From Spirochaetaceae bacterium (GTDB lineage: Bacteria; Spirochaetota; Spirochaetia; SZUA-6; Bin103), in the NCBI GenBank assembly GCA_028821475.1, contig JAPPGB010000076.1, positions 1 to 64,000 on the forward strand: a stretch of DNA of 64,000 nt, read 5' to 3'. The number at the start of each line of letters is the position of its first letter. Positions within the stretch are counted from its first letter, which is position 1. Position numbers and translations under genes: made by a program. Under the pieces are notes generated by a model. That model was given only the letters and a program-made list of their open reading frames with translations. It was not told the origin of the DNA and made no database searches. Of the stretch, positions 1-64,000 are shown piece after piece.

Positions 1-1180
1 CCCCGGCGCCCTGCCGCGCCGCGGCGGCGCCGTTGACCCGGCCCGCATCGCCCGCTTCGGCCCCGGCGCCCGCCTCCCCGGCGGCGCCCGTAACCGGCAC
101 CATCCAGCCGCAGCGGTCCTCCAGCGCCCCGTACTGCACGCCCTTCAGCGTCTTCAAGAACCCGCGCGCCACCGGACCGATGGCGCCGTCGCCGAACACC
201 TTCTCGGTTTCGCCGTGGCGCAGTGAGCTGAAGTAGGTCACGCCCGCGGCCGTGCCGGTGCCGAATGCCTCGACCGCGTCGTCGAGCACCTCTTCCACCG
301 CCACCGGGCGCTCCTCCACCGTCATGCCCTCCTCGGCGGCCAGCTCCAGGATGGTACGCCGCGTGATGCCGGGCAGGATGGTGTCGCCGAGCGCCGGCGT
401 CACCAGGCGGCCGTCGCCGAGCACGAAGAACAGGTTGCAGGAGGAGCCCTCCTCCACGTAGCGGTGATGCTCGGCGTCCAGGAACACGCACTCCATGTAG
501 CCGGCCACCTCTGCCTCGCGCTTCGCCAGCGCGCTGGTCACGTAGTTGGCGCTGCACTTGATCCAGCCGGTGCCGCCGGGGGTGGCGCGCACCCGCCGCG
601 TGGTGACGGTGGCCGAGCTGCCGCCGTCGGCGAAGTAGGACCCGACCCGCGTGGAGATGACCACGAACCAGGGCGCCTGGCTCAGGTTCACGCCGATGCC
701 GCCCTCGGCCAGCGAGAAGGGCCTTATATATACGGAATGCCCGCCGGCGAAGTCGTCGCGCTCCCAGGCCGGGTCGTAGGCGGGCGCGAAGCCGATCGCC
801 TGGTTGCGCGCCACCACGCCGCACGCCGCCGCCACGAACTCGTCCACCGGCACGCCCGGCATGTACAACCCCTCCATGGAGCGCTTCATGCGGATGCCGT
901 TCTCGCGCGGGCGGAACAGCTTCAGCGATCCGTCCGGCTGCGGGAACGCCTTCAGGCCCTCGAAGCAGGCCATCGCGTACTGGGTCGAGTAGTTGACCAG
1001 CGGCAGCCCGGGGAACTCGTTGCGCTCGCGGTACAGGCGCTCGCGCTCCGCGTCCGGCAGCGCCTCCTCCTCGGCCGGGCTCAGGTGGCGCTTCTCGACA
1101 TACTCGGGAACCCATGCGTCTCCGTCGAACTTGCTCAGGTAGACCCACGGATAGATGGAAAGACTGAATTCGGCAGCCAT
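1..1180 (-). CDS. ilvE: branched-chain amino acid aminotransferase (partial, 3' end outside window)
   Basis: PLP-dependent transaminase that interconverts Val, Leu and Ile with their 2-oxo acids in the cytoplasm. The minus-strand frame from ATG 1180 stays open to base 1, about 393 codons. It reads as a fold-type IV aminotransferase: a YSTQYAMACFEGLKAF-type substrate segment, IYIRPF-like strand (VYIRPFSL), the lysine loop GTGWIKCSANYVTS (the K is the expected PLP lysine), EEGSSCNLFFV, and DTILPGITRRTILELA. The usual family C-terminus is reached around GWMVPV, after which an Ala/Gly-rich extension of about 30 residues runs off the window edge; that tail is unusual. No Shine-Dalgarno precedes the ATG, and the proposed promoter would leave almost no leader. 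Confidence 0.9.
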   Translation of the reverse strand, partial: MAAEFSLSIYPWVYLSKFDGDAWVPEYVEKRHLSPAEEEALPDAERERLYRERNEFPGLPLVNYSTQYAMACFEGLKAFPQPDGSLKLFRPRENGIRMKRSMEGLYMPGVPVDEFVAAACGVVARNQAIGFAPAYDPAWERDDFAGGHSVYIRPFSLAEGGIGVNLSQAPWFVVISTRVGSYFADGGSSATVTTRRVRATPGGTGWIKCSANYVTSALAKREAEVAGYMECVFLDAEHHRYVEEGSSCNLFFVLGDGRLVTPALGDTILPGITRRTILELAAEEGMTVEERPVAVEEVLDDAVEAFGTGTAAGVTYFSSLRHGETEKVFGDGAIGPVARGFLKTLKGVQYGALEDRCGWMVPVTGAAGEAGAGAEAGDAGRVNGAAAARQGAG

Positions 1181-1191
1181 GGCGAATTGCG

Positions 1192-1220
1192 ATGGTACGA
1201 CCGCCGCCGCTCCCGGTCAA
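1192..1220 (-). promoter_or_regulatory. putative sigma70-type promoter of ilvE
   Basis: On the minus strand TTGACC (1215-1220) and TACCAT (1192-1197) are separated by 17 bp. Transcription would begin about 5-7 nt before the ilvE ATG, giving a nearly leaderless mRNA, which fits the absence of a Shine-Dalgarno. Two GGTAGGAAA direct repeats lie further upstream (about 1240-1282) and could be regulator sites. Sequence-only prediction. Confidence 0.35.
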
Positions 1221-1658
1221 CCTGTTTCTATCGGCCATTTTCCTACCATTCGGTGGCTCCGACCTCCTGTTTCCTACCATAATGTCATCTCGTGGTCGCG
1301 TGCTTGCCGGCTGTGCCGCCTTGTCGTATGCTGAGCCGGTTGCTTTCCACGGTGCCGCTTGGCATGGCTATTGCTTCGGCACCCCCAGGAAAACGAGTGT
1401 TTGACAGCGCTCGCGACATGGTGCAAGGTATCGGTCCGCAAAGGAGGACGGGCCGCTTGCAATTGTTTGGAAGTACGGGCATAGTGTCCGTTCCGGTGAC
1501 TGTACACGGTGGTCATTCCATGATACGTTCGCCGCGATGCGCTGGCGGTTGCGCGCGCGTATCCGTAGGAGTATCCTGGAGTTGACCAGCCCCGGCGGAA
1601 GTCTGGGGGCTCGTTTGCCGATAAAGTGAGCGGGCGCTCGATTTCGGGGCGCAACAGG
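1221..1658. other. intergenic stretch without a recognisable gene
   Basis: This lies between the divergent ilvE and outer-membrane protein genes. Short open frames exist on both strands, but none has a credible ribosome-binding site, codon bias or family motif. It probably holds the 5' regulatory regions of both neighbours. Confidence 0.5.
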
Positions 1659-1688
1659 TTGACAACATCCGATTGGGCAGTGCATTAT
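1659..1688 (+). promoter_or_regulatory. putative promoter of the outer-membrane protein gene
   Basis: A perfect TTGACA at 1659-1664 is followed after 18 bp by CATTAT (1683-1688), four of six matches to the -10 consensus. It lies about 100 bp before the ATG at 1785, which would leave a moderately long leader. Confidence 0.45.
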
Positions 1689-1784
1689 TGCGCCATCGGA
1701 TAGCGGGGGCAGGGTTCTGCCGGGCCGTTGGCCCGACTAAAGGCCCGCATTTACAGGCCCCGGCAATAAGTGAAGGAGGAAGTG

Positions 1785-3137
1785 ATGAAGAAACTCTCAC
1801 TTCTACTAGTGGTGCTACTTGCCGCGGGCTCGGCCGGCCTGTACGGGCAAATGGCAATCGGAACGAACTTCAGCATCTCCGGTGATGCGACGGCCACCGC
1901 GGGCTACGACCTGGATGAGGAGGTGTTCGGATTCAAGAGCGCGTCGAGCGCCAACATCAAGATCGAGCTCGTCGCCAAGCAGTCGGACAAGAAGCCCGCG
2001 GAGATGATGTCCGGCTGGTACGGCTCGATCGAGTTGAACGACTTCCAGATCGTGATTGACAGCGATAACGAAGAGGACGACACGAAGTTCCTCAGGGACG
2101 ACGGTACAACCGCAGGTTACACCCGTCTCTACGTGGTGGAGCCGGACATCGTGGCCACCCTCAGGAACGGCCCGCTGTTCCTGAGGATTTTCGCCGCCCC
2201 CGACAACAAGGCCGACCTCGTGGCCGCCGTTGAGAACGACGATCCCGACGACGACGACTACAAGGCGGTGGGCGACGACGACCCGAACGACGTGGGAAGC
2301 GAGATCAACAAGGGCCACGGCATCACGATCGGTTACGACACGGCCGACCTGGACTTGGCGATTGGCGTCTCTTCGGAGGAAGAGTTCAAGGAGGATGGCG
2401 GCAACACGCAGGGTCCGTACGCGGTCAGCGCCGATCTGGGCGTGGAAGTGGGACCCGCGCGGCTCGACATAGCGTTCGCGCAGGGTTTCAAGAACAACGA
2501 CGACGCCACTCCCATGGACGATGACGACAACACCGGCATTGGCGGCAAGCTGACGACCACGTTTGGCGACATCCAGTTGTCCGGTGGTGCCGACATTGAG
2601 ATGACCGGCGACTCTGACGATCCCGATACCGAAGTGAACGAGCAGATGGATTGGGAAGCCGGCGCCAACGCTATGGTCACACTAACCTCGGACACCAGCC
2701 TCAAAGCTGACTTCATAACTTCGAGTCGGAAGAAGGTGGCCTCCGACGTGACGGTGGAGATCGCGGACAAGAGCGGCCTCGTCGAGGATCTCGACATGTC
2801 GCTGAAGTGGGGCATGTTCGACATCTCCGGCGGCGACGATGCTGAGGGTGCTCCGATGACCGAGAACGACATGTCGGACCTGCTCGTAAAGGGTTCGCTT
2901 GACTATCACCTTGATGCGATGGGTGGCAAGCTGACGCCGGGCACGACGGTTGAGGTCAACCAGCTTGACGGCAGCGAGGACCACACCTATGTGGGCCTTG
3001 AGGTACGGGCGGTGCTGACGGGCGCGATCCCGGCTACGGAGTTCGGTCTGAAGTGGAATACTGAACGACTGGTCGATTCCGGCGCCAATGAAGCCCAGCA
3101 GGGAACAGTCACCCTCTGGACCAAGATCGTCTACTAG
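1785..3137 (+). CDS. secreted acidic beta-rich outer-membrane-type protein
   Basis: The 450-residue product begins with a classic signal peptide (MKKLSLLLVVLLAAGSAGLYGQ) with likely cleavage after YGQ or shortly before. The ATG at 1785 is chosen over the in-frame GTG at 1770 because AAGGAGGA (1773-1780) sits 4 nt before it. The mature part alternates polar and hydrophobic residues, has Asp-rich loops (for example DDPDDDDYK) and ends in an aromatic residue (WTKIVY), the pattern of an outer-membrane beta-barrel or porin-like protein. No cysteine lipobox is present. It forms a single transcription unit with its own promoter and terminator. The specific family is not recognised; the porin role is inferred from architecture only. 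Confidence 0.75.
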   Translation: MKKLSLLLVVLLAAGSAGLYGQMAIGTNFSISGDATATAGYDLDEEVFGFKSASSANIKIELVAKQSDKKPAEMMSGWYGSIELNDFQIVIDSDNEEDDTKFLRDDGTTAGYTRLYVVEPDIVATLRNGPLFLRIFAAPDNKADLVAAVENDDPDDDDYKAVGDDDPNDVGSEINKGHGITIGYDTADLDLAIGVSSEEEFKEDGGNTQGPYAVSADLGVEVGPARLDIAFAQGFKNNDDATPMDDDDNTGIGGKLTTTFGDIQLSGGADIEMTGDSDDPDTEVNEQMDWEAGANAMVTLTSDTSLKADFITSSRKKVASDVTVEIADKSGLVEDLDMSLKWGMFDISGGDDAEGAPMTENDMSDLLVKGSLDYHLDAMGGKLTPGTTVEVNQLDGSEDHTYVGLEVRAVLTGAIPATEFGLKWNTERLVDSGANEAQQGTVTLWTKIVY

Positions 3138-3163
3138 GTTTTCGCAGACTCTCGCTAACCATG

Positions 3164-3196
3164 ACGGCGCGTCTCCCTCGGGGGGCGCGCCGTTTT
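3164..3196 (+). terminator. rho-independent terminator
   Basis: ACGGCGCG (3164-3171) pairs perfectly with CGCGCCGT (3186-3193), with extra CCC/GGG pairing in the loop, and is followed by TTTT. It lies 27 nt after the stop of the outer-membrane protein gene. Confidence 0.8.
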
Positions 3197-3329
3197 CGTG
3201 TCTCTGGTTGCACCCCCACTTTTTTTCCCTCCCGTTGAAGCGGTACGGACGGTAGCCCGTTTATAGGGTTGCGAGAGCGGGTCCGGCGACCGCGGCGCCG
3301 GCTCCGCCGAACTACACGAGGAGGGCTGT

Positions 3330-3725
3330 GTGAACAACCTCAATTCCGTACTGTTGGAAGGGAACCTGTGTCGGGATCCCGAACTTCGCTACACGCCGAA
3401 GGGCACGCCGGTGTGCACGCTCGTGGTAGCGTGCAACCGCTCCTACAAGGTGAACGGCGAGCGCCAGGAGGAGGTTTCCTTCGTCGAGGCCACCACCTGG
3501 GGCAAGCTCGCCACCGTGTGCGCCGAGCACCTCACCAAGGGCCGCGGCGTGCGCGTCGTGGGCCGCCTCAAGCAGGAGCGCTGGGAAGACGGCGACGGCA
3601 ACCCGCGCGCCAAGATCGTGATCGTGGCCGAACACGTCGAGTTCCAGCCACGGCGGCGTGAGGCCGGCGACGACCAGGAGTCCACCGCCGACCAGAAAGA
3701 GCCGGCCGCCGAGCTGGCGTCGTAA
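3330..3725 (+). CDS. ssb: single-stranded DNA-binding protein
   Basis: 131 residues with the OB-fold signature of bacterial SSB: MNNLNSVLLEGNLCRDPELRY start, TPKGTPVCTLVVACNRSYK, EVSFVEATTWGKLA, GRGVRVVGRLKQERWED and AKIVIVAEHVEF. It binds ssDNA during replication, repair and recombination, usually as a tetramer. Start is GTG 3330 with GAGGAGGG at 3318-3325. The C-terminal tail is short and ends AAELAS, so the usual acidic DDIPF-like tip that recruits partner proteins is missing. The gene may therefore be an accessory paralogue or a divergent housekeeping copy. Confidence 0.92.
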   Translation: MNNLNSVLLEGNLCRDPELRYTPKGTPVCTLVVACNRSYKVNGERQEEVSFVEATTWGKLATVCAEHLTKGRGVRVVGRLKQERWEDGDGNPRAKIVIVAEHVEFQPRRREAGDDQESTADQKEPAAELAS

Positions 3726-4011
3726 ACGTCCGCCGGCCAGCGGGAGTCGGAGGCAAGCGCCATCGGGCGCGCCCGCCCGGCTCCCGCGGCCGGCCCCCGG
3801 TTCGAGCCAATACCCGAGCAAACCTGCACAGTTCGTTGACGGCCGCCGCGCAAGCGAGCAGGGCCCAAACAGCCGTCGTCAAGGAGCACTTCCACACGCC
3901 GGGCGTTGGCGACACCCAGGCTGTGCAAGGCCACGTTCGCGGCCGCTCGTTCTGGACGCAGTACCGTTGCGCAGTTACCTTGATGCAATCTGCGATGGTT
4001 GGAGCGTAGCC

Positions 4012-4695
4012 GTGCGGGCAAGCCGCGAACCGATGTCACCACTCCGCGACGAGGACCTGATCGAACTGTTCAGCCGTCGTCTGCCTGACCTGCTGGAACG
4101 GCGGCCGGACCTGCAGCCGGCACTGTTCCACGCGTTTCTGAAGACCTTCGCGCGCCGTGAAGAAGTCGCCTTGGTCATCACCGAGTTGCGCGCGTTGCGT
4201 ACCGAGATGGAGAGCCGCTTCGCGGGCGTAGATGAGCGCTTCGACCGCATGGATGAGCGCTTCGACCGCGCGGACCGGCGGTTCGATCAGTTTCGTGCCG
4301 AGGTTTACGATCGATTCGAGGATGTACATCGGGCGATCGACCGGCTTGGGGCGCGTTGGGGGATCCGCAACGAGAGCCTGTTCCGCCGAACCATCGCAGC
4401 GCTGGTCGAGAAGTCGTTCGGTGTCGGCGTCGAGCAGCGCACCATCGCTGGCGAGCAGTTCGGCGTGGTGATCCACGATCATCAGCACGTTCTGGTCGAG
4501 ATCGCCGCCAGCGTCGGACCCACCATCCAGACTCGCCTCGAGCGCAAGCGCCGGCTCTATGAGGAGTCCACCGGCGTGCGCCCCGCGCGTGTCATACTTG
4601 CCACGGCCTCGATCCACAGCGACCGCGCTCACCATTTGAAGCAGGCCGGAATCGAGGTCATTGAGCCGGAGGAACTCGACGACTCACCGGAGTGA
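4012..4695 (+). CDS. DUF3782-like protein, coiled coil plus PD-(D/E)XK-like C-terminus
   Basis: About 227 residues. The N-terminal part (LPDLLERRPDLQPALF) is followed by a coiled-coil segment with repeated heptad-like ERFDRMDERFDRADRRFD units, then the family-typical RWGIRNESLFRRTIAALVEKSFG and a compact alpha/beta C-terminus with VLVEIAASV and VILATASIHSDRA. This layout matches DUF3782 proteins, which are predicted PD-(D/E)XK nuclease relatives of unknown role. GTG 4012 has GGAG 7 nt upstream; ATG 4033 is the alternative. It stands alone after ssb, with about 285 bp of GC-rich spacer in which I see nothing else. Confidence 0.7.
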   Translation: MRASREPMSPLRDEDLIELFSRRLPDLLERRPDLQPALFHAFLKTFARREEVALVITELRALRTEMESRFAGVDERFDRMDERFDRADRRFDQFRAEVYDRFEDVHRAIDRLGARWGIRNESLFRRTIAALVEKSFGVGVEQRTIAGEQFGVVIHDHQHVLVEIAASVGPTIQTRLERKRRLYEESTGVRPARVILATASIHSDRAHHLKQAGIEVIEPEELDDSPE

Positions 4696-4857
4696 CGCGC
4701 GTGTGTGAACCGGCAGGGGAGTGATCCCCGGTCGCGCGTTCCAAGTGCGAAACGCTCGATTGACGCCCACGCCGTTGGAACGTATGGTCAACATGTGCCG
4801 GCTCCTTGCATTTGTCCCAAGACTGCTGTCAACCGATGTGCGCGTATCCGCGGACTG

Positions 4858-5490
4858 GTGCGCGGCGGGTGGATCGTTGCCCTGTGTGCGCTGCTGGCTC
4901 CGGTGGCGGGCGGTTGTGCGGGCGGCGCGGAGGAGCGCGCGCCGCGGGTTCCCGCCGGCCCGACGGCGATCTCCGCCTGCGGTGCGCGGGAAGGCGAGCT
5001 GCCGGCCGGAGCCACCCTCGTGCGCGGCGCCGGGCGCTACCACCTGACCCTGGTAACCGTCCGCGACGGCGCCGAACGCTCCGCGATGGGCACCCTGGAA
5101 CTGGCCGACAACGAGCCCTCCCTGCGCCGGCTGCCGGAGATCGGCGGTGCACCCGCGGACGACACGGTGCTGCTGCCGCTGTACGGCTGGGCCGCCATCG
5201 ATCTGGCGGCGGTGGACGCCCTGGAGATCGGCGACATCGGTTCGCGCGACCCGCTGCAGCCGGGCGTGCTGGTGCTGGAGCAGCGGCCCGCCGCCAACGC
5301 ACCGGTCGCCATCACCCTGCGCTTCGGTTCGCTGGCCAACCGCCGCCACGGGCCGCAAGCGGTCGACGGCGGCTACATGGCGCTGCACGTCGCCCACGTT
5401 GCCGAGTGGGGAAGCTTCGCCGGCACCTGGTCGAGCGGCGTCCACGCCCGCCGCGCCTCCGGCCACTTCTGCGCCACCCGCCTCCCGTAA
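4858..5490 (+). CDS. putative lipoprotein of unknown function
   Basis: From GTG 4858 the product starts with a short lipoprotein-type signal (RGGWIVALCALLAPVAGGC) with a relaxed AGGC lipobox, then about 190 residues including a Cys in SACGAREG and a C-terminal Cys (HFCATRLP). No family is recognised. An upstream in-frame extension exists to 4705, but it lacks a signal-like character and ribosome site, so the shorter start is preferred. It converges on the arylsulfotransferase gene, which ends 20 bp away on the other strand. Confidence 0.6.
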   Translation: MRGGWIVALCALLAPVAGGCAGGAEERAPRVPAGPTAISACGAREGELPAGATLVRGAGRYHLTLVTVRDGAERSAMGTLELADNEPSLRRLPEIGGAPADDTVLLPLYGWAAIDLAAVDALEIGDIGSRDPLQPGVLVLEQRPAANAPVAITLRFGSLANRRHGPQAVDGGYMALHVAHVAEWGSFAGTWSSGVHARRASGHFCATRLP

Positions 5491-5509
5491 CCGGTAGGCG
5501 GCGCGGCTG

Positions 5510-7075
5510 CTACGGTGCGGCCGGAAAGTTGGGTTGCAGGTCGAGCGCGGCCTCGTTCTCCCGGTACACGCGGCCGGTGCCGTACGCGCGGCCGTCTCGG
5601 GACATGCTCATGCGGAACACCTCGTTGCCGGCGGTGTCCACTTCGCTCACCGCGATCCTTGGTCCGTTGCTGCCCCACGTAACGAGCCAGTTTCCGCTCG
5701 GCAGGGCGGTTACCCCGCCGCCGGAGACCGCGACACCGTCCTCCTCCGGCAGCCGATACTCGCGCACGAAGCGCGCCCCGGCGCCGGAAGAGATGTCGTA
5801 CTCCACGATGCGGGTAACCGGCGGCAGGTCCTTGCGCGGCCCGAGGCAGTGGTTGCCGTTGTCGAACATCAGCAGCGACCCCGCCGGCGTCGCGGTGACG
5901 TGGTGCTGGCCGCAGAACTCGCCGAGCGGATCGTTCTCCACCGGCAGGTAGCGGGTGGCGCCGGTCGACGGCGCCGGGCGGTCGGCACGCATCGGCTCGG
6001 AGCCGCCGATCTGCCACACCACGGCACCGGTGGCGCGCTCGATGCGCAGCACCTGCGCACAGCCGCGCAGCCCGGCCACGATGTCGCCGTCCAGCTCGTG
6101 CAGCGAGTTGAGGTGCGCGTAGTCGTTCGGGAAGCGATGGATCGTGCAGTCGGCAATCTTGACGTGGTCCCACGAGTTCCAGCGCCACACCTCGCCCGCG
6201 TCCGGCGCGACCTCCTGGATCACCGAGTCGTCGGCGGGCTCCGCGGTCGAGCACGGCCGGGTGGTGTCGTCCTCGTTGCGGCAGGTGAAGCCGCTCAGGT
6301 CACGCTCCGCGGGGTAGTAGGACATCTGCAGGTAATTGCCGTTGTCGGTGATCAGGAAGTCGTGGCCGCCGGTGTGTTCGGGCAGCAGCGGGGCGACCAG
6401 CGTGACGGTGTCGATCCGGTTGAGCGCGGCGTCCAGGATGACGGTGCGTTCCAACCCGTCGGCGCCGCGTTCGGAGAACGAGAAGCGGCCGTCGGGGTGG
6501 CGCCGGAAGTTGCGCGCACTCACGTTGGGCCGCATCACCCGGCGCGGCACGCCGTTGTTGTCCATGATGGCCAGAAACGAGATGTCGGTTCTGCGTACAC
6601 CGGGGGTCATCAGCAGCAGGCCGCCGGTCACGGCTTCGGTGCGCGTCTCGATGGTGACGTCCGGGAAATCCGGCGGAATGCAGTGCAGGTAGTAGGTGGA
6701 CGTGGCCCGGCTGCCGCGGATCTCGATTGCCAGATCGTGACCGCTGTCGGCCGTGACCGTCTCCGCGATGGCCCCGATCTCCGTCCGACCACTGTGCAGC
6801 ATCGTCAGGCGGGCACCGTCGTCCACGGCCCGCGCGCTGACCTGGAGCCGCGTTGCGTCCGCGCACCGCACCGCGTAGTGGTGCACGTCGGGATCGAAAG
6901 CCGGATACCAGCCTGCTGCGCCCGCCACCTGGAGCGACTCGAGCGCTCCGCGTCCTGCGTCCGCGTCCGCACGGTCCGTGCCCGGCACCCGGCATCCGAT
7001 AGCGAGCAGCGAAACCAGGGCAATGGCCAGGGCAATGGCCAGGGCGATGCCGAGTGCGGCGAGAATCCGGAACAC
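5510..7075 (-). CDS. arylsulfotransferase-family lipoprotein with cadherin-like domain
   Basis: 521 residues. The signal peptide ends at a lipobox LAIGC (Cys28), so the protein is probably anchored in the envelope. Residues about 45-135 resemble the cadherin-like beta-sandwich domain. Residues about 150-510 are an ASST-type (arylsulfate sulfotransferase) beta-propeller, with GGHDF (H238), SWDH (H304), YAHLNSLH (H321) and FCGQHHVT (H391/392), the histidines expected to line the active site. ASST enzymes move sulfate between phenolic compounds; the substrate here is unknown. It lies 8 bp after the upstream small lipoprotein gene, so the two are probably co-transcribed. A paralogue lies divergently at 7922. 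The signal peptide contains a 12-bp tandem repeat (ALAIALAI). Confidence 0.82.
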   Translation of the reverse strand: MFRILAALGIALAIALAIALVSLLAIGCRVPGTDRADADAGRGALESLQVAGAAGWYPAFDPDVHHYAVRCADATRLQVSARAVDDGARLTMLHSGRTEIGAIAETVTADSGHDLAIEIRGSRATSTYYLHCIPPDFPDVTIETRTEAVTGGLLLMTPGVRRTDISFLAIMDNNGVPRRVMRPNVSARNFRRHPDGRFSFSERGADGLERTVILDAALNRIDTVTLVAPLLPEHTGGHDFLITDNGNYLQMSYYPAERDLSGFTCRNEDDTTRPCSTAEPADDSVIQEVAPDAGEVWRWNSWDHVKIADCTIHRFPNDYAHLNSLHELDGDIVAGLRGCAQVLRIERATGAVVWQIGGSEPMRADRPAPSTGATRYLPVENDPLGEFCGQHHVTATPAGSLLMFDNGNHCLGPRKDLPPVTRIVEYDISSGAGARFVREYRLPEEDGVAVSGGGVTALPSGNWLVTWGSNGPRIAVSEVDTAGNEVFRMSMSRDGRAYGTGRVYRENEAALDLQPNFPAAP

Positions 7076-7083
7076 GTCCCCTC

Positions 7084-7680
7084 CTACGAGTACATGGGCC
7101 CTTCGCCCTCGTTCAACTCGACGGTCAACACGTAATCACCGGTCGAGCCGTTCTCGCCAGTCACGCGAATGTAGTAGCGGCGGTACTCGTCACCGCCGTC
7201 GGGGCCGGGAAGATTCCCCTCCCACACGAAGTTGCCCGACGGTTCCATGCTGTTGAACGCCTCGTTGCGGGCGTCGTTGTGCGCGGTGTCCGCGTCGTAG
7301 GAGAACACACAGGGCCCGTCGGGCTCGGTTCCCTCGCACTCCTTGGTTATCGCCATCCGGTCGGCGGTCAGCAGTTGGCCGGCCGTATCAGTCGTGCCGC
7401 CGGTCATCACGACGACCGAGGCGAAGTCCCGCTTGATTCGGAGTTCGTAGTAGTCGGCATCTCCCGCGTTCTCGATGCTTCCGTCTGCCTGGAAGTCGGG
7501 GCCGGTAGCGGCATCCTCCCGGATCTCCAGCAGGGTGGCGCTGAAGGGTTTCGACGGGGCGGCAGCACCGCAGCCGCCTAGCAGCAGCGGCATCCCAAGT
7601 GCCACTGTCACTGCCACTGCCGCGACCAGGCCGACCCGGATCCTGGCTGCGGCTCTGTCGATCAATGTCACTCGTGCCAT
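7084..7680 (-). CDS. small lipoprotein with PPC-like beta domain
   Basis: 198 residues with an N-terminal membrane-like segment ending in a lipobox LLLGGC. The remainder resembles bacterial pre-peptidase C-terminal (PPC/DVUA0089-like) domains: GDADYYELRIKRDF near the middle and EYRRYYIRVTGENGSTGDY near the end, where DYY..RI strands and a final YVLTV strand are typical. PPC domains act in secretion or binding rather than catalysis. It is the first gene of a two-gene operon with the arylsulfotransferase downstream and faces the second arylsulfotransferase across a 240-bp divergent promoter region. Confidence 0.7.
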   Translation of the reverse strand: MARVTLIDRAAARIRVGLVAAVAVTVALGMPLLLGGCGAAAPSKPFSATLLEIREDAATGPDFQADGSIENAGDADYYELRIKRDFASVVVMTGGTTDTAGQLLTADRMAITKECEGTEPDGPCVFSYDADTAHNDARNEAFNSMEPSGNFVWEGNLPGPDGGDEYRRYYIRVTGENGSTGDYVLTVELNEGEGPMYS

Positions 7681-7921
7681 GCGAACTCCCCAACCGAGTT
7701 ATAGGTGCTACGGCACTCGGTGGTCAACGGGCCACCGACCGTGGCGTGATTGAACGTGGGCGAAATCGACGATAGATTTACCGTACTTCCATTTTCATGC
7801 TGTCCACCGTTACGAATAGGAGACGCGAGTCCCGCCGCCGCCTGGTCTGTTTGCCGTTCAGCGTGGGAACGCGCCGGGCTACCTGCCGGAGCGCCGTCCG
7901 TTGCGGCCCGCACGCCCCTTG

Positions 7922-10117
7922 ATGCCTTCGAATGCTTGGGCGGCGGCCGCGCTGATGGCCCTGCTGGCGGTGGCCGGATGCTCGGCGCCGCACGTCGACG
8001 CCGCCAAGCGGCAGGCGGAGCACGCCGCGCCGCAGGATGAGCCTGGGCAGCAACCCGATACCCCCTCCGGCGGCGATCAGCCGGACGCGCCTCCGGCGCT
8101 GGCGATAGGGGACGCGAGCGCACCCGAGTCCGCCGGCGTGCTGCGCTTCCCGGTGAGCCTGAGCGGCAAGCTCGGCACGGCGGTCACGGTGGAGTACGAG
8201 ACCGCGGACGGCACGGCGCTGGCCGGACAGGACTACACGGCGGCGAGCGGCACCGTGACGCTCGGTGACGGCGCCAGCTCGGCCTCTGTCGAGGTGGCGA
8301 TTCTCCCTGACGATATCGAAGAGGAACCCGAGACGTTCTCGGTCACGCTGAGCAACCCCACCGGCGCCACGCTGTCGAACGCCACCGCCATCGGCACGAT
8401 CACCGACGGCGACGAGTCGCCCGCCACCGGTCCCACCACTGGTCCCACGGGCCCGGGCAGTCCCGGCGGTCCGGGTAGTCCCGGTGGCCCAGGTAGTCCC
8501 GGTGGCCCGAGTAGTCCCGGTGGCCCGAGTAGTCCCGGCGGCCCCGGCGATCTCTGCGATACCGGCAGTCGCGACGACACCGGCGACTCCGTCCCGCTCG
8601 CTCTGTCCTGCCTGGCGGTCACCGGCGGCGGCACCATGTACCCGGCGTTCGCCGCCGGCACCCTGCACTACGCGCTGACCTGCCGTGGCTCGACCACGCT
8701 CCGTGTCGCGGCCGAGACCGGGCGGGCGGGCGCGCGGCTCACGTTGCGGCGCAAGGACAGCACCCGTAACACGGTCTCGACCACCGGCGTCCTGAACGCG
8801 AGCGTCACGGTCGGCGGCGACCACGACGTGGCGATCGAGGTCAGCGACGGCGGCGACAGCAGGACCTACGTCGTGCACTGCCTGCCGGCCGCCTTCCCCA
8901 CCATCGAGATTCTCACCAGGAGCAGCCAGGTCAAGGATGGGCTGTTGCTCCTTACCCCGGCCTACGGCGGCTACAGCACGCGCACCACGTTCATGGCGGT
9001 AGTCGACAACAACGGGGTGCCGAGATTCCATCGCCTGCTTACCGACGACAGCTTCTGGGCCATGGACTTCAGGCACCACGGCAGCGGCGTGTTCTCGGTG
9101 GCGCGCCGGGATGCGTACAACCTCAACGACTCGCCGTTCGGCAACTGGGAGATTGATCTGCTCAACAAGCAGCTTGATGTCACCGCTACCGTTACCACGG
9201 TGTCGCCCCTGTCGCAGACCGACGGCCACGAGTTCCTGATCGCGGCGGACGGGGACTACGTGATGCTGTCCTACTACGACGACGAACCGCGCGACTTCTC
9301 GGACCACGGAGGAAGCGAGACCGAGGGGGTCGCCGATTCGGTCATCCAGCGCCGCGGCGCCGGCGCAAGCGGCACCTCGTCGTTCACGTGGAATACCTGG
9401 GATCACCGCGACGTGCTGCAGTGGGGCAACGATTGCAAGGTCGGGTTGTTCCTGCGCGGCACGCTGACGTGGCCGCCGGGATACGCGCACATCAACGGGG
9501 TGCAGGTCCTGGCGGACGGGGACTACGTGGCGTCGTCCCGCGGCTGCGCGCAGGTGCTGCGGATCGACGGCACCACCGGCGTAGTGGAGTGGAAGCTCGG
9601 CGGCACGGCGCCACCGGCGAGTTCGACCACCGAGCACCTGGAACTGGTCGAGCACTCGGACACTACGGTCGTCGAGGAATTCTGCGGCCAACACCACGTC
9701 ACGCTGACCTCCTCGGACACGGTGGTGATGTACGACAACGGCGTCCAGTGCCTGGGCGCGCGCAAGGACACCACCCCGTTCTCGCGCGCGGTGGAATACG
9801 ACATTTCGTCCGGCACCCAGGCGGAGTATGAGCGCGAGTACCGGTTGCCCGCCGCGCAGGGCTACTTCCCCTACCGCGGCGGGGTCCACGTACTGGACGG
9901 CTTCGGCGGCAGCGTGCACTGGCTGATAAGCTGGGGCGGCAGCGCCGAGGGCCGTACGGTCGCGCTGAACAGGACCATCGCGGTGAGCGAAGTCGACCCG
10001 GCCACCGGCACCGCCCACCTGGAAGTGAACCTGCGCAGGGCCAGCGAGGATGCCTGGACCTACCGCGCGTACCGCATCGCCGACAGCGACGTCGACATTC
10101 CCCTGAACCTGCCGTAA
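7922..10117 (+). CDS. Calx-beta / collagen-like / arylsulfotransferase lipoprotein
   Basis: 731 residues from ATG 7922 (a TTG at 7901 is also in frame). The signal peptide ends at lipobox AVAGC (Cys20). Residues about 60-165 are a Calx-beta domain ([30 protein letters not shown]). A collagen-like run of GSPGGP units follows at about 175-207, then a cadherin-like segment and a full ASST-type propeller with DGHEF, TWDH, YAHINGV and EFCGQHHVT matching the paralogue at 5510-7075. It is presumably a surface or periplasmic enzyme held on a repetitive stalk. The divergent arrangement with the paralogue suggests local duplication and domain gain. Substrate unknown. Confidence 0.82.
8455..8553 (+). 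repeat. 18-bp tandem repeat encoding GSPGGP collagen-like stalk
   Basis: About five units of GGTAGTCCCGGTGGCCCN, with synonymous and G-to-S changes, encode [12 protein letters not shown]. The period is a multiple of three, so copy-number change would alter stalk length without breaking the frame. Confidence 0.85.
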
Positions 10118-10249
10118 CGCAAGCGCCCCCGCGTCGCCGCCGCGGGAGCAGTACGAGGCGCGCGCGTCGAATCGCCATCGCCAACTCCCCGGCGGCGGTC
10201 CTGACGGCGGTCGACAACGGGACGCGGCGTCTCGCACCGTCAGTGCACA

Positions 10250-10370
10250 TGGATGCCGTGGTGGGACGGCGGCGCCGCTGCGATGGGCGGCCCGGGGGAG
10301 GTCGTGACGGCGAGGGTGATGAGAGCACGGGGCGGTTCAGCCTGAACTGCGAACCGTCCGCGGCGAATCC
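10250..10370 (+). pseudogene. truncated 5' copy of the papain-like protease gene and its leader
   Basis: Bases about 10200-10368 match 11640-11807, which covers the promoter/leader and first codons of the protease at 11724. Shared blocks include GGCGGTCGACAACGGG, ATGGGCGGCCCGGGGG and CTGAACTGCGAACCGTCCGC, the last encoding LNCEPSA in both. After that the frame runs into unrelated sequence. It is a remnant of a tandem duplication. The rest of 10118-10534 holds nothing else I can name. Confidence 0.65.
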
Positions 10371-10534
10371 GGCGCTGTCGACCGGCCGGCGCCGGCCGGC
10401 ACCATCCGCGGCGCCGCATCGAGCGGCACCCGTGGCGTGCCCCGCTGTCTACGCGTCTTCCGTGTCGCCCAACCGCGCGCCTCCACGTTCGGGGTTGGCG
10501 GCGCCGGAGCCGACAATGGTGAGGGGAGGCTTGC

Positions 10535-11500
10535 ATGGTGAGCGTGTTGTCGTCGCCCGCGTATCGGAACCGGGTGTGGTTTGCAATGGCGGTGGTGGCC
10601 GCCGCCGGGCTTGGGCTGGCCGCCTGTGGAACAGCCGCCAACGTCCCTGAGGAACATCTGACCCGGGAGGCCGCCGCGGACTTGGCCGCTTCACGACTCG
10701 TGGACGAGCAACTCGTTTCCTCGATACGCGTGCTCGGCGAACCGCGCGCACTGACCCTGGTCGCGGCGAGCGAAGCATCTCCCGGTGCGGACGCGCCGGA
10801 TCTGGCCGGCTGCCTGCCGGCGTTGGAAGGCGCCGACGGCGATGCGGACGGCTACCCCGCCGTGTGGGAGACCCTGTCCATCGACTGTGACGTGTTCTTC
10901 CACCTCGGCGGCACGCTCCGGCTGTGGGACGAGGACGACCAGGATCCGTTGAGCGGCTTTCGTTCCGAGCTTGACTTCCGGATCACGCTCACCGCCGGCG
11001 ACGAGACGCACCTGTTCACTTCCGGCACACAGACCGTGCGCGTCGCAGCGAGGGAGGGCGGCGGCTATGCGCTGTCCTACGGCAGCACGATACACGTTCC
11101 CGCGATGGCCGAAGAGGAGCCGTTCCTGGCATTCGAGTCCCGGCTGACCTACGCCGGAACCCTCGCAGGCTCATTCGAGGCCGGCACGCTGGCGATCGAA
11201 GAGGGCACGGTCTCGCTGGTTCCTGTCCCGGTCGACTGCTCGAAGCTGGCCGGGGACGAACAACAGGCGTGCCGTGCCCAGGCGCCGGAGCACGCCGGTC
11301 CGGCGCCCGCGTATGCCGTGAGCTCCACCGGGATCGTGTTCGACAAGGCGGCCTGCGACACCGTGCTGACCGGCGGCTACTTCAAGGTCAGCGACGATCC
11401 CGGCAACGTGCTCACGGTCAGCTACGCCGAGTGCGGCAAGCGGTCCGCCGCATACAACGGCGAGATGCTGCCACTGCCGCCGCCGCCGCCGCAGGAGTAG
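10535..11500 (+). CDS. lipoprotein of unknown function
   Basis: 321 residues. The N-terminal signal ends with lipobox GLAAC (about Cys31). ATG 10535 follows a good ribosome site (GGGAGGC, about 5 nt upstream). The mature part has paired cysteines (AGCLPAL, SIDCDVF, VDCSKL, QQACRAQ, KAACDTV, YAECGK), suggesting disulfides in an extracytoplasmic fold, and a proline-rich end (LPPPPPPQE). No family recognised. It sits between the duplicated leader of the papain-like protease and the protease itself. Confidence 0.72.
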   Translation: MVSVLSSPAYRNRVWFAMAVVAAAGLGLAACGTAANVPEEHLTREAAADLAASRLVDEQLVSSIRVLGEPRALTLVAASEASPGADAPDLAGCLPALEGADGDADGYPAVWETLSIDCDVFFHLGGTLRLWDEDDQDPLSGFRSELDFRITLTAGDETHLFTSGTQTVRVAAREGGGYALSYGSTIHVPAMAEEEPFLAFESRLTYAGTLAGSFEAGTLAIEEGTVSLVPVPVDCSKLAGDEQQACRAQAPEHAGPAPAYAVSSTGIVFDKAACDTVLTGGYFKVSDDPGNVLTVSYAECGKRSAAYNGEMLPLPPPPPQE

Positions 11501-11723
11501 CACAAGGCAGCGCCGTACCACCAGGTGTGTTGCGTACCGCCTGGCCGCGGCCACCAGCGTGGCCGGCGCGAGCTGAGTCCGCGGTCGTCCAGGAGGTGAG
11601 GACTCGCGGCGCCGGGTGGCCGACGCCCGGGCAGGCGGCCCTGCCGGCGGTCGACAACGGGGCACGGCGTCTCGTACTGTCAGGGCTCGATGAGTGTGGG
11701 GGTGGCACGGCGGCGGCGCCGTG

Positions 11724-12539
11724 ATGGGCGGCCCGGGGGCGGTCGTGGCGGCGCGTGAGGAGGGGGCGGGGCGATTCATCCTGAACTGCGAACCGTCCGC
11801 GGGGGTCGAGGGCGACTGGACCTTCGAGGACGCCCTGGCGGCCGGGGTGGTGTCGCGTGCGGCGGCGCGGGCGGAGGTGGACCTGCGGCGCCCCGACTGG
11901 CCGGTCCGGGACCAGGGCTCCACCGGCGCCTGCGTGGGCTTTGCCGCGGCCGACGGCGTGCTGCACTGGCACTACTGGAAGGCGGGCCTGCTGGCCCCCG
12001 GCGAGCGCCCGTCGCCGCGCTTCATCTGGATGGCCAACAAGGAGACCGACCGCCTCAACGACTATCCCACCACCTTCATCGAGTCGGCCGGCACCCAGAC
12101 CAAGCTGGCGTTGCGCGTGGCCCGCCGCTACGGCTGCGTACCGGACAGTGTGCTGCCGATGGACGGCGCCCTGAGCCCGATGCGGGCCGCGGCGTTCTAC
12201 ACCATGGCGGCGAGGTACCGGATCGCCAGCTACCACAACCTGCGCCGCAGCCGCACCGCGTGGCGCCGCTGGCTGTCCAACCAGGGCCCGATCCTGGCGC
12301 GGGTGGAGGTGGACCGCACCTTCCGGCAGGCCGCCGGCACGCACGGCGAACTGGCCCTGTTCCGTATGGACGAGGACGAACCGGGCGGCGGCCACGCCAT
12401 CTGCTTGGTGGGCTACACCGCGAACACCTTCATCGTGCGCAACAGTTGGGGAGCCGACTGGGGCGACAACGGCTTCGCCTACGCCTCCGAGGAGTACGCC
12501 GACCGCGCCATCACCGAGGCATACGGCGCGGTAATGTAA
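11724..12539 (+). CDS. papain-like (C1A) cysteine protease
   Basis: 271 residues from ATG 11724; GTG 11694 is an in-frame alternative. Family motifs are clear: PVRDQGSTGACVGFAAADG with oxyanion-hole Gln64 and catalytic Cys70, GGGHAICLVGY with His224, and IVRNSWGADWGDNGF with Asn240, the full C1A triad. There is no signal peptide and no long pro-region, so the enzyme is probably cytoplasmic or exported by another route. Substrate unknown. Confidence 0.88.
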   Translation: MGGPGAVVAAREEGAGRFILNCEPSAGVEGDWTFEDALAAGVVSRAAARAEVDLRRPDWPVRDQGSTGACVGFAAADGVLHWHYWKAGLLAPGERPSPRFIWMANKETDRLNDYPTTFIESAGTQTKLALRVARRYGCVPDSVLPMDGALSPMRAAAFYTMAARYRIASYHNLRRSRTAWRRWLSNQGPILARVEVDRTFRQAAGTHGELALFRMDEDEPGGGHAICLVGYTANTFIVRNSWGADWGDNGFAYASEEYADRAITEAYGAVM

Positions 12540-12611
12540 CGGCGTTGCTCCGCGCTGCACCAACTTCCCGTGTGCCGCCCGGTTCGTGAACCGGCGCTAC
12601 CTGGAGAAATA

Positions 12612-14390
12612 GTGGCACCAAAGAAGCGACGAAAGAAAGGAAACAGGACAGCACTCGTGTGGCATGCACTCACCCGGACGCGGCGGCGGGCGGCGCCGAC
12701 GGTAGCCGCGCGGAGCGCCACACCGCAAGCCGCCGTGCCAGGCCGCAGCCGGCGGTCGCCGCGCGCGCTGGTCGAGGGGCTGGTCGTGGCGCTGACCGAT
12801 GCGCGTGCCCCGGATCAGCCGGCATGGAGGCTCATGCCGCTGGTGCTTGCGCTGGCGTTCGCGGGCCGCGCGGCGGTCGCCCTGACCGGCGACTTCGTGC
12901 TGCACCCGGACGAGGTGATGCAGTACCTGGAGCCGGCGCACCGGCTGGTGTTCGGCAACGGCGTGGTCTACTGGGAGTACTTCTACGGCGCGCGCTCGTG
13001 GCTCATTCCGGGCGCCGTGGCCGGCGTGCTCAAGCTGTTCGACCTGGTTGGCCTGGGGCAGCCGTGGTGGTACGTGGACGGCGTCAAGCTGGTGTTCTGC
13101 ATGCTGTCGCTGGCGATTCCGGCCGGCATGTACGTGTTCGCGCGGCGCCGCTTCGGCGAGACCGCGGCGCGCGTGGCCCTGGTGGCCGGCGCCTTCTGGT
13201 ACGAGTTGGCCGGCTTCGCGCACAAGCCGCTGACCGAACTCGTGGCCACCGCGCCGCTCATGGGGCTGCTGGCGCTGTGCGTGCGGCCCGCGACCGACAG
13301 CCCGCGCGTCCCACTTCAGGCCGCGGCGCTCGCCGTGCTGGCAGGGGCGATCCGCATGCAGTACGCGCCCGTCGCGCTGGTGCTCCTGGCGGTCGTGTTT
13401 CTGCGCACCCGGCACAAACTGCTGCTCGCCGGTGCCGCGGCGGCCCTGACCCTCGCCGTCGGGATCTTCGATGCGGTCACCTGGGACGGCGGCCTGTTTC
13501 ACTCCTACCTCACCAACCTGCGCTTCAACCTGGCCGACGGCGGCAACCTCTCCGGCCAGGTTCCGTTCCATCGGCTTCCCTGGTGGTTCGCGCTTGCCGG
13601 CGGCGGGCTGAGCGTGCTGTGCCTTGCGGGGGCGCTGCGCTCACCACGCCGCTACGGGCTGCTGGTAGGGCTGACCGCCCTGGTGTTGCTGATCCACTCC
13701 CTGCCGCCGCACAAGGAACTGCGCTTCATTTTCGTCGTCATCCCCCTGTGGCTGCTGATCGGCGCCGACTTGGCGGCACGCGCGGCGGCATGGGTCGGGG
13801 CGCGTGCGCCGGCCCGCCCGGACGCGGTGCGCTGGACGATGGCAGCGGCGGGCACGCTGTTTGCCGTGGCGTCGATTGCCGGGATGCTGAAAGCGCTGCC
13901 GGCCCAGGCGCTGGCGTATCCGGCGTGGGCGCGCGAAGCCGGCAACGACCACTTCCTGTACGGCCAGGACGGGGCATTCGCCGCGTACCGCTACCTGGCG
14001 CGTGCGCCGGGCGTCGAAGCGGTGTGGCACCTGGACCGGCCCTACTTCACGACTCCGGGCTACTACTACCTGCACCGTGCGATACCGTGGTACGACAGCG
14101 CAAGCGGCGGCCTCATCAACCGGAGCATGGCAACGGTGTCCGCCTCGGTCAGCCACCTGGTGTTCACGCGCCGCGACCTGACCGTGCCCGGCTACTCGCC
14201 CGAGCGGGAGTTCGGCGACATTCGCATCCTGCGCCGGGACGCCGCCGGGCCGCCGGTGCGCCGCTGGCGGGAATACGCCCCGGTCACCGTGTTCCAGGCC
14301 GTCTGGGCCGTCATGCCGCTGGTGCACGCCGACGCGCCACCGCCCCCGGCGAACTTCGCCATCGAGTTCGCCGCCGGAGGCAACCGGTGA
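12612..14390 (+). CDS. GT22/Alg9-like mannosyltransferase, multipass membrane protein
   Basis: 592 residues from GTG 12612, chosen because GGAG lies 5 nt upstream; an upstream in-frame extension to 12570 lacks this. The basic N-terminus (APKKRRKKGNR) precedes about ten membrane spans. The first periplasmic loop has HPDEVMQYLEPAHRL and YWEYFYGARSWLIPG, and the later loop has PPHKELRFIF; these are hallmarks of polyprenol-dependent GT22 mannosyltransferases (GT-C fold, catalytic acidic HPDE loop). It likely adds a sugar to an envelope glycolipid or glycoprotein. The multipass protein downstream may act in the same pathway. Confidence 0.8.
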   Translation: MAPKKRRKKGNRTALVWHALTRTRRRAAPTVAARSATPQAAVPGRSRRSPRALVEGLVVALTDARAPDQPAWRLMPLVLALAFAGRAAVALTGDFVLHPDEVMQYLEPAHRLVFGNGVVYWEYFYGARSWLIPGAVAGVLKLFDLVGLGQPWWYVDGVKLVFCMLSLAIPAGMYVFARRRFGETAARVALVAGAFWYELAGFAHKPLTELVATAPLMGLLALCVRPATDSPRVPLQAAALAVLAGAIRMQYAPVALVLLAVVFLRTRHKLLLAGAAAALTLAVGIFDAVTWDGGLFHSYLTNLRFNLADGGNLSGQVPFHRLPWWFALAGGGLSVLCLAGALRSPRRYGLLVGLTALVLLIHSLPPHKELRFIFVVIPLWLLIGADLAARAAAWVGARAPARPDAVRWTMAAAGTLFAVASIAGMLKALPAQALAYPAWAREAGNDHFLYGQDGAFAAYRYLARAPGVEAVWHLDRPYFTTPGYYYLHRAIPWYDSASGGLINRSMATVSASVSHLVFTRRDLTVPGYSPEREFGDIRILRRDAAGPPVRRWREYAPVTVFQAVWAVMPLVHADAPPPPANFAIEFAAGGNR

Positions 14391-14468
14391 ACTGCGCGCC
14401 GCCCGATCGCCCGCCCGCGGGAGTGGTGGCAGTGGCGGCAGTGGCGGGCACGCGGGCGCGGCGGCGCC

Positions 14469-14540
14469 GAGCGGAAGGGGCGACGAGCGGGAGGGGCGAT
14501 GAGCGGAAGGGGGCATGAGCGGGACGGGGCGATGAGCAGG
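14469..14540 (+). repeat. 16-17-bp imperfect tandem repeat over the start region
   Basis: Four to five units of the form cgAtGAGCGGaAGGGG span the junction between the mannosyltransferase and the next gene. Each unit carries a purine-rich ribosome-site-like run; three carry ATG (14499, 14515, 14532), in different frames. Confidence 0.6.
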
Positions 14541-16343
14541 CGGCCCGGATCTGCGCAGCCGGCGGCCGACACGCCACCGCCGTCGGGCGGCGCCGTCAGG
14601 GCGCGCATGGCGGCGTCACCGGCGCAGTGGCTGTGCGTGGCCGCGGTCGGCGTGCTGGCGGTGCTGCACGTGGCCTCGGTGGTGAGCGAGTTCCAGGCCA
14701 CCGCCGGGCTGCACCGCTGGTTCATGACCTACGCCGAGGGCTATCACCGCCGGGGGCTGATCGGAACCATCTTTCAATTCTTGGCCGGCCATCAGCCTCG
14801 GGAGGCGCAGATCGCACTGGCATCGCAGATATCCGCGGCCGGCACCTACCTGTGGCTCATCGGGACGCTCGCCGTGTTCGCGCTCGCCGCCGCCAGGCTG
14901 CGCGACCGCGCGCTCGGCTGGGCGGCCGTGGCGTTCGCCGCCTTCGCCTTCGTCAACCCGATGTGGACGACGCGCGCCTACGACAACGGCTATCTCGACT
15001 GCCTGCCCGGCATCGCCGTGGTTGCGGCGCTGGTGGCCTGCGCCGGCAAGCGTCCGGTGCTGTCCGGCGCCCTGGTCGCCGTCAGCATCGTCGCCTACTG
15101 GGGAACGATCTTCGTTTGGCTGCCGCTCGGGTTCCTGGTCGCCTGCGTGCTCTGGCGTGACGCGGCGGCGGACGGCTGCCGGGAGCTTCCGGCGGTGCGG
15201 CGGATGCTCGCCGCGGTGCGGCGCCGGGAAGTATTCTCGCTGCTGCTGCCGGTGGCGGCGGCGGTCCTGTCGGCGCTGTTGAATGACACCGACGCCGCGA
15301 TCGCGGAGTTGGAGCGCATCGGCGGACAGGAGAACATCATCGAACAGACGTTCCGCAGCGGCTGGAGCGCGGTAGTGGACCAGGTCCGGTGGTTGCTGGT
15401 GGGATGGCGCACCTACCTGGCGCTGGCCGCGGTGTACGTCGCGCCGCCGGCCGTGTGTGCCGGCTTGTGGATCGGCGTCATGCGCCGCCGCGGCTACGCC
15501 ATGTTCGGCCGCGCCTGGCTGGATGCCGGGGCCGCCGTGCTGGCGACGATCGCGCCGGTGTCGTTCCTGCTGGTGGCCTTCGACCTGGCGCGCCTGATGG
15601 CGTGGAGCTATCTCTCGTTCGCGGTGGTGGCGGTGTTCTGGCTGACCGCGGCCCGCCCCGCCGGCGAGTCAGCGCCGCGCCCGGCGCGGCCGGTGTGGCC
15701 GTGGACGCTGGCCCCGCTGATGCTGGCGGCACTGTTCTGGACGACCCCCACCATCTATGCCTGGGTGGACATGAGCCACCTGGTCCGATGCGAGCGGTTC
15801 TGCTTCAAGGAACGGACGCCGCAGGGCCGCCTCCTGGACCTGTACCGGCGCCGCGCCGTCGCCTCTCCCATCTGGGAGCTCACCGCCCGCGGCAGCGTCC
15901 TGCCGGCGGGGACCGGACACAACGAAAGATCCTCGGCCGAGGAGCCCTGGCGCCGCGTGGCGCGCGCCGGCCGCGACAAACCCGGCAACGTGATGATGAT
16001 CCCTTACGCGATCGAGCACCTGGATGCGACGGTGCTCGCGCCGGCGCAGACCAAGCGCGCGGTCATCGGCGCCGGCCCGCACCGGATCACGATCTCCTAC
16101 CGGGCCACGGACACGGAAAGCGCCAACGCGGAGACCCGCTTCTTCGTCGCCGGCAGCACCCTCGTCGACGCGCACCAGGTGCTGCGCGCGCCGCTGCCCG
16201 CGTCGCAGACCGAGTATGCCGCCACCATCACGCCGCCGCCGCGGCTGGCCGGCAACCTGTTCGTCTGGACGGTAGCCTACGACGGCACGGGAGTGTTCGA
16301 GCTGCACGAAGTCTCATTCGTCAAGGTGGGCCGCGAGCGGTGA
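14499..16343 (+). CDS. multipass membrane protein of unknown function
   Basis: 614 residues from ATG 14499 (ATG 14532 is also in frame). About ten predicted membrane spans occupy residues 40-440, followed by a soluble C-terminal beta-rich domain of about 170 residues. The motif HRWFMTYAEGYHRRGLIG between the first spans resembles the first extracytoplasmic loop of GT-C-like envelope proteins, but I recognise no family. It follows the mannosyltransferase by about 110 bp on the same strand, so a shared operon and pathway are likely. Confidence 0.7.
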   Translation: MSGRGHERDGAMSRRPGSAQPAADTPPPSGGAVRARMAASPAQWLCVAAVGVLAVLHVASVVSEFQATAGLHRWFMTYAEGYHRRGLIGTIFQFLAGHQPREAQIALASQISAAGTYLWLIGTLAVFALAAARLRDRALGWAAVAFAAFAFVNPMWTTRAYDNGYLDCLPGIAVVAALVACAGKRPVLSGALVAVSIVAYWGTIFVWLPLGFLVACVLWRDAAADGCRELPAVRRMLAAVRRREVFSLLLPVAAAVLSALLNDTDAAIAELERIGGQENIIEQTFRSGWSAVVDQVRWLLVGWRTYLALAAVYVAPPAVCAGLWIGVMRRRGYAMFGRAWLDAGAAVLATIAPVSFLLVAFDLARLMAWSYLSFAVVAVFWLTAARPAGESAPRPARPVWPWTLAPLMLAALFWTTPTIYAWVDMSHLVRCERFCFKERTPQGRLLDLYRRRAVASPIWELTARGSVLPAGTGHNERSSAEEPWRRVARAGRDKPGNVMMIPYAIEHLDATVLAPAQTKRAVIGAGPHRITISYRATDTESANAETRFFVAGSTLVDAHQVLRAPLPASQTEYAATITPPPRLAGNLFVWTVAYDGTGVFELHEVSFVKVGRER

Positions 16344-16344
16344 C

Positions 16345-16390
16345 GGGCGCGTTGACCGGTCCCTGGCGACCGCCGCTGAACCTCCCCTGA
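16345..16390 (+). pseudogene. relic of the GALTGPWRP-tail membrane/coiled-coil family
   Basis: The 30 bases GGCGCGTTGACC...CGACCGCCG are identical to the 3' part of the gene at 47463-47771 and encode GALTGPWRPP, then LNLP and stop. Only this tail survives, directly after the stop of the multipass gene. Confidence 0.6.
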
Positions 16391-16394
16391 ACGC

Positions 16395-16942
16395 TTACAG
16401 CACGCGCCACCACGGCGCCGCGAGCACGTCGGGAGCCAGCCACTCGAGCGCGGCTCCTGCGTGCAGCAACAGCCCGGAGCGGGCGGCTGCTCCATATTCC
16501 GCCCGGAAGGCACGCAGGTTGGCCGTATCACGCAGGCGGGGACGAGTGGTCGTCTTCACTTCGATCGGCAACAGCCGCCCTGCGGTCTCGATGACGAAAT
16601 CCACCTCGACGCCAGTCGTCGTGCGCCAATACATGAGGTCGGCGGGAGACAGCCGCGCGTCCCGCCAACACAAGAGGTCGTGCAGCACGATGTTCTCCAG
16701 GTCAACGGCTGGTCGCCACCCACGAGTGCGTCCGGATCGCGGCGGGCGGCGTCGATCGCGTCCAGGTCATCCAGGGAGACGTAGCGCCGGTCGCCCAGCG
16801 TCTTGTCTCCCGCCAGCGTGCTCTTGCCGGTCTGACGTGCGCCGGTCACCACGGCCGCGGGCATCACCCGAAGGCGCTCCGCGAGGCTCGGTCCGGCAAG
16901 GCGCGGCAGGTGCAACCCATTCACGCGATGAATGACAATCAT
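16395..16942 (-). pseudogene. AAA_14/DUF4143 ATPase remnant with internal deletion
   Basis: The start (minus, from about 16942) gives LPRLAGPSLAERL and the Walker A GARQTGKSTLAG, then RYVSLDDLDAIDAARRDP. The downstream part in another frame gives DLLCWRDA, TTTGVEVDFVIE and LLPIEVKTT, the nuclease-like DUF4143 C-terminus. The roughly 250 residues normally between them, including Walker B, are missing and the frames do not match. Intact relatives are about 400-residue ATPases of unknown function, common in accessory DNA. Confidence 0.75.
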
Positions 16943-16955
16943 TCACGCCGTGAAT
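16919..16955. promoter_or_regulatory. paired palindromic operator-like sites at the ATPase start
   Basis: ATTCA-N5-TGAAT (16919-16933) and ATTCACG-C-CGTGAAT (16941-16955) have centres 22 bp apart, about two helical turns, and overlap the start region of the AAA_14 remnant. This is the layout of an operator for a dimeric repressor. Confidence 0.5.
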
Positions 16956-16980
16956 GAACATCACTCGTAGTGTGTGTACC

Positions 16981-18826
16981 GCGCTACGACACGGCGTCGC
17001 AGTACGCCAGCTCCCAGCCGTGGAAGACCAGCGCCAGCCCCGTGAACCGCACGCCCGGAAACTGCCGCGCCAGCCGTTCGTCCGCCAGGTAGCGCGCGAG
17101 TTGGGTAGTCGCGTCGCGCACCGCCGCCGCCACGGCGTCCCGGTCCGCCGACTCGCTGCGCTTCAGATACTTCAGCTCGATCAGGTAGCCGTGCCGCAGG
17201 TGCGGGAAGCGCGCCAGCAACGGCTCCAGGCTGATGTCCGCATGTCCCTTCCCCAACTCCGCCTCGGACCGGAACACGTAGAAGTCGGTCACGCTCAGGT
17301 ACGCCGCCAGGAACCCTTGGACCACCTTCTCGCCGGCGATGTAGTCGCGAATCCCGGTCTGCGCGGCGATCGCTTCGGCCAGGAACGCGAATGGCGGCCG
17401 CCACTCGCCCTGGTTGGCCATGCGCATCATGAGCTGCTCGAAACGGTACAGATCGACCCTGAACACCGCCACGTCGCGGTAGCCGTCGCGCAGGTAGCCG
17501 TACATGAGCTGCTTCACGGTCTGATTGGGAATCGCCAGCCGCGGCATTCCGTCCACCACTCCACGGATGCTCAGCAGCCCGAAGTAGTGCAGCAGCGACA
17601 GGAAGTTCTGCCGGTCGGTGAGCTGCTGCAGGGGGAAGCTCGGCTGGATGTGCGGCAGGTCCTTCCGCCCCTCGCCGATGACCTCGCGCAGCAGGTCGAA
17701 GTTGCCGTTGAGCTGCCGGCCCACCACCAGCAGGTGGCGCAGCTTGCCGTAGTCGATGCGCACGTTGGTGTCGATCAGGTACCTCGGCACGCCCCGGTTC
17801 GGCATCGAGTGCTTCAGGTAGTAGAGCACCATGTCGGTGTTGTACACGTCGGTGTCGGCGTCCTCGGCGGCGAACCGGTAGCCGTTGTACCACTCGCCCA
17901 TCAGGGCCATGGCTTCATCCACGTCCTGGTCGAGTACGCCGTGCTCCCGGTAGGTCTCCACCAAGCGCCGCACCTCCGCCTCGGTGAAGCCGACCATCTC
18001 GTTGAAGTCGGGTTCCAGGCTGATGTTGGTGCCGATGTTGAACCCGCTGGTGACGTCGTCCATGGTCACCGGCGACACCCCGGTGATGAACAGGCGGTCG
18101 ATGCCGCCGCCGCTACGCGCCGTGCCGCCCTTGAGGGTGGCGAAGAAGTTGCGGTAGAAGCCGCCGCCGTGCGTGAAGTCCTCGTACGCCTGGGCGCCGT
18201 GGCGCGCCAGCACGGTGTTGGCGAAGTTGTCGTACTCGTCGATCAGCACGTACAGCGGGATGCCGTGGTCGCCCGCGTACCGGAACAACATGCTCAGCTT
18301 GGTGGCGATGGAGGGCGGCGCCAGGATGCGCTGCCGCGCCGTTTCGGGAAACAGGTCGGGATGGCGCTCCAGCGTTCCCCGGAGCTCTATCATGCAGTAG
18401 GTTTCGAACTCCCGCTCCAGGGTTTCGAGCTTGTCGTTGACCATGGAGAAGTCGAAGCGCAGCACGACGTAGCGGTGGTGCTCCGCGGTCGGGTTGCGTC
18501 CGATGTCGGTACCGGCGAAGGTGGCGTCGAACTCGTGGCCCCACCAGCGGTCGTAGTAGTTCTCCAGCAGCGACACCCACAGCGACTTGCCGAACCGCCG
18601 CGGGCGGATCAGGAAGACGTAGTCCTCCCGTTCCAGGCGCCGCAGGAAGCGGGTCTTGTCGACGTACAGCCAGCGGTTCAGGCGGATGCGCCGGAAGTCG
18701 GACTGGCCGTAGGGAATGCGCGGGTGTATCGGAACCACGTCCACGGCCGCAACCTTGCGCCGGTCACTCTATCGCGGCCCGGTGCAGGCACTCAACGGCT
18801 CAACTCCGCCCATGGCAGGCAAGTGA
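16981..18826. repeat. 1.85-kb direct repeat, copy 1
   Basis: Nearly every base is identical to 20843-22688, including the whole DUF1703 gene and about 80 bp of its upstream region. Differences appear only at the edges (for example ACACGGCG versus ACACCGCG just after the stop). Confidence 0.9.
16984..18744 (-). CDS. AAA-ATPase-like / DUF1703 PD-(D/E)XK protein, copy 1
   Basis: 586 residues from GTG 18744. The N-terminal AAA-ATPase-like domain starts with IPYGQSDFRRIR and has the family Walker A variant RPRRFGKS (K53) and Walker B YVLIDEYDNF (D169/E170), followed by FITGVSPVTMDD (sensor region). The C-terminal DUF1703 domain has GKGHADI and YLIELKYLK, a PD-(D/E)XK nuclease core. Such genes occur in large numbers in some genomes; their role is unknown, possibly mobile or defence-related. 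The copy at 20846-22606 is identical in protein sequence. Confidence 0.88.
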   Translation of the reverse strand: MDVVPIHPRIPYGQSDFRRIRLNRWLYVDKTRFLRRLEREDYVFLIRPRRFGKSLWVSLLENYYDRWWGHEFDATFAGTDIGRNPTAEHHRYVVLRFDFSMVNDKLETLEREFETYCMIELRGTLERHPDLFPETARQRILAPPSIATKLSMLFRYAGDHGIPLYVLIDEYDNFANTVLARHGAQAYEDFTHGGGFYRNFFATLKGGTARSGGGIDRLFITGVSPVTMDDVTSGFNIGTNISLEPDFNEMVGFTEAEVRRLVETYREHGVLDQDVDEAMALMGEWYNGYRFAAEDADTDVYNTDMVLYYLKHSMPNRGVPRYLIDTNVRIDYGKLRHLLVVGRQLNGNFDLLREVIGEGRKDLPHIQPSFPLQQLTDRQNFLSLLHYFGLLSIRGVVDGMPRLAIPNQTVKQLMYGYLRDGYRDVAVFRVDLYRFEQLMMRMANQGEWRPPFAFLAEAIAAQTGIRDYIAGEKVVQGFLAAYLSVTDFYVFRSEAELGKGHADISLEPLLARFPHLRHGYLIELKYLKRSESADRDAVAAAVRDATTQLARYLADERLARQFPGVRFTGLALVFHGWELAYCDAVS

Positions 18827-18931
18827 CCCCTGGGCCGGGCGCGAGGCGGAGCAGATTCGGATTTCCGCGAAGCGCTGGCGGAACTTCTCCCTGAAGCTCG
18901 CGCACGCCATGCAGAGACAGTTGCCGCCCAA

Positions 18932-19206
18932 AGCGTTGCCGCGCGCTGCGCGCACGAGGGGTGGCGGTCGCCTGGCTCTCGCTCGACGAGGAGGACGGAC
19001 GGGGAGCGGTGGCGGCCTACCTCGCCCTGGCCTTCGAGCACGCCGGTTTGGCGCCCGTCGGCGCCGCCGGAGAACCGGGAGGGACAATCGGAGCCGGAAG
19101 CGCGGGGCCTGACCCGGCGGCGGCCAGTCAGGCCGAGTACCGCCTCAGCTTGCTGATCCGCGCGTTGGAGCGGCGACGCGAGCCGTGCGTGCTGGCGCTC
19201 GACGAA
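18932..19206 (+). pseudogene. internal fragment of a MalT/LuxR-type ATPase regulator
   Basis: The bases match 35604-35877 with few changes and encode RALRARGVAVAWLSLDEEDG through CVLALDE, the segment after Walker A and up to Walker B. Both ends are cut abruptly. Confidence 0.8.
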
Positions 19207-19224
19207 TGGCGGCCGCGACTCGCC

Positions 19225-20094
19225 TCAAGGTGCGCGGGGGCCGTCGAGCGGCGCCAGTCCGAGGACGCGTACTGCCCACGGCAGCGCCGTGCCAAGCTGC
19301 TCGCGCTGGACCGAACGCACGCGTGGCGCCATCGGGACCGGCGGTCCTCCCGCGCGCTCGGCGAAGAAGCCGCTGACCACCGCCGCCAGAGGTGCCGCGC
19401 CGGGCAGGATGTCCTCCGGCGCCGGACCGCCCTCGGCGTGCAGGCTCGGGAGCTAGAAGGCGATATCGATATCGCGGTGCGCCAGCACCGCCAGGTTCCA
19501 GTCCACCAGCAGTGCACGTCCGGCGCACAGGCAGAGGTTGTCGCTGCGCACGTCCCAATGGGTCGGGTACGGGCCGTCCAGGCCGGCGCTCTCCTCGGCG
19601 TCGATGAGCGGGGGAGCACTGCTGCGCAGCCAGCGCCCGGATGCCAGGCCAAGCGACAGAAACTCCGCCGGGGCCGCCGCCACCCGCCGCCAACTCCCGC
19701 CGAGGCCGCGATCGGCAGCGCTCAACGGCGGCAGCGCGTCCCCCGGGTCGGCGGCTCGCAGACTCGCCAGTGCCGCCAGCACCCGGTCGACGGCGGTGGC
19801 GTCCCACGGTGGCGGCCACCGGCAACCGCTCAGATCCTCCAGCAGCAACAGCGGCCGTTCGCCGTCGTCCCAGCCGCGCACCCGCGGCATGAAGTCGCCC
19901 TGCAGCGCTGCGTATACCCGCTGTTCCGTCCGCAGCCCATCCGCGGTCAACGGGTCGACAGCGATCTTGGCGAACGCGCTCGAACCATCGGCGAGCGCCA
20001 CGATCCAGCGCTGCGCAGGGGTGTAACCGCGGAGCGCGCGGCGGAAGCCGACCGCACGCTGTCCTGCCAAGGCGCCGATACGGGCAATGTCCAC
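19225..20094 (-). pseudogene. aminoglycoside phosphotransferase-family kinase with one amber codon
   Basis: The frame from GTG 20094 encodes an APH/choline-kinase-like fold: FAKIAVDPL (ATP lysine), LLLLEDLSG, THWDVRSDNLCL (catalytic HxDxxxxN-like loop) and LLVDWNLAVL (metal-binding D). At 19453-19455 a TAG interrupts DIDIAF-stop-LPSLHAEGGP. The same frame continues 75 codons to TGA at 19225-19227 with EDILPGAAPLAAVVSGFFAERAG. Relatives usually have W at this point, so TGG to TAG is the simplest cause. Without the amber codon the protein would be about 289 residues. Confidence 0.8.
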
Positions 20095-20135
20095 CCCGGC
20101 GGGCTCGGTCGTGCCGGCGTCTCGCGGGAGGTCCG

Positions 20136-20522
20136 TCAGCGGAGGATGTCCAGTTCGGTGTGACGGGCCAGCACGTCGAAGTCGTCGTCGCGATGCAGCA
20201 CCGGTACGTTGGCACCGATCGCGACGGCGGCGATCAGACAGTCGATCAGCCGCCGCACGGTCTCGCCTTCCCGGCGACAGCGACGGTACAGCGTCGCTGC
20301 CGCGTCATAGTGCGCGGGTTCGGTGGGCAGCACGCTTGCCCGCGCCAGCAGCCCTCGAAGCGCTTCAAGGTGGCTCTCGTCCCGTGCGCCTGCGAGTACC
20401 TCCATCCGGATCGCATCGCAGATCGCGAGGTCGCCGTCCAACTCGGCGTCGACCCGCATGCAGACCACCGACCCGGTGTCACGCAGGAACTCCACCCACG
20501 CCGAGGTGTCGATCAGGATCAC
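20136..20522 (-). CDS. vapC: PIN-domain toxin (VapC-like)
   Basis: 128 residues from GTG 20522. PIN-domain acidic residues are present: LIDTSAWVEFLR (first Asp), AICDAIRMEVLAG (Glu), RLIDCLIAAVAIGANVPVLHRDDDFDVLA (the DxxxAA and DxDF cluster). VapC toxins are RNases, often cutting tRNA. Its GTG overlaps the vapB stop by 4 bp (GTGA), as expected of a translationally coupled toxin-antitoxin pair. Confidence 0.88.
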   Translation of the reverse strand: MILIDTSAWVEFLRDTGSVVCMRVDAELDGDLAICDAIRMEVLAGARDESHLEALRGLLARASVLPTEPAHYDAAATLYRRCRREGETVRRLIDCLIAAVAIGANVPVLHRDDDFDVLARHTELDILR

Positions 20523-20722
20523 GTTCCCCTGGTGCCACGCATCTCGTTCAGGTCGCCTTCCCAGCCCGATCCGCGAAGGCGCCGGGCGGCGACCAGGCTC
20601 AGGGACTCCGCCGCGAGCGTGCGCAGCGCGAGGTTGACCGCCTCGCGCTTGGAAGCCAGCCGGTAGCGGCGCATGATTGCCGCACAGGCCTTGTCGTCGA
20701 TATCGATATTGGTGCGTGACAT
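20519..20722 (-). CDS. vapB: VapB-type antitoxin
   Basis: 67 residues from ATG 20722: MSRTNIDIDDKACAAIMRRY, then SKREAVNLALRTLAAE, the usual VapB beta-strand/helix/helix DNA-binding start, then a C-terminal toxin-binding part ending GDLNEMRGTRGT. It is first in the vapBC operon and probably represses it together with VapC. Confidence 0.88.
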   Translation of the reverse strand: MSRTNIDIDDKACAAIMRRYRLASKREAVNLALRTLAAESLSLVAARRLRGSGWEGDLNEMRGTRGT

Positions 20723-20738
20723 ACACCAACCATACACC
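20720..20738. promoter_or_regulatory. direct-repeat operator candidate for vapBC
   Basis: CATACACC occurs at 20720-20727 and 20731-20738, exactly one helical turn apart, overlapping the vapB start on the opposite strand. Autoregulation by VapBC at such sites is common. Confidence 0.45.
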
Positions 20739-20842
20739 TGCCAGGCGACTGGCTCAAGCGGTACCGATTCGCAGTGGCCGCCTGCGCGGCGAACACTTGG
20801 CGAACACCAGCGCCGGGTTGACTCGTATGTAATGTGTGGACC

Positions 20843-22688
20843 GCGCTACGACACCGCGTCGCAGTACGCCAGCTCCCAGCCGTGGAAGACCAGCGCCAGC
20901 CCCGTGAACCGCACGCCCGGAAACTGCCGCGCCAGCCGTTCGTCCGCCAGGTAGCGCGCGAGTTGGGTAGTCGCGTCGCGCACCGCCGCCGCCACGGCGT
21001 CCCGGTCCGCCGACTCGCTGCGCTTCAGATACTTCAGCTCGATCAGGTAGCCGTGCCGCAGGTGCGGGAAGCGCGCCAGCAACGGCTCCAGGCTGATGTC
21101 CGCATGTCCCTTCCCCAACTCCGCCTCGGACCGGAACACGTAGAAGTCGGTCACGCTCAGGTACGCCGCCAGGAACCCTTGGACCACCTTCTCGCCGGCG
21201 ATGTAGTCGCGAATCCCGGTCTGCGCGGCGATCGCTTCGGCCAGGAACGCGAATGGCGGCCGCCACTCGCCCTGGTTGGCCATGCGCATCATGAGCTGCT
21301 CGAAACGGTACAGATCGACCCTGAACACCGCCACGTCGCGGTAGCCGTCGCGCAGGTAGCCGTACATGAGCTGCTTCACGGTCTGATTGGGAATCGCCAG
21401 CCGCGGCATTCCGTCCACCACTCCACGGATGCTCAGCAGCCCGAAGTAGTGCAGCAGCGACAGGAAGTTCTGCCGGTCGGTGAGCTGCTGCAGGGGGAAG
21501 CTCGGCTGGATGTGCGGCAGGTCCTTCCGCCCCTCGCCGATGACCTCGCGCAGCAGGTCGAAGTTGCCGTTGAGCTGCCGGCCCACCACCAGCAGGTGGC
21601 GCAGCTTGCCGTAGTCGATGCGCACGTTGGTGTCGATCAGGTACCTCGGCACGCCCCGGTTCGGCATCGAGTGCTTCAGGTAGTAGAGCACCATGTCGGT
21701 GTTGTACACGTCGGTGTCGGCGTCCTCGGCGGCGAACCGGTAGCCGTTGTACCACTCGCCCATCAGGGCCATGGCTTCATCCACGTCCTGGTCGAGTACG
21801 CCGTGCTCCCGGTAGGTCTCCACCAAGCGCCGCACCTCCGCCTCGGTGAAGCCGACCATCTCGTTGAAGTCGGGTTCCAGGCTGATGTTGGTGCCGATGT
21901 TGAACCCGCTGGTGACGTCGTCCATGGTCACCGGCGACACCCCGGTGATGAACAGGCGGTCGATGCCGCCGCCGCTACGCGCCGTGCCGCCCTTGAGGGT
22001 GGCGAAGAAGTTGCGGTAGAAGCCGCCGCCGTGCGTGAAGTCCTCGTACGCCTGGGCGCCGTGGCGCGCCAGCACGGTGTTGGCGAAGTTGTCGTACTCG
22101 TCGATCAGCACGTACAGCGGGATGCCGTGGTCGCCCGCGTACCGGAACAACATGCTCAGCTTGGTGGCGATGGAGGGCGGCGCCAGGATGCGCTGCCGCG
22201 CCGTTTCGGGAAACAGGTCGGGATGGCGCTCCAGCGTTCCCCGGAGCTCTATCATGCAGTAGGTTTCGAACTCCCGCTCCAGGGTTTCGAGCTTGTCGTT
22301 GACCATGGAGAAGTCGAAGCGCAGCACGACGTAGCGGTGGTGCTCCGCGGTCGGGTTGCGTCCGATGTCGGTACCGGCGAAGGTGGCGTCGAACTCGTGG
22401 CCCCACCAGCGGTCGTAGTAGTTCTCCAGCAGCGACACCCACAGCGACTTGCCGAACCGCCGCGGGCGGATCAGGAAGACGTAGTCCTCCCGTTCCAGGC
22501 GCCGCAGGAAGCGGGTCTTGTCGACGTACAGCCAGCGGTTCAGGCGGATGCGCCGGAAGTCGGACTGGCCGTAGGGAATGCGCGGGTGTATCGGAACCAC
22601 GTCCACGGCCGCAACCTTGCGCCGGTCACTCTATCGCGGCCCGGTGCAGGCACTCAACGGCTCAACTCCGCCCGCGGCAGGCAAGTGT
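20843..22688. repeat. 1.85-kb direct repeat, copy 2
   Basis: Direct copy of 16981-18826, displaced by 3862 bp. The two copies bracket vapBC, the broken phosphotransferase and the LuxR fragment. Confidence 0.9.
20846..22606 (-). CDS. AAA-ATPase-like / DUF1703 PD-(D/E)XK protein, copy 2
   Basis: Identical in protein sequence to the product at 16984-18744: Walker A RPRRFGKS, Walker B LIDEYDNF and C-terminal nuclease motifs GHADI and IELKYLK. The lack of synonymous divergence means a very recent duplication, gene conversion, or an assembly artefact. Upstream the copies diverge about 80 bp beyond the start. Confidence 0.88.
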   Translation of the reverse strand: MDVVPIHPRIPYGQSDFRRIRLNRWLYVDKTRFLRRLEREDYVFLIRPRRFGKSLWVSLLENYYDRWWGHEFDATFAGTDIGRNPTAEHHRYVVLRFDFSMVNDKLETLEREFETYCMIELRGTLERHPDLFPETARQRILAPPSIATKLSMLFRYAGDHGIPLYVLIDEYDNFANTVLARHGAQAYEDFTHGGGFYRNFFATLKGGTARSGGGIDRLFITGVSPVTMDDVTSGFNIGTNISLEPDFNEMVGFTEAEVRRLVETYREHGVLDQDVDEAMALMGEWYNGYRFAAEDADTDVYNTDMVLYYLKHSMPNRGVPRYLIDTNVRIDYGKLRHLLVVGRQLNGNFDLLREVIGEGRKDLPHIQPSFPLQQLTDRQNFLSLLHYFGLLSIRGVVDGMPRLAIPNQTVKQLMYGYLRDGYRDVAVFRVDLYRFEQLMMRMANQGEWRPPFAFLAEAIAAQTGIRDYIAGEKVVQGFLAAYLSVTDFYVFRSEAELGKGHADISLEPLLARFPHLRHGYLIELKYLKRSESADRDAVAAAVRDATTQLARYLADERLARQFPGVRFTGLALVFHGWELAYCDAVS

Positions 22689-22769
22689 CCCCGCCACCCG
22701 CTCGACGGTCGCCACGGCAGATTGAGGGATGACGGTTTCGTTGTATTGGTGCGCTTCGGTACGCGGCCA

Positions 22770-23132
22770 TTATGCTCCGCGCTCGCACACGCCTGCCCGC
22801 CGGGTCCTGGCCGTCGGTGAGCCGTTGGCGGGCCGCCAGGGGCCGGTGAGGGCGCCCTCGATACGGGCCACACGCTCGCCGTGGGCCAGCGTCGCCGTCT
22901 CGATGCGTGCCGCGCGGCCGTCGAGACTCTGCACGGCGGCCGCGACGTGCGCCATGCGCTCGGCCAAGCCGTCCACGCGGACGGTCAGCGTTCGCACGTC
23001 GGCGCCCACGTCGGCCACATCGGTGCGCAAGTGGTCCAGTTCGCGGCGCACGCTTGCCCCTTGCGAGCGGATCATCGGCACCAGCACGGCCAGGATGGCA
23101 GCCGCGGCACCAAGCGCGCCGAACAGGGGCAT
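22770..23132 (-). CDS. small membrane-anchored coiled-coil protein, GALTGPWRP family
   Basis: 120 residues. One membrane segment (LFGALGAAAAILAVLVPMI) is followed by a coiled coil of about 70 residues (RRELDHLRTDVADVGADVR) and the family tail RVARIEGALTGPWRPANG. Function unknown; the layout resembles small inner-membrane or holin-associated coiled-coil proteins. Five other intact copies and two relics lie in this window. This one has the longest coiled coil, with an insert around AAAVQSLDGRAARIETATLA. Confidence 0.7.
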   Translation of the reverse strand: MPLFGALGAAAAILAVLVPMIRSQGASVRRELDHLRTDVADVGADVRTLTVRVDGLAERMAHVAAAVQSLDGRAARIETATLAHGERVARIEGALTGPWRPANGSPTARTRRAGVCERGA

Positions 23133-23244
23133 CAGTCGGTCATGGTGCGGCCGGGGTGCCGTGGATCAGTTCGAACCCCCGACTGATCAGCGCAGACCAC
23201 ACCAGAAAGCCTCCGTGACAATGACGTACATGCGAGGCCGTTGC

Positions 23245-23490
23245 TCAGGAAAAATCGGGAGGTTCGCGCATCGGGGCGCGCGGCGGGAGTTCCAGCTCGA
23301 CACCGCCAAGGGGTGCGAAACACTCGCGGGTGAATTCCGTCAGGTTCCGAAAATGGGGCTTGCCCTGACTCACGGCGTCACGCAAGATGATCCGTGCCTC
23401 CTCTTCCATCGAACGGTGGTGCTCGGCGGCGCGTACGCGCAGACGCGTTTTCACATGGTCATCGAGATTGCGGATGGTGATGCTCGCCAT
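23245..23490 (-). CDS. FitA-like ribbon-helix-helix antitoxin, apparently orphan
   Basis: 81 residues from ATG 23490, with GGAGGA upstream. MASITIRNLDDHVKTRLRVRAA followed by HRSMEEEARIILRDAV is the standard FitA-type Arc/MetJ DNA-binding fold. The C-terminus (PREPPDFS-like end) would bind a PIN toxin, but no FitB-like gene follows; the next gene on this strand is the coiled-coil protein. It may act on another toxin such as the VapC at 20136. Confidence 0.8.
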   Translation of the reverse strand: MASITIRNLDDHVKTRLRVRAAEHHRSMEEEARIILRDAVSQGKPHFRNLTEFTRECFAPLGGVELELPPRAPMREPPDFS

Positions 23491-23530
23491 GGTGAGGTCC
23501 TCCGTTCCTGCGATGCCTGTTCTATAGGAT

Positions 23531-23545
23531 GATTGCGGTGCAATC
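23531..23545. promoter_or_regulatory. palindromic operator candidate of the FitA-like gene
   Basis: GATTGC-GGT-GCAATC is a perfect 6-bp inverted repeat lying between TTGATT and TATAGA promoter-like hexamers on the minus strand, 40 bp before the start. From here to 23861 no gene was recognised; the frames in that stretch carry no motif. Confidence 0.45.
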
Positions 23546-23861
23546 AAGTTTGCCGTGGGGTGCCCGGGGGGTGCCGGTATGCCAACACGAGTGGGCCGTC
23601 CCCTCGCCCAATCGGAGCCCAAATCCTCGCCTAAGTTGTGGAGGACCGCCGCCAGCGCCCCTCAGGGCCGACGACTGGCCGACGGACGGCTCGCAGCAGG
23701 GGTGCGACGGGGTGGAGGGTCAGACTGCGCCGGACGGCTGGCGAAGGACGAGTGGCCAGAAGTCTGTAGCAGGGCATTCGACGAAGGCCATGTCGCCGAG
23801 GGCCGGTGCTCGGCGCGTGGCGGTGCCTTCGGTGGTACGGTAACGGCGCTGAGTAGCTGAG

Positions 23862-24170
23862 CATCAACACCGGTCACCGCGTGACAACCGGCCGCGTTCG
23901 GCGCCGGGCGGCCACCGGCGATGCGTGCACGGATGCGCCGGGTCACCGTGCCGCCGCCGATTCGGGGTGGCCCGCGTCGGGCTGCGCCGTTCCACCCCCG
24001 TCCTGCTCGCACTCCGGCGCTCCAAGCGCAGCGTCAATATCTCACCCCGCCGCATCCCGGAGTACATGGCAACCCAGAAGATCGAGCGGATGCCCGGGTC
24101 CTTCACCACCGCTTCGATGCCGTGCTGCCAGTAGGGCAGGGCTTCCGCCGGCGATGAGATCACCCGCCGC
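23862..24170 (-). pseudogene. integrase fragment with internal deletion
   Basis: On the minus strand 24170-24030 encodes IVRRVISSPAEALPYWQHG and YSGMRRGEILTLR, matching the middle of the full integrase at 51915-53207. It then jumps to the 3' end of that gene (about 23945-24025) and the flanking TCAACACCGG sequence. The segment with the catalytic His, Arg and Tyr is deleted. Confidence 0.8.
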
Positions 24171-24341
24171 ACGATCGAGAGCTTCTTGCGATACAAAGAC
24201 TTAGATGCCACCAGCAACCAGCAACGCGCCCTTTCTGTTGTCTGGGGCAGCCCGAGTCCCTTGTCTTGTCGCTTGACTGTGCAGCAATAGGCAGCCTACG
24301 TTACCGTTCTCATCGGTATTCCAGTAGGTACCACCATTGCG

Positions 24342-24599
24342 ATGCAACTTGACTGGAATGCAATCGTGCCTGCCCTGATCGTAGCAGCGCCAAGCACTGC
24401 TGCTGCAATAGCGGCTTGGCGAGCAGCACACGTTACGCATCGTATGGTGAAGAGCCAAGAACGGCGAGAGAAGGAAGAGAGAGAAAAGTCCATGATCAAA
24501 GAGATCGAGAGCATACTTGACGAAGATCCGTCCAAGGCAAAATCAAGTTTGGCAAGATTATCGCTCTCAAGATTCCACGAAGATCAACGCAATGACTAA
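24342..24599 (+). CDS. small single-span membrane protein
   Basis: 85 residues: one membrane segment near the N-terminus (IVPALIVAAPSTAAAIAAW), then a charged helical stretch rich in E, K and R (KSQERREKEEREKSMIKEIE). GC content is visibly lower than the surroundings. The stop overlaps the next ATG by 8 nt, so the two are probably translationally coupled. No family recognised. Confidence 0.5.
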   Translation: MQLDWNAIVPALIVAAPSTAAAIAAWRAAHVTHRMVKSQERREKEEREKSMIKEIESILDEDPSKAKSSLARLSLSRFHEDQRND

Positions 24600-24918
24600 C
24601 ACAGAAGAAGCACAGCTCTTGGGTAGGGTAGACGCCCTTGAGATTGCTCGCAAGGTCAACAAACTGTCAGATAGCGTACCTTGGTATGGCCGACGGCGCA
24701 TCGGCGACGAAATCAGGAACATCATGGTCACTACGATGTCCATTCTCTCGGCTCATTACGCCGAGTTATTCAGCGAGCGCGAAGTTCGGGAAGCGTACTA
24801 CCGTAGCTTCGAGAGGAACATGCATGAGGTAGGGTTAGTAAGAGAAGGATTTCGGTACGCGCCAGAGGGAACCGAATTCGTAAAAGCTGCCGAACAACGC
24901 GAAGCTGTGCCTCATTAG
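24592..24918 (+). CDS. hypothetical protein
   Basis: 108 residues from ATG 24592, helical and charged, with no membrane segment (LGRVDALEIARKVNKLSDSV, IRNIMVTTMSILSAHYAELF). It overlaps the preceding small membrane protein gene and shares its low GC, so the pair probably arrived together. Function unknown. Confidence 0.5.
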   Translation: MTNTEEAQLLGRVDALEIARKVNKLSDSVPWYGRRRIGDEIRNIMVTTMSILSAHYAELFSEREVREAYYRSFERNMHEVGLVREGFRYAPEGTEFVKAAEQREAVPH

Positions 24919-24960
24919 CCGTTCTTCGTTTCCTAACGGTCTCAACCCGTTGTTTCCAAG

Positions 24961-25108
24961 GTCCAGTCAGTCTCGGGTCGCGAAGATGGAGGCTTCGGAC
25001 GCTACGGTGTCCATGGACTTCCTGGTGCGTTCGCTTCTCGTGCTCGGCGCGACGACTCAGGAAGTCGGACGGGTCATCGCAAGGAGTTCAGCGGTTCCGG
25101 CCGCTTGA
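24961..25108 (+). pseudogene. 3' fragment of an XRE-type regulator gene
   Basis: Encodes SSQSRVAKMEASDATVSMDF through to RSSAVPAA and stop, matching the end of the genes at 26850, 45461 and 51180. The 5' two thirds are missing; the junction lies just inside the helix-turn-helix. Confidence 0.75.
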
Positions 25109-25143
25109 GGAGTAGCCGGAGTGCGGTGGCGCTCGCTACGCAT

Positions 25144-25288
25144 TACGTCCTAACGGAATACAGGGGCGCACAAAGGCACCCCTGGGGTGGTAATGATCGG
25201 ACTCCGTGTTTCCCTATTTGGGTGGCAGTCCGACAGGTAGTGATTACGTTGACAGCATAAGCCTGATCGCACAGCCACGGCAACCCCT
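25144..25288. repeat. 145-bp structured repeat, copy 1
   Basis: Matches 30387-30531 with about four differences. It contains two inverted repeats: CAGGGGCGC with its near complement six bases later, and CGGACT/AGTCCG enclosing about 23 bases. A minus-strand frame (AVNVITT... ending CAPLYSVRT) is open in both copies. Bases 25289-25442 beyond it show no gene. Confidence 0.7.
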
Positions 25289-25442
25289 CCGCGGCCACTT
25301 CGCGGCCCTGCGCCCGCTGACCACGCGCCTGTTGGGTGCCTTCGATTGCATTTCAGATTTCGCGTTGGCTGGTCCCGTCGATAGCCTGCAACGTTCGCCG
25401 GACGGCCCGCCTCCGGTCAAGAGCCGAAGTCGCGTCGCGGAT

Positions 25443-25754
25443 TCATGGTGCCGTCGCCGGGGGCGTAACGGGTGCCGGAGCCGGAGTGCCGTTCGCGGGG
25501 CGCCAAGGCACGGCAAGCGCACCTTCCATGCGGGCTACACGCTCGGCCAGGGCATGCAGGCCGTCGGTCAGCCGGTCGGTGCGTGTGATCAGGTCACGGC
25601 GCACCTCGGCTATGTCGGCGCGCAACTCGGTGCGTGTCGCGGACAAATCGGAGGCCAGGGCGTCTATGCGGCGTCCAAGCGTCAACAGCATAGGCATCAG
25701 CACGCCGAGCAAGCCGACGGCGGCGCCCACGATGGCGACAGCTTCGGCGCTCAT
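25443..25754 (-). CDS. small membrane-anchored coiled-coil protein, GALTGPWRP family
   Basis: 103 residues from ATG 25754. A membrane span (VAIVGAAVGLLGVLMPMLL) is followed by a coiled coil (RRIDALASDLSATRTELRAD) and a variant tail ERVARMEGALAVPWRPANGTP, then Pro/Ala residues. This is the most divergent intact tail in the window (GALAVPWRP). Function unknown. Confidence 0.68.
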   Translation of the reverse strand: MSAEAVAIVGAAVGLLGVLMPMLLTLGRRIDALASDLSATRTELRADIAEVRRDLITRTDRLTDGLHALAERVARMEGALAVPWRPANGTPAPAPVTPPATAP

Positions 25755-26042
25755 GGTGTGCTCAACCATACCGGCGGCGGGCCGATGGCGTCCAGCGCCG
25801 TCGGGCCGGACTTGGCCGGACCGGGGCACGTCTCACGAGCGGCGCGGAAGTCCGCTCTGTAGGCTTGGGCGGTAGGTCAACGCAGGGGCGTCTCCACGTC
25901 TACGGCCAGCCTGCCTTGTCTCGCCAGTTCAGCTACCGCTTACAAGCCGCTCACGGCGCGCCGTTGACTGCTCTGCTGGGGCTTGGTACCGTCTGACTAT
26001 GTTGGGCGCGCGCAGGATATCGCCGCGCTGGGAGGATGTACG

Positions 26043-26210
26043 ATGCACACTACCTTACCGAAGCGACCGCGCGATCCCGCACAACTCGCCAAGCTGATGG
26101 TCGACATGGCCGGCGGCGACGTTCCCAACGACAAGGACCAGGCGCTCCGGGCGCTGGCCGAGCGCGACCGGCGTAAGGCCGCGGCGACGCGCCAAGCCAA
26201 GAGATCGTGA
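26043..26210 (+). CDS. small basic protein, RDPxQLAK family
   Basis: 55 residues: MHTTLPKRPRDPAQLAKLMV then GGDVPNDKDQALRALAERDR and a basic end. The RDPxQLAKxxVDxAxG stretch matches a known class of small basic bacterial proteins of unknown role. The stop overlaps the GTG of the coiled-coil gene by 4 bp (GTGA), so they form a two-gene unit. The copies at 44.7 and 50.4 kb carry a 1-bp insertion (CTGATTGG for CTGATGG) that cuts off their N-termini. Confidence 0.65.
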   Translation: MHTTLPKRPRDPAQLAKLMVDMAGGDVPNDKDQALRALAERDRRKAAATRQAKRS

Positions 26211-26479
26211 GTGCCGAAGCTGTCGCCATCGTGGGCGCCGCTGTCGGCATGCTGGCCGTACTGGTCCCGCTCTTGCTGACGCTGGCCGCCGGCATCCGGC
26301 GCGACCTTGACCAGGTACGCGCCGACGTGGCCGAAGTGCGCCGCGACCTGCAAGCCCTCACCGCCCGCGTTGACTCGCTGGCCGAGCGCGTTGCCCGCAT
26401 CGAGGGCGCGTTGACCGGCCCGTGGCGCCCGGCGAACGGCACGCCGGCGAGCACCCAGGGGGCGTCGTCGGCCGGCTGA
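26207..26479 (+). CDS. small membrane-anchored coiled-coil protein, GALTGPWRP family
   Basis: 90 residues from GTG 26207. Membrane span at about residues 6-28 (AVAIVGAAVGMLAVLVPLLL), coiled coil at about 30-68 (RRDLDQVRADVAEVRRDL), then ARIEGALTGPWRPANGTP and a short Gly/Ser/Ala end. Identical in protein sequence to 50545-50817. Translationally coupled to the small basic protein upstream. Confidence 0.7.
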   Translation: MSAEAVAIVGAAVGMLAVLVPLLLTLAAGIRRDLDQVRADVAEVRRDLQALTARVDSLAERVARIEGALTGPWRPANGTPASTQGASSAG

Positions 26480-26539
26480 CGCTCGCAGACTTGTGCGCGC
26501 CCGGAACCTGCCGCAACGTGGGTGTGAGCCTCAACTGCC

Positions 26540-26800
26540 TGCCGATTCGAGAAGCGCTGCCTCATCCAAGCGAGACTGATCGTGTCTGTCGCAATCCGAA
26601 CGTCGACGCTCACGGTGTAGCCGCACTCGGTGCACACACACTTGATCATCCGGGAGCCGGAGCCTGTGCCGCGCGACTTGCCGCCGCGCATGTCGATGCC
26701 GCCGGAGCACGGTCGTGGTCCCTTGCTCGGCTTGCCGGTGATCGTCGGCAGCGGCTTGCCGTCGGTCGGCTCCGGGGTCCGGCTGCCGAGCCGACATCAC
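26540..26800 (-). pseudogene. C-terminal zinc-ribbon fragment of a SprT-like protein
   Basis: One minus-strand frame reads MRGGKSRGTGSGSRMIKCVC then TECGYTVSVDVRIATD, similar to the end of phage or mobile-element SprT-like proteins (K..RMIKC.C..CGY). Only one CxxC pair is seen; the metallopeptidase part and further zinc ligands are absent. It occupies the place where the related modules carry an antitoxin fragment. Confidence 0.45.
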
Positions 26801-26849
26801 CGCCTGTCGAGAGCGCCTGGGCAGCGCTGCGGTGAGTGAGGTGAGGCTG

Positions 26850-27182
26850 ATGAATAGAGCCAAGACCGCGAAGCTGGAGAGAGCCGGGTGGACGCTGGGG
26901 ACTGCCAAGGAGTTCCTGGGTCTCACTGAGGAAGAGGCGGCTCTGATAGAAATCAAACTGGCGCTCGCCAGGGGCATCAAGGAGCGGCGGCTCTCTTTGC
27001 GGCTCACACAGGAAGACCTGGCGAAGCAATTGAGATCCAGTCAGTCTCGGGTCGCGAAGATGGAGGCTTCCGACGCTACGGTGTCCATGGATTTCCTGGT
27101 GCGTTCGCTGCTCGTGCTCGGTGCGACGACTCAGGAAGTCGGACGGGTCATCGCAAGAAGTTCGGCGGCTCCGGCCGCTTGA
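26850..27182 (+). CDS. XRE-type helix-turn-helix regulator/antitoxin
   Basis: 110 residues from ATG 26850 with GAGGTGAGG upstream. The N-terminal helix (TAKEFLGLTEEEAALIEIKL) is typical of antitoxin-like XRE proteins, followed by the HTH: LTQEDLAKQLRSSQSRVAKM and SMDFLVRSLLVLGA. Such proteins often pair with a HigB/RelE toxin, but no toxin lies next to this copy. Two near-identical copies exist at 45461 and 51180 plus a 3' fragment at 24961. Confidence 0.8.
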   Translation: MNRAKTAKLERAGWTLGTAKEFLGLTEEEAALIEIKLALARGIKERRLSLRLTQEDLAKQLRSSQSRVAKMEASDATVSMDFLVRSLLVLGATTQEVGRVIARSSAAPAA

Positions 27183-27308
27183 GGACGCGCCGGAGTGCGG
27201 TGGCGCTCGCTGCGCGTGCGCACCGGCTACTCCGCGGCGGCGACGATCCGGTTGCCGAACAAGCCGCGGTCGCCAGCCCCGGGCTCGTGCTCCGCTCCAT
27301 GGCTGCTC

Positions 27309-29591
27309 CTACGCGCCCGGCGAGCTTCCGTGGTCCGCGAGCCAACGGGTCAGCCGGTCCGAGAGCTTGCCCGCCACGTCACCGGCGTTCCTGGAAGTTG
27401 CCTTCAGCCCCCGCACCGGAACCGCCCCCGAGGCGGCGATCATGGCTTCCAAGGACCTGGCGCAGACCAGTTCGCGATGCAGAGCCTCGGGCATGTTTCG
27501 ATGGTGTGCGGCGCGCGCGAAAACGGGGTGGTCAGCTTCCTCCGCGGGGCCCGGGCATGACCGGAAGCAGCCGCTCTTCGGAATGGGCTCGCGAAGCAGA
27601 GCTTCGGCGTCGATTATTCCGGCGCCGAATCCGTCAGGCAGGTTGTGGCGCTTGGAGGCGGTTTTCTTGACAAGGCATCGGAACAGTTCCGGTATCTCCG
27701 CAGGCTCGCGGCGGGCGAGCTCTTCGCGGTGATACGACAGCCACATGGCGGCGATGCCGGCCGTGAGTGCGACGGCACACGAGGTGCCGTACCCGCGGCA
27801 TACCGTCGGCATCTCATCCTTCACCGTGGCGCGCCAGACCGACTCGGCCGGCGCCGTGACGTCCACCTGGGGGCCGCGGCACGATCCGCGCCACCGGCAG
27901 CGGTTGATGTCAGAGCCGGCTACGGCAATGGTTTCGTCGTAACGCGCGGGTGGAACGACAAAACCGACTTCGTTTCCCGCGGCAGCGCAGACGATAGTGC
28001 CGTGCGCGTTGGCTTCTTGTATTGCCTCCCGCAGACTCCGGTATGGAACACCGCCGAGGCTCATCGAAATCACCTCGCAGCCAGACTTGACGGCGTACCT
28101 CACCGCGTCTCGCAGTCGCCTCATGCCCGACCAGAACAGGACTGGGGCCGGGCGCGGGTGCCCCGGTTTCGTGACGCGAAGCGGTAGTATTTCAGCGCAA
28201 CATGCCGGACCGCTGACTCCGTGTTGCGGGTCGCTGCGTCCGCTCATGATGACGCTGGCCGTGGCGAGACCGTGGAGGCCGTCAGTGACAGCATCGCAGG
28301 TACGCGTCTCGTCGTCTCTCTCGACCCAGTCCCGGTCGATGTCGATGCGCACTCTGCCCATGTCCATCTCGCCGTGCTCGACAAAGCCGCTGTCGGGGTG
28401 TCCGATGAGGACTCCCGCTCCAGGCCTCTTGTTGGCGGACTCGATCAGTTTCCACGCTTCCGGCACGTTGCATTGCTCGATCGCCCAGGTGTGAGATTCC
28501 GTGCCGCGCTTGTGCTGCTTGTCTCGCCGCAGCCCGCGTATACCGCCATCGGGTGCATCGGACTCACCGGGAATCGGGAACCTGAAGGAGGGCTCCGCAT
28601 AGACGACACCGCGTTGGCCGCCGAGCACGTGTGCGTGGTCCCAAGCTTCCGCGAAGCTCACCGGCAGGGCATCGGCAGAGATCGCATCGAATGTATATTG
28701 GTCTCCCGGACAGGGAGTTACATGCCACTCTGATCCGAGGTGATCGGCAACGAGGCATTCGGCTTCCGGCAACGGCGATGGCGCGCCGCCGGCATCGCCG
28801 CGAGTGGGACGCAGCTTGAACGTGATCGATTCGCAGCTCACCCAGCACGGGTCATTGAGCGCATCTCCCCCATCTCCGCGCCGGTCCGTGCGCGTGACGT
28901 TGAGGAACTTCGCCTTCGCCGCCAAGCGGCAGGCCGCCCTGCGGTCGCCGCGGCAGTGATACGTGTGGGGGTCGCCGTCGTTCGGATCGACGAAGCCGAC
29001 GTACCCGCCGGGGCGCACGCCGAACGACCGAACGCCGCGGCCGAGGAAGTCGTTGTGATTGAGATGTTCCTCGTTCTCGGTGAAGTACAGGGGCAACAGG
29101 AAATTCGAGACGGCAACGCCATCGATGGTATAGGTGTCTGCCTGCACGGCATCGCACAATTCGTACCAATGGTAGACGACGCGCCCACCCTCCGCGGGGT
29201 CGGGATGGGGGCCTTGCACCAAGCGGTTGATTTCCGGGTCCATCGCCAACTCAAGGGCCTCATGGGAGAGGGTTACGCTCCAGTCCTCGTTCAGCAGATC
29301 CGACAGAGCGGGAAAGACGACGCCGTAGGGTACTCCGCGAGCGGTCAGCCCGTGGTAGCCGAGCGCCCTTGCGGTCTTGTCGCCGTCCCAGAGATAGATC
29401 ACGGCATCGCCGCGCATGTTGAGCGGTCGTCTTGGATCGGGGCTCTCGCCGGTCCATCCCTCAAGTCGCAGGTGCACATCCGCATGCCAGTAGCGCCTGA
29501 AGTCGTCCTGCAACTGGCGGTTGACCGCTCGAATCTTGTCCTGGACTTCCTGACGACACAGCATCGTTGCGTTGATGACGGAAATTGTCAC
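27309..29591 (-). CDS. subtilisin-like serine peptidase (S8) with N-terminal HEALE domain
   Basis: 760 residues from GTG 29591, preferred over ATG 29606 because GGAGGAG lies 6 nt upstream. Residues about 1-320 form a domain with VTLSHEALELAMDP, a pattern seen in uncharacterised phage and bacterial proteins. The C-terminal subtilase has VLIGHPDSG (Asp about 400), DGLHGLATASVI (His about 440), AAAGNE (Asn about 540) and GYGTSCAVALTAG (Ser about 604). No signal peptide is seen, so it is probably cytoplasmic. It is flanked by toxin-antitoxin remnants, suggesting a conflict or defence role, but this is inference. Confidence 0.8.
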   Translation of the reverse strand: MTISVINATMLCRQEVQDKIRAVNRQLQDDFRRYWHADVHLRLEGWTGESPDPRRPLNMRGDAVIYLWDGDKTARALGYHGLTARGVPYGVVFPALSDLLNEDWSVTLSHEALELAMDPEINRLVQGPHPDPAEGGRVVYHWYELCDAVQADTYTIDGVAVSNFLLPLYFTENEEHLNHNDFLGRGVRSFGVRPGGYVGFVDPNDGDPHTYHCRGDRRAACRLAAKAKFLNVTRTDRRGDGGDALNDPCWVSCESITFKLRPTRGDAGGAPSPLPEAECLVADHLGSEWHVTPCPGDQYTFDAISADALPVSFAEAWDHAHVLGGQRGVVYAEPSFRFPIPGESDAPDGGIRGLRRDKQHKRGTESHTWAIEQCNVPEAWKLIESANKRPGAGVLIGHPDSGFVEHGEMDMGRVRIDIDRDWVERDDETRTCDAVTDGLHGLATASVIMSGRSDPQHGVSGPACCAEILPLRVTKPGHPRPAPVLFWSGMRRLRDAVRYAVKSGCEVISMSLGGVPYRSLREAIQEANAHGTIVCAAAGNEVGFVVPPARYDETIAVAGSDINRCRWRGSCRGPQVDVTAPAESVWRATVKDEMPTVCRGYGTSCAVALTAGIAAMWLSYHREELARREPAEIPELFRCLVKKTASKRHNLPDGFGAGIIDAEALLREPIPKSGCFRSCPGPAEEADHPVFARAAHHRNMPEALHRELVCARSLEAMIAASGAVPVRGLKATSRNAGDVAGKLSDRLTRWLADHGSSPGA

Positions 29592-29867
29592 CGGCCACTC
29601 CTCCATGCGCTCTCTGCTGCGACTCGTTGCTCGCCGGGTTCCACTACAGTACGTCAGTATAGATCAGAACACATTGTACGTCGCGACGTCATGACAGCCG
29701 CACGAACCGTGCACGGTGAGGGAGGTTCTTGGAGCCTGGATGTCCGGTCACATCTCCCGGTCGCAGGCCGCCGCGCCACTCGGCACCGACGCATGGTCGC
29801 TGTAGGCAGGGGAGCGCGCCGGTGGCGAATTCCGTTGCGACCATCTCGGTGGCTGCCGGCAAGCAGG

Positions 29868-30231
29868 AACGCCCGGCCACCCGGAGTGGCGCTGGGGATC
29901 AGAACGGCGAGCTTGCAGCACTGGGCGCCTTGACGGACCTCTGGAAGAGGCCATTGCCGCACGTATCCACGACCGCAAAGACACTCCGAATCCTTCTCCG
30001 AGCGGCGAGGCCGATGTCCTACTGCCGACCCTTACCGCTGTCAAAGTGATGCTGTACCAGGGAATGCGCGATCAGAACATCGGTAAGGCCGAGATGGCCA
30101 GGCGTTTGGGCTGGCATCTGCCGCAAGTGGATCGCGTGTTGAACGTCAATCACCGTTCACGGCTCGATCAGATGGATGCCGCGTTACGTGCAATCGGTCG
30201 ACGCCTCGAAGTCACGTCAGTGGCTGCGTAA
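29868..30231 (+). pseudogene. hicB: decayed HicB-type antitoxin
   Basis: The final 61 codons from 30046 are intact: KAEMARRLGWHLPQVDRVLN then RSRLDQMDAALRAIGRRLEV, the C-terminal HTH of HicB. Upstream, the same frame gives LEEAIAARIHDRKDTPNPSP and VLLPTLTAVKVMLYQ, also HicB-like. Before about 29942 similarity continues only in another frame (GELAALGALTD), so a frameshift splits the gene. No HicA toxin is present. Confidence 0.65.
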
Positions 30232-30315
30232 CCAGGGCCTTCACGTTGGAGTTCTGTTGGGTTCTATCGCCGGAAGTTCTCGCGCATGCCGGGAATGTCA
30301 ATGCTTCCCCAACAA

Positions 30316-30339
30316 CGCTGGGTCAGTTGTGACCCAGCG
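30316..30339. other. perfect 10-bp inverted repeat
   Basis: CGCTGGGTCA (30316-30325), loop GTTG, TGACCCAGCG (30330-30339). It lies 85 bp after hicB and before the 145-bp repeat. There is no T-run, so it may be a recombination or protein-binding structure rather than a terminator. Confidence 0.55.
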
Positions 30340-30386
30340 GGTGGGAACGCCCCATGTGGCGCTGTTGCGAGTCAGCAGTCAAACGG

Positions 30387-30531
30387 TACGTCCTAACGGA
30401 ATACAGGGGCGCACGAAGGCGCCCCTGGGGTGGTAATGATCGGACTCCGTGTTTCCCTATTTGGGTGGCAGTCCGACGGGTAGTGATTACGTTGACAGCA
30501 TGAGCCTGATCGCACAGCCACGGCAACCCCT
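30387..30531. repeat. 145-bp structured repeat, copy 2
   Basis: Copy of 25144-25288. Here the first hairpin is perfect: CAGGGGCGC, ACGAAG, GCGCCCCTG. It abuts the 3'-truncated integrase fragment. Confidence 0.7.
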
Positions 30532-30659
30532 TCGCGCCGCTTTGCGTCGTTGCACGCCCGCCGGCCGAGGTTGGTTGCAGGATAGCTGCCGTGTAGCGTG
30601 GGAGATGGTAGTTCCGTTCCGAGTGCGCCCCTGGTGCGGAAGGGAGGAGTGGTGCCGCC

Positions 30660-31575
30660 GGTCTTGCTGCGCCGCCCTTCGAGGATCGACGCAAGCTGCC
30701 GGGTAATCGGCAGTCCGAGCGGGCGTACCGGACTTGGTGTGCGGCACGTGCACGACCCCGCGCGCAAGGTCCACGCGCTCCCAGCGCAGCGTCAATATCT
30801 CTCCCCGCCGCATCCCGGAGTACATCGCAACCCAGAAGATGGAGCGGGTGGCCGGGTCCTTCACCACCGCCTCGATGCCGCGCTGCCAGTAGGGCAGGGC
30901 TTCCGCGGGCGACGAGATCACCCGCCGCACGATCGGGTTGAACCGCCCGCCCGCCGCCAGCCACAGGTCGACCGGGTTGCGCAGCCCCTCGTGATCGACG
31001 CAGGCGCGGCGGTAGATGGAGCGCAGGAGCGAGATCACCTGGTTCCCGATCGCCCAGCCGTGGTTGCTGGTGAGCAGGGTGAAGCGCGCCTCCACCTCGC
31101 GGCGCTCGATGGCATTCAGCGGGCGCGACACCCAGTCGGCGAGATAGTGCTCGATGGCGCGGCGGTAGGCGTCACTGGTCTTCGTCGAGCGGAAGGACTT
31201 GGCGCCCAGGTAATCCTGGAACGCCTCGCACAGGGTCGGCATGCTCCGCGCCCGCGCGCGCTTGTCCGCCGGATCCTGGCCGTCGGCCACCTTGCCGAGC
31301 ATCCTGTGGGCGATCCGGCGTGCCTGGTCGGGCGTCACGGGGCCGAAGCGCCCGATGACCACGCGCTTGTTGGGCGCCTTGCGTCCGCCGTCGCCGGCGC
31401 GGTAGTTGACGATGAACGACTTGAGCCCCGAGGGCTGGACGCGAACCCCGAACCCGATGAGCTTGTCGTCCCATGCGATGAACGCCTTGTCGGACGGCTC
31501 CAGCGCCGCGACGTTCCGTTTGTTCAGCGTCAGCCTGAGCCGCGCGGCACGCTTCGCGGTCGTCAATCCATCCAT
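30660..31575 (-). pseudogene. tyrosine integrase, 3'-truncated
   Basis: Starts at ATG 31575 (MDGLTTAKRAARLRLTLNKR) and follows the full integrase at 51915-53207 through the arm-binding domain, SAM-like core and catalytic SGMRRGEILTLRW. After HTKSGTP the frame shifts, and soon afterwards (about 30660) similarity stops, so the catalytic HxxR, second His and Tyr are missing. It is fused in frame upstream to the IS630 remnant, which creates a 606-codon chimera that is not a real protein. Confidence 0.85.
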
Positions 31576-31589
31576 CCTGACACGATGGA

Positions 31590-32545
31590 GAAGTAGATCT
31601 CGATCTGGTTCAATCAGCTTGCGTGGATCGGAAGATGCTCGACCTTGATGTTGAGCCACTGGCCCTACAGCCGCTCGATGGAGGCGCGACCTCGGTGTGA
31701 GGAACCGTTGTCGACGATCCAGAATACCCGAGAAGCGGACCGATAGGGTTCGTGGTCCATGATCTTGCCGACCAGTTGGTTTGAAGGGGGCGACACCGGG
31801 TTTCGGTGCGTAGTGACCGAACAGCCTGGCATGCCGGACGTCCCAGGCCGCGAAGTAACAGAGCGCACTGCGGCGCTCGTACTCATGTTCTACGCGCATC
31901 GCTTGACGCGGGCGCGGACCGCGTGTGAGATGCTTGCGCCGACGCGCTTGGATGCTCGGCTTCTCGTCGGCGCAGATGACCATGTCGTCGGCGCGCAGTG
32001 GCACCCCGTGCCACATTCCTTGGTCCAGGTCAAGGACCGGTCCGGCTTTCTCTTCGAAGCGTGGGCCACGTGGGAAGATCCAGCTCCGGAACTGCCAGGG
32101 ACGGATGGCGTCTTGAACGAGCCACCTCCAGATGGTGGCGCCGCTGATCTCGGCGACGATGCGCCTGCGTGCAGCTTCGGAGACGATTTCGGAGGTGGAG
32201 TAGCGTGAGAGCGGCAGGCCGCTCTCGCGCGGCAGTTCGCAGGCGAGTGCCTTGATCCTGACGACGACGTCAGGGGGGAAAGACGGACGGTCGTCCGGTT
32301 CGGGCACGATCCTGCAAGCCGAGCAGACGCTGATCGAAAAACCGTTTGCGCCATCTGCTGGCGACCTGGCGCGGAATGTCGAGCTTCAAGCCGATGGACT
32401 TGTTGTCGAGTCCTTGAGCAGCGAGTAGTACAACCTTGGCCCGGACCACCTGATAATACGGTGCCGTATATCTGCGTGAGATCCGTTCCAGTTCCCGCTT
32501 CTCGGCGGGAGAGAGCACAATTTGGTATGGGCTCCGTCTTGGCAT
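31590..32545 (-). pseudogene. IS630-family transposase remnant
   Basis: Starts MPRRSPYQIVLSPAEKRELE from ATG 32545 and continues with HTH WRKRFFDQRLLGLQDRARTG, a frame change, then IWRWLVQDAIRPWQFRSWIFP, VICADEKPSIQARRR (DDE Asp), EHEYERRSALCYFAAWDVR, another frame change to RVFWIVDNGSSHRG, and HLPIHAS-stop-LNQIEIYFSIV where TGG has become TGA. The final part is cut off by the integrase fragment. At least three disabling changes; no terminal repeats were identified. Bases 32546-32815 hold only the upstream region. Confidence 0.85.
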
Positions 32546-32815
32546 TCTGTCCTCCCAGCGGGTTGAGAGTGCCGGATATGGAACCACGAGACAGCCGAGA
32601 AGGTCAATGCTCTGTACGTAACTGTATTTGTTCGTCGATGTCACAAGCTGCCGTCGTGGGCAGTGGATAGAGAGGCGAACAAGACCATGGCTGACCGAGG
32701 AACGCCCGCTAGACCCCTGCCGGCGGAGTTTCGGCATCGTTCGGATCGCTCAACGTTGCGTCCCGTTAGGGTACCATGGTAGGATTATGCCGTTCAGCCA
32801 CGGAATCGACAGCAA

Positions 32816-33679
32816 ATGCGTCCTGCGACCGACAGCCAGCCGCCAACACTAGATGACTACGAACAACGTATTTCTGATTACCTCGGCTTGACCGACGAGC
32901 AAGTCGGACTCATTTCGAGACGCCTTTCATCTGACAGCCGCGCACGCTTCGACACTGCTGCAGTTGATCTAGGCTATGCAACAAATAAGGCGATTCGGCG
33001 TTGTCGCCGAGCCTATAAACTTGACGCGAAACTTGCCACATGTCTTCAGCTTACTGAGCACGAGAAAGCAGATATCGAGAGTTATCGACGCTCGGAACGA
33101 ACTGGAAACTTTGGAGAAATTGCCGTACAGCTAGGTATTGTTCCTCAATTTAAAATCGATCAGTGTTTAAGGCGATTCTCCCTTTTTAGATTGCGTCAAA
33201 TCAACCCAGCGTGGGTTGCGGTTGGTTTGCAGATCGTAATTTTGATAATCCAAATCCTTTTTCCTTCCATCTATCTCAATGAGGTGACGATAGACCCAGA
33301 GAGTGGAGCTACTGACCAGGCTGCATATCTTTCGGTGGAAACTCTTCCTGGTAAGGCTATCGAAGAATCGGACTATACACTCGAAGACAAAAATGAGATC
33401 AGTGACATCAATCATCACTGGCTCTTGGGTGTTACGTACAATGGACAGAGTGAGGTTGCTTCTGGGTGTCTGACGGGGAACATCGAGTATCTCGGAGGAT
33501 TACAAAAACCGCTCTCTCAGAAATTGTCTCTTCATCCAGACCATCCTAAAACAGCGTACGGATTGACTGCCACTACAAACTCTCCGATTTGTTTGGCGAG
33601 ATTGGCCTTCTATCGGGATTGTAGCAGTGCAGTACCTGACCCGGTGGAGATCGCCTATGATTGTAAGGAACAGCTATGA
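32816..33679 (+). CDS. single-span membrane protein of unknown function
   Basis: 287 residues. An N-terminal helical region of about 135 residues (DYLGLTDEQVGLISRRL, repeated DLGYATNK / QLGIVPQFK segments) is followed by one membrane span (PAWVAVGLQIVILIIQILF) and an extracytoplasmic C-terminal part with several cysteines. GC is clearly lower than in the flanks. Its stop overlaps the next ATG (ATGA), so it forms an operon with the secreted PPC-type protein. No family recognised. Confidence 0.65.
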   Translation: MRPATDSQPPTLDDYEQRISDYLGLTDEQVGLISRRLSSDSRARFDTAAVDLGYATNKAIRRCRRAYKLDAKLATCLQLTEHEKADIESYRRSERTGNFGEIAVQLGIVPQFKIDQCLRRFSLFRLRQINPAWVAVGLQIVILIIQILFPSIYLNEVTIDPESGATDQAAYLSVETLPGKAIEESDYTLEDKNEISDINHHWLLGVTYNGQSEVASGCLTGNIEYLGGLQKPLSQKLSLHPDHPKTAYGLTATTNSPICLARLAFYRDCSSAVPDPVEIAYDCKEQL

Positions 33680-34833
33680 GAAGCACAATTTTCGCTGCAG
33701 TGATCGCGATGCTCTCGTCTATACCCGTTGATTCGCAGTTGCTGATCGGCTATGAACCTGGACGAGAACAAGAGACAGAGGTCGCCCATTTCCTCTCCAA
33801 TGAAGGTGGTTTCGAAGCAGTAATTGCGGAGTTGCAATCTTCCACACTTACTGTCAGAGTTTCCGGTTCTCTGACCGCTTATCAAGTGATTGAGATTGCT
33901 GGACTCGTGGCCGACTACTATGAGTCGGCATCCGCTACAAGAGATAGCGGTTCGAGTATTAAGGAACTACATATACTGTGGGAAAAGAGACAAGAAGTAG
34001 ATGGCTTAGTCTTCTACGAGGGTGGAATTGCGTTCGAGGAGTACATACTTAATCTGTTCGCTAAGGAGGCAGATCCTAGCAACGTAATACGAGCATTTTC
34101 CGGTAGCGTTTATTCCATTGTGCCCGAAGATCAGTTCGAGGCAGAAGGGGATAACGCCCGCGATTCGGCCACCGAATCAGTGAGGGAGATTCATACGATC
34201 AGTATAGACGACACTGATTGGTTCAAACAGAGGATTCGGAGATCAGGAAAGTACGTCTTTGAGACGCGGTCTGTGGCCGGACAGCCGTACGTCGACACCC
34301 AGCTCGACGTGATAATCACTGACGGATATACCAAGAGCGACGACGACGGCGGCGCGGGTCTATACTCTAGAGTCGAAGTGTGTATCGAGCGTGGGCAAAA
34401 CGTCTTTGCGAGAGTCTCCGGGTTCTTCAGAGACGAGGGTTACTACGAGCTTGACGTTAGTCGTGCCGAGGGGAATAGTTGTGCGCCAGAAGGAGATGAA
34501 GCAGACAACCAGGGTAATAGTGTTCCGATTGGAGTTGGGTCCAAGACATTGGGCAGCCTACACTCAAAGACCGATGTTGACTGGTTCATACTTGAAGGAC
34601 TAACTCAGGGGGGTAACTATCAGATATCCCTCGACGGCGCGGATGTGGAAGTCAGTGGTATTCTACACCCTGGTCCAGGTGAATCCGAAAGTGCGGAGGG
34701 AGTTCGTCTCAAGTCGGGCGAGGGCATAGACTTCAAGTTGACCTCGTCAGGTCCGGTGTACTTGGAGATCTCTGGGAGTGGTGCTACTGAATACACGGTG
34801 GAATTGAAGGACTTCGAGCTGTACGAGTTGTGA
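33676..34833 (+). CDS. secreted protein with two PPC-like domains
   Basis: 385 residues with a signal peptide (MRSTIFAAVIAMLSSIPVDS). The first 140 residues are unknown. Two beta-sandwich segments resemble bacterial pre-peptidase C-terminal domains: IDDTDWFKQRIRRSGKYVFE at about 175-280 and SKTDVDWFILEGLTQGGNY at about 295-380. Low GC. Operonic with the membrane protein upstream, so they may form a membrane-anchored secreted complex; this is inferred from overlap only. Confidence 0.68.
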   Translation: MRSTIFAAVIAMLSSIPVDSQLLIGYEPGREQETEVAHFLSNEGGFEAVIAELQSSTLTVRVSGSLTAYQVIEIAGLVADYYESASATRDSGSSIKELHILWEKRQEVDGLVFYEGGIAFEEYILNLFAKEADPSNVIRAFSGSVYSIVPEDQFEAEGDNARDSATESVREIHTISIDDTDWFKQRIRRSGKYVFETRSVAGQPYVDTQLDVIITDGYTKSDDDGGAGLYSRVEVCIERGQNVFARVSGFFRDEGYYELDVSRAEGNSCAPEGDEADNQGNSVPIGVGSKTLGSLHSKTDVDWFILEGLTQGGNYQISLDGADVEVSGILHPGPGESESAEGVRLKSGEGIDFKLTSSGPVYLEISGSGATEYTVELKDFELYEL

Positions 34834-35359
34834 CCCGGGGCACGTAAGCTATTCGGACCGGATCCTTCCTCCACGGTTCAATGCGTGTGTAAACAGGTGA
34901 TCTCAGCACGGGTATGGGACGAGTTGGCGGAGTGGACGACGGCGCGCCTCCTTCTTAGTTATTGCGGCAGATGCTAGCCCAAGTTGCGCACTTTCTGACG
35001 TAAACTGTTTTTGCCACACGATTTGACATTTCTTTTGTCACTACAATCGATTCCTCCCCGGAGGCGGCGGGGTAGCCGCTATCCGCAACGTCCGGTAGAA
35101 CTTGCGATGCTCCGGCTCCGGCTGCGACGGTCGCCGCAGGCGGAGTACCGTCTCGTCCGTGCACCCGTGCAGTGACGATGGCGTAGGCGGAGAAGTGATA
35201 GGGCCGCAAAGTGTGAAGCCCGCAGCAGGCGAATGCTGCGGGCTTGGGTTAATCGAAGCCGTTGCGTCAACCCCCGGAAGAGGGTTCCGGCTCCCGTATC
35301 GCTGTCTGCTGCATCTTGAATGGCGTGCCGGGTCAAGATAGCGTTCGCGGGGCAAAGTC
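34834..35359. other. intergenic stretch with one strong hairpin
   Basis: No coding frame here has a start site or motif I can support. Apart from the hairpin at 35216-35245 I see only scattered short repeats. Confidence 0.5.
35216..35245. terminator. strong hairpin, possible terminator
   Basis: AAGCCCGCAGCA (35216-35227) pairs perfectly over 12 bp with TGCTGCGGGCTT (35234-35245), loop GGCGAA. The following T content is low (TGGGTT), so efficiency is uncertain. Its A-rich left side also allows minus-strand use. Confidence 0.55.
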
Positions 35360-37748
35360 ATGACAAACGAGGGCGAATGCCGACGAGCGGCGCGCGAGGG
35401 CGCCGCGCAACGGGACACGCTTCGAGGTGTGGAGTCGGCGCCGCGGGAGGCGCCGTGGCTGCTGCGCTACCGGGTCGAGCTGCCGGATCCGATCGAGGGT
35501 CATGTCCGGCATCCAGCCGTGGAGGAACGGTGCGCTCTCCTGGACCGCCGCCTGACGGTGCTGCACGCCCCCGGCGGCTTCGGCAAGACGGCTCTGCTCG
35601 GCGAGCGTTGCCGCGCGCTGCGCGCACGAGGCGTGGCGGTCGCCTGGCTCTCGCTCGACGAGGAGGACGGACGGGGAGCGGTGGCGGCCTACCTCGCCCT
35701 GGCCTTCGAGCACGCCGGTTTGGCGCCCGTCGGCGCCGCCGGAGAACCGGGAGGGACAATCGGAGCCGGAAGCGAGGGGCCTGACCCGGCGTCGGCCAGT
35801 CAGGCCGAGTACCGCCTCAGCTTGCTGATCCGCGCATTGGAGCGGCAACGTGAGCCGTGCGTGCTGGCACTCGACGAAGTGGAGAGGCTGCGCAACCCCG
35901 AGGCAATCGCGGTGATCAACTCGTTGCTCCGGCGCGCGCCGCGCACCTTGCACGTTGGGATGGCGTTTCGCGAACGGCCTCCGGGGCTGGACATTTCGAT
36001 GTTCGTGCTCGAAGGGCGGGCAGCGACGGTGACCGCAGGCGACCTGCGGTTCTCGGCGCAGGATGTGTCTCGATTCTTCGACCGGCGGCTGTCGCGCCGC
36101 GAGTTGGCCGTCGTGGTCGCCGGCTCGGACGGCTGGCCGATCGCGCTCCGCATGTACCGCAACGCCGGACCGAGAGGGCTGGCGAGCGTCGCGGGTGACG
36201 ATGACGCGGTGGCCGGATGGATTGAAACGCGGCTGTGGCGTGGCATATCGGCGGACGACCGCGACTTCGTGCTCGACATCGCCCTGTTCGACGGTTTCGA
36301 CCCCGAGTTGATAGACGAGGTGATGGGCGCGGGCAACTCGGCCCGGCGGCTGGCCTCGCTGGGAGCGCTGGCTGGGCTGTGGTCCACCACCCGCACCGAA
36401 TCGGCGATGCGGCTGCATCCGCTTATCAAGGACCGGTGCGAGAAACAGCGGTTCGAGGAAGATCCTTCCGCTTGCCCTCGCGAAGGGGGTGGCGGACGCC
36501 CCCGACACCGACCCGTGGCTGCGCGCGTTCTTCTGCCTGGGGATGTGCATCGCATCCAACCAGTTGACGGCGTTCGACGAGTCCGTCGAGTGGGCGGAGC
36601 GTGCGCGGGCGATGTTTGAGCGCGGCTCGCCATACTTGGCTCACGTCGACTTCCAGGCCGGGTCGGTCGCCATGGCGACGGGGCGCCCTCAGGAGGCCCG
36701 TGCCTGCTACGAGCGTGCGCTGAACGTAGCGCGGGCGAGCCACCTGCGCGATGCCGGCGCGGTAATCATCGGTGAAGTGCTGGCGGCGGAGTTGGCGCTG
36801 GAACGCTCGGCGGGTATGCCCCCCGAAGGCACGCGGGTGTCACCGCGGCTGCTCGGGGAGTGCAGCGCATGGCTCGACATCTACACGGCGAGCATCTGGG
36901 TGGAGGTAGAGCGTGAGTTGGTGCGTGGCGGTCCGCAGGTGGCGCTGCGGCTTGTCGAGGACGCACTCGAATACGCGCGCCATACCGAGCGACCGCTGCT
37001 GGCACGCTGGCTAACGGCGCTGCGGGTCTCGGTGCTGCTTGCCGGCGACATGGTAGAAGCGGCGAGCCGTGCGTGGCGGTACGATCTGCTGCCCGACACG
37101 GCCGCCGCCTGTTGGATCTGCACACCCAGAGCTGGCGGGAGGTAGAGATGTTCTCCTGTACGCGAATGCGCCTGTGCATCGCGCTCGGCGACTTCGACGC
37201 CGCCCGTGAGACCGGCGCCACGCTGAATGCCGTCGCCGCTGAGCGCGGGCTGGTACGGACGCGCATGCGCGGACTGGCGCTGGCGATGGCGCTGGAGCAC
37301 CGGGCCGGCAACGGAGAGCGTGCGCGGGCGCATCTGGCGGAGTTCTTGCGGCTGTTCTCCGAGGCGGACTACGCGTGGCCGCTTGCGCGCGAGCGGACGG
37401 TTTTCCCGTGCGTTGCTCGGCGAGGTAGTGGAAAGCTCAGCGGCTGCCCCCGCCTTGGCGCAGGCAGCCACCGTCCTGCGGGCGGCCATGGATGACAACG
37501 CCGCCGCAGGTTTGGACCAGGTGCATCAGACCCTCACTCAGCGCGAGATCGACGTGTTGGAGCGACTCGAACGGTACCGGGACAAGGAGATCGCGTGGGA
37601 CCTGAAGCTGTCCTACGACGGCGTACGTTTTCGCGTGCGCAGCATCTTCGCAAAGCTCGGCGCGCGCGGACGGCTCGACGCCGTACACCGTGCGCGCGCG
37701 CGGGGCATCCTGCCGCCCGCCGACGACGCGGCGGCGACCGACTCGTAG
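35360..37748 (+). pseudogene. MalT-type LuxR-family ATPase regulator, frameshifted
   Basis: The start (MTNEGECRR) leads into VLHAPGGFGKTALLGERCRA (Walker A), CVLALDEVERL (Walker B) and winged-helix-like ISADDRDFVLDIALF, LHPLIKDRCEKQRFEED. The product then continues in a second frame from about 36470 (ADAPDTDPWLRAFFCLG, TPR-like repeats), a third from about 37090 (LLDLHTQSWREVEMF) and a fourth from about 37400, ending in the LuxR HTH LTQREIDVLERLERYRDKEI and DGVRFRVRSIFAKLGARGRL. A few hundred residues between the first two parts also appear deleted. Intact relatives are about 850-900-residue signal-responsive activators. Confidence 0.85.
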
Positions 37749-38137
37749 GCACACCGCGTGATGACTTGGTGACCGCTCTGCCGGCCCGTTCCTCCGTCAT
37801 CCAACCGCTTCGGTAGTCTTGTGGGATCTCTCCCCGCTACCGGAAAGTCGACTCCAACCGCTGACCTTGTGGCGACGGTTGCGCAGCGTATTCACCCTTG
37901 CAGCATCTACCACTTCGGTAGTTCGGGAGACTGCCAACCCAAACCGGAAATAAACACTCTCCACCGTTGAACGTTCGCTGAACTCTCTCGCATAGTTTTC
38001 GACCGACAGCCGTCAGGAGGCCGCATCGAACTGAAGCGAATTCACGCGACGGGCAGAGGCCTCGACGGGCGGACAAGCAGCCGCTTCACCGGCCGGTCGG
38101 GTTCGTCGCAGTGTTGGCGGCCAGGAGGACGACTAAG

Positions 38138-38404
38138 TTGTTAGTAGTGACTACAAGGGCAGTGCTGGTCGCACTGATCGCGATGGGGATGCTGGCAGGG
38201 TGCGGACGCGCGGTCAGTAAGCCCGAGGAACCGGAGCCCACCCCGATGGAGCCGCCGGGACCGACAGCGGCCGAGCTAATAGCCGCGCCGCAGGCGTCCC
38301 CCTCCGCAGCCTTGACCATTCAGGCGGAGTCGCTCTTGAGTTCTTTCAGTAACCGCGGTTCGGTCACGTCAACGCCGAGGCGAGTTGGGGATGGATCAGA
38401 GTAG
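38138..38404 (+). CDS. small lipoprotein
   Basis: 88 residues from TTG 38138; AGGAGG lies 9 nt upstream. The signal peptide ends at a textbook lipobox MLAGC, followed by a Pro/Glu-rich stretch (PEEPEPTPMEPPGP) and a Ser-rich end. Function unknown. The 390 bp before it show no gene. Confidence 0.55.
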   Translation: MLVVTTRAVLVALIAMGMLAGCGRAVSKPEEPEPTPMEPPGPTAAELIAAPQASPSAALTIQAESLLSSFSNRGSVTSTPRRVGDGSE

Positions 38405-38407
38405 TGG

Positions 38408-38815
38408 ATGCAGCACATACTGATCGACGAGATGACCGATTCCTGGACGCGCGAAGCATCGGCGAAGTCTCACACCCCTGGGATCATGGAACTGATACGC
38501 CGCGCCCCCTGGCGCGATGCGGTTACCTACCGGGATACTTGGCCGCACGAGTACGTCGTGGTCAAGAAGGACCGTCAAGAGGAACTGCTGGCGGCGTTCT
38601 GCGCACGGATCGCGCAGGGAGAGGGCGTGGAATGCTCGTTCTTCCACCAGAAGCGGACGTATCTGTTTCTAGGTGAGTACAAGTACTGGACGATGACGGA
38701 CTGCCCGGACATAGACCTGGAAGCGGATGACTATGTGCTCAACCGTTCATTACTGTACCGGGACCGCCGTGACTTCGTGATGAGGCGCGGGGATATAGGT
38801 AGACGAGAGGAGTAG
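38408..38815 (+). CDS. hypothetical protein preceding a DUF4268 gene
   Basis: 135 residues, soluble. Core segments are HEYVVVKKDRQEELLAAFCA and LFLGEYKYWTMTDCPDIDLE, ending RDFVMRRGDIGRREE. It lies 7 bp before the DUF4268 gene and has AGGAG near its end that can serve that gene, so the two are probably co-transcribed. The family is unnamed to me; the pairing hints at a restriction-type partner but there is no direct proof. Confidence 0.6.
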   Translation: MQHILIDEMTDSWTREASAKSHTPGIMELIRRAPWRDAVTYRDTWPHEYVVVKKDRQEELLAAFCARIAQGEGVECSFFHQKRTYLFLGEYKYWTMTDCPDIDLEADDYVLNRSLLYRDRRDFVMRRGDIGRREE

Positions 38816-38822
38816 CCGACAA

Positions 38823-39795
38823 ATGACTACACCGGAAGAAGGAATGCAGTGCGTCGATGTCCACAAGAAGTGGAAGCACGAGGCCTTGGACTTCACTCCA
38901 TGGCTCGCTGAAAACCTGGGTATGTTGAGCGATGCGCTTGGAGTGAGGCTGGAACTCGATCAGACGGAGAAGCCCGTAGGACCGTTCTCCTGCGACATCC
39001 TGGCCAGAGAGGTTGAGTCCGGTGTGATGGTCGCTATCGAGAACCAGTTGGAGACGAGTGACCATAGCCACCTGGGGCAGCTGCTCACGTACGCAGCTGG
39101 GCTGGAAGCACGAGTCTCGGTCTGGGTTGCGCCCGCGTTCTTCTACGAACACGCGGAGGCTCTACATCGGCTCAATGAGTGGACAGGCGATAGGCACCGG
39201 TTCTACGGCGTCGAGGTAATGGTGTTGAATACCGGCAACTCGCTGAAGCCGCGTCTCTGCCCGGTAGTGACTCCGGGCGGCTGGAACAAGGATCTCACGT
39301 TGCCACAGGGAGCGGTGGATCCAGGCAAAAAGAAGTTCGATGACTTCTTCCAGCCACTTGTCGAGAAACTGCTCGGGGATGGCTTTGCAGACAGAGCAAT
39401 CAAGAGATTCGGCAGCACCGACCGGCAATTCGCGTCCTGCCTCGACGCAAGCATAGGGTATAGAGTGTCTCTTGAGGGCAAGAACGATGCTTGGGTAACC
39501 CTGCACATTCAAGACGGAGACAAGGAACTAACCAAGCTGGCTTTCTGTGGCCTGATGAAAGAAAGGGAATCCATCGAAGCGTGCATCCCCTGACCAGGAG
39601 TGGGACTGGCGCAGCAACAACCCTCACGCGTTCTCCAGCATCAGCTTACGAAGAGATGGCTCTATCGATGATCCGCCGGAGAAGCTGAAGGAGACTAAAC
39701 AGTGGATGCTCGAAAACCTGCGCAGGTTCAAGGGTATCTTTGACCAACGTGTGGCAGACATACTGAAGAAGTTGCGAGCCAACAGCGAAGGATAG
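38823..39795 (+). pseudogene. DUF4268 PD-(D/E)XK-like protein, frameshifted near the 3' end
   Basis: The first 256 codons carry LGMLSDALGVRLEL then FSCDILAREVESGVMVAIEN and the QLETSDHSHLGQLLTYAAG block, the nuclease-like core (D, E-x-N variant) of DUF4268 proteins often found near restriction systems. The frame stops after IEACIP, but the next frame continues with DQEWDWRSNNPHAFSS, WMLENLRRFKGIFDQRV and a stop at 39795, the normal C-terminus. Removing one C from the CCCC run near 39590 restores one frame of about 323 residues. This could be a real indel or a sequencing error. Confidence 0.75.
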
Positions 39796-40073
39796 CTTTG
39801 CTGCCGCCACGATCATGTGGGCGGTGCGCGCGGCGCTACAGGCGCGACCCGGCCCGGTTCGCGCGTCAGCAGTGAGGAGCGGTGGCGCGGTCTAGTGGTG
39901 ACACCAGAGTGCCGGTGCACTCCCTACGACTGAGACGACAGAGTGTGGTCTGGACGAAAGCGACATCGAACTCATCATCGCGGTGTCGGAAGGTCGGAAG
40001 CGCACAGGCGAGGCAGTGTGGGTGGTAGTCCCGTGGTCCCGAGATCTACTTGACGTAATGATGCGCGGCGGTA

Positions 40074-41093
40074 ATGATGGTGGCCGTCATGGCGGACTTG
40101 ATAGCGGGCGAGCGGGTCAAGCGGAATCTGACCGGAATCAGCCCACGGGCGTGGGAGCATCCGGCTGACAGGGCGGCCCTCGCGACGTTGAAGAAGTTGC
40201 CTGGTCTTGCAGAATTGATTCGGTGGGTAGTCGGCGTTACGACCGAACGATCGGTGCGCCTGCTTCACCTCGCGTCGGCGGTGCGCATTTCGGAGCGCCA
40301 GTTCCCGCGGCTCAACGGACTGTTCATTCAGGCGTGTATGCGCTTGGATGTTTCCCGCAGACCGGAGCTGTTCGTCGCCCAGAGCCCGTTTCTTAACGGC
40401 GGAGTATATGGAGTCAAAGAGCCGTTCGTGGTCATCAATTCGGCTCTGGTGCAAGCGCTGGACGATGAGGAGATGATCGCCGTCCTGGGTCATGAGCTAG
40501 GTCATTGCTGCAGTGGTCACGCGCTGTACAAGACGCTTCTTTGGCTGCTGACAAGTGTCTCGCTATCTGCTATTCCCCTGGGAGAGCTCGCGTTGCGAGG
40601 CGTAGCAGCGGCCTTACGCGAGTGGGACCGCAAAAGCGAACTGAGCGCGGACCGTGCCGGTCTCCTGGCCAGCCAGAACCCGGAAGCATGCAACACGATC
40701 CTGATGAAGCTCGCCGGGGGGACAGACACCTCGCAGATGCAGATCGGTGAGTTCCTGCAACAAGCGGGAGACTACGAGGCTCGAAACGATCTGTTGGATG
40801 GCGTACACAAACTCCTGAACCTGCTGCGTCAGCCCCACCCGTTTCCCGTATTGCGGCTCTCGGAACTGAAGGTGTGGACAGACAGCGGAGCCTACCAGCG
40901 GATCCTGGACGGCGTGTATCCGCGCCGGACCGATGGCGATACTCGTCCGGCCGACGACTTGCGGGAAGCCGGGACCAATTATCGCCAGTCGTTCCGCGAC
41001 AACGATGACCCTCTTGGCCAAGTTGCCAATAGTGTGTTGGACGGCCTGGAGGGGGCCGCGAACAAGGTCAAAGAAATCTTCAAGGGGCAGTGA
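40074..41093 (+). CDS. M48-family zinc metallopeptidase
   Basis: 339 residues. The zinc motif HELGH lies in IAVLGHELGHCCSGHALY and the third ligand in EWDRKSELSADRAGLLAS, the standard M48 arrangement. A hydrophobic segment (LWLLTSVSLSAIPLGELAL) separates them and may associate with the membrane; there is no signal peptide. M48 enzymes handle damaged or prenylated proteins; the C-terminal 100 residues here are not family-typical. Several ATGs (40074, 40077, 40089) are possible starts. The 280 bp before it show no supportable gene. Confidence 0.85.
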   Translation: MMVAVMADLIAGERVKRNLTGISPRAWEHPADRAALATLKKLPGLAELIRWVVGVTTERSVRLLHLASAVRISERQFPRLNGLFIQACMRLDVSRRPELFVAQSPFLNGGVYGVKEPFVVINSALVQALDDEEMIAVLGHELGHCCSGHALYKTLLWLLTSVSLSAIPLGELALRGVAAALREWDRKSELSADRAGLLASQNPEACNTILMKLAGGTDTSQMQIGEFLQQAGDYEARNDLLDGVHKLLNLLRQPHPFPVLRLSELKVWTDSGAYQRILDGVYPRRTDGDTRPADDLREAGTNYRQSFRDNDDPLGQVANSVLDGLEGAANKVKEIFKGQ

Positions 41094-41434
41094 CGCGGTT
41101 CCGCGACCGCCACATGTTGCGTTACGCGCCCCCAGCCGAGGTTAGTTGCAGGATTGCTTGATCGCCGATCTGATCCATCTGCCACTTGGTACGCCAGTAG
41201 GCTGGCACACTTCCCGTAGACGAAGGCATACGGCAGGCCGCCAGCCACCAACGCGCCAGCAAGCAGCGCCACCACCACGACGGCGGGCACAGGGTACATA
41301 AGCGCATGGATCAGGTCCGGGTGGACCCGGTACGAGTGCTCGCGCAGGACGAACGTCAGCACCAGCAGCATCGCACCGACGACCGCGGCGACCCACGCCG
41401 CGACGCGGAGTACTCGACTTCGAGCGACCATCAC
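40979..41434 (-). CDS. two-span membrane protein, probably truncated
   Basis: From ATG 41434 (GGAGG upstream) the first 90 residues are convincing: VLRVAAWVAAVVGAMLLVL and VPAVVVVALLAGALVAGGLP form two membrane spans. After about GKCASLLAYQVADGS (near 41160) the frame enters sequence shared with 30570 and then runs antisense to the M48 gene, so the natural 3' end is probably lost at that junction. Confidence 0.45.
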   Translation of the reverse strand: MMVARSRVLRVAAWVAAVVGAMLLVLTFVLREHSYRVHPDLIHALMYPVPAVVVVALLAGALVAGGLPYAFVYGKCASLLAYQVADGSDRRSSNPATNLGWGRVTQHVAVAEPRHCPLKISLTLFAAPSRPSNTLLATWPRGSSLSRNDWR

Positions 41435-41827
41435 CGGGCCCTCCGACAGGCATTATGCTATCCAACCCGCACGGCGCTTACCATTCAGGCAGGTGGGGAC
41501 GAGCCAGCGGGTTGCCGTGACGGACGCACCTACGCGCCCGGGCGCGTCACTGCAGATCGCCTCGAACGCAACGCCCACCTCGTGACGCTGCGCGGCCAGA
41601 GGTGGAAGCCGGATCAAGAACCCCGCGCAAGAACTCCCTCGTGAGCGCTGCCCACCGCTCCCCGGCTGCCGGCGCTGGTGCTGACGGCGTTGGCGGCCGC
41701 GTCCGGCGTCGGCGCGCTGCCCGGCAGCGACCACTGACGGAAGTCCGTTACGCGGCGCTTTGACGGCGGCGCTCCTGGTCGAGATCGGTCGAGATCGAAC
41801 GGAGATTGACCTGGCCGCCGCTGATCC
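41435..41827. other. intergenic mosaic
   Basis: No supportable gene. A short stretch around 41755-41800 (GACGGCGGCG..GGTCGAGATCG) recurs at 47925-47950, suggesting a relic of the same unknown element. Confidence 0.4.
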
Positions 41828-41849
41828 ATACATTGTCGGGACATTGTAT
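41828..41849. promoter_or_regulatory. dyad operator candidate of tacAT
   Basis: ATACA-NN-GTC-NN-GAC-NN-TGTAT forms a 22-bp dyad ending just before the ribosome site (AGGAGG 41850-41855). Antitoxin-mediated autoregulation is the usual arrangement for these pairs. Confidence 0.5.
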
Positions 41850-41860
41850 AGGAGGCCACC

Positions 41861-42172
41861 GTGGTGAACTTCAGCGATGTCAAGGCACCTTCGGACGAGA
41901 AGGCTACCGACCACATCGAGATGCGCGTCAAGCCGAGCGACAAGGAACGCTTTGCACGGGCCGCCGAACTGTCCGGTGTCAAGCTCACGACGTTCGTCAG
42001 GGCATCGGCGGCGCGCGCGGCCGAGCGCGTCCTGCGTGAGTATCAGACCACACCACTCTCGGAGCGTGACAGACGGTCGCTGCTGGACGCGCTCGACAAT
42101 CCGCCAGCGCCGACTCCGGCGGCTCGGGACGCGGTCCGCAATTACCGCTCCCGGATCGCCAATGCAGGATGA
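41861..42172 (+). CDS. tacA: DUF1778/TacA-type antitoxin
   Basis: 103 residues from GTG 41861. DHIEMRVKPSDKERFARAAE then LSGVKLTTFVRASAARAAE is the ribbon-helix-helix of DUF1778 antitoxins, followed by the toxin-binding tail LSERDRRSLLDALDNPPAPT. It overlaps the GNAT toxin gene by 11 nt. Confidence 0.88.
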   Translation: MVNFSDVKAPSDEKATDHIEMRVKPSDKERFARAAELSGVKLTTFVRASAARAAERVLREYQTTPLSERDRRSLLDALDNPPAPTPAARDAVRNYRSRIANAG

Positions 42173-42725
42173 TCTCGGCCTCCCAGCCGCTTCCGATATC
42201 GTCATCGAGCCTTTCGATCCCAGCCGCCATGACCGGTCGCGCTTCTCCTGCGGTACCGTCCGCCTCGACAACTTTCTACGGTTCAGCGCCAGGAAGCAGC
42301 AGAAGGACGACTTCACTCGCGTATTCGTCGCCGTAGCCGACGGATCACCCAGGATTCTCGGCTACTATGCGCTGAACGCCCATGCGCTCGCAACTGGCGA
42401 CCTCGGGGCCGACCGTCCTCCGCGCGTGCCCAGGTCCGGCAGTATTCCGGCTCTCTATCTCTCCATGATTGCGGTGGATCGATACTGGCAAGGCAAGGGC
42501 CTCGGATCGGACCTCGCGATCGACGCACTCGCCCGTGCCCGGAACGTCGCCGACGAAGTCGGCCTCAAACTGGTGGTCCTGGATGTGATCGATGACGGCG
42601 GGAATGAGGCCCTTGTTCGCCGAATGGCGTTCTACCGGCGTCTCGGGTTCCAAAGCTTTCAGGATCGTCCCGAACGGATGTTCCTCACCATCGGTACGAT
42701 TCGAGCTATGTTCGACGACGGTTAA
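42162..42725 (+). CDS. tacT: GNAT acetyltransferase toxin (TacT-like)
   Basis: 187 residues from ATG 42162. FDPSRHDRSRFSCGTVRLDN at the start and LSMIAVDRYWQGKGLGSDLA (acetyl-CoA pyrophosphate loop QGKGLG) with RRLGFQSFQD near the end match toxin-type GNATs. Family members acetylate the amino group of charged tRNAs and block translation. Translationally coupled to the antitoxin upstream. Confidence 0.88.
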   Translation: MQDDLGLPAASDIVIEPFDPSRHDRSRFSCGTVRLDNFLRFSARKQQKDDFTRVFVAVADGSPRILGYYALNAHALATGDLGADRPPRVPRSGSIPALYLSMIAVDRYWQGKGLGSDLAIDALARARNVADEVGLKLVVLDVIDDGGNEALVRRMAFYRRLGFQSFQDRPERMFLTIGTIRAMFDDG

Positions 42726-42734
42726 CAGGTGGGT

Positions 42735-43000
42735 CGAGGTGTCTTGACGATGGCTGTGGCCGATGTTCAAGTCGGCCGCGTAGCCCTCGGTCACGTCGGC
42801 GCGACCTCGCGTCCGTCGGCGTGGCGGCTGGTAACTGCCTACAGCAGGTCCATCGGCGGGCGACCTGCCGTGCGAAGGCCCTCGACGACATGGCGCCTCG
42901 CGGTTGAGCGACACCGGGTCTGATGAATCGCGATGGAACCCGGCGATGTTCGCGGACAAGCGGTTGGCTCGCGCCTGGCCGGCGTTGCGCCGCATGGTCG
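42735..43000 (-). pseudogene. integrase 3' relic and repeated flanking sequence
   Basis: Minus-strand bases about 42760-42820 encode ADVTEGYAADLNIGH, the tyrosine box of the integrase (TDVTEGYAADWTIGQ in the full copy). Bases 42830-43000 match 48125-48300 and hold no recognisable gene. Confidence 0.55.
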
Positions 43001-43116
43001 CGGCCGCCGAATCGGGATGAGCGGTGGATGAGCCGGCATGAATGTTGCGCCAGCCGGAAGCTCGGGTATACTCCGAGAGTGGTCAAAGTGAGCCGGTGCG
43101 CGCAGGAGGTGCCGAA

Positions 43117-43722
43117 ATGTCGATATCTGCACAGAGGTCAGGCCGGAGTGAGGAATTGGCCCGTGAGGCCACTGTTGCGGAGGAGCCGATCGCTGAGGTC
43201 GTAGTCAATCGGGAATACGACGCTGATGCTACGCACAAGTTCGTGGACCGTAAGGTGTGGCAAGGGTTGGTGAAGAGCGACGAGGACGTGGAGTACCTCT
43301 ACCGCGTCGGAAGACGCTTTCTCTTCTGGCAAAACCTGTCGAACCTGTTGCAAGTGATCGGTGCGACCACCGTAGCGGCCATGATTCTTGCGCATGGACC
43401 AATGCCGTATACCGCGGCGATGAGCGCGGTCGTGGGCGCGGTAGCCCTCTTGGCGATTCTGTTTCGGTTTTCCGAGAAGCATGCGGCCGCGGTGGCCATG
43501 GAGGGTTCTTGCAGGTCCATGTCAAGGGACTGGCGCAAGCTGTGGGAAGCGCTCGGCGAGGTAGACGATCGGACAGCCTTGGCGCGAGCACATGAGTTGG
43601 AGGAGAAGACGGACGTGGTCACCGCCGAGCAGGTGCAGAAACTTGGAAACGTGAAGGAGCGGTTGCAACGAAAGGCGGTCAGGTACACTCATCTACGGAT
43701 ACGGCAGGAGTTCGGCGGGTAG
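43117..43722 (+). CDS. 2TM protein, SLATT-like architecture, copy A
   Basis: 201 residues from ATG 43117 with AGGAGG 7 nt upstream. A soluble N-terminus (DADATHKFVDRKVWQGLVKS) leads to two close membrane spans (about 78-93 and 99-117: VIGATTVAAMILAHG, MSAVVGAVALLAILF) and a C-terminal helical part (RDWRKLWEALGEVDDRTALA). This is the shape of SLATT-type 2TM effectors of nucleotide-based defence systems, but no SMODS or SLOG partner is present and the match is only architectural. Confidence 0.65.
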   Translation: MSISAQRSGRSEELAREATVAEEPIAEVVVNREYDADATHKFVDRKVWQGLVKSDEDVEYLYRVGRRFLFWQNLSNLLQVIGATTVAAMILAHGPMPYTAAMSAVVGAVALLAILFRFSEKHAAAVAMEGSCRSMSRDWRKLWEALGEVDDRTALARAHELEEKTDVVTAEQVQKLGNVKERLQRKAVRYTHLRIRQEFGG

Positions 43723-43750
43723 GGATGGCGGATCGCACAAGGGGCGCGCC

Positions 43751-43909
43751 TCAGCCAATCCCGATACCGCCGCCACCTCGACCGCCACATAGAGAACCGC
43801 CCACCCGGCCGCCGCCACCGCAGTCGCGACCGCCCCAGTCGGAGTAGTCGGCACGGCATCCGGTACCGCGAAGGGGTGCCCGGAAGGGTGAAGACTGCTC
43901 GATGATCAC
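43751..43909 (-). CDS. Gly/Cys-rich small ORF, copy A
   Basis: 52 codons from GTG 43909: VIIEQSSPFRAPLRGTGCRA, YSDWGGRDCGGGG, ending GGGGIGIG. Support for coding comes from copy B, where an 18-bp insertion keeps the frame and only adds six residues, while a 1-bp change falls just beyond the stop. No family recognised. Confidence 0.4.
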   Translation of the reverse strand: MIIEQSSPFRAPLRGTGCRADYSDWGGRDCGGGGRVGGSLCGGRGGGGIGIG

Positions 43910-44006
43910 CGTGCCGCCGACGCATGGTAGTCAGACGGCCAATTACCGGCCGCTGGCGAATACTTGCGTATGACTGCGGCAATGCCGCATATTGGAGGGG
44001 GCAACG

Positions 44007-44335
44007 ATGCAGGTCTTCTCCACGAGCACCTACGAGCGTGCCATTCGCAAGCTGCTCGGAGAAGAGGCCCGCAGGGAAATGGAGGACTCGATCGCGGCTG
44101 CCCCGATGTAGCACCGGTCATCCGGGGCACTGGCGGCATCCGTAAGCTGCGATGGGCCGGTTCCGGTCGTGGGAAGCGAGGGGGCATCCGCGCCGTCTTC
44201 TATCAGGCTGGCCCCGACGCCATCTACTTGCTGACAGCCTATGCGAAGGCGGATCGCGATGACCTGACCCCGGCGGACACCAAGGCATTGACGCGTCTGG
44301 TTGCCGCTATCAAGAAGGAGTACCAGGGAAAGTGA
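44007..44335 (+). pseudogene. RelE/HigB-type toxin, frameshifted, copy A
   Basis: ATG 44007 with GGAGGGG upstream gives MQVFSTSTYERAIRKLLGEE then EDSIAAAPM and stop at 44109. The family sequence resumes in the -1 frame: PDVAPVIRGTGGIRKLRWAG, KRGGIRAVFY, LLTAYAKADRDDLTP to TGA at 44335. Adding one C to the CCCC run at about 44101 restores a protein of exactly family length (about 109 residues). Both copies carry the same lesion, so it predates the duplication. Confidence 0.82.
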
Positions 44336-44715
44336 CGATAGAACGCACCGACCTCGGATGTGAGATCGAAACGGCTCTGGGCGAGGTGCTCGCCCATGTT
44401 CGCGGCGAGACGGGTCTGTCGTGTCGGATCGTCGACGATCCCGCCGCCAGCCGGATTGTCGCGCTCCGCAGGCGGTTGCGGCTGAGCCGGCAGAAGTTCG
44501 CTGATCGTTTCGGTCTCGATGTGAGGGCTGTTCAGGAATGGGAACAGGGGCGGCGCGTTCCCGATCGGGCAGCCCGTGTGCTGCTGACCGTCATTGATCA
44601 TGACCCTGAGGCTGTGATCAGGGCATTGGACGAGGATGGCGGCCGACGAGTTGATGGCGGGCTGGAGGGAACGCCTCGAAGCGACCGCGCGATCCCGCAC
44701 AGCTCGCCAGGCTGA
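44332..44715 (+). CDS. higA: HigA/XRE-type antitoxin, copy A
   Basis: 127 residues from GTG 44332, overlapping the toxin stop (GTGA). IVALRRRLRLSRQKFADRFG then LDVRAVQEWEQGRRVPDRAA and VLLTVIDHDPEAVIRAL are typical of HigA-like antitoxins. After RALDEDGG the C-terminus (RRVDGGLEGTPRSDRA) comes from fusion with the out-of-frame start of the small basic gene. With the toxin broken, the antitoxin may now serve as a solitary regulator or immunity factor. Confidence 0.82.
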   Translation: MTIERTDLGCEIETALGEVLAHVRGETGLSCRIVDDPAASRIVALRRRLRLSRQKFADRFGLDVRAVQEWEQGRRVPDRAARVLLTVIDHDPEAVIRALDEDGGRRVDGGLEGTPRSDRAIPHSSPG

Positions 44716-44724
44716 TTGGTCGAC

Positions 44725-44829
44725 ATGGCCAGCGGCGACGTTCCCAACGACAAGGACCAGGCGCTCCGGGCGCTGGCCGAGCGCGACCGGCGTAAGGCCG
44801 CGGCGACGCGCCAAGCCAAGAGATCGTGA
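44725..44829 (+). CDS. truncated small basic protein, copy A
   Basis: 34 residues from ATG 44725 (MASGDVPNDKDQALRALAER), matching the end of 26043-26210. The RDPAQLAK part is out of frame because of an inserted T at about 44714. It overlaps the following GTG by 4 bp. Confidence 0.45.
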   Translation: MASGDVPNDKDQALRALAERDRRKAAATRQAKRS

Positions 44830-45098
44830 GTGCCGAAGCTGTCGCCATCGTGGGCGCCGCTGTCGGCATGCTGGCCGTACTGGTCCCGCTCTTGCTGACG
44901 CTGGCCGCCGGCATCCGGCGCGACCTTGACCAGGTACGCGCCGACGTGGCCGAAGTGCGCCGCGACCTGCAAGCCCTCACCGCCCGCGTTGACTCGCTGG
45001 CCGAGCGCGTTGCCCGGATCGAGGGCGCGTTGACCGGCCCGTGGCGCCCGGCGAACGGCACGCGGGCGAGCACCCAGGGGACGTCGTCGGCCGGCTGA
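44826..45098 (+). CDS. small membrane-anchored coiled-coil protein, GALTGPWRP family, copy A
   Basis: 90 residues from GTG 44826, the same as the gene at 26207 except in the last few residues (GTRASTQGTSSAG). One membrane span, a coiled coil and the ARIEGALTGPWRPANGT tail. Confidence 0.7.
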   Translation: MSAEAVAIVGAAVGMLAVLVPLLLTLAAGIRRDLDQVRADVAEVRRDLQALTARVDSLAERVARIEGALTGPWRPANGTRASTQGTSSAG

Positions 45099-45195
45099 CG
45101 CTCGCAGACTTGTGCACGCTCGAAACCTGCCGCAACGTGTGAGCCTGAACCGCCTGCCGATTCGAGAAGCGCTGCCTCATGCTGCAGGTACGAAA

Positions 45196-45396
45196 TCAAC
45201 CCGATACACCGAACTCGATCTTGACCTGCTCCCAGGGAATCCACTCTGCGTCCTGCAGTGCTTCATAGATCGCTTTGAGGTCGTCGTGTTGTTCAAGCAA
45301 CTCGACGAGCTCGTCGTAGAGATCGATAGGCAGGGCGACGGCTACGCGGTTCTCCCAGGCGGCGAGGATCGAAGCCGGAACGCTGCCGCGGCGGCT
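45196..45396 (-). pseudogene. RelB/Phd-like antitoxin fragment, copy A
   Basis: An open minus-strand frame without a start codon reads SILAAWENRVAVALPIDLYD then LVELLEQHDDLKAIYEALQD and EWIPWEQVKIEFGVSG, the helical end and IPWEQVKxExG close of RelB/Phd-type antitoxins. The 5' end lies in another frame (VEPKEFAELK), so the gene is broken or joined to foreign sequence. Confidence 0.5.
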
Positions 45397-45460
45397 TCAG
45401 CTCGGCGAACTCCTTGGGCTCCACATTCACGCCCGCTGCCGTCGAAGTGAGGTGAGGCTG

Positions 45461-45790
45461 ATGAATGGAGCCAAGACCGCGAAGCTGGAGCGAGCCGGGT
45501 GGACGCTGGGGACTGCCAAGGAGTTCCTGGGTCTCACCGAGGAAGCGGCTCTGATAGAAATCAAACTGGCGCTCGCCAGGGGCATCAAGGAGCGACGGCT
45601 CGCCTTGCGGCTCACACAGGAAGACTTGGCAAAGCAATTGAGATCCAGTCAGTCTCGGGTCGCGAAGATGGAGGCTTCCGACGCTACGGTGTCCATGGAT
45701 TTCCTGGTGCGTTCGCTGCTCGTGCTCGGTGCGACGACTCAGGAAGTCGGACGGGTCATCGCAAGAAGTTCGGCGGCTCCGGCCGCTTGA
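45461..45790 (+). CDS. XRE-type regulator/antitoxin, copy A
   Basis: 109 residues from ATG 45461 (GAGGTGAGG upstream). Nearly identical to 26850-27182, but one Glu is missing in GLTEEAALIE and a few residues differ (RRLALRLTQEDLAK). The HTH SSQSRVAKMEASDATVSMDF is intact. Confidence 0.8.
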   Translation: MNGAKTAKLERAGWTLGTAKEFLGLTEEAALIEIKLALARGIKERRLALRLTQEDLAKQLRSSQSRVAKMEASDATVSMDFLVRSLLVLGATTQEVGRVIARSSAAPAA

Positions 45791-45889
45791 GGACGCGCCG
45801 GAGTGCGGTGGCGCTCGCTGCGCGTGCGCACCGGCTACTCCGCGGCGGCGACGATCCGGCTGCCGAATAAGCCGCGGTCGCCGACGATG

Positions 45890-46030
45890 CCTGGTGAGCA
45901 AGGACGAAGCGCGCCTCCACCTCGCGGCGCTCGATAGTATTCAGCGGGCGCGACACCCTGTCGGCGAGATAGTGTTCGATGGCGCCGCGGTAGGCGACAC
46001 CGGTCTCGTCGAGTGGTAGCGACCACGCCG
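45890..46030 (-). pseudogene. short internal integrase fragment, copy A
   Basis: Minus strand encodes LSRRQGVAP-like sequence and SRPLNTIERREVEARF, matching residues 149-164 of the full integrase. It is about 140 bp, wedged between the XRE gene and the larger integrase copy. Confidence 0.65.
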
Positions 46031-46099
46031 GTGGCGGCTACTCCATTCCATCGGCATCGGCGCGGATAGCGCCCGGCCGGCGGTCCGGACGGGCGCTTG

Positions 46100-46120
46100 T
46101 CAACACTGCGTCAACACCGG
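46100..46120. promoter_or_regulatory. paired TCAACAC heptamers beyond the integrase 3' end, copy A
   Basis: TCAACAC at 46100-46106 and 46111-46117, 11 bp apart and followed by CGG. Equivalent pairs flank the other integrase copies; arm-type recombinase sites are a possible role. Confidence 0.4.
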
Positions 46121-46192
46121 TCGCAGCGTGACAACCGGCCCGCATTCGGCACCGGGGCTGCCACCGGCGTGGCGTGCACCGGATACGCTGGC

Positions 46193-47300
46193 TTACCCTT
46201 CCGCCGCCGGGTCGGGGTGGCCGGCGTCCGGCTGCGCCGCTCGACCGTCGTCGTGCTCGCACTCCGGGCCGCCCTCCAAGATGGCGTCTATGCGATCGGC
46301 GATGAGTTGGGCCGGGCCGCGGAGCTGGCCGATGGTCCAGTCGGCGGCATAGCCCTCGGTCACGTCGGTGGGGCGGGCGTGGTTGACCAGCCGCTTGGTC
46401 AGCGAACGCGGCAGGGTCAACTCGCGGTCGGCGATCGTGATCAGGCAGTTGCGGAAGCCGTGGAACCAGAACTTCCTGCCGCCCGCGCGCGAGATGGGGG
46501 CATAGAGATGGGTGAGCACCGAGACGTGGCCCGACCGGCTCGCCGGCGACGGGAACACCCAGCCATTGCCGCCGGTCTCGCTCCGCCGCCATTCGAGGAT
46601 CGACGCAAGCTGCCGGGTGATCGGCAGTTCGAGCGGGGTACCGGTCTTGGTGTGCGGCACGTGCACGACCCCGCGCGCCAGGTCCACGCGCTCCCAGCGC
46701 AGCGTCAATATCTCTCCCCGCCGCATCCCGGAGTACATCGCAACCCAGAAGATGGAGCGGGTGGCCGGGTCCTTCACCACCGCCTCGATGCCGCGCTGCC
46801 AGTAGGGCAGGGCTTCCGCGGGCGACGAGATCACCCGCCGCACGATCGGGTTGAACCGCCCGCCCGCCGCCAGCCACAGGTCGACCGGGTTGCGCAGCCC
46901 CTCGTGATCGACGCAGGCGCGGCGGTAGATGGAGCGCAGGAGCGAGATCACCTGGTTCCCGATCGCCCAGCCGTGGTTGCTGGTGAGCAGGGTGAAGCGC
47001 GCCTCCACCTCGCGGCGCTCGATGGCATTCAGCGGGCGCGACACCCAGTCGGCGAGATAGTGCTCGATGGCGCGGCGGTAGGCGTCACTGGTCTTCGTCG
47101 AGCGGAAGGACTTGGCGCCCAGGTAATCCTGGAACGCCTCGCACAGGGTCGGCATGCTCCGCGCCCGCGCGCGCTTGTCCGCCGGATCCTGGCCGTCGGC
47201 CACCTTGCCGAGCATCCTGTGGGCGATGCGGCGGGCCTGGTCGGGCGTCACGGGGCCGAAGCGCCCGATCACCAACCGCTTGTTGGGCGCCCGGCGTCCA
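46193..47300 (-). pseudogene. tyrosine integrase lacking the N-terminal domain, copy A
   Basis: 360 codons from about 47275 match the full integrase from VVIGRFGPVTPDQARR to the end, with all catalytic residues: SGMRRGE (Arg), WFHGFRN (His/Arg), LVNHARP (His) and VTEGYAADW (Tyr). The first 70 or so residues of the arm-binding domain are replaced by unrelated sequence at about 47300, so activity is doubtful. Confidence 0.85.
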
Positions 47301-47462
47301 CGCAGTACCCAACAAAGAGGTCAGGCTTGATTCGCCCTCGCGCCGGTTTACAACTCGGCGACCAGCCGGGAAGGGGCCTTTTCAACGCCGACCCGGGGTC
47401 GATTTTGCCTGCCGATTCACACTCCCTCGCGCCAGCGGGCCGGTTGCAGTATGCTCGTCCCG

Positions 47463-47771
47463 ATGACGGACGGAGTTACCGTGTTGTTCGGCGCGGTGGG
47501 AGCGGTGGCCGCAATGCTGGCCGTACTGGTGCCGGTGATTCGTGGGCAGGGGGCAGCCCTGCGCCGTGAGATTGAAGGGCAAGGGACGAGTCTGCGCCGC
47601 GAGATCGACACGCTCCGAGCCGACGTGGCCGAAGTGCGTCGCGACCTGCACGTACTGAGTGACCGCGTGGCGCGCATCGAGGGCGCGTTGACCGGTCCCT
47701 GGCGACCGCCGACGAACGGCGGCACGTCGAATCCGGTGGAGCCCCCGGCGGCCGCCAGCGAAGTCCCATAA
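47463..47771 (+). CDS. small membrane-anchored coiled-coil protein, GALTGPWRP family
   Basis: 102 residues from ATG 47463. Membrane span VTVLFGAVGAVAAMLAVLVP, coiled coil ALRREIEGQGTSLRREIDTL (an internal 11-residue repeat, RREIEGQGTSL/RREIDTLRADV), tail RVARIEGALTGPWRPPTNGG and a Pro/Ala end. The tail DNA is the source-type sequence for the relic at 16345-16390. Confidence 0.7.
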   Translation: MTDGVTVLFGAVGAVAAMLAVLVPVIRGQGAALRREIEGQGTSLRREIDTLRADVAEVRRDLHVLSDRVARIEGALTGPWRPPTNGGTSNPVEPPAAASEVP

Positions 47772-47809
47772 TATGCCGACTCGCCGTCTACCGTGTGGCT
47801 GCCGTCCCG

Positions 47810-47850
47810 CGCCGCTGCAGCAACAGCGGCCGTTCGCCGCCGTCGCCCGT
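47810..47850 (-). pseudogene. tiny phosphotransferase relic
   Basis: Minus strand encodes GDGGERPLLLLQ, matching DDGERPLLLLED of the broken phosphotransferase at 19225-20094. About 25 bases (GCAGCAACAGCGGCCGTTCG) are nearly identical. Confidence 0.4.
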
Positions 47851-47902
47851 GGCCCGGTCGGCGTGGCGCGCGTTCGGCGGCACGGTAGTGTAGCCGCATT
47901 GC

Positions 47903-48101
47903 GATGGTTACGCTGCGCTTGACGGCGGCGTTCCCGGTCGAGATCGAAGTAGGTTTGGCGGCGCTCGATGGCATTCAGCGGGCGCGACACCCAGTCGGCG
48001 AGATAGTGCTCGATGGCGCGGCGGTAGGCGTGACCGGTCTTCGCCGAGCGGTAGGACTTGGAGCTCAGGAAATCCTGGAACGCCTCGCACAGCGTCGGCA
48101 T
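47903..48101 (-). pseudogene. internal integrase fragment
   Basis: Encodes MPTLCEAFQDFLSSKSYRSA then YRRAIEHYLADWVSRPLNAI, matching residues 111-158 of the full integrase with more divergence than the other fragments, so it derives from a different relative. Confidence 0.7.
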
Positions 48102-48735
48102 ATTGCTCCTCGCCCGTAGCGGCAGGTAACTACCTACGGCAGGTCCATCGGCGGGCAGCCTGCCGTGCGAAGGCCCTCGACGACATGGGGCGCCTCGCGG
48201 TTGAGCGACACCGGGTCTGATGAATCGCGAGGGAGGCGGCGATGTTCGCGGACAAGCGGTTGGCCCGCGCTTGGCCGGCGTTCCCGCCGCATGGTCGCGG
48301 CCGCGACCAGCGCGGTGCCGCTACCGGAGGCCGAGGGAGCCGAGTTGCACGGCGTCGCCCGTCGCGCCCGGAGGGGTGCAACTGCGCCTCCGTGCACTCG
48401 GCGGTGTTTGCCCACAACCTGATGAGGCTGTCTCGCCTGCTGCCATCCTGACACCGCCCTCTGGCCAAGCAAAGGGGCGCCACCGGCGTTGCGTGCACCG
48501 GGTGTGCCGGCTGACCTTCCGGCCGCCGTGTCGGGACGGCCGGCGTTGGGCTGCGCCGTTCGACCATCGTCGTGCTCGCGCTCCCGGACCGGCCTCCAAA
48601 GGTGGCCTCCAAAGGGTGGCGTCCATGCGGTCGGCGATGAGTTGGGCCGGCCCCCGAAGCCGGCCTATGGTCCAGTCGGCCGCGTAGCCCTCGGTCACGT
48701 CGGTGGGCCGGGCGTGGTGCCGGCGACGGATGAGC
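48102..48735. other. mosaic spacer with integrase 3' relic
   Basis: Bases 48125-48300 repeat 42830-43000. About 48560-48720 on the minus strand again encodes an integrase end (HARPTDVTEGYAADWTIGRL). Between them no gene is supported. Confidence 0.5.
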
Positions 48736-48816
48736 AGGCAAGAATGTTGCGCCAGCCGGAAGCTCGGGTATACTCCGAGTGGCCAATGTGAGTTGCTGCC
48801 CACAGGAGGTGCCGAA

Positions 48817-49422
48817 ATGTCGATATCTGCACAGAAGTCGGGCCGGAGTGAGGAATTGGCGCGTGAGGTCACTGTCGCGGAGGAGCCGATCGGTGAGGTC
48901 GTAGTCAGTCCGGCGGACGACGCTGATGCCACGCACAAGTTCGTCGACCGCAAGGTGTGGCAAGGCTTGGTGAAGAGCGACGAGGACGTGGAGTACCTCT
49001 ACCGCGTCGGAAGACGCTTTCTCTTCTGGCAAAACCTGTCGAACCTGTTGCAAGTGATCGGTGCGACCACCGTAGCGGCCATGATTCTTGCGCATGGACC
49101 AATGCCGTATACCGCGGCGATGAGCGCGGTCGTGGGCGCGGTAGCCCTCTTGGCGATTCTGTTTCGGTTTTCCGAGAAGCATGCGGCCGCGGTGGCCATG
49201 GAGGGTTCTTGCAGGTCCATGTCAAGGGACTGGCGCAAGCTGTGGGAAGCGCTCGGCGAGGTAGACGATCGGACAGCCTTGGCGCGAGCACATGAGTTGG
49301 AGGAGAAGACGGACGTGGTCACCGCCGAGCAGGTGCAGAAACTTGGAAACGTGAAGGAGCGGTTGCAACGAAAGGCGGTCAGGTACACTCATCTACGGAT
49401 ACGGCAGGAGTTCGGCGGGTAG
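48817..49422 (+). CDS. 2TM protein, SLATT-like architecture, copy B
   Basis: 201 residues from ATG 48817. From KFVDRKVW onward it equals copy A. The first 40 residues carry most differences (VVVSPADDADATH versus VVVNREYDADATH), as if diversity were concentrated before the membrane domain. Confidence 0.65.
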   Translation: MSISAQKSGRSEELAREVTVAEEPIGEVVVSPADDADATHKFVDRKVWQGLVKSDEDVEYLYRVGRRFLFWQNLSNLLQVIGATTVAAMILAHGPMPYTAAMSAVVGAVALLAILFRFSEKHAAAVAMEGSCRSMSRDWRKLWEALGEVDDRTALARAHELEEKTDVVTAEQVQKLGNVKERLQRKAVRYTHLRIRQEFGG

Positions 49423-49451
49423 GGATGGCGGATCGCACAAGGGGCGCGCCC

Positions 49452-49628
49452 TCAGCCAATCCCGAGGCCACCGTCCATTCCGATACCGCCGCCACCTCGA
49501 CCGCCACATAGAGAACCGCCCACCCGGCCGCCGCCACCGCAGTCGCGACCGCCCCAGTCGGAGTAGTCGGCACGGCATCCGGTACCGCGAAGGGGTGCCC
49601 GGAAGGGTGAAGACTGCTCGATGATCAC
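49452..49628 (-). CDS. Gly/Cys-rich small ORF, copy B
   Basis: 58 codons from GTG 49628. Same as copy A except for an in-frame 18-bp insertion that adds MDGGLG before the final GIG. The preserved frame argues that it is translated. Confidence 0.4.
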   Translation of the reverse strand: MIIEQSSPFRAPLRGTGCRADYSDWGGRDCGGGGRVGGSLCGGRGGGGIGMDGGLGIG

Positions 49629-49725
49629 CGTGCCGCCGACGCATGGTAGTCAGACGGCCAATTACCGGCCGCTGGCGAATACTTGCGTATGACTGCGGCA
49701 ATGCCGCATATTGGAGGGGGCAACG

Positions 49726-50054
49726 ATGCAGGTCTTCTCCACGAGCACCTACGAGCGTGCCATTCGCAAGCTGCTCGGAGAAGAGGCCCGCAGGGAAATG
49801 GAGGACTCGATCGCGGCTGCCCCGATGTAGCACCGGTCATCCGGGGCACTGGCGGCATCCGTAAGCTGCGATGGGCCGGTTCCGGTCGTGGGAAGCGAGG
49901 GGGCATCCGCGCCGTCTTCTATCAGGCTGGCCCCGACGCCATCTACTTGCTGACAGCCTATGCGAAGGCGGATCGCGATGACCTGACCCCGGCGGACACC
50001 AAGGCATTGACGCGTCTGGTTGCCGCTATCAAGAAGGAGTACCAGGGAAAGTGA
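49726..50054 (+). pseudogene. RelE/HigB-type toxin, frameshifted, copy B
   Basis: Same sequence and same missing C in the C-run as copy A: stop at 49828, toxin C-terminus (GTGGIRKLRWAG, AYAKADRDDL) in the -1 frame. Confidence 0.82.
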
Positions 50055-50434
50055 CGATAGAACGCACCGACCTCGGATGTGAGATCGAAACGGCTCTGGG
50101 CGAGGTGCTCGCCCATGTTCGCGGCGAGACGGGTCTGTCGTGTCGGATCGTCGACGATCCCGCCGCCAGCCGGATTGTCGCGCTCCGCAGGCGGTTGCGG
50201 CTGAGCCGGCAGAAGTTCGCTGATCGTTTCGGTCTCGATGTGAGGGCTGTTCAGGAATGGGAACAGGGGCGGCGCGTTCCCGATCGGGCAGCCCGTGTGC
50301 TGCTGACCGTCATTGATCATGACCCTGAGGCTGTGATCAGGGCATTGGACGAGGATGGCGGCCGACGAGTTGATGGCGGGCTGGAGGGAACGCCTCGAAG
50401 CGACCGCGCGATCCCGCACAGCTCGCCAGGCTGA
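50051..50434 (+). CDS. higA: HigA/XRE-type antitoxin, copy B
   Basis: 127 residues, identical to copy A at 44332-44715, with the same GTGA overlap and foreign C-terminal tail. Confidence 0.82.
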   Translation: MTIERTDLGCEIETALGEVLAHVRGETGLSCRIVDDPAASRIVALRRRLRLSRQKFADRFGLDVRAVQEWEQGRRVPDRAARVLLTVIDHDPEAVIRALDEDGGRRVDGGLEGTPRSDRAIPHSSPG

Positions 50435-50443
50435 TTGGTCGAC

Positions 50444-50548
50444 ATGGCCAGCGGCGACGTTCCCAACGACAAGGACCAGGCGCTCCGGGCGCTGGCCGAG
50501 CGCGACCGGCGTAAGGCCGCGGCGACGCGCCAAGCCAAGAGATCGTGA
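50444..50548 (+). CDS. truncated small basic protein, copy B
   Basis: 34 residues (MASGDVPNDKDQAL...), identical to copy A and carrying the same upstream 1-bp insertion. Overlaps the next GTG. Confidence 0.45.
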   Translation: MASGDVPNDKDQALRALAERDRRKAAATRQAKRS

Positions 50549-50817
50549 GTGCCGAAGCTGTCGCCATCGTGGGCGCCGCTGTCGGCATGCTGGCCGTACT
50601 GGTCCCGCTCTTGCTGACGCTGGCCGCCGGCATCCGGCGCGACCTTGACCAGGTACGCGCCGACGTGGCCGAAGTGCGCCGCGACCTGCAAGCCCTCACC
50701 GCCCGCGTTGACTCGCTGGCCGAGCGCGTTGCCCGCATCGAGGGCGCGTTGACCGGCCCGTGGCGCCCGGCGAACGGCACGCCGGCGAGCACCCAGGGGG
50801 CGTCGTCGGCCGGCTGA
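50545..50817 (+). CDS. small membrane-anchored coiled-coil protein, GALTGPWRP family, copy B
   Basis: 90 residues, identical to the product of 26207-26479 (tail GTPASTQGASSAG), so closer to that copy than to copy A at the C-terminus. Confidence 0.7.
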   Translation: MSAEAVAIVGAAVGMLAVLVPLLLTLAAGIRRDLDQVRADVAEVRRDLQALTARVDSLAERVARIEGALTGPWRPANGTPASTQGASSAG

Positions 50818-50914
50818 CGCTCGCAGACCTGTGCGCGCTCGAAACCTGCCGCAACGTATGAGCCTGAACCGCCTGCCGATTCGAGCAGCGCTGCCTCATC
50901 CTGCAGGTACGAAA

Positions 50915-51115
50915 TCAACCCGATACACCGAACTCGATCTTGACCTGCTCCCAGGGAATCCACTCTGCGTCCTGCAGTGCTTCATAGATCGCTTTGAGGT
51001 CGTCGTGTTGTTCAAGCAACTCGACGAGCTCGTCGTAGAGATCGATAGGCAGGGCGACGGCTACGCGGTTCTCCCAGGCGGCGAGGATCGAAGCCGGAAC
51101 GCTGCCGCGGCGGCT
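50915..51115 (-). pseudogene. RelB/Phd-like antitoxin fragment, copy B
   Basis: Same open frame as 45196-45396 (IDLYDELVELLEQHDD, WIPWEQVKIEFGV) and the same lack of a start codon. Confidence 0.5.
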
Positions 51116-51179
51116 TCAGCTCGGCGAACTCCTTGGGCTCCACATTCACGCCCGCTGCCGTCGAAGTGAGGTGAGGCTG

Positions 51180-51512
51180 ATGAATAGAGCCAAGACCGCG
51201 AAGCTGGAGAGAGGCGGGTGGACGCTGGGGACTGCCAAGGAGTTCCTGGGTCTCACCGAGGAAGAGGCCACTCTGATAGAAATCAAACTGGCGCTCGCCA
51301 GGGGCATCAAGGAGCGGCGGCTCTCTTTGCGGCTCACACAGGAAGACCTGGCGAAGCAATTGAGATCCAGTCAGTCTCGGGTCGCGAAGATGGAGGCTTC
51401 CGACGCTACGGTGTCCATGGATTTCCTGGTGCGTTCGCTGCTCGTGCTCGGTGCGACGACTCAGGAAGTCGGACGGGTCATCGCAAGAAGTTCGGCGGCT
51501 CCGGCCGCTTGA
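51180..51512 (+). CDS. XRE-type regulator/antitoxin, copy B
   Basis: 110 residues from ATG 51180. Matches 26850 in length (EEEATLIEIKL retains the Glu missing in copy A). HTH intact. Confidence 0.8.
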   Translation: MNRAKTAKLERGGWTLGTAKEFLGLTEEEATLIEIKLALARGIKERRLSLRLTQEDLAKQLRSSQSRVAKMEASDATVSMDFLVRSLLVLGATTQEVGRVIARSSAAPAA

Positions 51513-51611
51513 GGACGCGCCGGAGTGCGGTGGCGCTCGCTGCGCGTGCGCACCGGCTACTCCGCGGCGGCGACGATCCGGTTGCCGAACAAGCCGCGGT
51601 CGCCAACGATG

Positions 51612-51750
51612 CCTGGTGACCAAGGATGAAGCGCGCCTCCACCTCGCGGCGCTCGATAGTATTCAGCGGGCGCGACACCCAGTCGGCGAGATAGTGTTCG
51701 ATGGCGCGGCGGTAGGCGACACCGGTCTCGTCGAGTGGTAGCGACCACGC
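51612..51750 (-). pseudogene. short internal integrase fragment, copy B
   Basis: Minus strand encodes LSRRLGVAP-like sequence and SRPLNTIERREVEARF, as in copy A. Confidence 0.65.
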
Positions 51751-51821
51751 CGCCGGCGGCTACTCCATTCCATCGGCATCGGCGCGGATAGCGGCCGGCC
51801 GGCGGTCCGGACGGGCGCTTG

Positions 51822-51842
51822 TCAACACTGCGTCAACACCGG
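51822..51842. promoter_or_regulatory. paired TCAACAC heptamers beyond the integrase 3' end, copy B
   Basis: TCAACAC at 51822-51828 and 51833-51839, then CGG. Same as 46100-46120. A related pair lies on the other side of the gene at 53242-53260. Confidence 0.4.
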
Positions 51843-51914
51843 TCACGGCGGGACAACCGGCCCGCATTCGGCATCGGGGCGGCCACCGGCGTGGCGCGCA
51901 CCGGGTGCGCCGGC

Positions 51915-53207
51915 TTACCCTTCCGCGGCCGAGTCGGGGTAGCCGGCGCCGGGCTGCGCCGCTCCACCCTCGTCCTGCTCGCACTCCGGGCCGGCTTCCA
52001 AGATGGCGTCTATGCGGTCGGCGATGAGTTGGGCCGGGCCGCGGAGCTGGCCGATGGTCCAGTCGGCCGCGTAGCCCTCGGTCACGTCGGTGGGGCGGGC
52101 GTGGTTGACCAGCCGCTTGGTCAGCGAACGCGGCAGGGTCAACTCGCGGTCGGCGATCGTGATCAGGCAGTTGCGGAAGCCGTGGAACCAGAACTTCCTG
52201 CCGCCCGCGCGCGAGATGGGGGCATAGAGATGGGTGAGCACCGAGACGTGGCCCGACCGGCTCGCCGGCGACGGGAACACCCAGCCATTGCCGCCGGTCT
52301 CGCTCCGCCGCCATTCGAGGATCGACGCAAGCTGCCGGGTGATCGGCAGTTCGAGCGGGGTACCGGTCTTGGTGTGCGGCACGTGCACGACCCCGCGCGC
52401 CAGGTCCACGCGCTCCCAGCGCAGCGTCAATATCTCTCCCCGCCGCATCCCGGAGTACATCGCAACCCAGAAGATGGAGCGGGTGGCCGGGTCCTTCACC
52501 ACCGCCTCGATGCCGCGCTGCCAGTAGGGCAGGGCTTCCGCGGGCGACGAGATCACCCGCCGCACGATCGGGTTGAACCGCCCGCCCGCCGCCAGCCACA
52601 GGTCGACCGGGTTGCGCAGCCCCTCGTGATCGACGCAGGCGCGGCGGTAGATGGAGCGCAGGAGCGAGATCACCTGGTTCCCGATCGCCCAGCCGTGGTT
52701 GCTGGTGAGCAGGGTGAAGCGCGCCTCCACCTCGCGGCGCTCGATGGCATTCAGCGGGCGCGACACCCAGTCGGCGAGATAGTGCTCGATGGCGCGGCGG
52801 TAGGCGTCACTGGTCTTCGTCGAGCGGAAGGACTTGGCGCCCAGGTAATCCTGGAACGCCTCGCACAGGGTCGGCATGCTCCGCGCCCGCGCGCGCTTGT
52901 CCGCCGGATCCTGGCCGTCGGCCACCTTGCCGAGCATCCTGTGGGCGATCCGGCGTGCCTGGTCGGGCGTCACGGGGCCGAAGCGCCCGATGACCACGCG
53001 CTTGTTGGGCGCCTTGCGTCCGCCGTCGCCGGCGCGGTAGTTGACGATGAACGACTTGAGCCCCGAGGGCTGGACGCGAACCCCGAACCCGATGAGCTTG
53101 TCGTCCCATGCGATGAACGCCTTGTCGGACGGCTCCAGCGCCGCGACGTTCCGTTTGTTCAGCGTCAGCCTGAGCCGCGCGGTACGCTTCCCGGTCGTCG
53201 ATTCCAT
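51915..53207 (-). CDS. full-length tyrosine recombinase/integrase
   Basis: 430 residues from ATG 53207. Residues about 10-75 form the DUF4102-like arm-DNA-binding domain (LTLNKRNVAALEPSDKAFIA, GVRVQPSGLKSFIVNYR), 110-205 the core-binding domain, and 220-400 the catalytic domain: Arg255 in YSGMRRGEILTLRW, Lys280 region KTGTPLEL, His342 and Arg345 in WFHGFRN, His369 in LVNHARP and Tyr379 in VTEGYAADW. It is the only complete copy in the window; ten other pieces of the same lineage lie around it. The C-terminus has a Gly/Ala/Pro-rich tail. It starts about 200 bp from, and divergent to, the collagen-like lipoprotein gene. Confidence 0.9.
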   Translation of the reverse strand: MESTTGKRTARLRLTLNKRNVAALEPSDKAFIAWDDKLIGFGVRVQPSGLKSFIVNYRAGDGGRKAPNKRVVIGRFGPVTPDQARRIAHRMLGKVADGQDPADKRARARSMPTLCEAFQDYLGAKSFRSTKTSDAYRRAIEHYLADWVSRPLNAIERREVEARFTLLTSNHGWAIGNQVISLLRSIYRRACVDHEGLRNPVDLWLAAGGRFNPIVRRVISSPAEALPYWQRGIEAVVKDPATRSIFWVAMYSGMRRGEILTLRWERVDLARGVVHVPHTKTGTPLELPITRQLASILEWRRSETGGNGWVFPSPASRSGHVSVLTHLYAPISRAGGRKFWFHGFRNCLITIADRELTLPRSLTKRLVNHARPTDVTEGYAADWTIGQLRGPAQLIADRIDAILEAGPECEQDEGGAAQPGAGYPDSAAEG

Positions 53208-53241
53208 GATTCCTGAACGGCACCTCCAGGATACGCTTTCA

Positions 53242-53260
53242 TCAACACGCGGTGCAACAC
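53242..53260. promoter_or_regulatory. heptamer pair upstream of the integrase
   Basis: TCAACAC (53242-53248) and GCAACAC (53254-53260), 12 bp apart. An equivalent pair (TCAACAC at 62675-62681 and 62687-62693) lies upstream of the integrase 5' fragment at 62482-62640. Confidence 0.4.
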
Positions 53261-53409
53261 CCGTGTCAGCATAGTGGATACTGCTGGGACCAAGCGTTCG
53301 GTGTGTACACGGAAACGCCACCAATATCCCATGGAATCGCAACCAAGAACACACAGAGCGACCTGGTTCAACGATTCAATTCTATATGACACAGAGGGTT
53401 GCACGCCCG

Positions 53410-54765
53410 ATGAAATTCGCGGCGTTCATTTCGTTAATCGTTTCCGTGGCGGTCCTGTTCGCCGCCTGTGCAGGCGCCGTAGGCCCTCCGGGCAAGGATG
53501 GCGCAGATGGCGCAGATGGCGCAGACGGCAGGGATGGCGCAGATGGCGCAGATGGCGCCACCGGCCCCCAAGGGCCTCCAGGAGACACGCCATTCGCACC
53601 ACTTCCGGCGGCCGGAGTGATCCCGTCCACGATCGTCAGCGTTAACCCGACTGACAGTGGATTTGCTGGTACTCCAGCCGCTGTAGACGTCGCCTCGTTT
53701 TTTGCGGGAGGTATTCCACCGGTCACATATAGGCTCGTCGGGTCTACTCTGCAGAGCGCGGACGTGACCTACGCCAACTACGATGCGGCAGCTACCTACG
53801 CTGGCGCTTCCCCCAGGTGGTTTACGGCAGAGTTGGAGAAGGACGGCAGTATGCTAACCATCAGCGTTGCAACGGCGAATGCGCGTACGGCCGTCGGTGA
53901 GGCCGCCGACGAGTTCGTCGCCAACTCTTCATCGTTCGTCATCGAAGCGATGGACGCTCATAAGAGCAAAGCCGTTCATGAGCTCATCGTTGCTAACAAT
54001 CGGGCTCCGCGCGCCGAGGGTACCTTGCCGACCACCTTCCGAATCGGTGAACAACCGGCCTCTGTTCGTGATGCCAAGACCGGTGAACTCATTACAGATC
54101 TTGCTGCTCTGGACGACTCCGGTGGCGTTTGGGAAGGCTTCAAGTGCACGCAATTCAACACTTGCGAATTGGCCCTGGGCGGTTTCTTCCAGGACGAAGA
54201 AGCAGATGGTAAACTGACATTCTCGGCTGCCACGAAGCATGCTGGGGACGCCAAGTATCTGTCGTTTATGGCGACAGATGGAGGCGTTGTGATCGTCGGC
54301 AAGGAAGCTAAGGTCGATGATGCAGATACCACTGGGACCGACGAGAGTCAAGTCACTGTAGTGCTGACGGCTACCGATCCAAATGGATTGAAGCTAAATC
54401 AGGACCTTACTGTGAGTATGGAGTCTCGACCGATGGCCCCAGCAATGCTTGAAGGGGTTACTTTCAAGGACGTGACGGCCACAACGGCGGTTCTCACGCA
54501 AATCGTCGCACGCGCTGCCAACGTCAACTTCAAGGATGAGGATGACGCGTACGCCACGCTCACAATAACGAGCAAGACAGACAACAAGGACGTTGTGGCA
54601 GCCAATGGAGTGGCGAAGGACGGAACTACGCCTGAAAACCTCGTAGTTACTGCTGTTGGTAATCGCGGTATCGCAACCGTTACGATAGTTACCACCGAAC
54701 CTGTAGATGGCACCGCCGGTATCGGCCAGTTCGCTGAGACGACTATTCAGGTGACTGCCAACTAG
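53410..54765 (+). CDS. collagen-like surface lipoprotein 1
   Basis: 451 residues from ATG 53410. Signal peptide (MKFAAFISLIVSVAVLF) with lipobox FAAC, then about 12 Gly-x-y triplets (GPPGKDGADGADGADGRDGA) and a large beta-rich body with cadherin/Ig-like features (FEDEEADGKLTF-type Asp/Gly loops). Lower GC than the chromosome. The first 95 bp from 53386 are identical to the start of the gene at 62843, while the bodies differ. Probably exposed on the cell surface on a collagen-like stalk. Confidence 0.8.
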   Translation: MKFAAFISLIVSVAVLFAACAGAVGPPGKDGADGADGADGRDGADGADGATGPQGPPGDTPFAPLPAAGVIPSTIVSVNPTDSGFAGTPAAVDVASFFAGGIPPVTYRLVGSTLQSADVTYANYDAAATYAGASPRWFTAELEKDGSMLTISVATANARTAVGEAADEFVANSSSFVIEAMDAHKSKAVHELIVANNRAPRAEGTLPTTFRIGEQPASVRDAKTGELITDLAALDDSGGVWEGFKCTQFNTCELALGGFFQDEEADGKLTFSAATKHAGDAKYLSFMATDGGVVIVGKEAKVDDADTTGTDESQVTVVLTATDPNGLKLNQDLTVSMESRPMAPAMLEGVTFKDVTATTAVLTQIVARAANVNFKDEDDAYATLTITSKTDNKDVVAANGVAKDGTTPENLVVTAVGNRGIATVTIVTTEPVDGTAGIGQFAETTIQVTAN

Positions 54766-54810
54766 ACCGAAGCCTCGAAGGGTGGCCCGCCCGGTCGCCC
54801 TCTGATGGAG

Positions 54811-54862
54811 GAGCCGCCGAGATAGTAGTGACTACTTCTTGGCGGCTCTTCTTTCCTCTTTT
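54811..54862 (+). terminator. rho-independent terminator
   Basis: GAGCCGCC (54811-54818) pairs with GGCGGCTC (54841-54848), with inner AGTAG/CTACT pairing, followed by TTCTTTCCTCTTTT. It lies 45 nt after the collagen-like gene. Confidence 0.8.
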
Positions 54863-55290
54863 CCGCACTATGTGCGTGGTGAACCCGTCGCCGAGTCCTC
54901 CATCCTGTCGAGGCCCTTGGTCCTTGATCAAGCTCACCACCGTCGATGCTCACTCGTGACGCGACGTTAAGAGTCGGAAACATGGATTGCCGCCAGAGAT
55001 GAGTCAGCGGTCGGCTCTGCCAGGATCTACGTGACCGGCGGGGAGTGGGAGCAACGCGAGGTGGTCGGATCGGGTCTGGACGAGGGGCCGCTTCTCCGAA
55101 ACAGCTCTCTGAGATTCCCGATACTTGGATAGCTCCAACTCAATTCGGTACAGCTTGCCGATGTGGCCACGACTGGGTGATGTGACATGATGGTGGACAC
55201 TCTGTGGAGAGCGGGCTATGGTTCGTGTGCTAACGATCCATCTTGGTGCGGCCATCTTCCGCGGATCAAGCTTGAGGGAACATATATATT
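54863..55290. other. intergenic stretch
   Basis: No supportable gene; short frames only. Confidence 0.4.
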
Positions 55291-55354
55291 ACATCATGAA
55301 GTCCGTCGTTACTCGGAGTTCTGACACTATTCGCCGCACCATGCGCATGGCTTT

Positions 55355-56164
55355 GTGACGTTCTTGGTCATCGGTGTGCTTGGTGCGCTGTCGGTAAACA
55401 ATATCGTGGCTGAGGACACGGACGTGCCGGCGGTGAGCGAGGTCGGCATGTTCAGCGCGTCGGCGAGCCGGGATGCCTACCAGTTTGGGGATCCGATCGA
55501 GGTCAGGGTGGACTTCGACCGGCTGGTCACGGTTACGGGGACGCCGCAGATCAACCTCACGGTGGGCGACAACACGCGGGCCGTCGGGCTCACGGGGCCT
55601 GCCGTCCACTTTCGGTCGCGCACCAGTTCGCTGTTCTTCGCGTACACGGTGGTGGCGGCGGAGAGCGATGCGGACGGCATCAGTGTGGCGGCCGATGCGA
55701 TCAGCCTGAACGGTGGCAGCATCAAGGCGGACGCCGACGGCACCACCGACGCCGACCTGAGCCACGCGGCGTTGACGCCGGGCTCGGGTCACAAGATGGA
55801 CGGCAGCAAGAACGAGGTGCCGGTGGTGAGCAGCGTCTCGTTCGTCGGCTCACCGGCGGGCGGAGAGACCTACGAGCTCGGCGAGACCATTGAGCTGAAG
55901 GTCGAGTTCCACCGGTTCCTCGACTATTCGAGCGGCCTGCAGGTGGAGCTGACCATCGGCGGGCAGACCGCGCTGGCGAGCCACTCCCACGGCCGCGGGT
56001 TCGGCGGCGGGGTCACCGAGATCTACTTCGACTACGACGTACGGGCGGACGACTTCGACGCCAACGGGACGATCCGATCTGCGGATGCGCAACCGCTTGC
56101 GTGGCTGCCGAAAATCTACAGCGTGGGTCGGGTATTGACACATCCCCGAAGGCAGTTGAGTTAG
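55355..56164 (+). pseudogene. truncated repeat-domain surface protein
   Basis: After a hydrophobic start (FLVIGVLGALSV) two repeats of a surface-protein beta domain follow: SASRDAYQFGDPIEVRVDFD, VTGTPQINLTVGDNTRAVG, SDADGISVAADAISLNGGSI, then GETYELGETIELKVEFHRFL. The signal peptide seems split: ATG 55295 gives MKSVVTRSSDTIRRTMRMAL and a stop just before the hydrophobic stretch in the next frame. The C-terminus ends abruptly (RVLTHPRRQLS). Intact relatives are long multi-repeat surface proteins. Confidence 0.6.
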
Positions 56165-56214
56165 TGGATATCCGGCTCCGAGACGCGCTGGGCGGATTGT
56201 GTACCATGCCGGGA

Positions 56215-56510
56215 TGGTGACGGCGCGCACGGATATGCCGCAACGGACGGACGTAGATGCGCCGACCCCCTACCGGCTGAACAAAGCACGTCCTGTTCGG
56301 CCGGCAGGAGGGGCTATGCGCCGGCTGCCGGTCGGAGTTTCCCTTCCGCGCCTTTGAGGTAGGCCACGTGAATCCCGCAGAGTCGGGCCAGGCACGGACC
56401 ATATGGACAACCTGCAACTGCTCTGTAGCTCCTGCAACCGGATCAAGGGCAACCGAACCATGGAGTATCCGACGGCCCGCCTTGCCGACTTCCGCCAGAC
56501 GGATTGCCTG
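56215..56510 (+). pseudogene. HNH endonuclease remnant, frameshifted
   Basis: One frame gives RTDMPQRTDVDAPTPYRLNK, the next LFGRQEGLCAGCRSEFPFRA and FEVGHVNP (HNH His replaced in context), and a third DHMDNLQLLCSSCNRIKGNR. Together they match HNH domains joined to DNA methyltransferases (CxxC, DHxxNLQLLCxxCNRxKG). Several frameshifts disable it. Confidence 0.7.
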
Positions 56511-56612
56511 CGCATAACTCGATGCTCTACAATAGCTTATCTCCTACTCAAAAGTGAGCGTCCTCGCTTGCGGACGCTTACACCACGGCGGTACACTGTC
56601 GAAGGCGCAATA

Positions 56613-56774
56613 ATGGGAACCACGAAACTCATCATTGAAAGGACAAGACAAGAAGCATTCGCTCAAGGAGCAAGGCACGAACGCAAAAGGATTGAACGAC
56701 ACCTGCGACAGCAGGGTTTGAACGTACAACTGCCAGACTCTGAACAGCAAAGTCAAGGCAAGAAAAAACCGTAA
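56613..56774 (+). CDS. small charged ORF
   Basis: 53 residues from ATG 56613 (MGTTKLIIERTRQEAFAQGA), strongly charged and helical, in locally low-GC DNA. No family. It might be the end of something fused to the HNH remnant in the same frame. Confidence 0.3.
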   Translation: MGTTKLIIERTRQEAFAQGARHERKRIERHLRQQGLNVQLPDSEQQSQGKKKP

Positions 56775-56861
56775 AGGTACTGGTATCCTGGTGGTGTGCG
56801 GCAAAGCCCCCGCGGCAACGATGAGGGGAGCGGTCGAGACCATGATGGAGCGCCAAAATCG

Positions 56862-57012
56862 AGCGGATCGCCGGGGCCTTCACCACCGCCTCGATGCCGC
56901 GCTGCCAGTACGGCAGCGCTTCCGCCGGTGACGAGATCACCGGCCGCACGATCGGGTTGAAGCGCCCGCCCGTCGCCAGCTACAGGTCGACCGGGTTGCG
57001 CAGCCCCTCGTG
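56862..57012 (-). pseudogene. internal integrase fragment
   Basis: Encodes RFNPIVRPVISSPAEALPYW and GIEAVVKAPAIRSIL, matching residues about 210-245 of the full integrase. Bases 57013-57280 beyond it show no gene. Confidence 0.75.
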
Positions 57013-57406
57013 TCGTCGCCGCCGCCTTCTCAGGCTCAGTTATGTTCGGATTCTGATCAACAGGTGGATGGCGAATTCGCGACGGTCTGCTTCCGCGACA
57101 GCATTGAAGGACAGCATGGCCGTCCGGACCGTCAACGCGGCCAAGATCATCACTGCTGGCGCCCTGCCCGGGAAACTCGGATTGTAGTCCAGGACTATCC
57201 CACGCTACCGAGTCGCAGGCGGCCAGTCGCGATCTGAGGCGGGGCGTGAAGCACGCCCGGAGCCTTTGCCGGCGTCCGGCGCCGCCCGCCCCCGGCAATA
57301 GGCCAGAAAGCACGCCCGTCGGTGCATGACACCGCCGCCGCACCGATCATCTGCAACGCGGGCAAGGCGATTGACGCAGCGCGCGGGCCGCGGGTTCAAT
57401 GCTGGC

Positions 57407-58561
57407 GTGGACGTCGCCAACCCGATCTACGACGTGGTGTTCAAGTACCTGATGCAGAACCAGCGCGTCGCCCGCCTGCTGATCGGCAGGATCACCGGCC
57501 TCGCGGTGCGGTCGCTCACCGTCAGCCCGCAGGAGAGGGCCGTGCGCCGCACTCCCGAAGACCCGGAGCGCGTCCAGCCGCTGACGCTGCTGCGCATGGA
57601 CTTCGCCGCCCGCGTGCGCACTGCCGACGGCGGCGAGCGGCAGGTGCTGATCGAGATTCAGAAGACCAGCGCGCCGACCGTGATCGAGCGCTTCCGGCGC
57701 TACCTGGGCCAGCAGATCGGCAGCAGCGACAACATCCTTACCCATCCGTCGGGCCGCACCGAGGCGGTGCCGATCGTGACCATCTACTTCCTGGGTTACG
57801 CGCTCGATGGTCTGTCGGACGAGGCGGTGATCGACGTGTGCCCGCGGGTGACCGAGCGGCGCACCGGGCGGGAGCTGGCGGCGAGCCATCCACTGGTGGA
57901 GGGCATCCATCACCGCAGCCACATCATCCAGATCCCGCGGCTGGCGAGCCGGCGGCGGGACGAGTTGGAGCGGCTGCTGGCGATCTTCGACCAGGGCCTG
58001 GTGAAGGGCAACGGGCGGGGTGACGCGCATGTGCTGACGATCGAAGAAGGGGAGTATCCGGCGGAGTGCGCCTTCGTGCTGCGGCAGTTGCGCGAGGCGA
58101 TAGCGGAGGAGGAGGTGCGGCGCGAGATGGAGGGGGAGGACCTGCTGCTGCGAGACTCGATGCTGCTGGCGCGGCAGGTGGAGCATCGCGACCGCCTTAT
58201 AGCACAGGAGCGGCAGCAGGCGCAGCAGGAGCGGGAGCGGGCGCAGCGAGCGGAACGGGCGCAACAGCAGGCGGAACGGGCACAGCAGCAGGCGGAACAG
58301 GCGCGGCAACAGGAGCAGCAGGAGCGGCAGCAGGCGGAACAGGCTCAACAGCAGGCGGAGCTGGAGCGGCAGCAGGCGGAACAGGCGCGGCAACAGGAGC
58401 AGCAGGAGCGGCAGCAGGAGCGGCAGCAGGCGGAGCAGGAGCGGCGCCTGCTCCTCGCGCAGGCGATCCGCCGCCTGCATGGCCTGGGGCAGGATGCCGA
58501 GTCGATCGCCGCGGCGCTGGCGGTGGATGCGGACGAGGTGCGGCGCGTCCTGTCGGGGTGA
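57407..58561 (+). CDS. Rpn-family PD-(D/E)XK nuclease with long Gln-rich coiled coil, copy 1
   Basis: 384 residues from GTG 57407. ANPIYDVVFKYLMQNQRVAR, LLRMDFAARVR, ERQVLIEIQKTS and RFRRYLGQQIG are the Rpn/PDDEXK_2 nuclease core (D and ExQ catalytic residues). The C-terminal third is a coiled coil of AERAQQQAE/ARQQEQQERQ repeats followed by a small helical end GLGQDAESIAAALAVDADEV. Rpn proteins promote recA-independent recombination. The coil is about 60 residues longer than in copy 2. Confidence 0.85.
   Translation: MDVANPIYDVVFKYLMQNQRVARLLIGRITGLAVRSLTVSPQERAVRRTPEDPERVQPLTLLRMDFAARVRTADGGERQVLIEIQKTSAPTVIERFRRYLGQQIGSSDNILTHPSGRTEAVPIVTIYFLGYALDGLSDEAVIDVCPRVTERRTGRELAASHPLVEGIHHRSHIIQIPRLASRRRDELERLLAIFDQGLVKGNGRGDAHVLTIEEGEYPAECAFVLRQLREAIAEEEVRREMEGEDLLLRDSMLLARQVEHRDRLIAQERQQAQQERERAQRAERAQQQAERAQQQAEQARQQEQQERQQAEQAQQQAELERQQAEQARQQEQQERQQERQQAEQERRLLLAQAIRRLHGLGQDAESIAAALAVDADEVRRVLSG
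58200..58450 (+). repeat. in-frame tandem repeat encoding the Gln/Glu/Ala coiled coil
   Basis: Units such as CAGCAGGCGGAACAGGCG recur with variation, encoding QQAEQA and RQQEQQER. All indels relative to copy 2 keep the frame. Confidence 0.7.
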
Positions 58562-58655
58562 CGGCGGTGCGTAGGCGGGAGACTGAGGCCCGACGAATTC
58601 GCCGTCACGAACTTGCTTGCTCACCGAGCCGGCGCTTGTCCCTCCATCACGTCCG

Positions 58656-59000
58656 TCAGCATGGGATCACCCTGATTGTAGTCCGCCTGTTCTCGTTCCT
58701 CTTGGGCCGCACAGATATGCTGGCAAAGCGTTGTATTTCCGACGGAAACGCGGCCATTGCTTCGGCATCTCTACACCGTCTCGCAGTCTCGCGGTGATTG
58801 ATCGCCCGGTACACCCTGTCCCATGCGTTGCCACCACGCGGTCCGGCAAGAACATCGGCATTCGACTTCGCCAAGCAATGAAACATGGCATAGTAGAGCG
58901 TGCTTGCCGCCCGCTTCATATACTCGCGGACAACGGTGTTTCCTGCGACACCGCTCCTGATCAAGTCGATGGCAGCGTCAACGAGCTTGAACGGATCCAA
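58656..59000 (-). CDS. HEPN-like protein, C-terminus truncated by the Rpn repeat
   Basis: 114 residues from TTG 59000. KRAASTLYYAMFHCLAKSNA and DRVYRAINHRETARRC then FPSEIQRFASI resemble HEPN toxin domains that pair with an antitoxin or nucleotidyltransferase. The last 25 residues (PKRNENRRTTIRVIPC) run into the inverted repeat arm, so the natural end is lost. Overlaps the gene upstream by about 20 bp. Confidence 0.55.
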   Translation of the reverse strand: MDPFKLVDAAIDLIRSGVAGNTVVREYMKRAASTLYYAMFHCLAKSNADVLAGPRGGNAWDRVYRAINHRETARRCRDAEAMAAFPSEIQRFASISVRPKRNENRRTTIRVIPC

Positions 59001-59361
59001 TGGTCTCTCTAATCTGCTCCAGATTGGATTCGAACAGGTACGACGGGACGGGGAATTCCTCGATCCCGGCCTCCAGGAGCGATGCCCGCAGTGCGGTCAG
59101 AAAGGTGGCCAACCATCCAGGGTCGCACTCCTCGGGATGTTCAGCGTCGAACGCTATCGTGATGTCCAGGAAGGTATCGTGTTCGTCATCAGCCAACGAC
59201 TCCTCTCGGCGAACTGCGATCTCCTTGGCGAACGCCTCACCGTAGTGGCCATCCAGTAGCCTTCGGGCGATCGACGTGACCTGCTCGATTACTTCGTCGG
59301 CCTCCTTCCGAGGGGGCCCGCCCGCAATGCTGATCGGATCGCGATCAGTTGTTCCGGCCAT
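58978..59361 (-). CDS. probable antitoxin partner of the HEPN-like protein
   Basis: 127 residues from ATG 59361 (GGGAGGA upstream). EADEVIEQVTSIARRLLDGH then DDEHDTFLDITIAFDAEHPE and SYLFESNLEQIRETIG; acidic, soluble. No named family, but the overlap with the HEPN-like gene and the acid-rich composition suggest a two-gene toxin-antitoxin unit. Confidence 0.55.
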   Translation of the reverse strand: MAGTTDRDPISIAGGPPRKEADEVIEQVTSIARRLLDGHYGEAFAKEIAVRREESLADDEHDTFLDITIAFDAEHPEECDPGWLATFLTALRASLLEAGIEEFPVPSYLFESNLEQIRETIGSVQAR

Positions 59362-59469
59362 TGTCTGTCCTCCCGGCGGTCGCCCCGCAATTGCACAGAA
59401 TGTACCGCCGCCTGCAGCGTTGCACAACATCGCCTCCGTCATGGGGCGCGACCCAAGACTGCGGATAGT

Positions 59470-59545
59470 GGGCTCGGGCGGCAACTGGGGCCGGTCAACC
59501 AGGGGTTGATGCGGGCAACGCGCTCGGCCACGGCGTGGGGGCCGC
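59470..59545 (-). pseudogene. relic of the GALTGPWRP-tail family
   Basis: Minus strand encodes HAVAERVARINPWLTGPSCR, clearly derived from LAERVARIEGALTGPWRP. It lies directly beside the sulfatase-maturase fragment. Confidence 0.55.
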
Positions 59546-59639
59546 GGCGCACTTCTGGCCCTCCGGTGATGGACACGGCCGCGAGACACCCGTCACGCGC
59601 CACGTCGGCGGCAGGCCGGGACGAGGGAGCCGGCGCCGC

Positions 59640-59872
59640 CGGCTCCCTGGCCCCGCAACGGCTTCGGCCTGTACGACGTGCACGGCAACGTGGTCGAGAT
59701 GGTGGCCGACTGCTACGACCCCGGCGGCAGCGGCAGCTCCTGCACCCGCCGCGTGGTCCGCGGCAGCTCCTGGGCATCCCCGCCCCGCCTGCTGCGCTCT
59801 GCCTACCGGAGCTGGTGCGCCCCCACCCTCCGCTCCCCCCAGACCGGCTTCCGCATCGCCGGCAACCTGTAG
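59640..59872 (+). pseudogene. C-terminal fragment of an FGE-sulfatase/SUMF1-type protein
   Basis: Encodes PRNGFGLYDVHGNVVEMVAD and RRVVRGSSWASPPRLLRSAY ending QTGFRIAGNL, the last third of formylglycine-generating-enzyme-like domains (GLYDxxGNVxEW, RGxSW, GFRxA). The upstream two thirds are absent. Confidence 0.75.
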
Positions 59873-59983
59873 GCAACGGGAGCCGCCGGCCAATCCAATG
59901 GACAAGCCAGCAGAACATGGTAGGTTGTGATCATGAAGACGGCGACGTGCGGGTAGGCGGCACACAGGGAATCGATCTGGAGC

Positions 59984-60595
59984 GTGTCCAGACGGTTCAG
60001 GAGTACCTACTCGGCAGTGTTCATGGCGCTGTTCGGCCTAGGGTGTGTGTTGGCCGTAATCGAGTCGGATCACCTGAGGCCGGAAGACGGATGGACTTGG
60101 CACACGCACATGGACACCTTGATCAGCAAGATCGGGGGGTACAGTATAGCGACCGCTGCCGCCGCCATGGTGGCCACCGAAGTACTGGAGGTATTCGTAT
60201 TGCTGGCTGATGCGTTGAGGGAAATCATACAGGAGAAACGCCACAAGCGGTTTGAGCGAATACGCCAGGAGGAACGCGAGCGGCTGTTTGGATCTGGCGT
60301 ACCGACGTTCTGTCCCATATGGGGGACTCCGGCGAAAGTGGTCCCGACGGCACGCGCTGCCGCCGTATTTGTCATAGACTCACAGCGGGCTGGCGGCAAG
60401 TACGAGATATCACGGCAGTTGCTTACCGAATTCGTGACCGGCTCGCTCAGACTTGCGGAACAGGACCGGGATGCGGTTACCCAATGGCTGAGTGACCAGC
60501 GGGCTGCTGGAGTAGACCTTCCTGTGCTTACGGTGGAGGTGATGCGAAACCTGATCCGGCCGGACTGCGGCTCGGAAAACAGCCATACCGAATGA
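59984..60595 (+). CDS. membrane protein of unknown function
   Basis: 203 residues from GTG 59984. Two likely membrane spans (YSAVFMALFGLGCVLAVIES; YSIATAAAAMVATEVLEVFV), then a charged coil (EKRHKRFERIRQEERERLFG) and a C-terminal helical part. No family recognised. It lies inside the segment between the inverted Rpn arms. Confidence 0.55.
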   Translation: MSRRFRSTYSAVFMALFGLGCVLAVIESDHLRPEDGWTWHTHMDTLISKIGGYSIATAAAAMVATEVLEVFVLLADALREIIQEKRHKRFERIRQEERERLFGSGVPTFCPIWGTPAKVVPTARAAAVFVIDSQRAGGKYEISRQLLTEFVTGSLRLAEQDRDAVTQWLSDQRAAGVDLPVLTVEVMRNLIRPDCGSENSHTE

Positions 60596-60613
60596 CGCCG
60601 GGGAGTGATCGTG

Positions 60614-60724
60614 ATGCCGACGGATCATAAGGAGTCCGAGCTTGCCAACGCGCGCTTCGACACCGTCCGCGCGCGGCTGATCAAGCTCGCGGTCGCGTGG
60701 GGAGCGGCTTCCGCTCGGGATTGA
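60614..60724 (+). pseudogene. IS1380-like transposase 3' relic
   Basis: Encodes LANARFDTVRARLIKLAVAW before a stop, similar to the (Q/R)FDTLRLRLIKIAAR end of IS1380-family transposases. Only about 35 codons remain. Confidence 0.45.
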
Positions 60725-60756
60725 TGATGAGAGCCTTGAATGGTTCGGCCACGGGG

Positions 60757-60941
60757 GCCTCCTGTGGACGCGGAACTGGCGGCCGCCAAGTCCGCCGGCA
60801 TTGAGGGTCGGATCACCGACCACTCCGGACGCGGCGGCTTCGCCTCCGAGCTTACCGCCCGTGGGGCCAGCACCACCGACCATGCTTGCCGGTGGCTGGA
60901 AAACGGCCCGCCGAGCAGGGCGCCGTCGCCAAGTACCTGTG
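60757..60941 (+). pseudogene. 3' relic of a second, unrelated tyrosine recombinase
   Basis: AAAKSAGIEGRITDHSGRGG then FASELTARGASTTD, a frame change to MLAGGWKT, and a last piece GAVAKYL-stop. This is the HxxR...tyrosine region of a different phage-type integrase. Frameshifted and without its 5' part. Confidence 0.6.
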
Positions 60942-60944
60942 ACC

Positions 60945-61055
60945 GGGAAGGCGTGGCAGCGCCGGCGCCAGGAGGTCCTGGACCGGGACGGTTGGCGGTG
61001 CCAAGCGGTGTGGGCGGTACGGCAACGAGGTTCATCACCGATGATTCCTCCGTTT
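60945..61055 (+). pseudogene. HNH endonuclease fragment
   Basis: GKAWQRRRQEVLDRDGWRCQ in one frame, then CGRYGNEVHHR in the next, matching small phage-type HNH proteins (RDGxxCxxC...VHHI). Truncated. Bases 61056-61227 hold nothing recognised. Confidence 0.5.
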
Positions 61056-61227
61056 CGGGGCAATCGTAACACGCTCAGTGACCCCCGGCACCCCGGCACT
61101 CGGTACCCCGCCCCCCGGCATTCCCCGCTACGACGTGGAACGCGGGAACCGCAGTTGGCCGCCCGCGACGGGACAATTCTCAGAACACTAGCCGCGTCAA
61201 GGCGGGCCTTCACCGCACCAGGATGAT

Positions 61228-62483
61228 CCCATGCTGACGGACGTGATGGAGGGACAAGCGCCGATTCGGTGAGCAAGCAAGTTCGTGACGGCGAATTCGT
61301 CGGCCCTCAGTCTCCCGCCTACGCACGGCCGTCACCCCGACAGGACTCGCCGCACCTCGTCCGCATCCACCGCCAGCGCCGCGGCGATCGCCTCGGCATC
61401 CTGTCCCAGGCCATGCAGGCGGCTGACCGCCAGCGCGAGCAGCAGGCGCCGCTCGTGCTCCGCCTGCTCCGCAGGTTGCCGCGCCTGTTCCGCCCGTTGC
61501 CGCGCCTGTTCCGCCCGTTGCCGCGCCTGTTGCGCCCGCTGCCGCGCCTGTACCGCCTGCTGCGCACGACGCTCGTGATGCTCCACCTGCCGCGCCAACA
61601 GCATCGAGTCCCGGAACAGCAGGTCTTCACCCTCCATGTCGCGCCGCACCTCTTCTTCCGCCATCGCCTCCCGCAACTGCCGCAGCACGAAGGCGCACTC
61701 CGCCGGATACTCCCCTTCTTCGATTGTCAGCACGTGTGCGTCACCCCGTCCGTTGCCCTTCACCAAGCCCTGGTCGAAGATCGCCAGCACGCGCTCCAGA
61801 TCGTCCCGCCGCCGGCTCGCCAGCCGCGGGATCTGGATGATGTGGCTGCGGTGATGGATGCCCTCCACCAGTGGATGGCTCGCCGCAAGCTCCCGCCCCG
61901 TGCGCCGCTCGGTCACCCGCGGACAGACGTCGATCACCGCTTCGGCCGACAGACCATCCGGGGCGTAGCCCAGGAAGTAGATCGTCACGATCGGCACCGC
62001 TTCGGCGCGGCCCGAAGGGAGGGTGAGGATGGTGTCCCCGCTGGCGATCCGCTGGGCCAGGTAGCCCCGGAAGCGATTGATCACGGTCTGCGCGTTGGCC
62101 TTCAGGATCTCGATCAGGACCTGCCGCTCACTCCCGTCGTGGGTCTGAACCCGAGCCGCAAAGGTCATGCGCAGCAGCGTCAGCGGCAGGTCGTGCTCCG
62201 GGTCTTCGGGGGTGCGGCGCAAGGCGGTCCCCTTCGGGCTGACGGTGAGCGACTGCACCGCGAGGCCGGTGATCCTGCCGATCAGCAGGCGGGCGACGCG
62301 CTGGTTCTGCATCAGGTACGTGAACACCACGTCGTAGATCGGGTTGGCGACGTCCACGCTCCGCATTGAACCTGCGGCCCGCGCGTTGCGTCAATCGCCT
62401 TGCCCGTGTTGCGGTGATCGGTGCGGCGGCGGTGTCATGCACCGACGGGCGTGCTCCCTGGTCTATTGCCGGGGTCGGGCGGA
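61228..62483. repeat. inverted repeat arm 2 with Rpn gene
   Basis: Inverse complement of 57285-58674. Together with arm 1 it brackets the 2.5-kb segment 58675-61227. Confidence 0.85.
61332..62366 (-). CDS. Rpn-family PD-(D/E)XK nuclease with coiled coil, copy 2
   Basis: 344 residues from ATG 62366 (MRSVDVANPIYDVVFTYLMQ). The same nuclease core (LLRMTFAARVQ, where the Asp of the DF pair in copy 1 is replaced by Thr; ERQVLIEILKA where Q is L) and a shorter coiled coil (QARQRAQQARQRAEQARQ). Loss of the D and Q at two predicted active-site positions suggests that this copy may be catalytically weak or dead, unlike copy 1. Confidence 0.82.
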   Translation of the reverse strand: MRSVDVANPIYDVVFTYLMQNQRVARLLIGRITGLAVQSLTVSPKGTALRRTPEDPEHDLPLTLLRMTFAARVQTHDGSERQVLIEILKANAQTVINRFRGYLAQRIASGDTILTLPSGRAEAVPIVTIYFLGYAPDGLSAEAVIDVCPRVTERRTGRELAASHPLVEGIHHRSHIIQIPRLASRRRDDLERVLAIFDQGLVKGNGRGDAHVLTIEEGEYPAECAFVLRQLREAMAEEEVRRDMEGEDLLFRDSMLLARQVEHHERRAQQAVQARQRAQQARQRAEQARQRAEQARQPAEQAEHERRLLLALAVSRLHGLGQDAEAIAAALAVDADEVRRVLSG

Positions 62484-62640
62484 ACGACTTGAGTCCCGAG
62501 GGATGGACGCGAACGCCGAACCCGATGAGCTTGTCGTCCCACGCGATGAACGGCTTGTCGGACGGCTCCAGCGCATCCACGTTCCGTTTGTTCAGCGTCA
62601 GCCTGAGCCGCGCCGTGCGCTTCCCGGTGGTCGATCCCAT
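62482..62640 (-). pseudogene. integrase 5' fragment
   Basis: ATG 62640 gives MGSTTGKRTARLRLTLNKRN, then IAWDDKLIGFGVRVHPSGLK, the first 52 residues of the integrase; it then runs into the Rpn arm. It starts about 200 bp from the second collagen-like gene, divergently, as the full integrase does from the first. Confidence 0.85.
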
Positions 62641-62842
62641 GCGGTCTGAACGGTTCCAAAAGGATACGATTCGATCAACACGAGGCTCAACACCGGGTCA
62701 ACCGGGTGACGATCGGGGCTTGATCGCGCCCGTCGTGTACACGGGAACGCCACCAACAGAACTGTAATCCCTTCGCTCGGACACATCGATTGAAGCCGAC
62801 CAAGGGTCGATTTTTTCGATGACACAGAGGGTTGCACGCCCG

Positions 62843-64000
62843 ATGAAATTCGCGGCGTTCATTTCGTTAATCGTTTCCGTGGCGGTCCTGTTCGCCGCCT
62901 GTGCAGGCGCCGTCGGCCCCAAGGGCGACCCTGGCGCAGACGGCAAGGATGGCACCGATGGCAAGGATGGGGCACCTGGAGCACCCGGCATGCCGGGCAT
63001 GCCGGGCGAGCCGGGGCCATCCGCGCTCTACAAGACGTTTGATGCAGCCACTTACCCGGTATACGTCAATAACGGGACGACGGCTGGCTCCGCTGGAGAT
63101 CCGGTAATGGTTGACCTGAGCGAACTCTTCAGCGGTGGCATTGGAGAAGTCACCATCGGTGCTCTCGCAGACCCTGTTGATGCGGATGGAATCGCCGTTG
63201 CTGCGGCTAGCAGGATCTTCACCGCTGAGGTGGAGGACGGTGTTGTGACGTTCGCCGTTCGGATGGACAGCGCTGATCCGCCTGCACCGGCCGTCACGAG
63301 CGAACAGTATGTTGTCAACAATTACTCAGTTACGATCGCTGACGACGCTGGGCCGGACCTGATGGTGACCTTGTCCGTGCGACGGAATCAGCCCCCGGCT
63401 GAGATCACGTTGACCAACTTCATCTTGGGCACTGATGACACAGAGTTGGATAATCCACGAACGGACATCACAAACGTGAGTTGTGCTAACCAAGCCGAGT
63501 GCACCCTGACCGTTCCCGGTACCGATCCCGACAACGACATGCTGAGTTATGCGGCTACGTTCGACAGCGACGCATTTGAGGTCGTAAGTACTAAGGGCGC
63601 CGCGATCCTATTCCGGGGTCTGTCGACTACCAACGACAATGACGCCGATACCACCGACGATTCCGTTGAGGTGACGATCACCATCACCGACGCCGGTGGC
63701 ATGGAGAACGAAGCCACCGTGAATATTTCGGTGGACGAAGCACCGAGCGGTAGCATACCGAATCTAAGCACGAAGTACGGCGAAGGAACGGTGCGAACCC
63801 TGATCACCGATCTGGATGGGTTCTTTTCGGACCCGGACGGTGACGACACCGCCCTTACCTATGCACTCAAGGCCGACGTAGTGAACGCAAGTATTGCAAC
63901 GGTCATTGTTGAGGAAGAGGGCACTCCCGCCGTGTTCACCATGAAGGTTACCCCGGCCTCGTCGAACGGTGGTACGACCCCCGTGACGATAGTCGCGACG
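62843..64000 (+). CDS. collagen-like surface lipoprotein 2 (partial, runs off window)
   Basis: 386 codons to the window end, still open. Signal peptide and lipobox (FAAC) identical to the protein from 53410; the collagen-like run is different (GPKGDPGADGKDGTDGKDGA, then PGMPGMPGEPG). The body consists of cadherin-like repeats with Ca-binding-type Asp motifs (TVPGTDPDNDMLSYAATFDS, FFSDPDGDDTALTYALKADV). Surface adhesion or host contact is plausible but unproven. Confidence 0.82.
   Translation, partial: MKFAAFISLIVSVAVLFAACAGAVGPKGDPGADGKDGTDGKDGAPGAPGMPGMPGEPGPSALYKTFDAATYPVYVNNGTTAGSAGDPVMVDLSELFSGGIGEVTIGALADPVDADGIAVAAASRIFTAEVEDGVVTFAVRMDSADPPAPAVTSEQYVVNNYSVTIADDAGPDLMVTLSVRRNQPPAEITLTNFILGTDDTELDNPRTDITNVSCANQAECTLTVPGTDPDNDMLSYAATFDSDAFEVVSTKGAAILFRGLSTTNDNDADTTDDSVEVTITITDAGGMENEATVNISVDEAPSGSIPNLSTKYGEGTVRTLITDLDGFFSDPDGDDTALTYALKADVVNASIATVIVEEEGTPAVFTMKVTPASSNGGTTPVTIVAT

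Follow-up and report, generated by a model that had tools for sequence, protein, structure and literature searches.

A low-GC gene pair on mobile DNA of a Spirochaetaceae bacterium: a single-span membrane protein and a predicted exported PPC-domain protein, tentatively read as a cell-envelope pair

The window analyzed here is a 64,000-nucleotide stretch (positions 1 to 64,000) of contig JAPPGB010000076.1 from a Spirochaetaceae bacterium (GenBank assembly GCA_028821475.1), and it contains two consecutive genes on the forward strand (Table 1). The ATGA overlap of the two frames proposed by the initial annotation is present, and directly 5′ of the gene 2 ATG the sequence reads AAGGA, a purine-rich, ribosome-site-like stretch. 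The low GC content attributed to both genes was likewise borne out (0.48 for gene 1 and 0.51 for gene 2); third-position GC is 0.44 and 0.53, respectively, with most neighbors at approximately 0.65–0.7, and the interval 33001–34000 is the GC minimum (0.465) among 64 one-kilobase segments. In this low GC the two genes agree with each other, which sets them apart as a single unit. The open frames run to 298 codons for gene 1 and 388 codons for gene 2, and because both exceed the longest stop-free run found in 2000 dinucleotide shuffles of positions 32701–34950 (290 codons, with a median of 123), they are real genes rather than chance frames.

Table 1. Coordinates of the gene pair and of the features within its two proteins
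Feature	Position	Strand	Extent	Basis or description
Gene 1	32816–33679	+	287 aa	Single-pass membrane protein, predicted N-in/C-out
Gene 1 repeat R1	32861–33019	+	Residues ~16–68	Repeat alignment; A4 alignment
Gene 1 repeat R2	33023–33181	+	Residues ~70–122	Repeat alignment; includes 24-residue motif-like stretch
Gene 1 membrane span	33206–33271	+	Residues ~131–152	Hydropathy
Gene 1 outer domain	33272–33676	+	~135 residues	Sequence; four Cys
Gene 2	33676–34833	+	385 aa	Exported protein (predicted); start overlaps gene 1 stop, ATGA
Gene 2 signal peptide (predicted)	33676–33735	+	Residues ~1–20	Hydropathy; cleavage site by eye
Gene 2 N-terminal domain	33736–34125	+	Residues ~21–150	Mixed alpha/beta in low-confidence model
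Gene 2 PPC domain 1	34168–34470	+	Residues ~165–265	Clear
Gene 2 PPC domain 2	34528–34830	+	Residues ~285–385	Weak

Hydropathy analysis of gene 1 gives a single strong span, with its peak window at residues 134–152. Basic residues precede this span, so the N-terminal part is probably cytoplasmic and the C-terminal part probably outside. The inner part, which is soluble, consists of two repeats of ~52 residues each, whose local alignment score of 46 was reached in 0 of 2000 shuffles (mean 20.8, s.d. 4.0). The layout first ascribed to this protein, in which repeats are followed by a span and a cysteine-containing outer part, thus holds, except that cysteines also occur in the inner part (residues 63, 76, and 117) as well as in the outer part (218, 259, 269, and 283). 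A single-sequence structure model reached a mean pLDDT of 42, with just residues ~71–120 fairly confident and helical, and this low-confidence model returned nothing at E 0.001 or better in a fold search. No Pfam or PADLOC family matched gene 1 at E 1. In the PDB, dynein heavy chains matched its sequence at E 0.35 and 1.1, which we set aside as chance.

Gene 1 was found in its own genome only, both among 148 relative genomes and among 394 genomes of the class, where two false matches were discarded: one (in G252) arises from reading past the stop at the end of an outer-membrane gene, and the other (in G345) lies at the beginning of a multi-span protein that has nothing to do with gene 1. By our own reading of the translations, the former is TolC-like and the latter a sensor. 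The outer domain alone was likewise confined to its own genome among 373 genomes of the phylum, and an alignment of the repeats (A4) gave weak, near-threshold matches in G324 and G560 (E ~0.0095). Short exact peptide patterns from gene 1 found nothing in a contig collection of 84,980 species or in viral contigs, searches that, with such patterns, are sensitive to close relatives only. Nothing was found in phages, and the single plasmid match, from Agrobacterium (E 0.7), is a chance one, with a LacI-type regulator annotated on the opposite strand.

The export predicted for the gene 2 product is supported by its hydropathy, which gives an N-terminal hydrophobic stretch; a lipobox cysteine is absent, the first cysteine being at residue 236. 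The PPC label given to this protein also stands. A home-made HMM, built from nine segments cut by eye from the proteins of four relatives, matches residues 150–265, with the domain itself at 165–265 (E 3e-12 in the full-length protein), and also residues 265–385 (E 7e-4); the best of 1000 shuffles gave E 0.5. The two PPC halves show a marginal likeness to each other, with 26 of 2000 shuffles scoring as high. Pfam’s own PF04151 model did not report gene 2; it matched all four of the PPC proteins from relatives that were scanned. A protein search with gene 2 found PPC proteins in 8 of the 148 relative genomes, its own included (best foreign E 5e-7), and all foreign matches fall within residues 145–381. 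A single-sequence structure model (mean pLDDT 49) gave mixed beta-sandwich matches in a fold search, including the collagen-binding domains of ColG/ColH (1nqd, 2o8o, and 3jqw) and Tk-SP (3afg); the six best E-values belonged to other proteins at a TM of at most 0.28, and the model is too poor for these matches to carry weight.

Gene 2 resembles the PPC-repeat exported proteins (PF04151) in having a signal peptide, an N-terminal region without an assigned family, and PPC domains in tandem; the stretches D-x-D-W-F and DDDGG are shared as well. It differs from them in that no protease domain was recognized, its N-terminal domain is unmatched in any of the PPC-repeat proteins found, and an overlapping membrane-protein gene precedes it. 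This N-terminal domain gave no match in the 84,980-species contig collection, and among the 394 class genomes it was found in its own genome, with near-threshold matches in G065 (E 0.002) and G322 (E 0.007). Whole gene 2 was absent from the viral contigs, plasmids, and phages searched, and it matched none of the PADLOC defense models at E 1. Within the reach of these sequence searches, the gene pair is an orphan.

The pair is surrounded by integrase and insertion sequence (IS) fragments, and to its left lie a fragment with a helix-turn-helix of the transposase type and the reading frame of a tyrosine integrase. Integrase pieces recur: a search gave 14 matches, all on this contig, including the query itself and one piece of a MalT-type gene. 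With the copies confined to this contig, the arrangement suggests that insertions occurred repeatedly at a single hotspot. To the right of the pair is the MalT/LuxR-type gene (35360–37748, + strand), which is broken over three frames, whereas in the same-genus genome G002 the MalT-type gene is intact as one 942-aa frame. The two versions align in two blocks at 74–78% identity that nearly abut in the window and are ~440 bases apart in G002; relative to G002, ~425 bases are missing from the window’s gene. Upstream (5′) of this intact copy, the sequence in G002 is unrelated apart from a short segment resembling the window’s integrase region, and the pair is absent; neither G001 nor G002, both of the same genus, has gene 1 or gene 2. 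The initial annotation had proposed recent acquisition, and the base composition, the absence from these two genomes, and the different DNA beside the MalT-type gene of G002 support this. In this one comparison, acquisition in the lineage of the window and loss in the others would look alike; the composition favors acquisition. Nothing was found that could mark the boundary of an insertion, whether a tRNA, an Rfam family between positions 32000 and 36000, or a convincing direct repeat on the flanks.

Partial copies of the tyrosine integrase region lie at 24017–24177, 30653–31580, 46567–47299, 47958–48116, 52289–53216, 56855–57025, and 62482–62637 of the window and at 79253–80168 of the contig. 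Two longer segments are also duplicated in the window: one of 4.3 kb (43026–47299 and 48728–53021, 97.6% identity) and one of 1.86 kb (16967–18830 and 20829–22692, 99.7%), the latter encoding an AAA-ATPase_like/PDDEXK_9 protein. As for the host, a high-GC spirochete is suggested by what the relatives contain and by an SSB match to Treponema bryantii (E 8e-25), the best E-value among the eight plasmid matches listed out of thousands.

We tentatively favor, at a probability of roughly 0.35, the reading of this pair as a laterally acquired cargo operon that encodes a cell-envelope pair with a role in signaling or anchoring. The gene 2 product would be exported and would use its two PPC beta-sandwiches, together with the N-terminal domain, to bind a ligand or surface polymer beyond the inner membrane. 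Gene 1 would be its membrane partner, with the cysteine-containing outer domain docking the exported protein and the duplicated helical inner part coupling this docking to a cytoplasmic partner or signal. The signal could travel inward, with gene 1 acting as a sensor, or outward, with the inner part controlling the outer. A sensor–receptor pair, as was suggested at the outset, is plausible; the contact between the two proteins, signaling through gene 1, and the kind of ligand are inferred. Single-span proteins that connect an inner receptor-like part with an outer partner are known from inside-out systems of the LapD/LapG type. Gene 1 as proposed would likewise be a one-span link from an inner part to an outer partner, but the GGDEF/EAL, HAMP, and protease domains of those systems were not recognized in the gene pair.

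This envelope-pair reading draws on the overlapping frames with their ribosome-site-like stretch, the internal repeat of gene 1, and the tandem PPC domains of gene 2, together with the common low GC, the absence from the same-genus genomes, and the other arrangement beside the G002 MalT-type gene. Several results count against it. Scans of the pair’s stretch for promoters and terminators found neither above chance, profile searches recognized no effector or output domain in the pair, the searches found no homologue in which adjacency could be compared, and the structure models are of low confidence.

It is somewhat unlikely, in our estimate, that the two are instead cargo genes with no functional relation, on one transcript simply through having arrived together; gene 2 would then be a PPC adhesin or binding protein of the usual kind and gene 1 an orphan membrane protein. 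The four PPC loci of relatives that were compared, out of ten fetched and as short stretches, lack a gene 1-like neighbor and gene 1 itself has no relatives that we could find, both of which speak for unrelated cargo, whereas the ATGA overlap and matched composition weakly favor co-evolution as a unit.

A further alternative, which we regard as unlikely, is that gene 1 is an inside-out regulator, in which degenerate MshEN/GSPII repeats bind a cytoplasmic ligand or partner and control the display or release of the PPC protein. As described, the c-di-GMP-binding MshEN domain comprises two 24-residue motifs, each with RLG and a closing Q, joined by a 5-residue linker (PMC5013675). When gene 1 is compared with a relaxed version of that motif, the stretch of R2 at residue 98 misses one defined position and that of R1 at residue 44 misses two; a stretch with at most one mismatch arose in 67 of 20,000 shuffles of residues 1–130. 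However, the gene 1 copies are 54 residues apart rather than 29, the closing Gln is replaced by Tyr/Phe, and one Gly (in the first copy) is Asp. Among NCBIfam models at E 5, gene 1 matched EpsG alone, over that model’s N-terminal part and far short of threshold (E 0.13, residues 77–120), which would fit such a regulator; PF05157 was matched neither by the whole cytoplasmic part nor by single repeats at E 10.

Profile comparisons of the repeats with this fold gave a divided picture. The PF05157 loci fetched first belong, by our own reading, to a type that lacks both motifs, making a test on them uninformative, and canonical MshEN sequences were therefore used instead. The resulting alignment (n = 21) consists of E. 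coli K-12 NfrB and 20 of 25 loci fetched from relatives in the phylum with an NfrB query. In an hhalign comparison in which the two gene 1 repeats were set against this alignment trimmed to its first part, the two aligned in matching register with a score of 20.4, which none of 300 column shuffles reached, but the probability was just 22.6%, and 2.7% against the uncut alignment. An hmmsearch was not significant: 82 of 2000 shuffles equaled or outscored gene 1. Direct alignment of residues 1–130 with NfrB gave a score of 38 (12 of 500 shuffles as high), and with HofB, which is without the motif, 285 of 500 shuffles were as high. Gene 1 would share duplicated helical hairpins with the MshEN/GSPII domain (PF05157; MshE, PilB/PilF, and NfrB), to which hhalign aligns it weakly in the matching register, and it differs from that domain in the lack of a profile match, in its motif spacing, and in the missing key Gln. 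Given the spacing and the missing closing Gln, we do not file gene 1 as a member. Its repeats may serve as a helical module resembling GSPII; we do not expect them to bind c-di-GMP in the ordinary way.

That the pair is a decaying leftover, whose frames are whole but serve no function today and lie stranded amid broken mobile elements, seems quite improbable to us: the adjoining MalT-type gene is broken and shortened relative to G002 and integrase fragments lie around the pair, but neither frame is interrupted, and gene 1 has kept its span and gene 2 its signal peptide and PPC motifs. Most doubtful of all is a horizontally moving inside-out switch, in which a degenerate GSPII-type nucleotide receptor with one span and a disulfide-stabilized outer domain would govern the co-encoded exported PPC protein.

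Were such a switch real, a GSPII-like receptor would be acting in a role without an attached ATPase or glycosyltransferase. If, more generally, the two proteins cooperate, they would form a compact two-gene envelope module on mobile DNA, with gene 1 as the founding member of its family within the reach of the searches made here. For now, the locus chiefly illustrates orphan cargo at an integration hotspot.

Other genes in the window include a 765-aa subtilase (PF00082; 27309–29606, − strand), with a long, unassigned N-terminal part in which an HE-type metalloprotease-like stretch can be seen by eye, and a Peptidase_M48 family protein (40074–41093, + strand). The gene at 38823–39593 (+ strand) is a strong PADLOC match to the candidate defense family PDC-S11 (E 1e-61) and is preceded by a small, unassigned gene at 38408–38815. 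At 53386–54765 (+ strand), a hydrophobic N-terminus is followed by a collagen-like repeat (PF01391).
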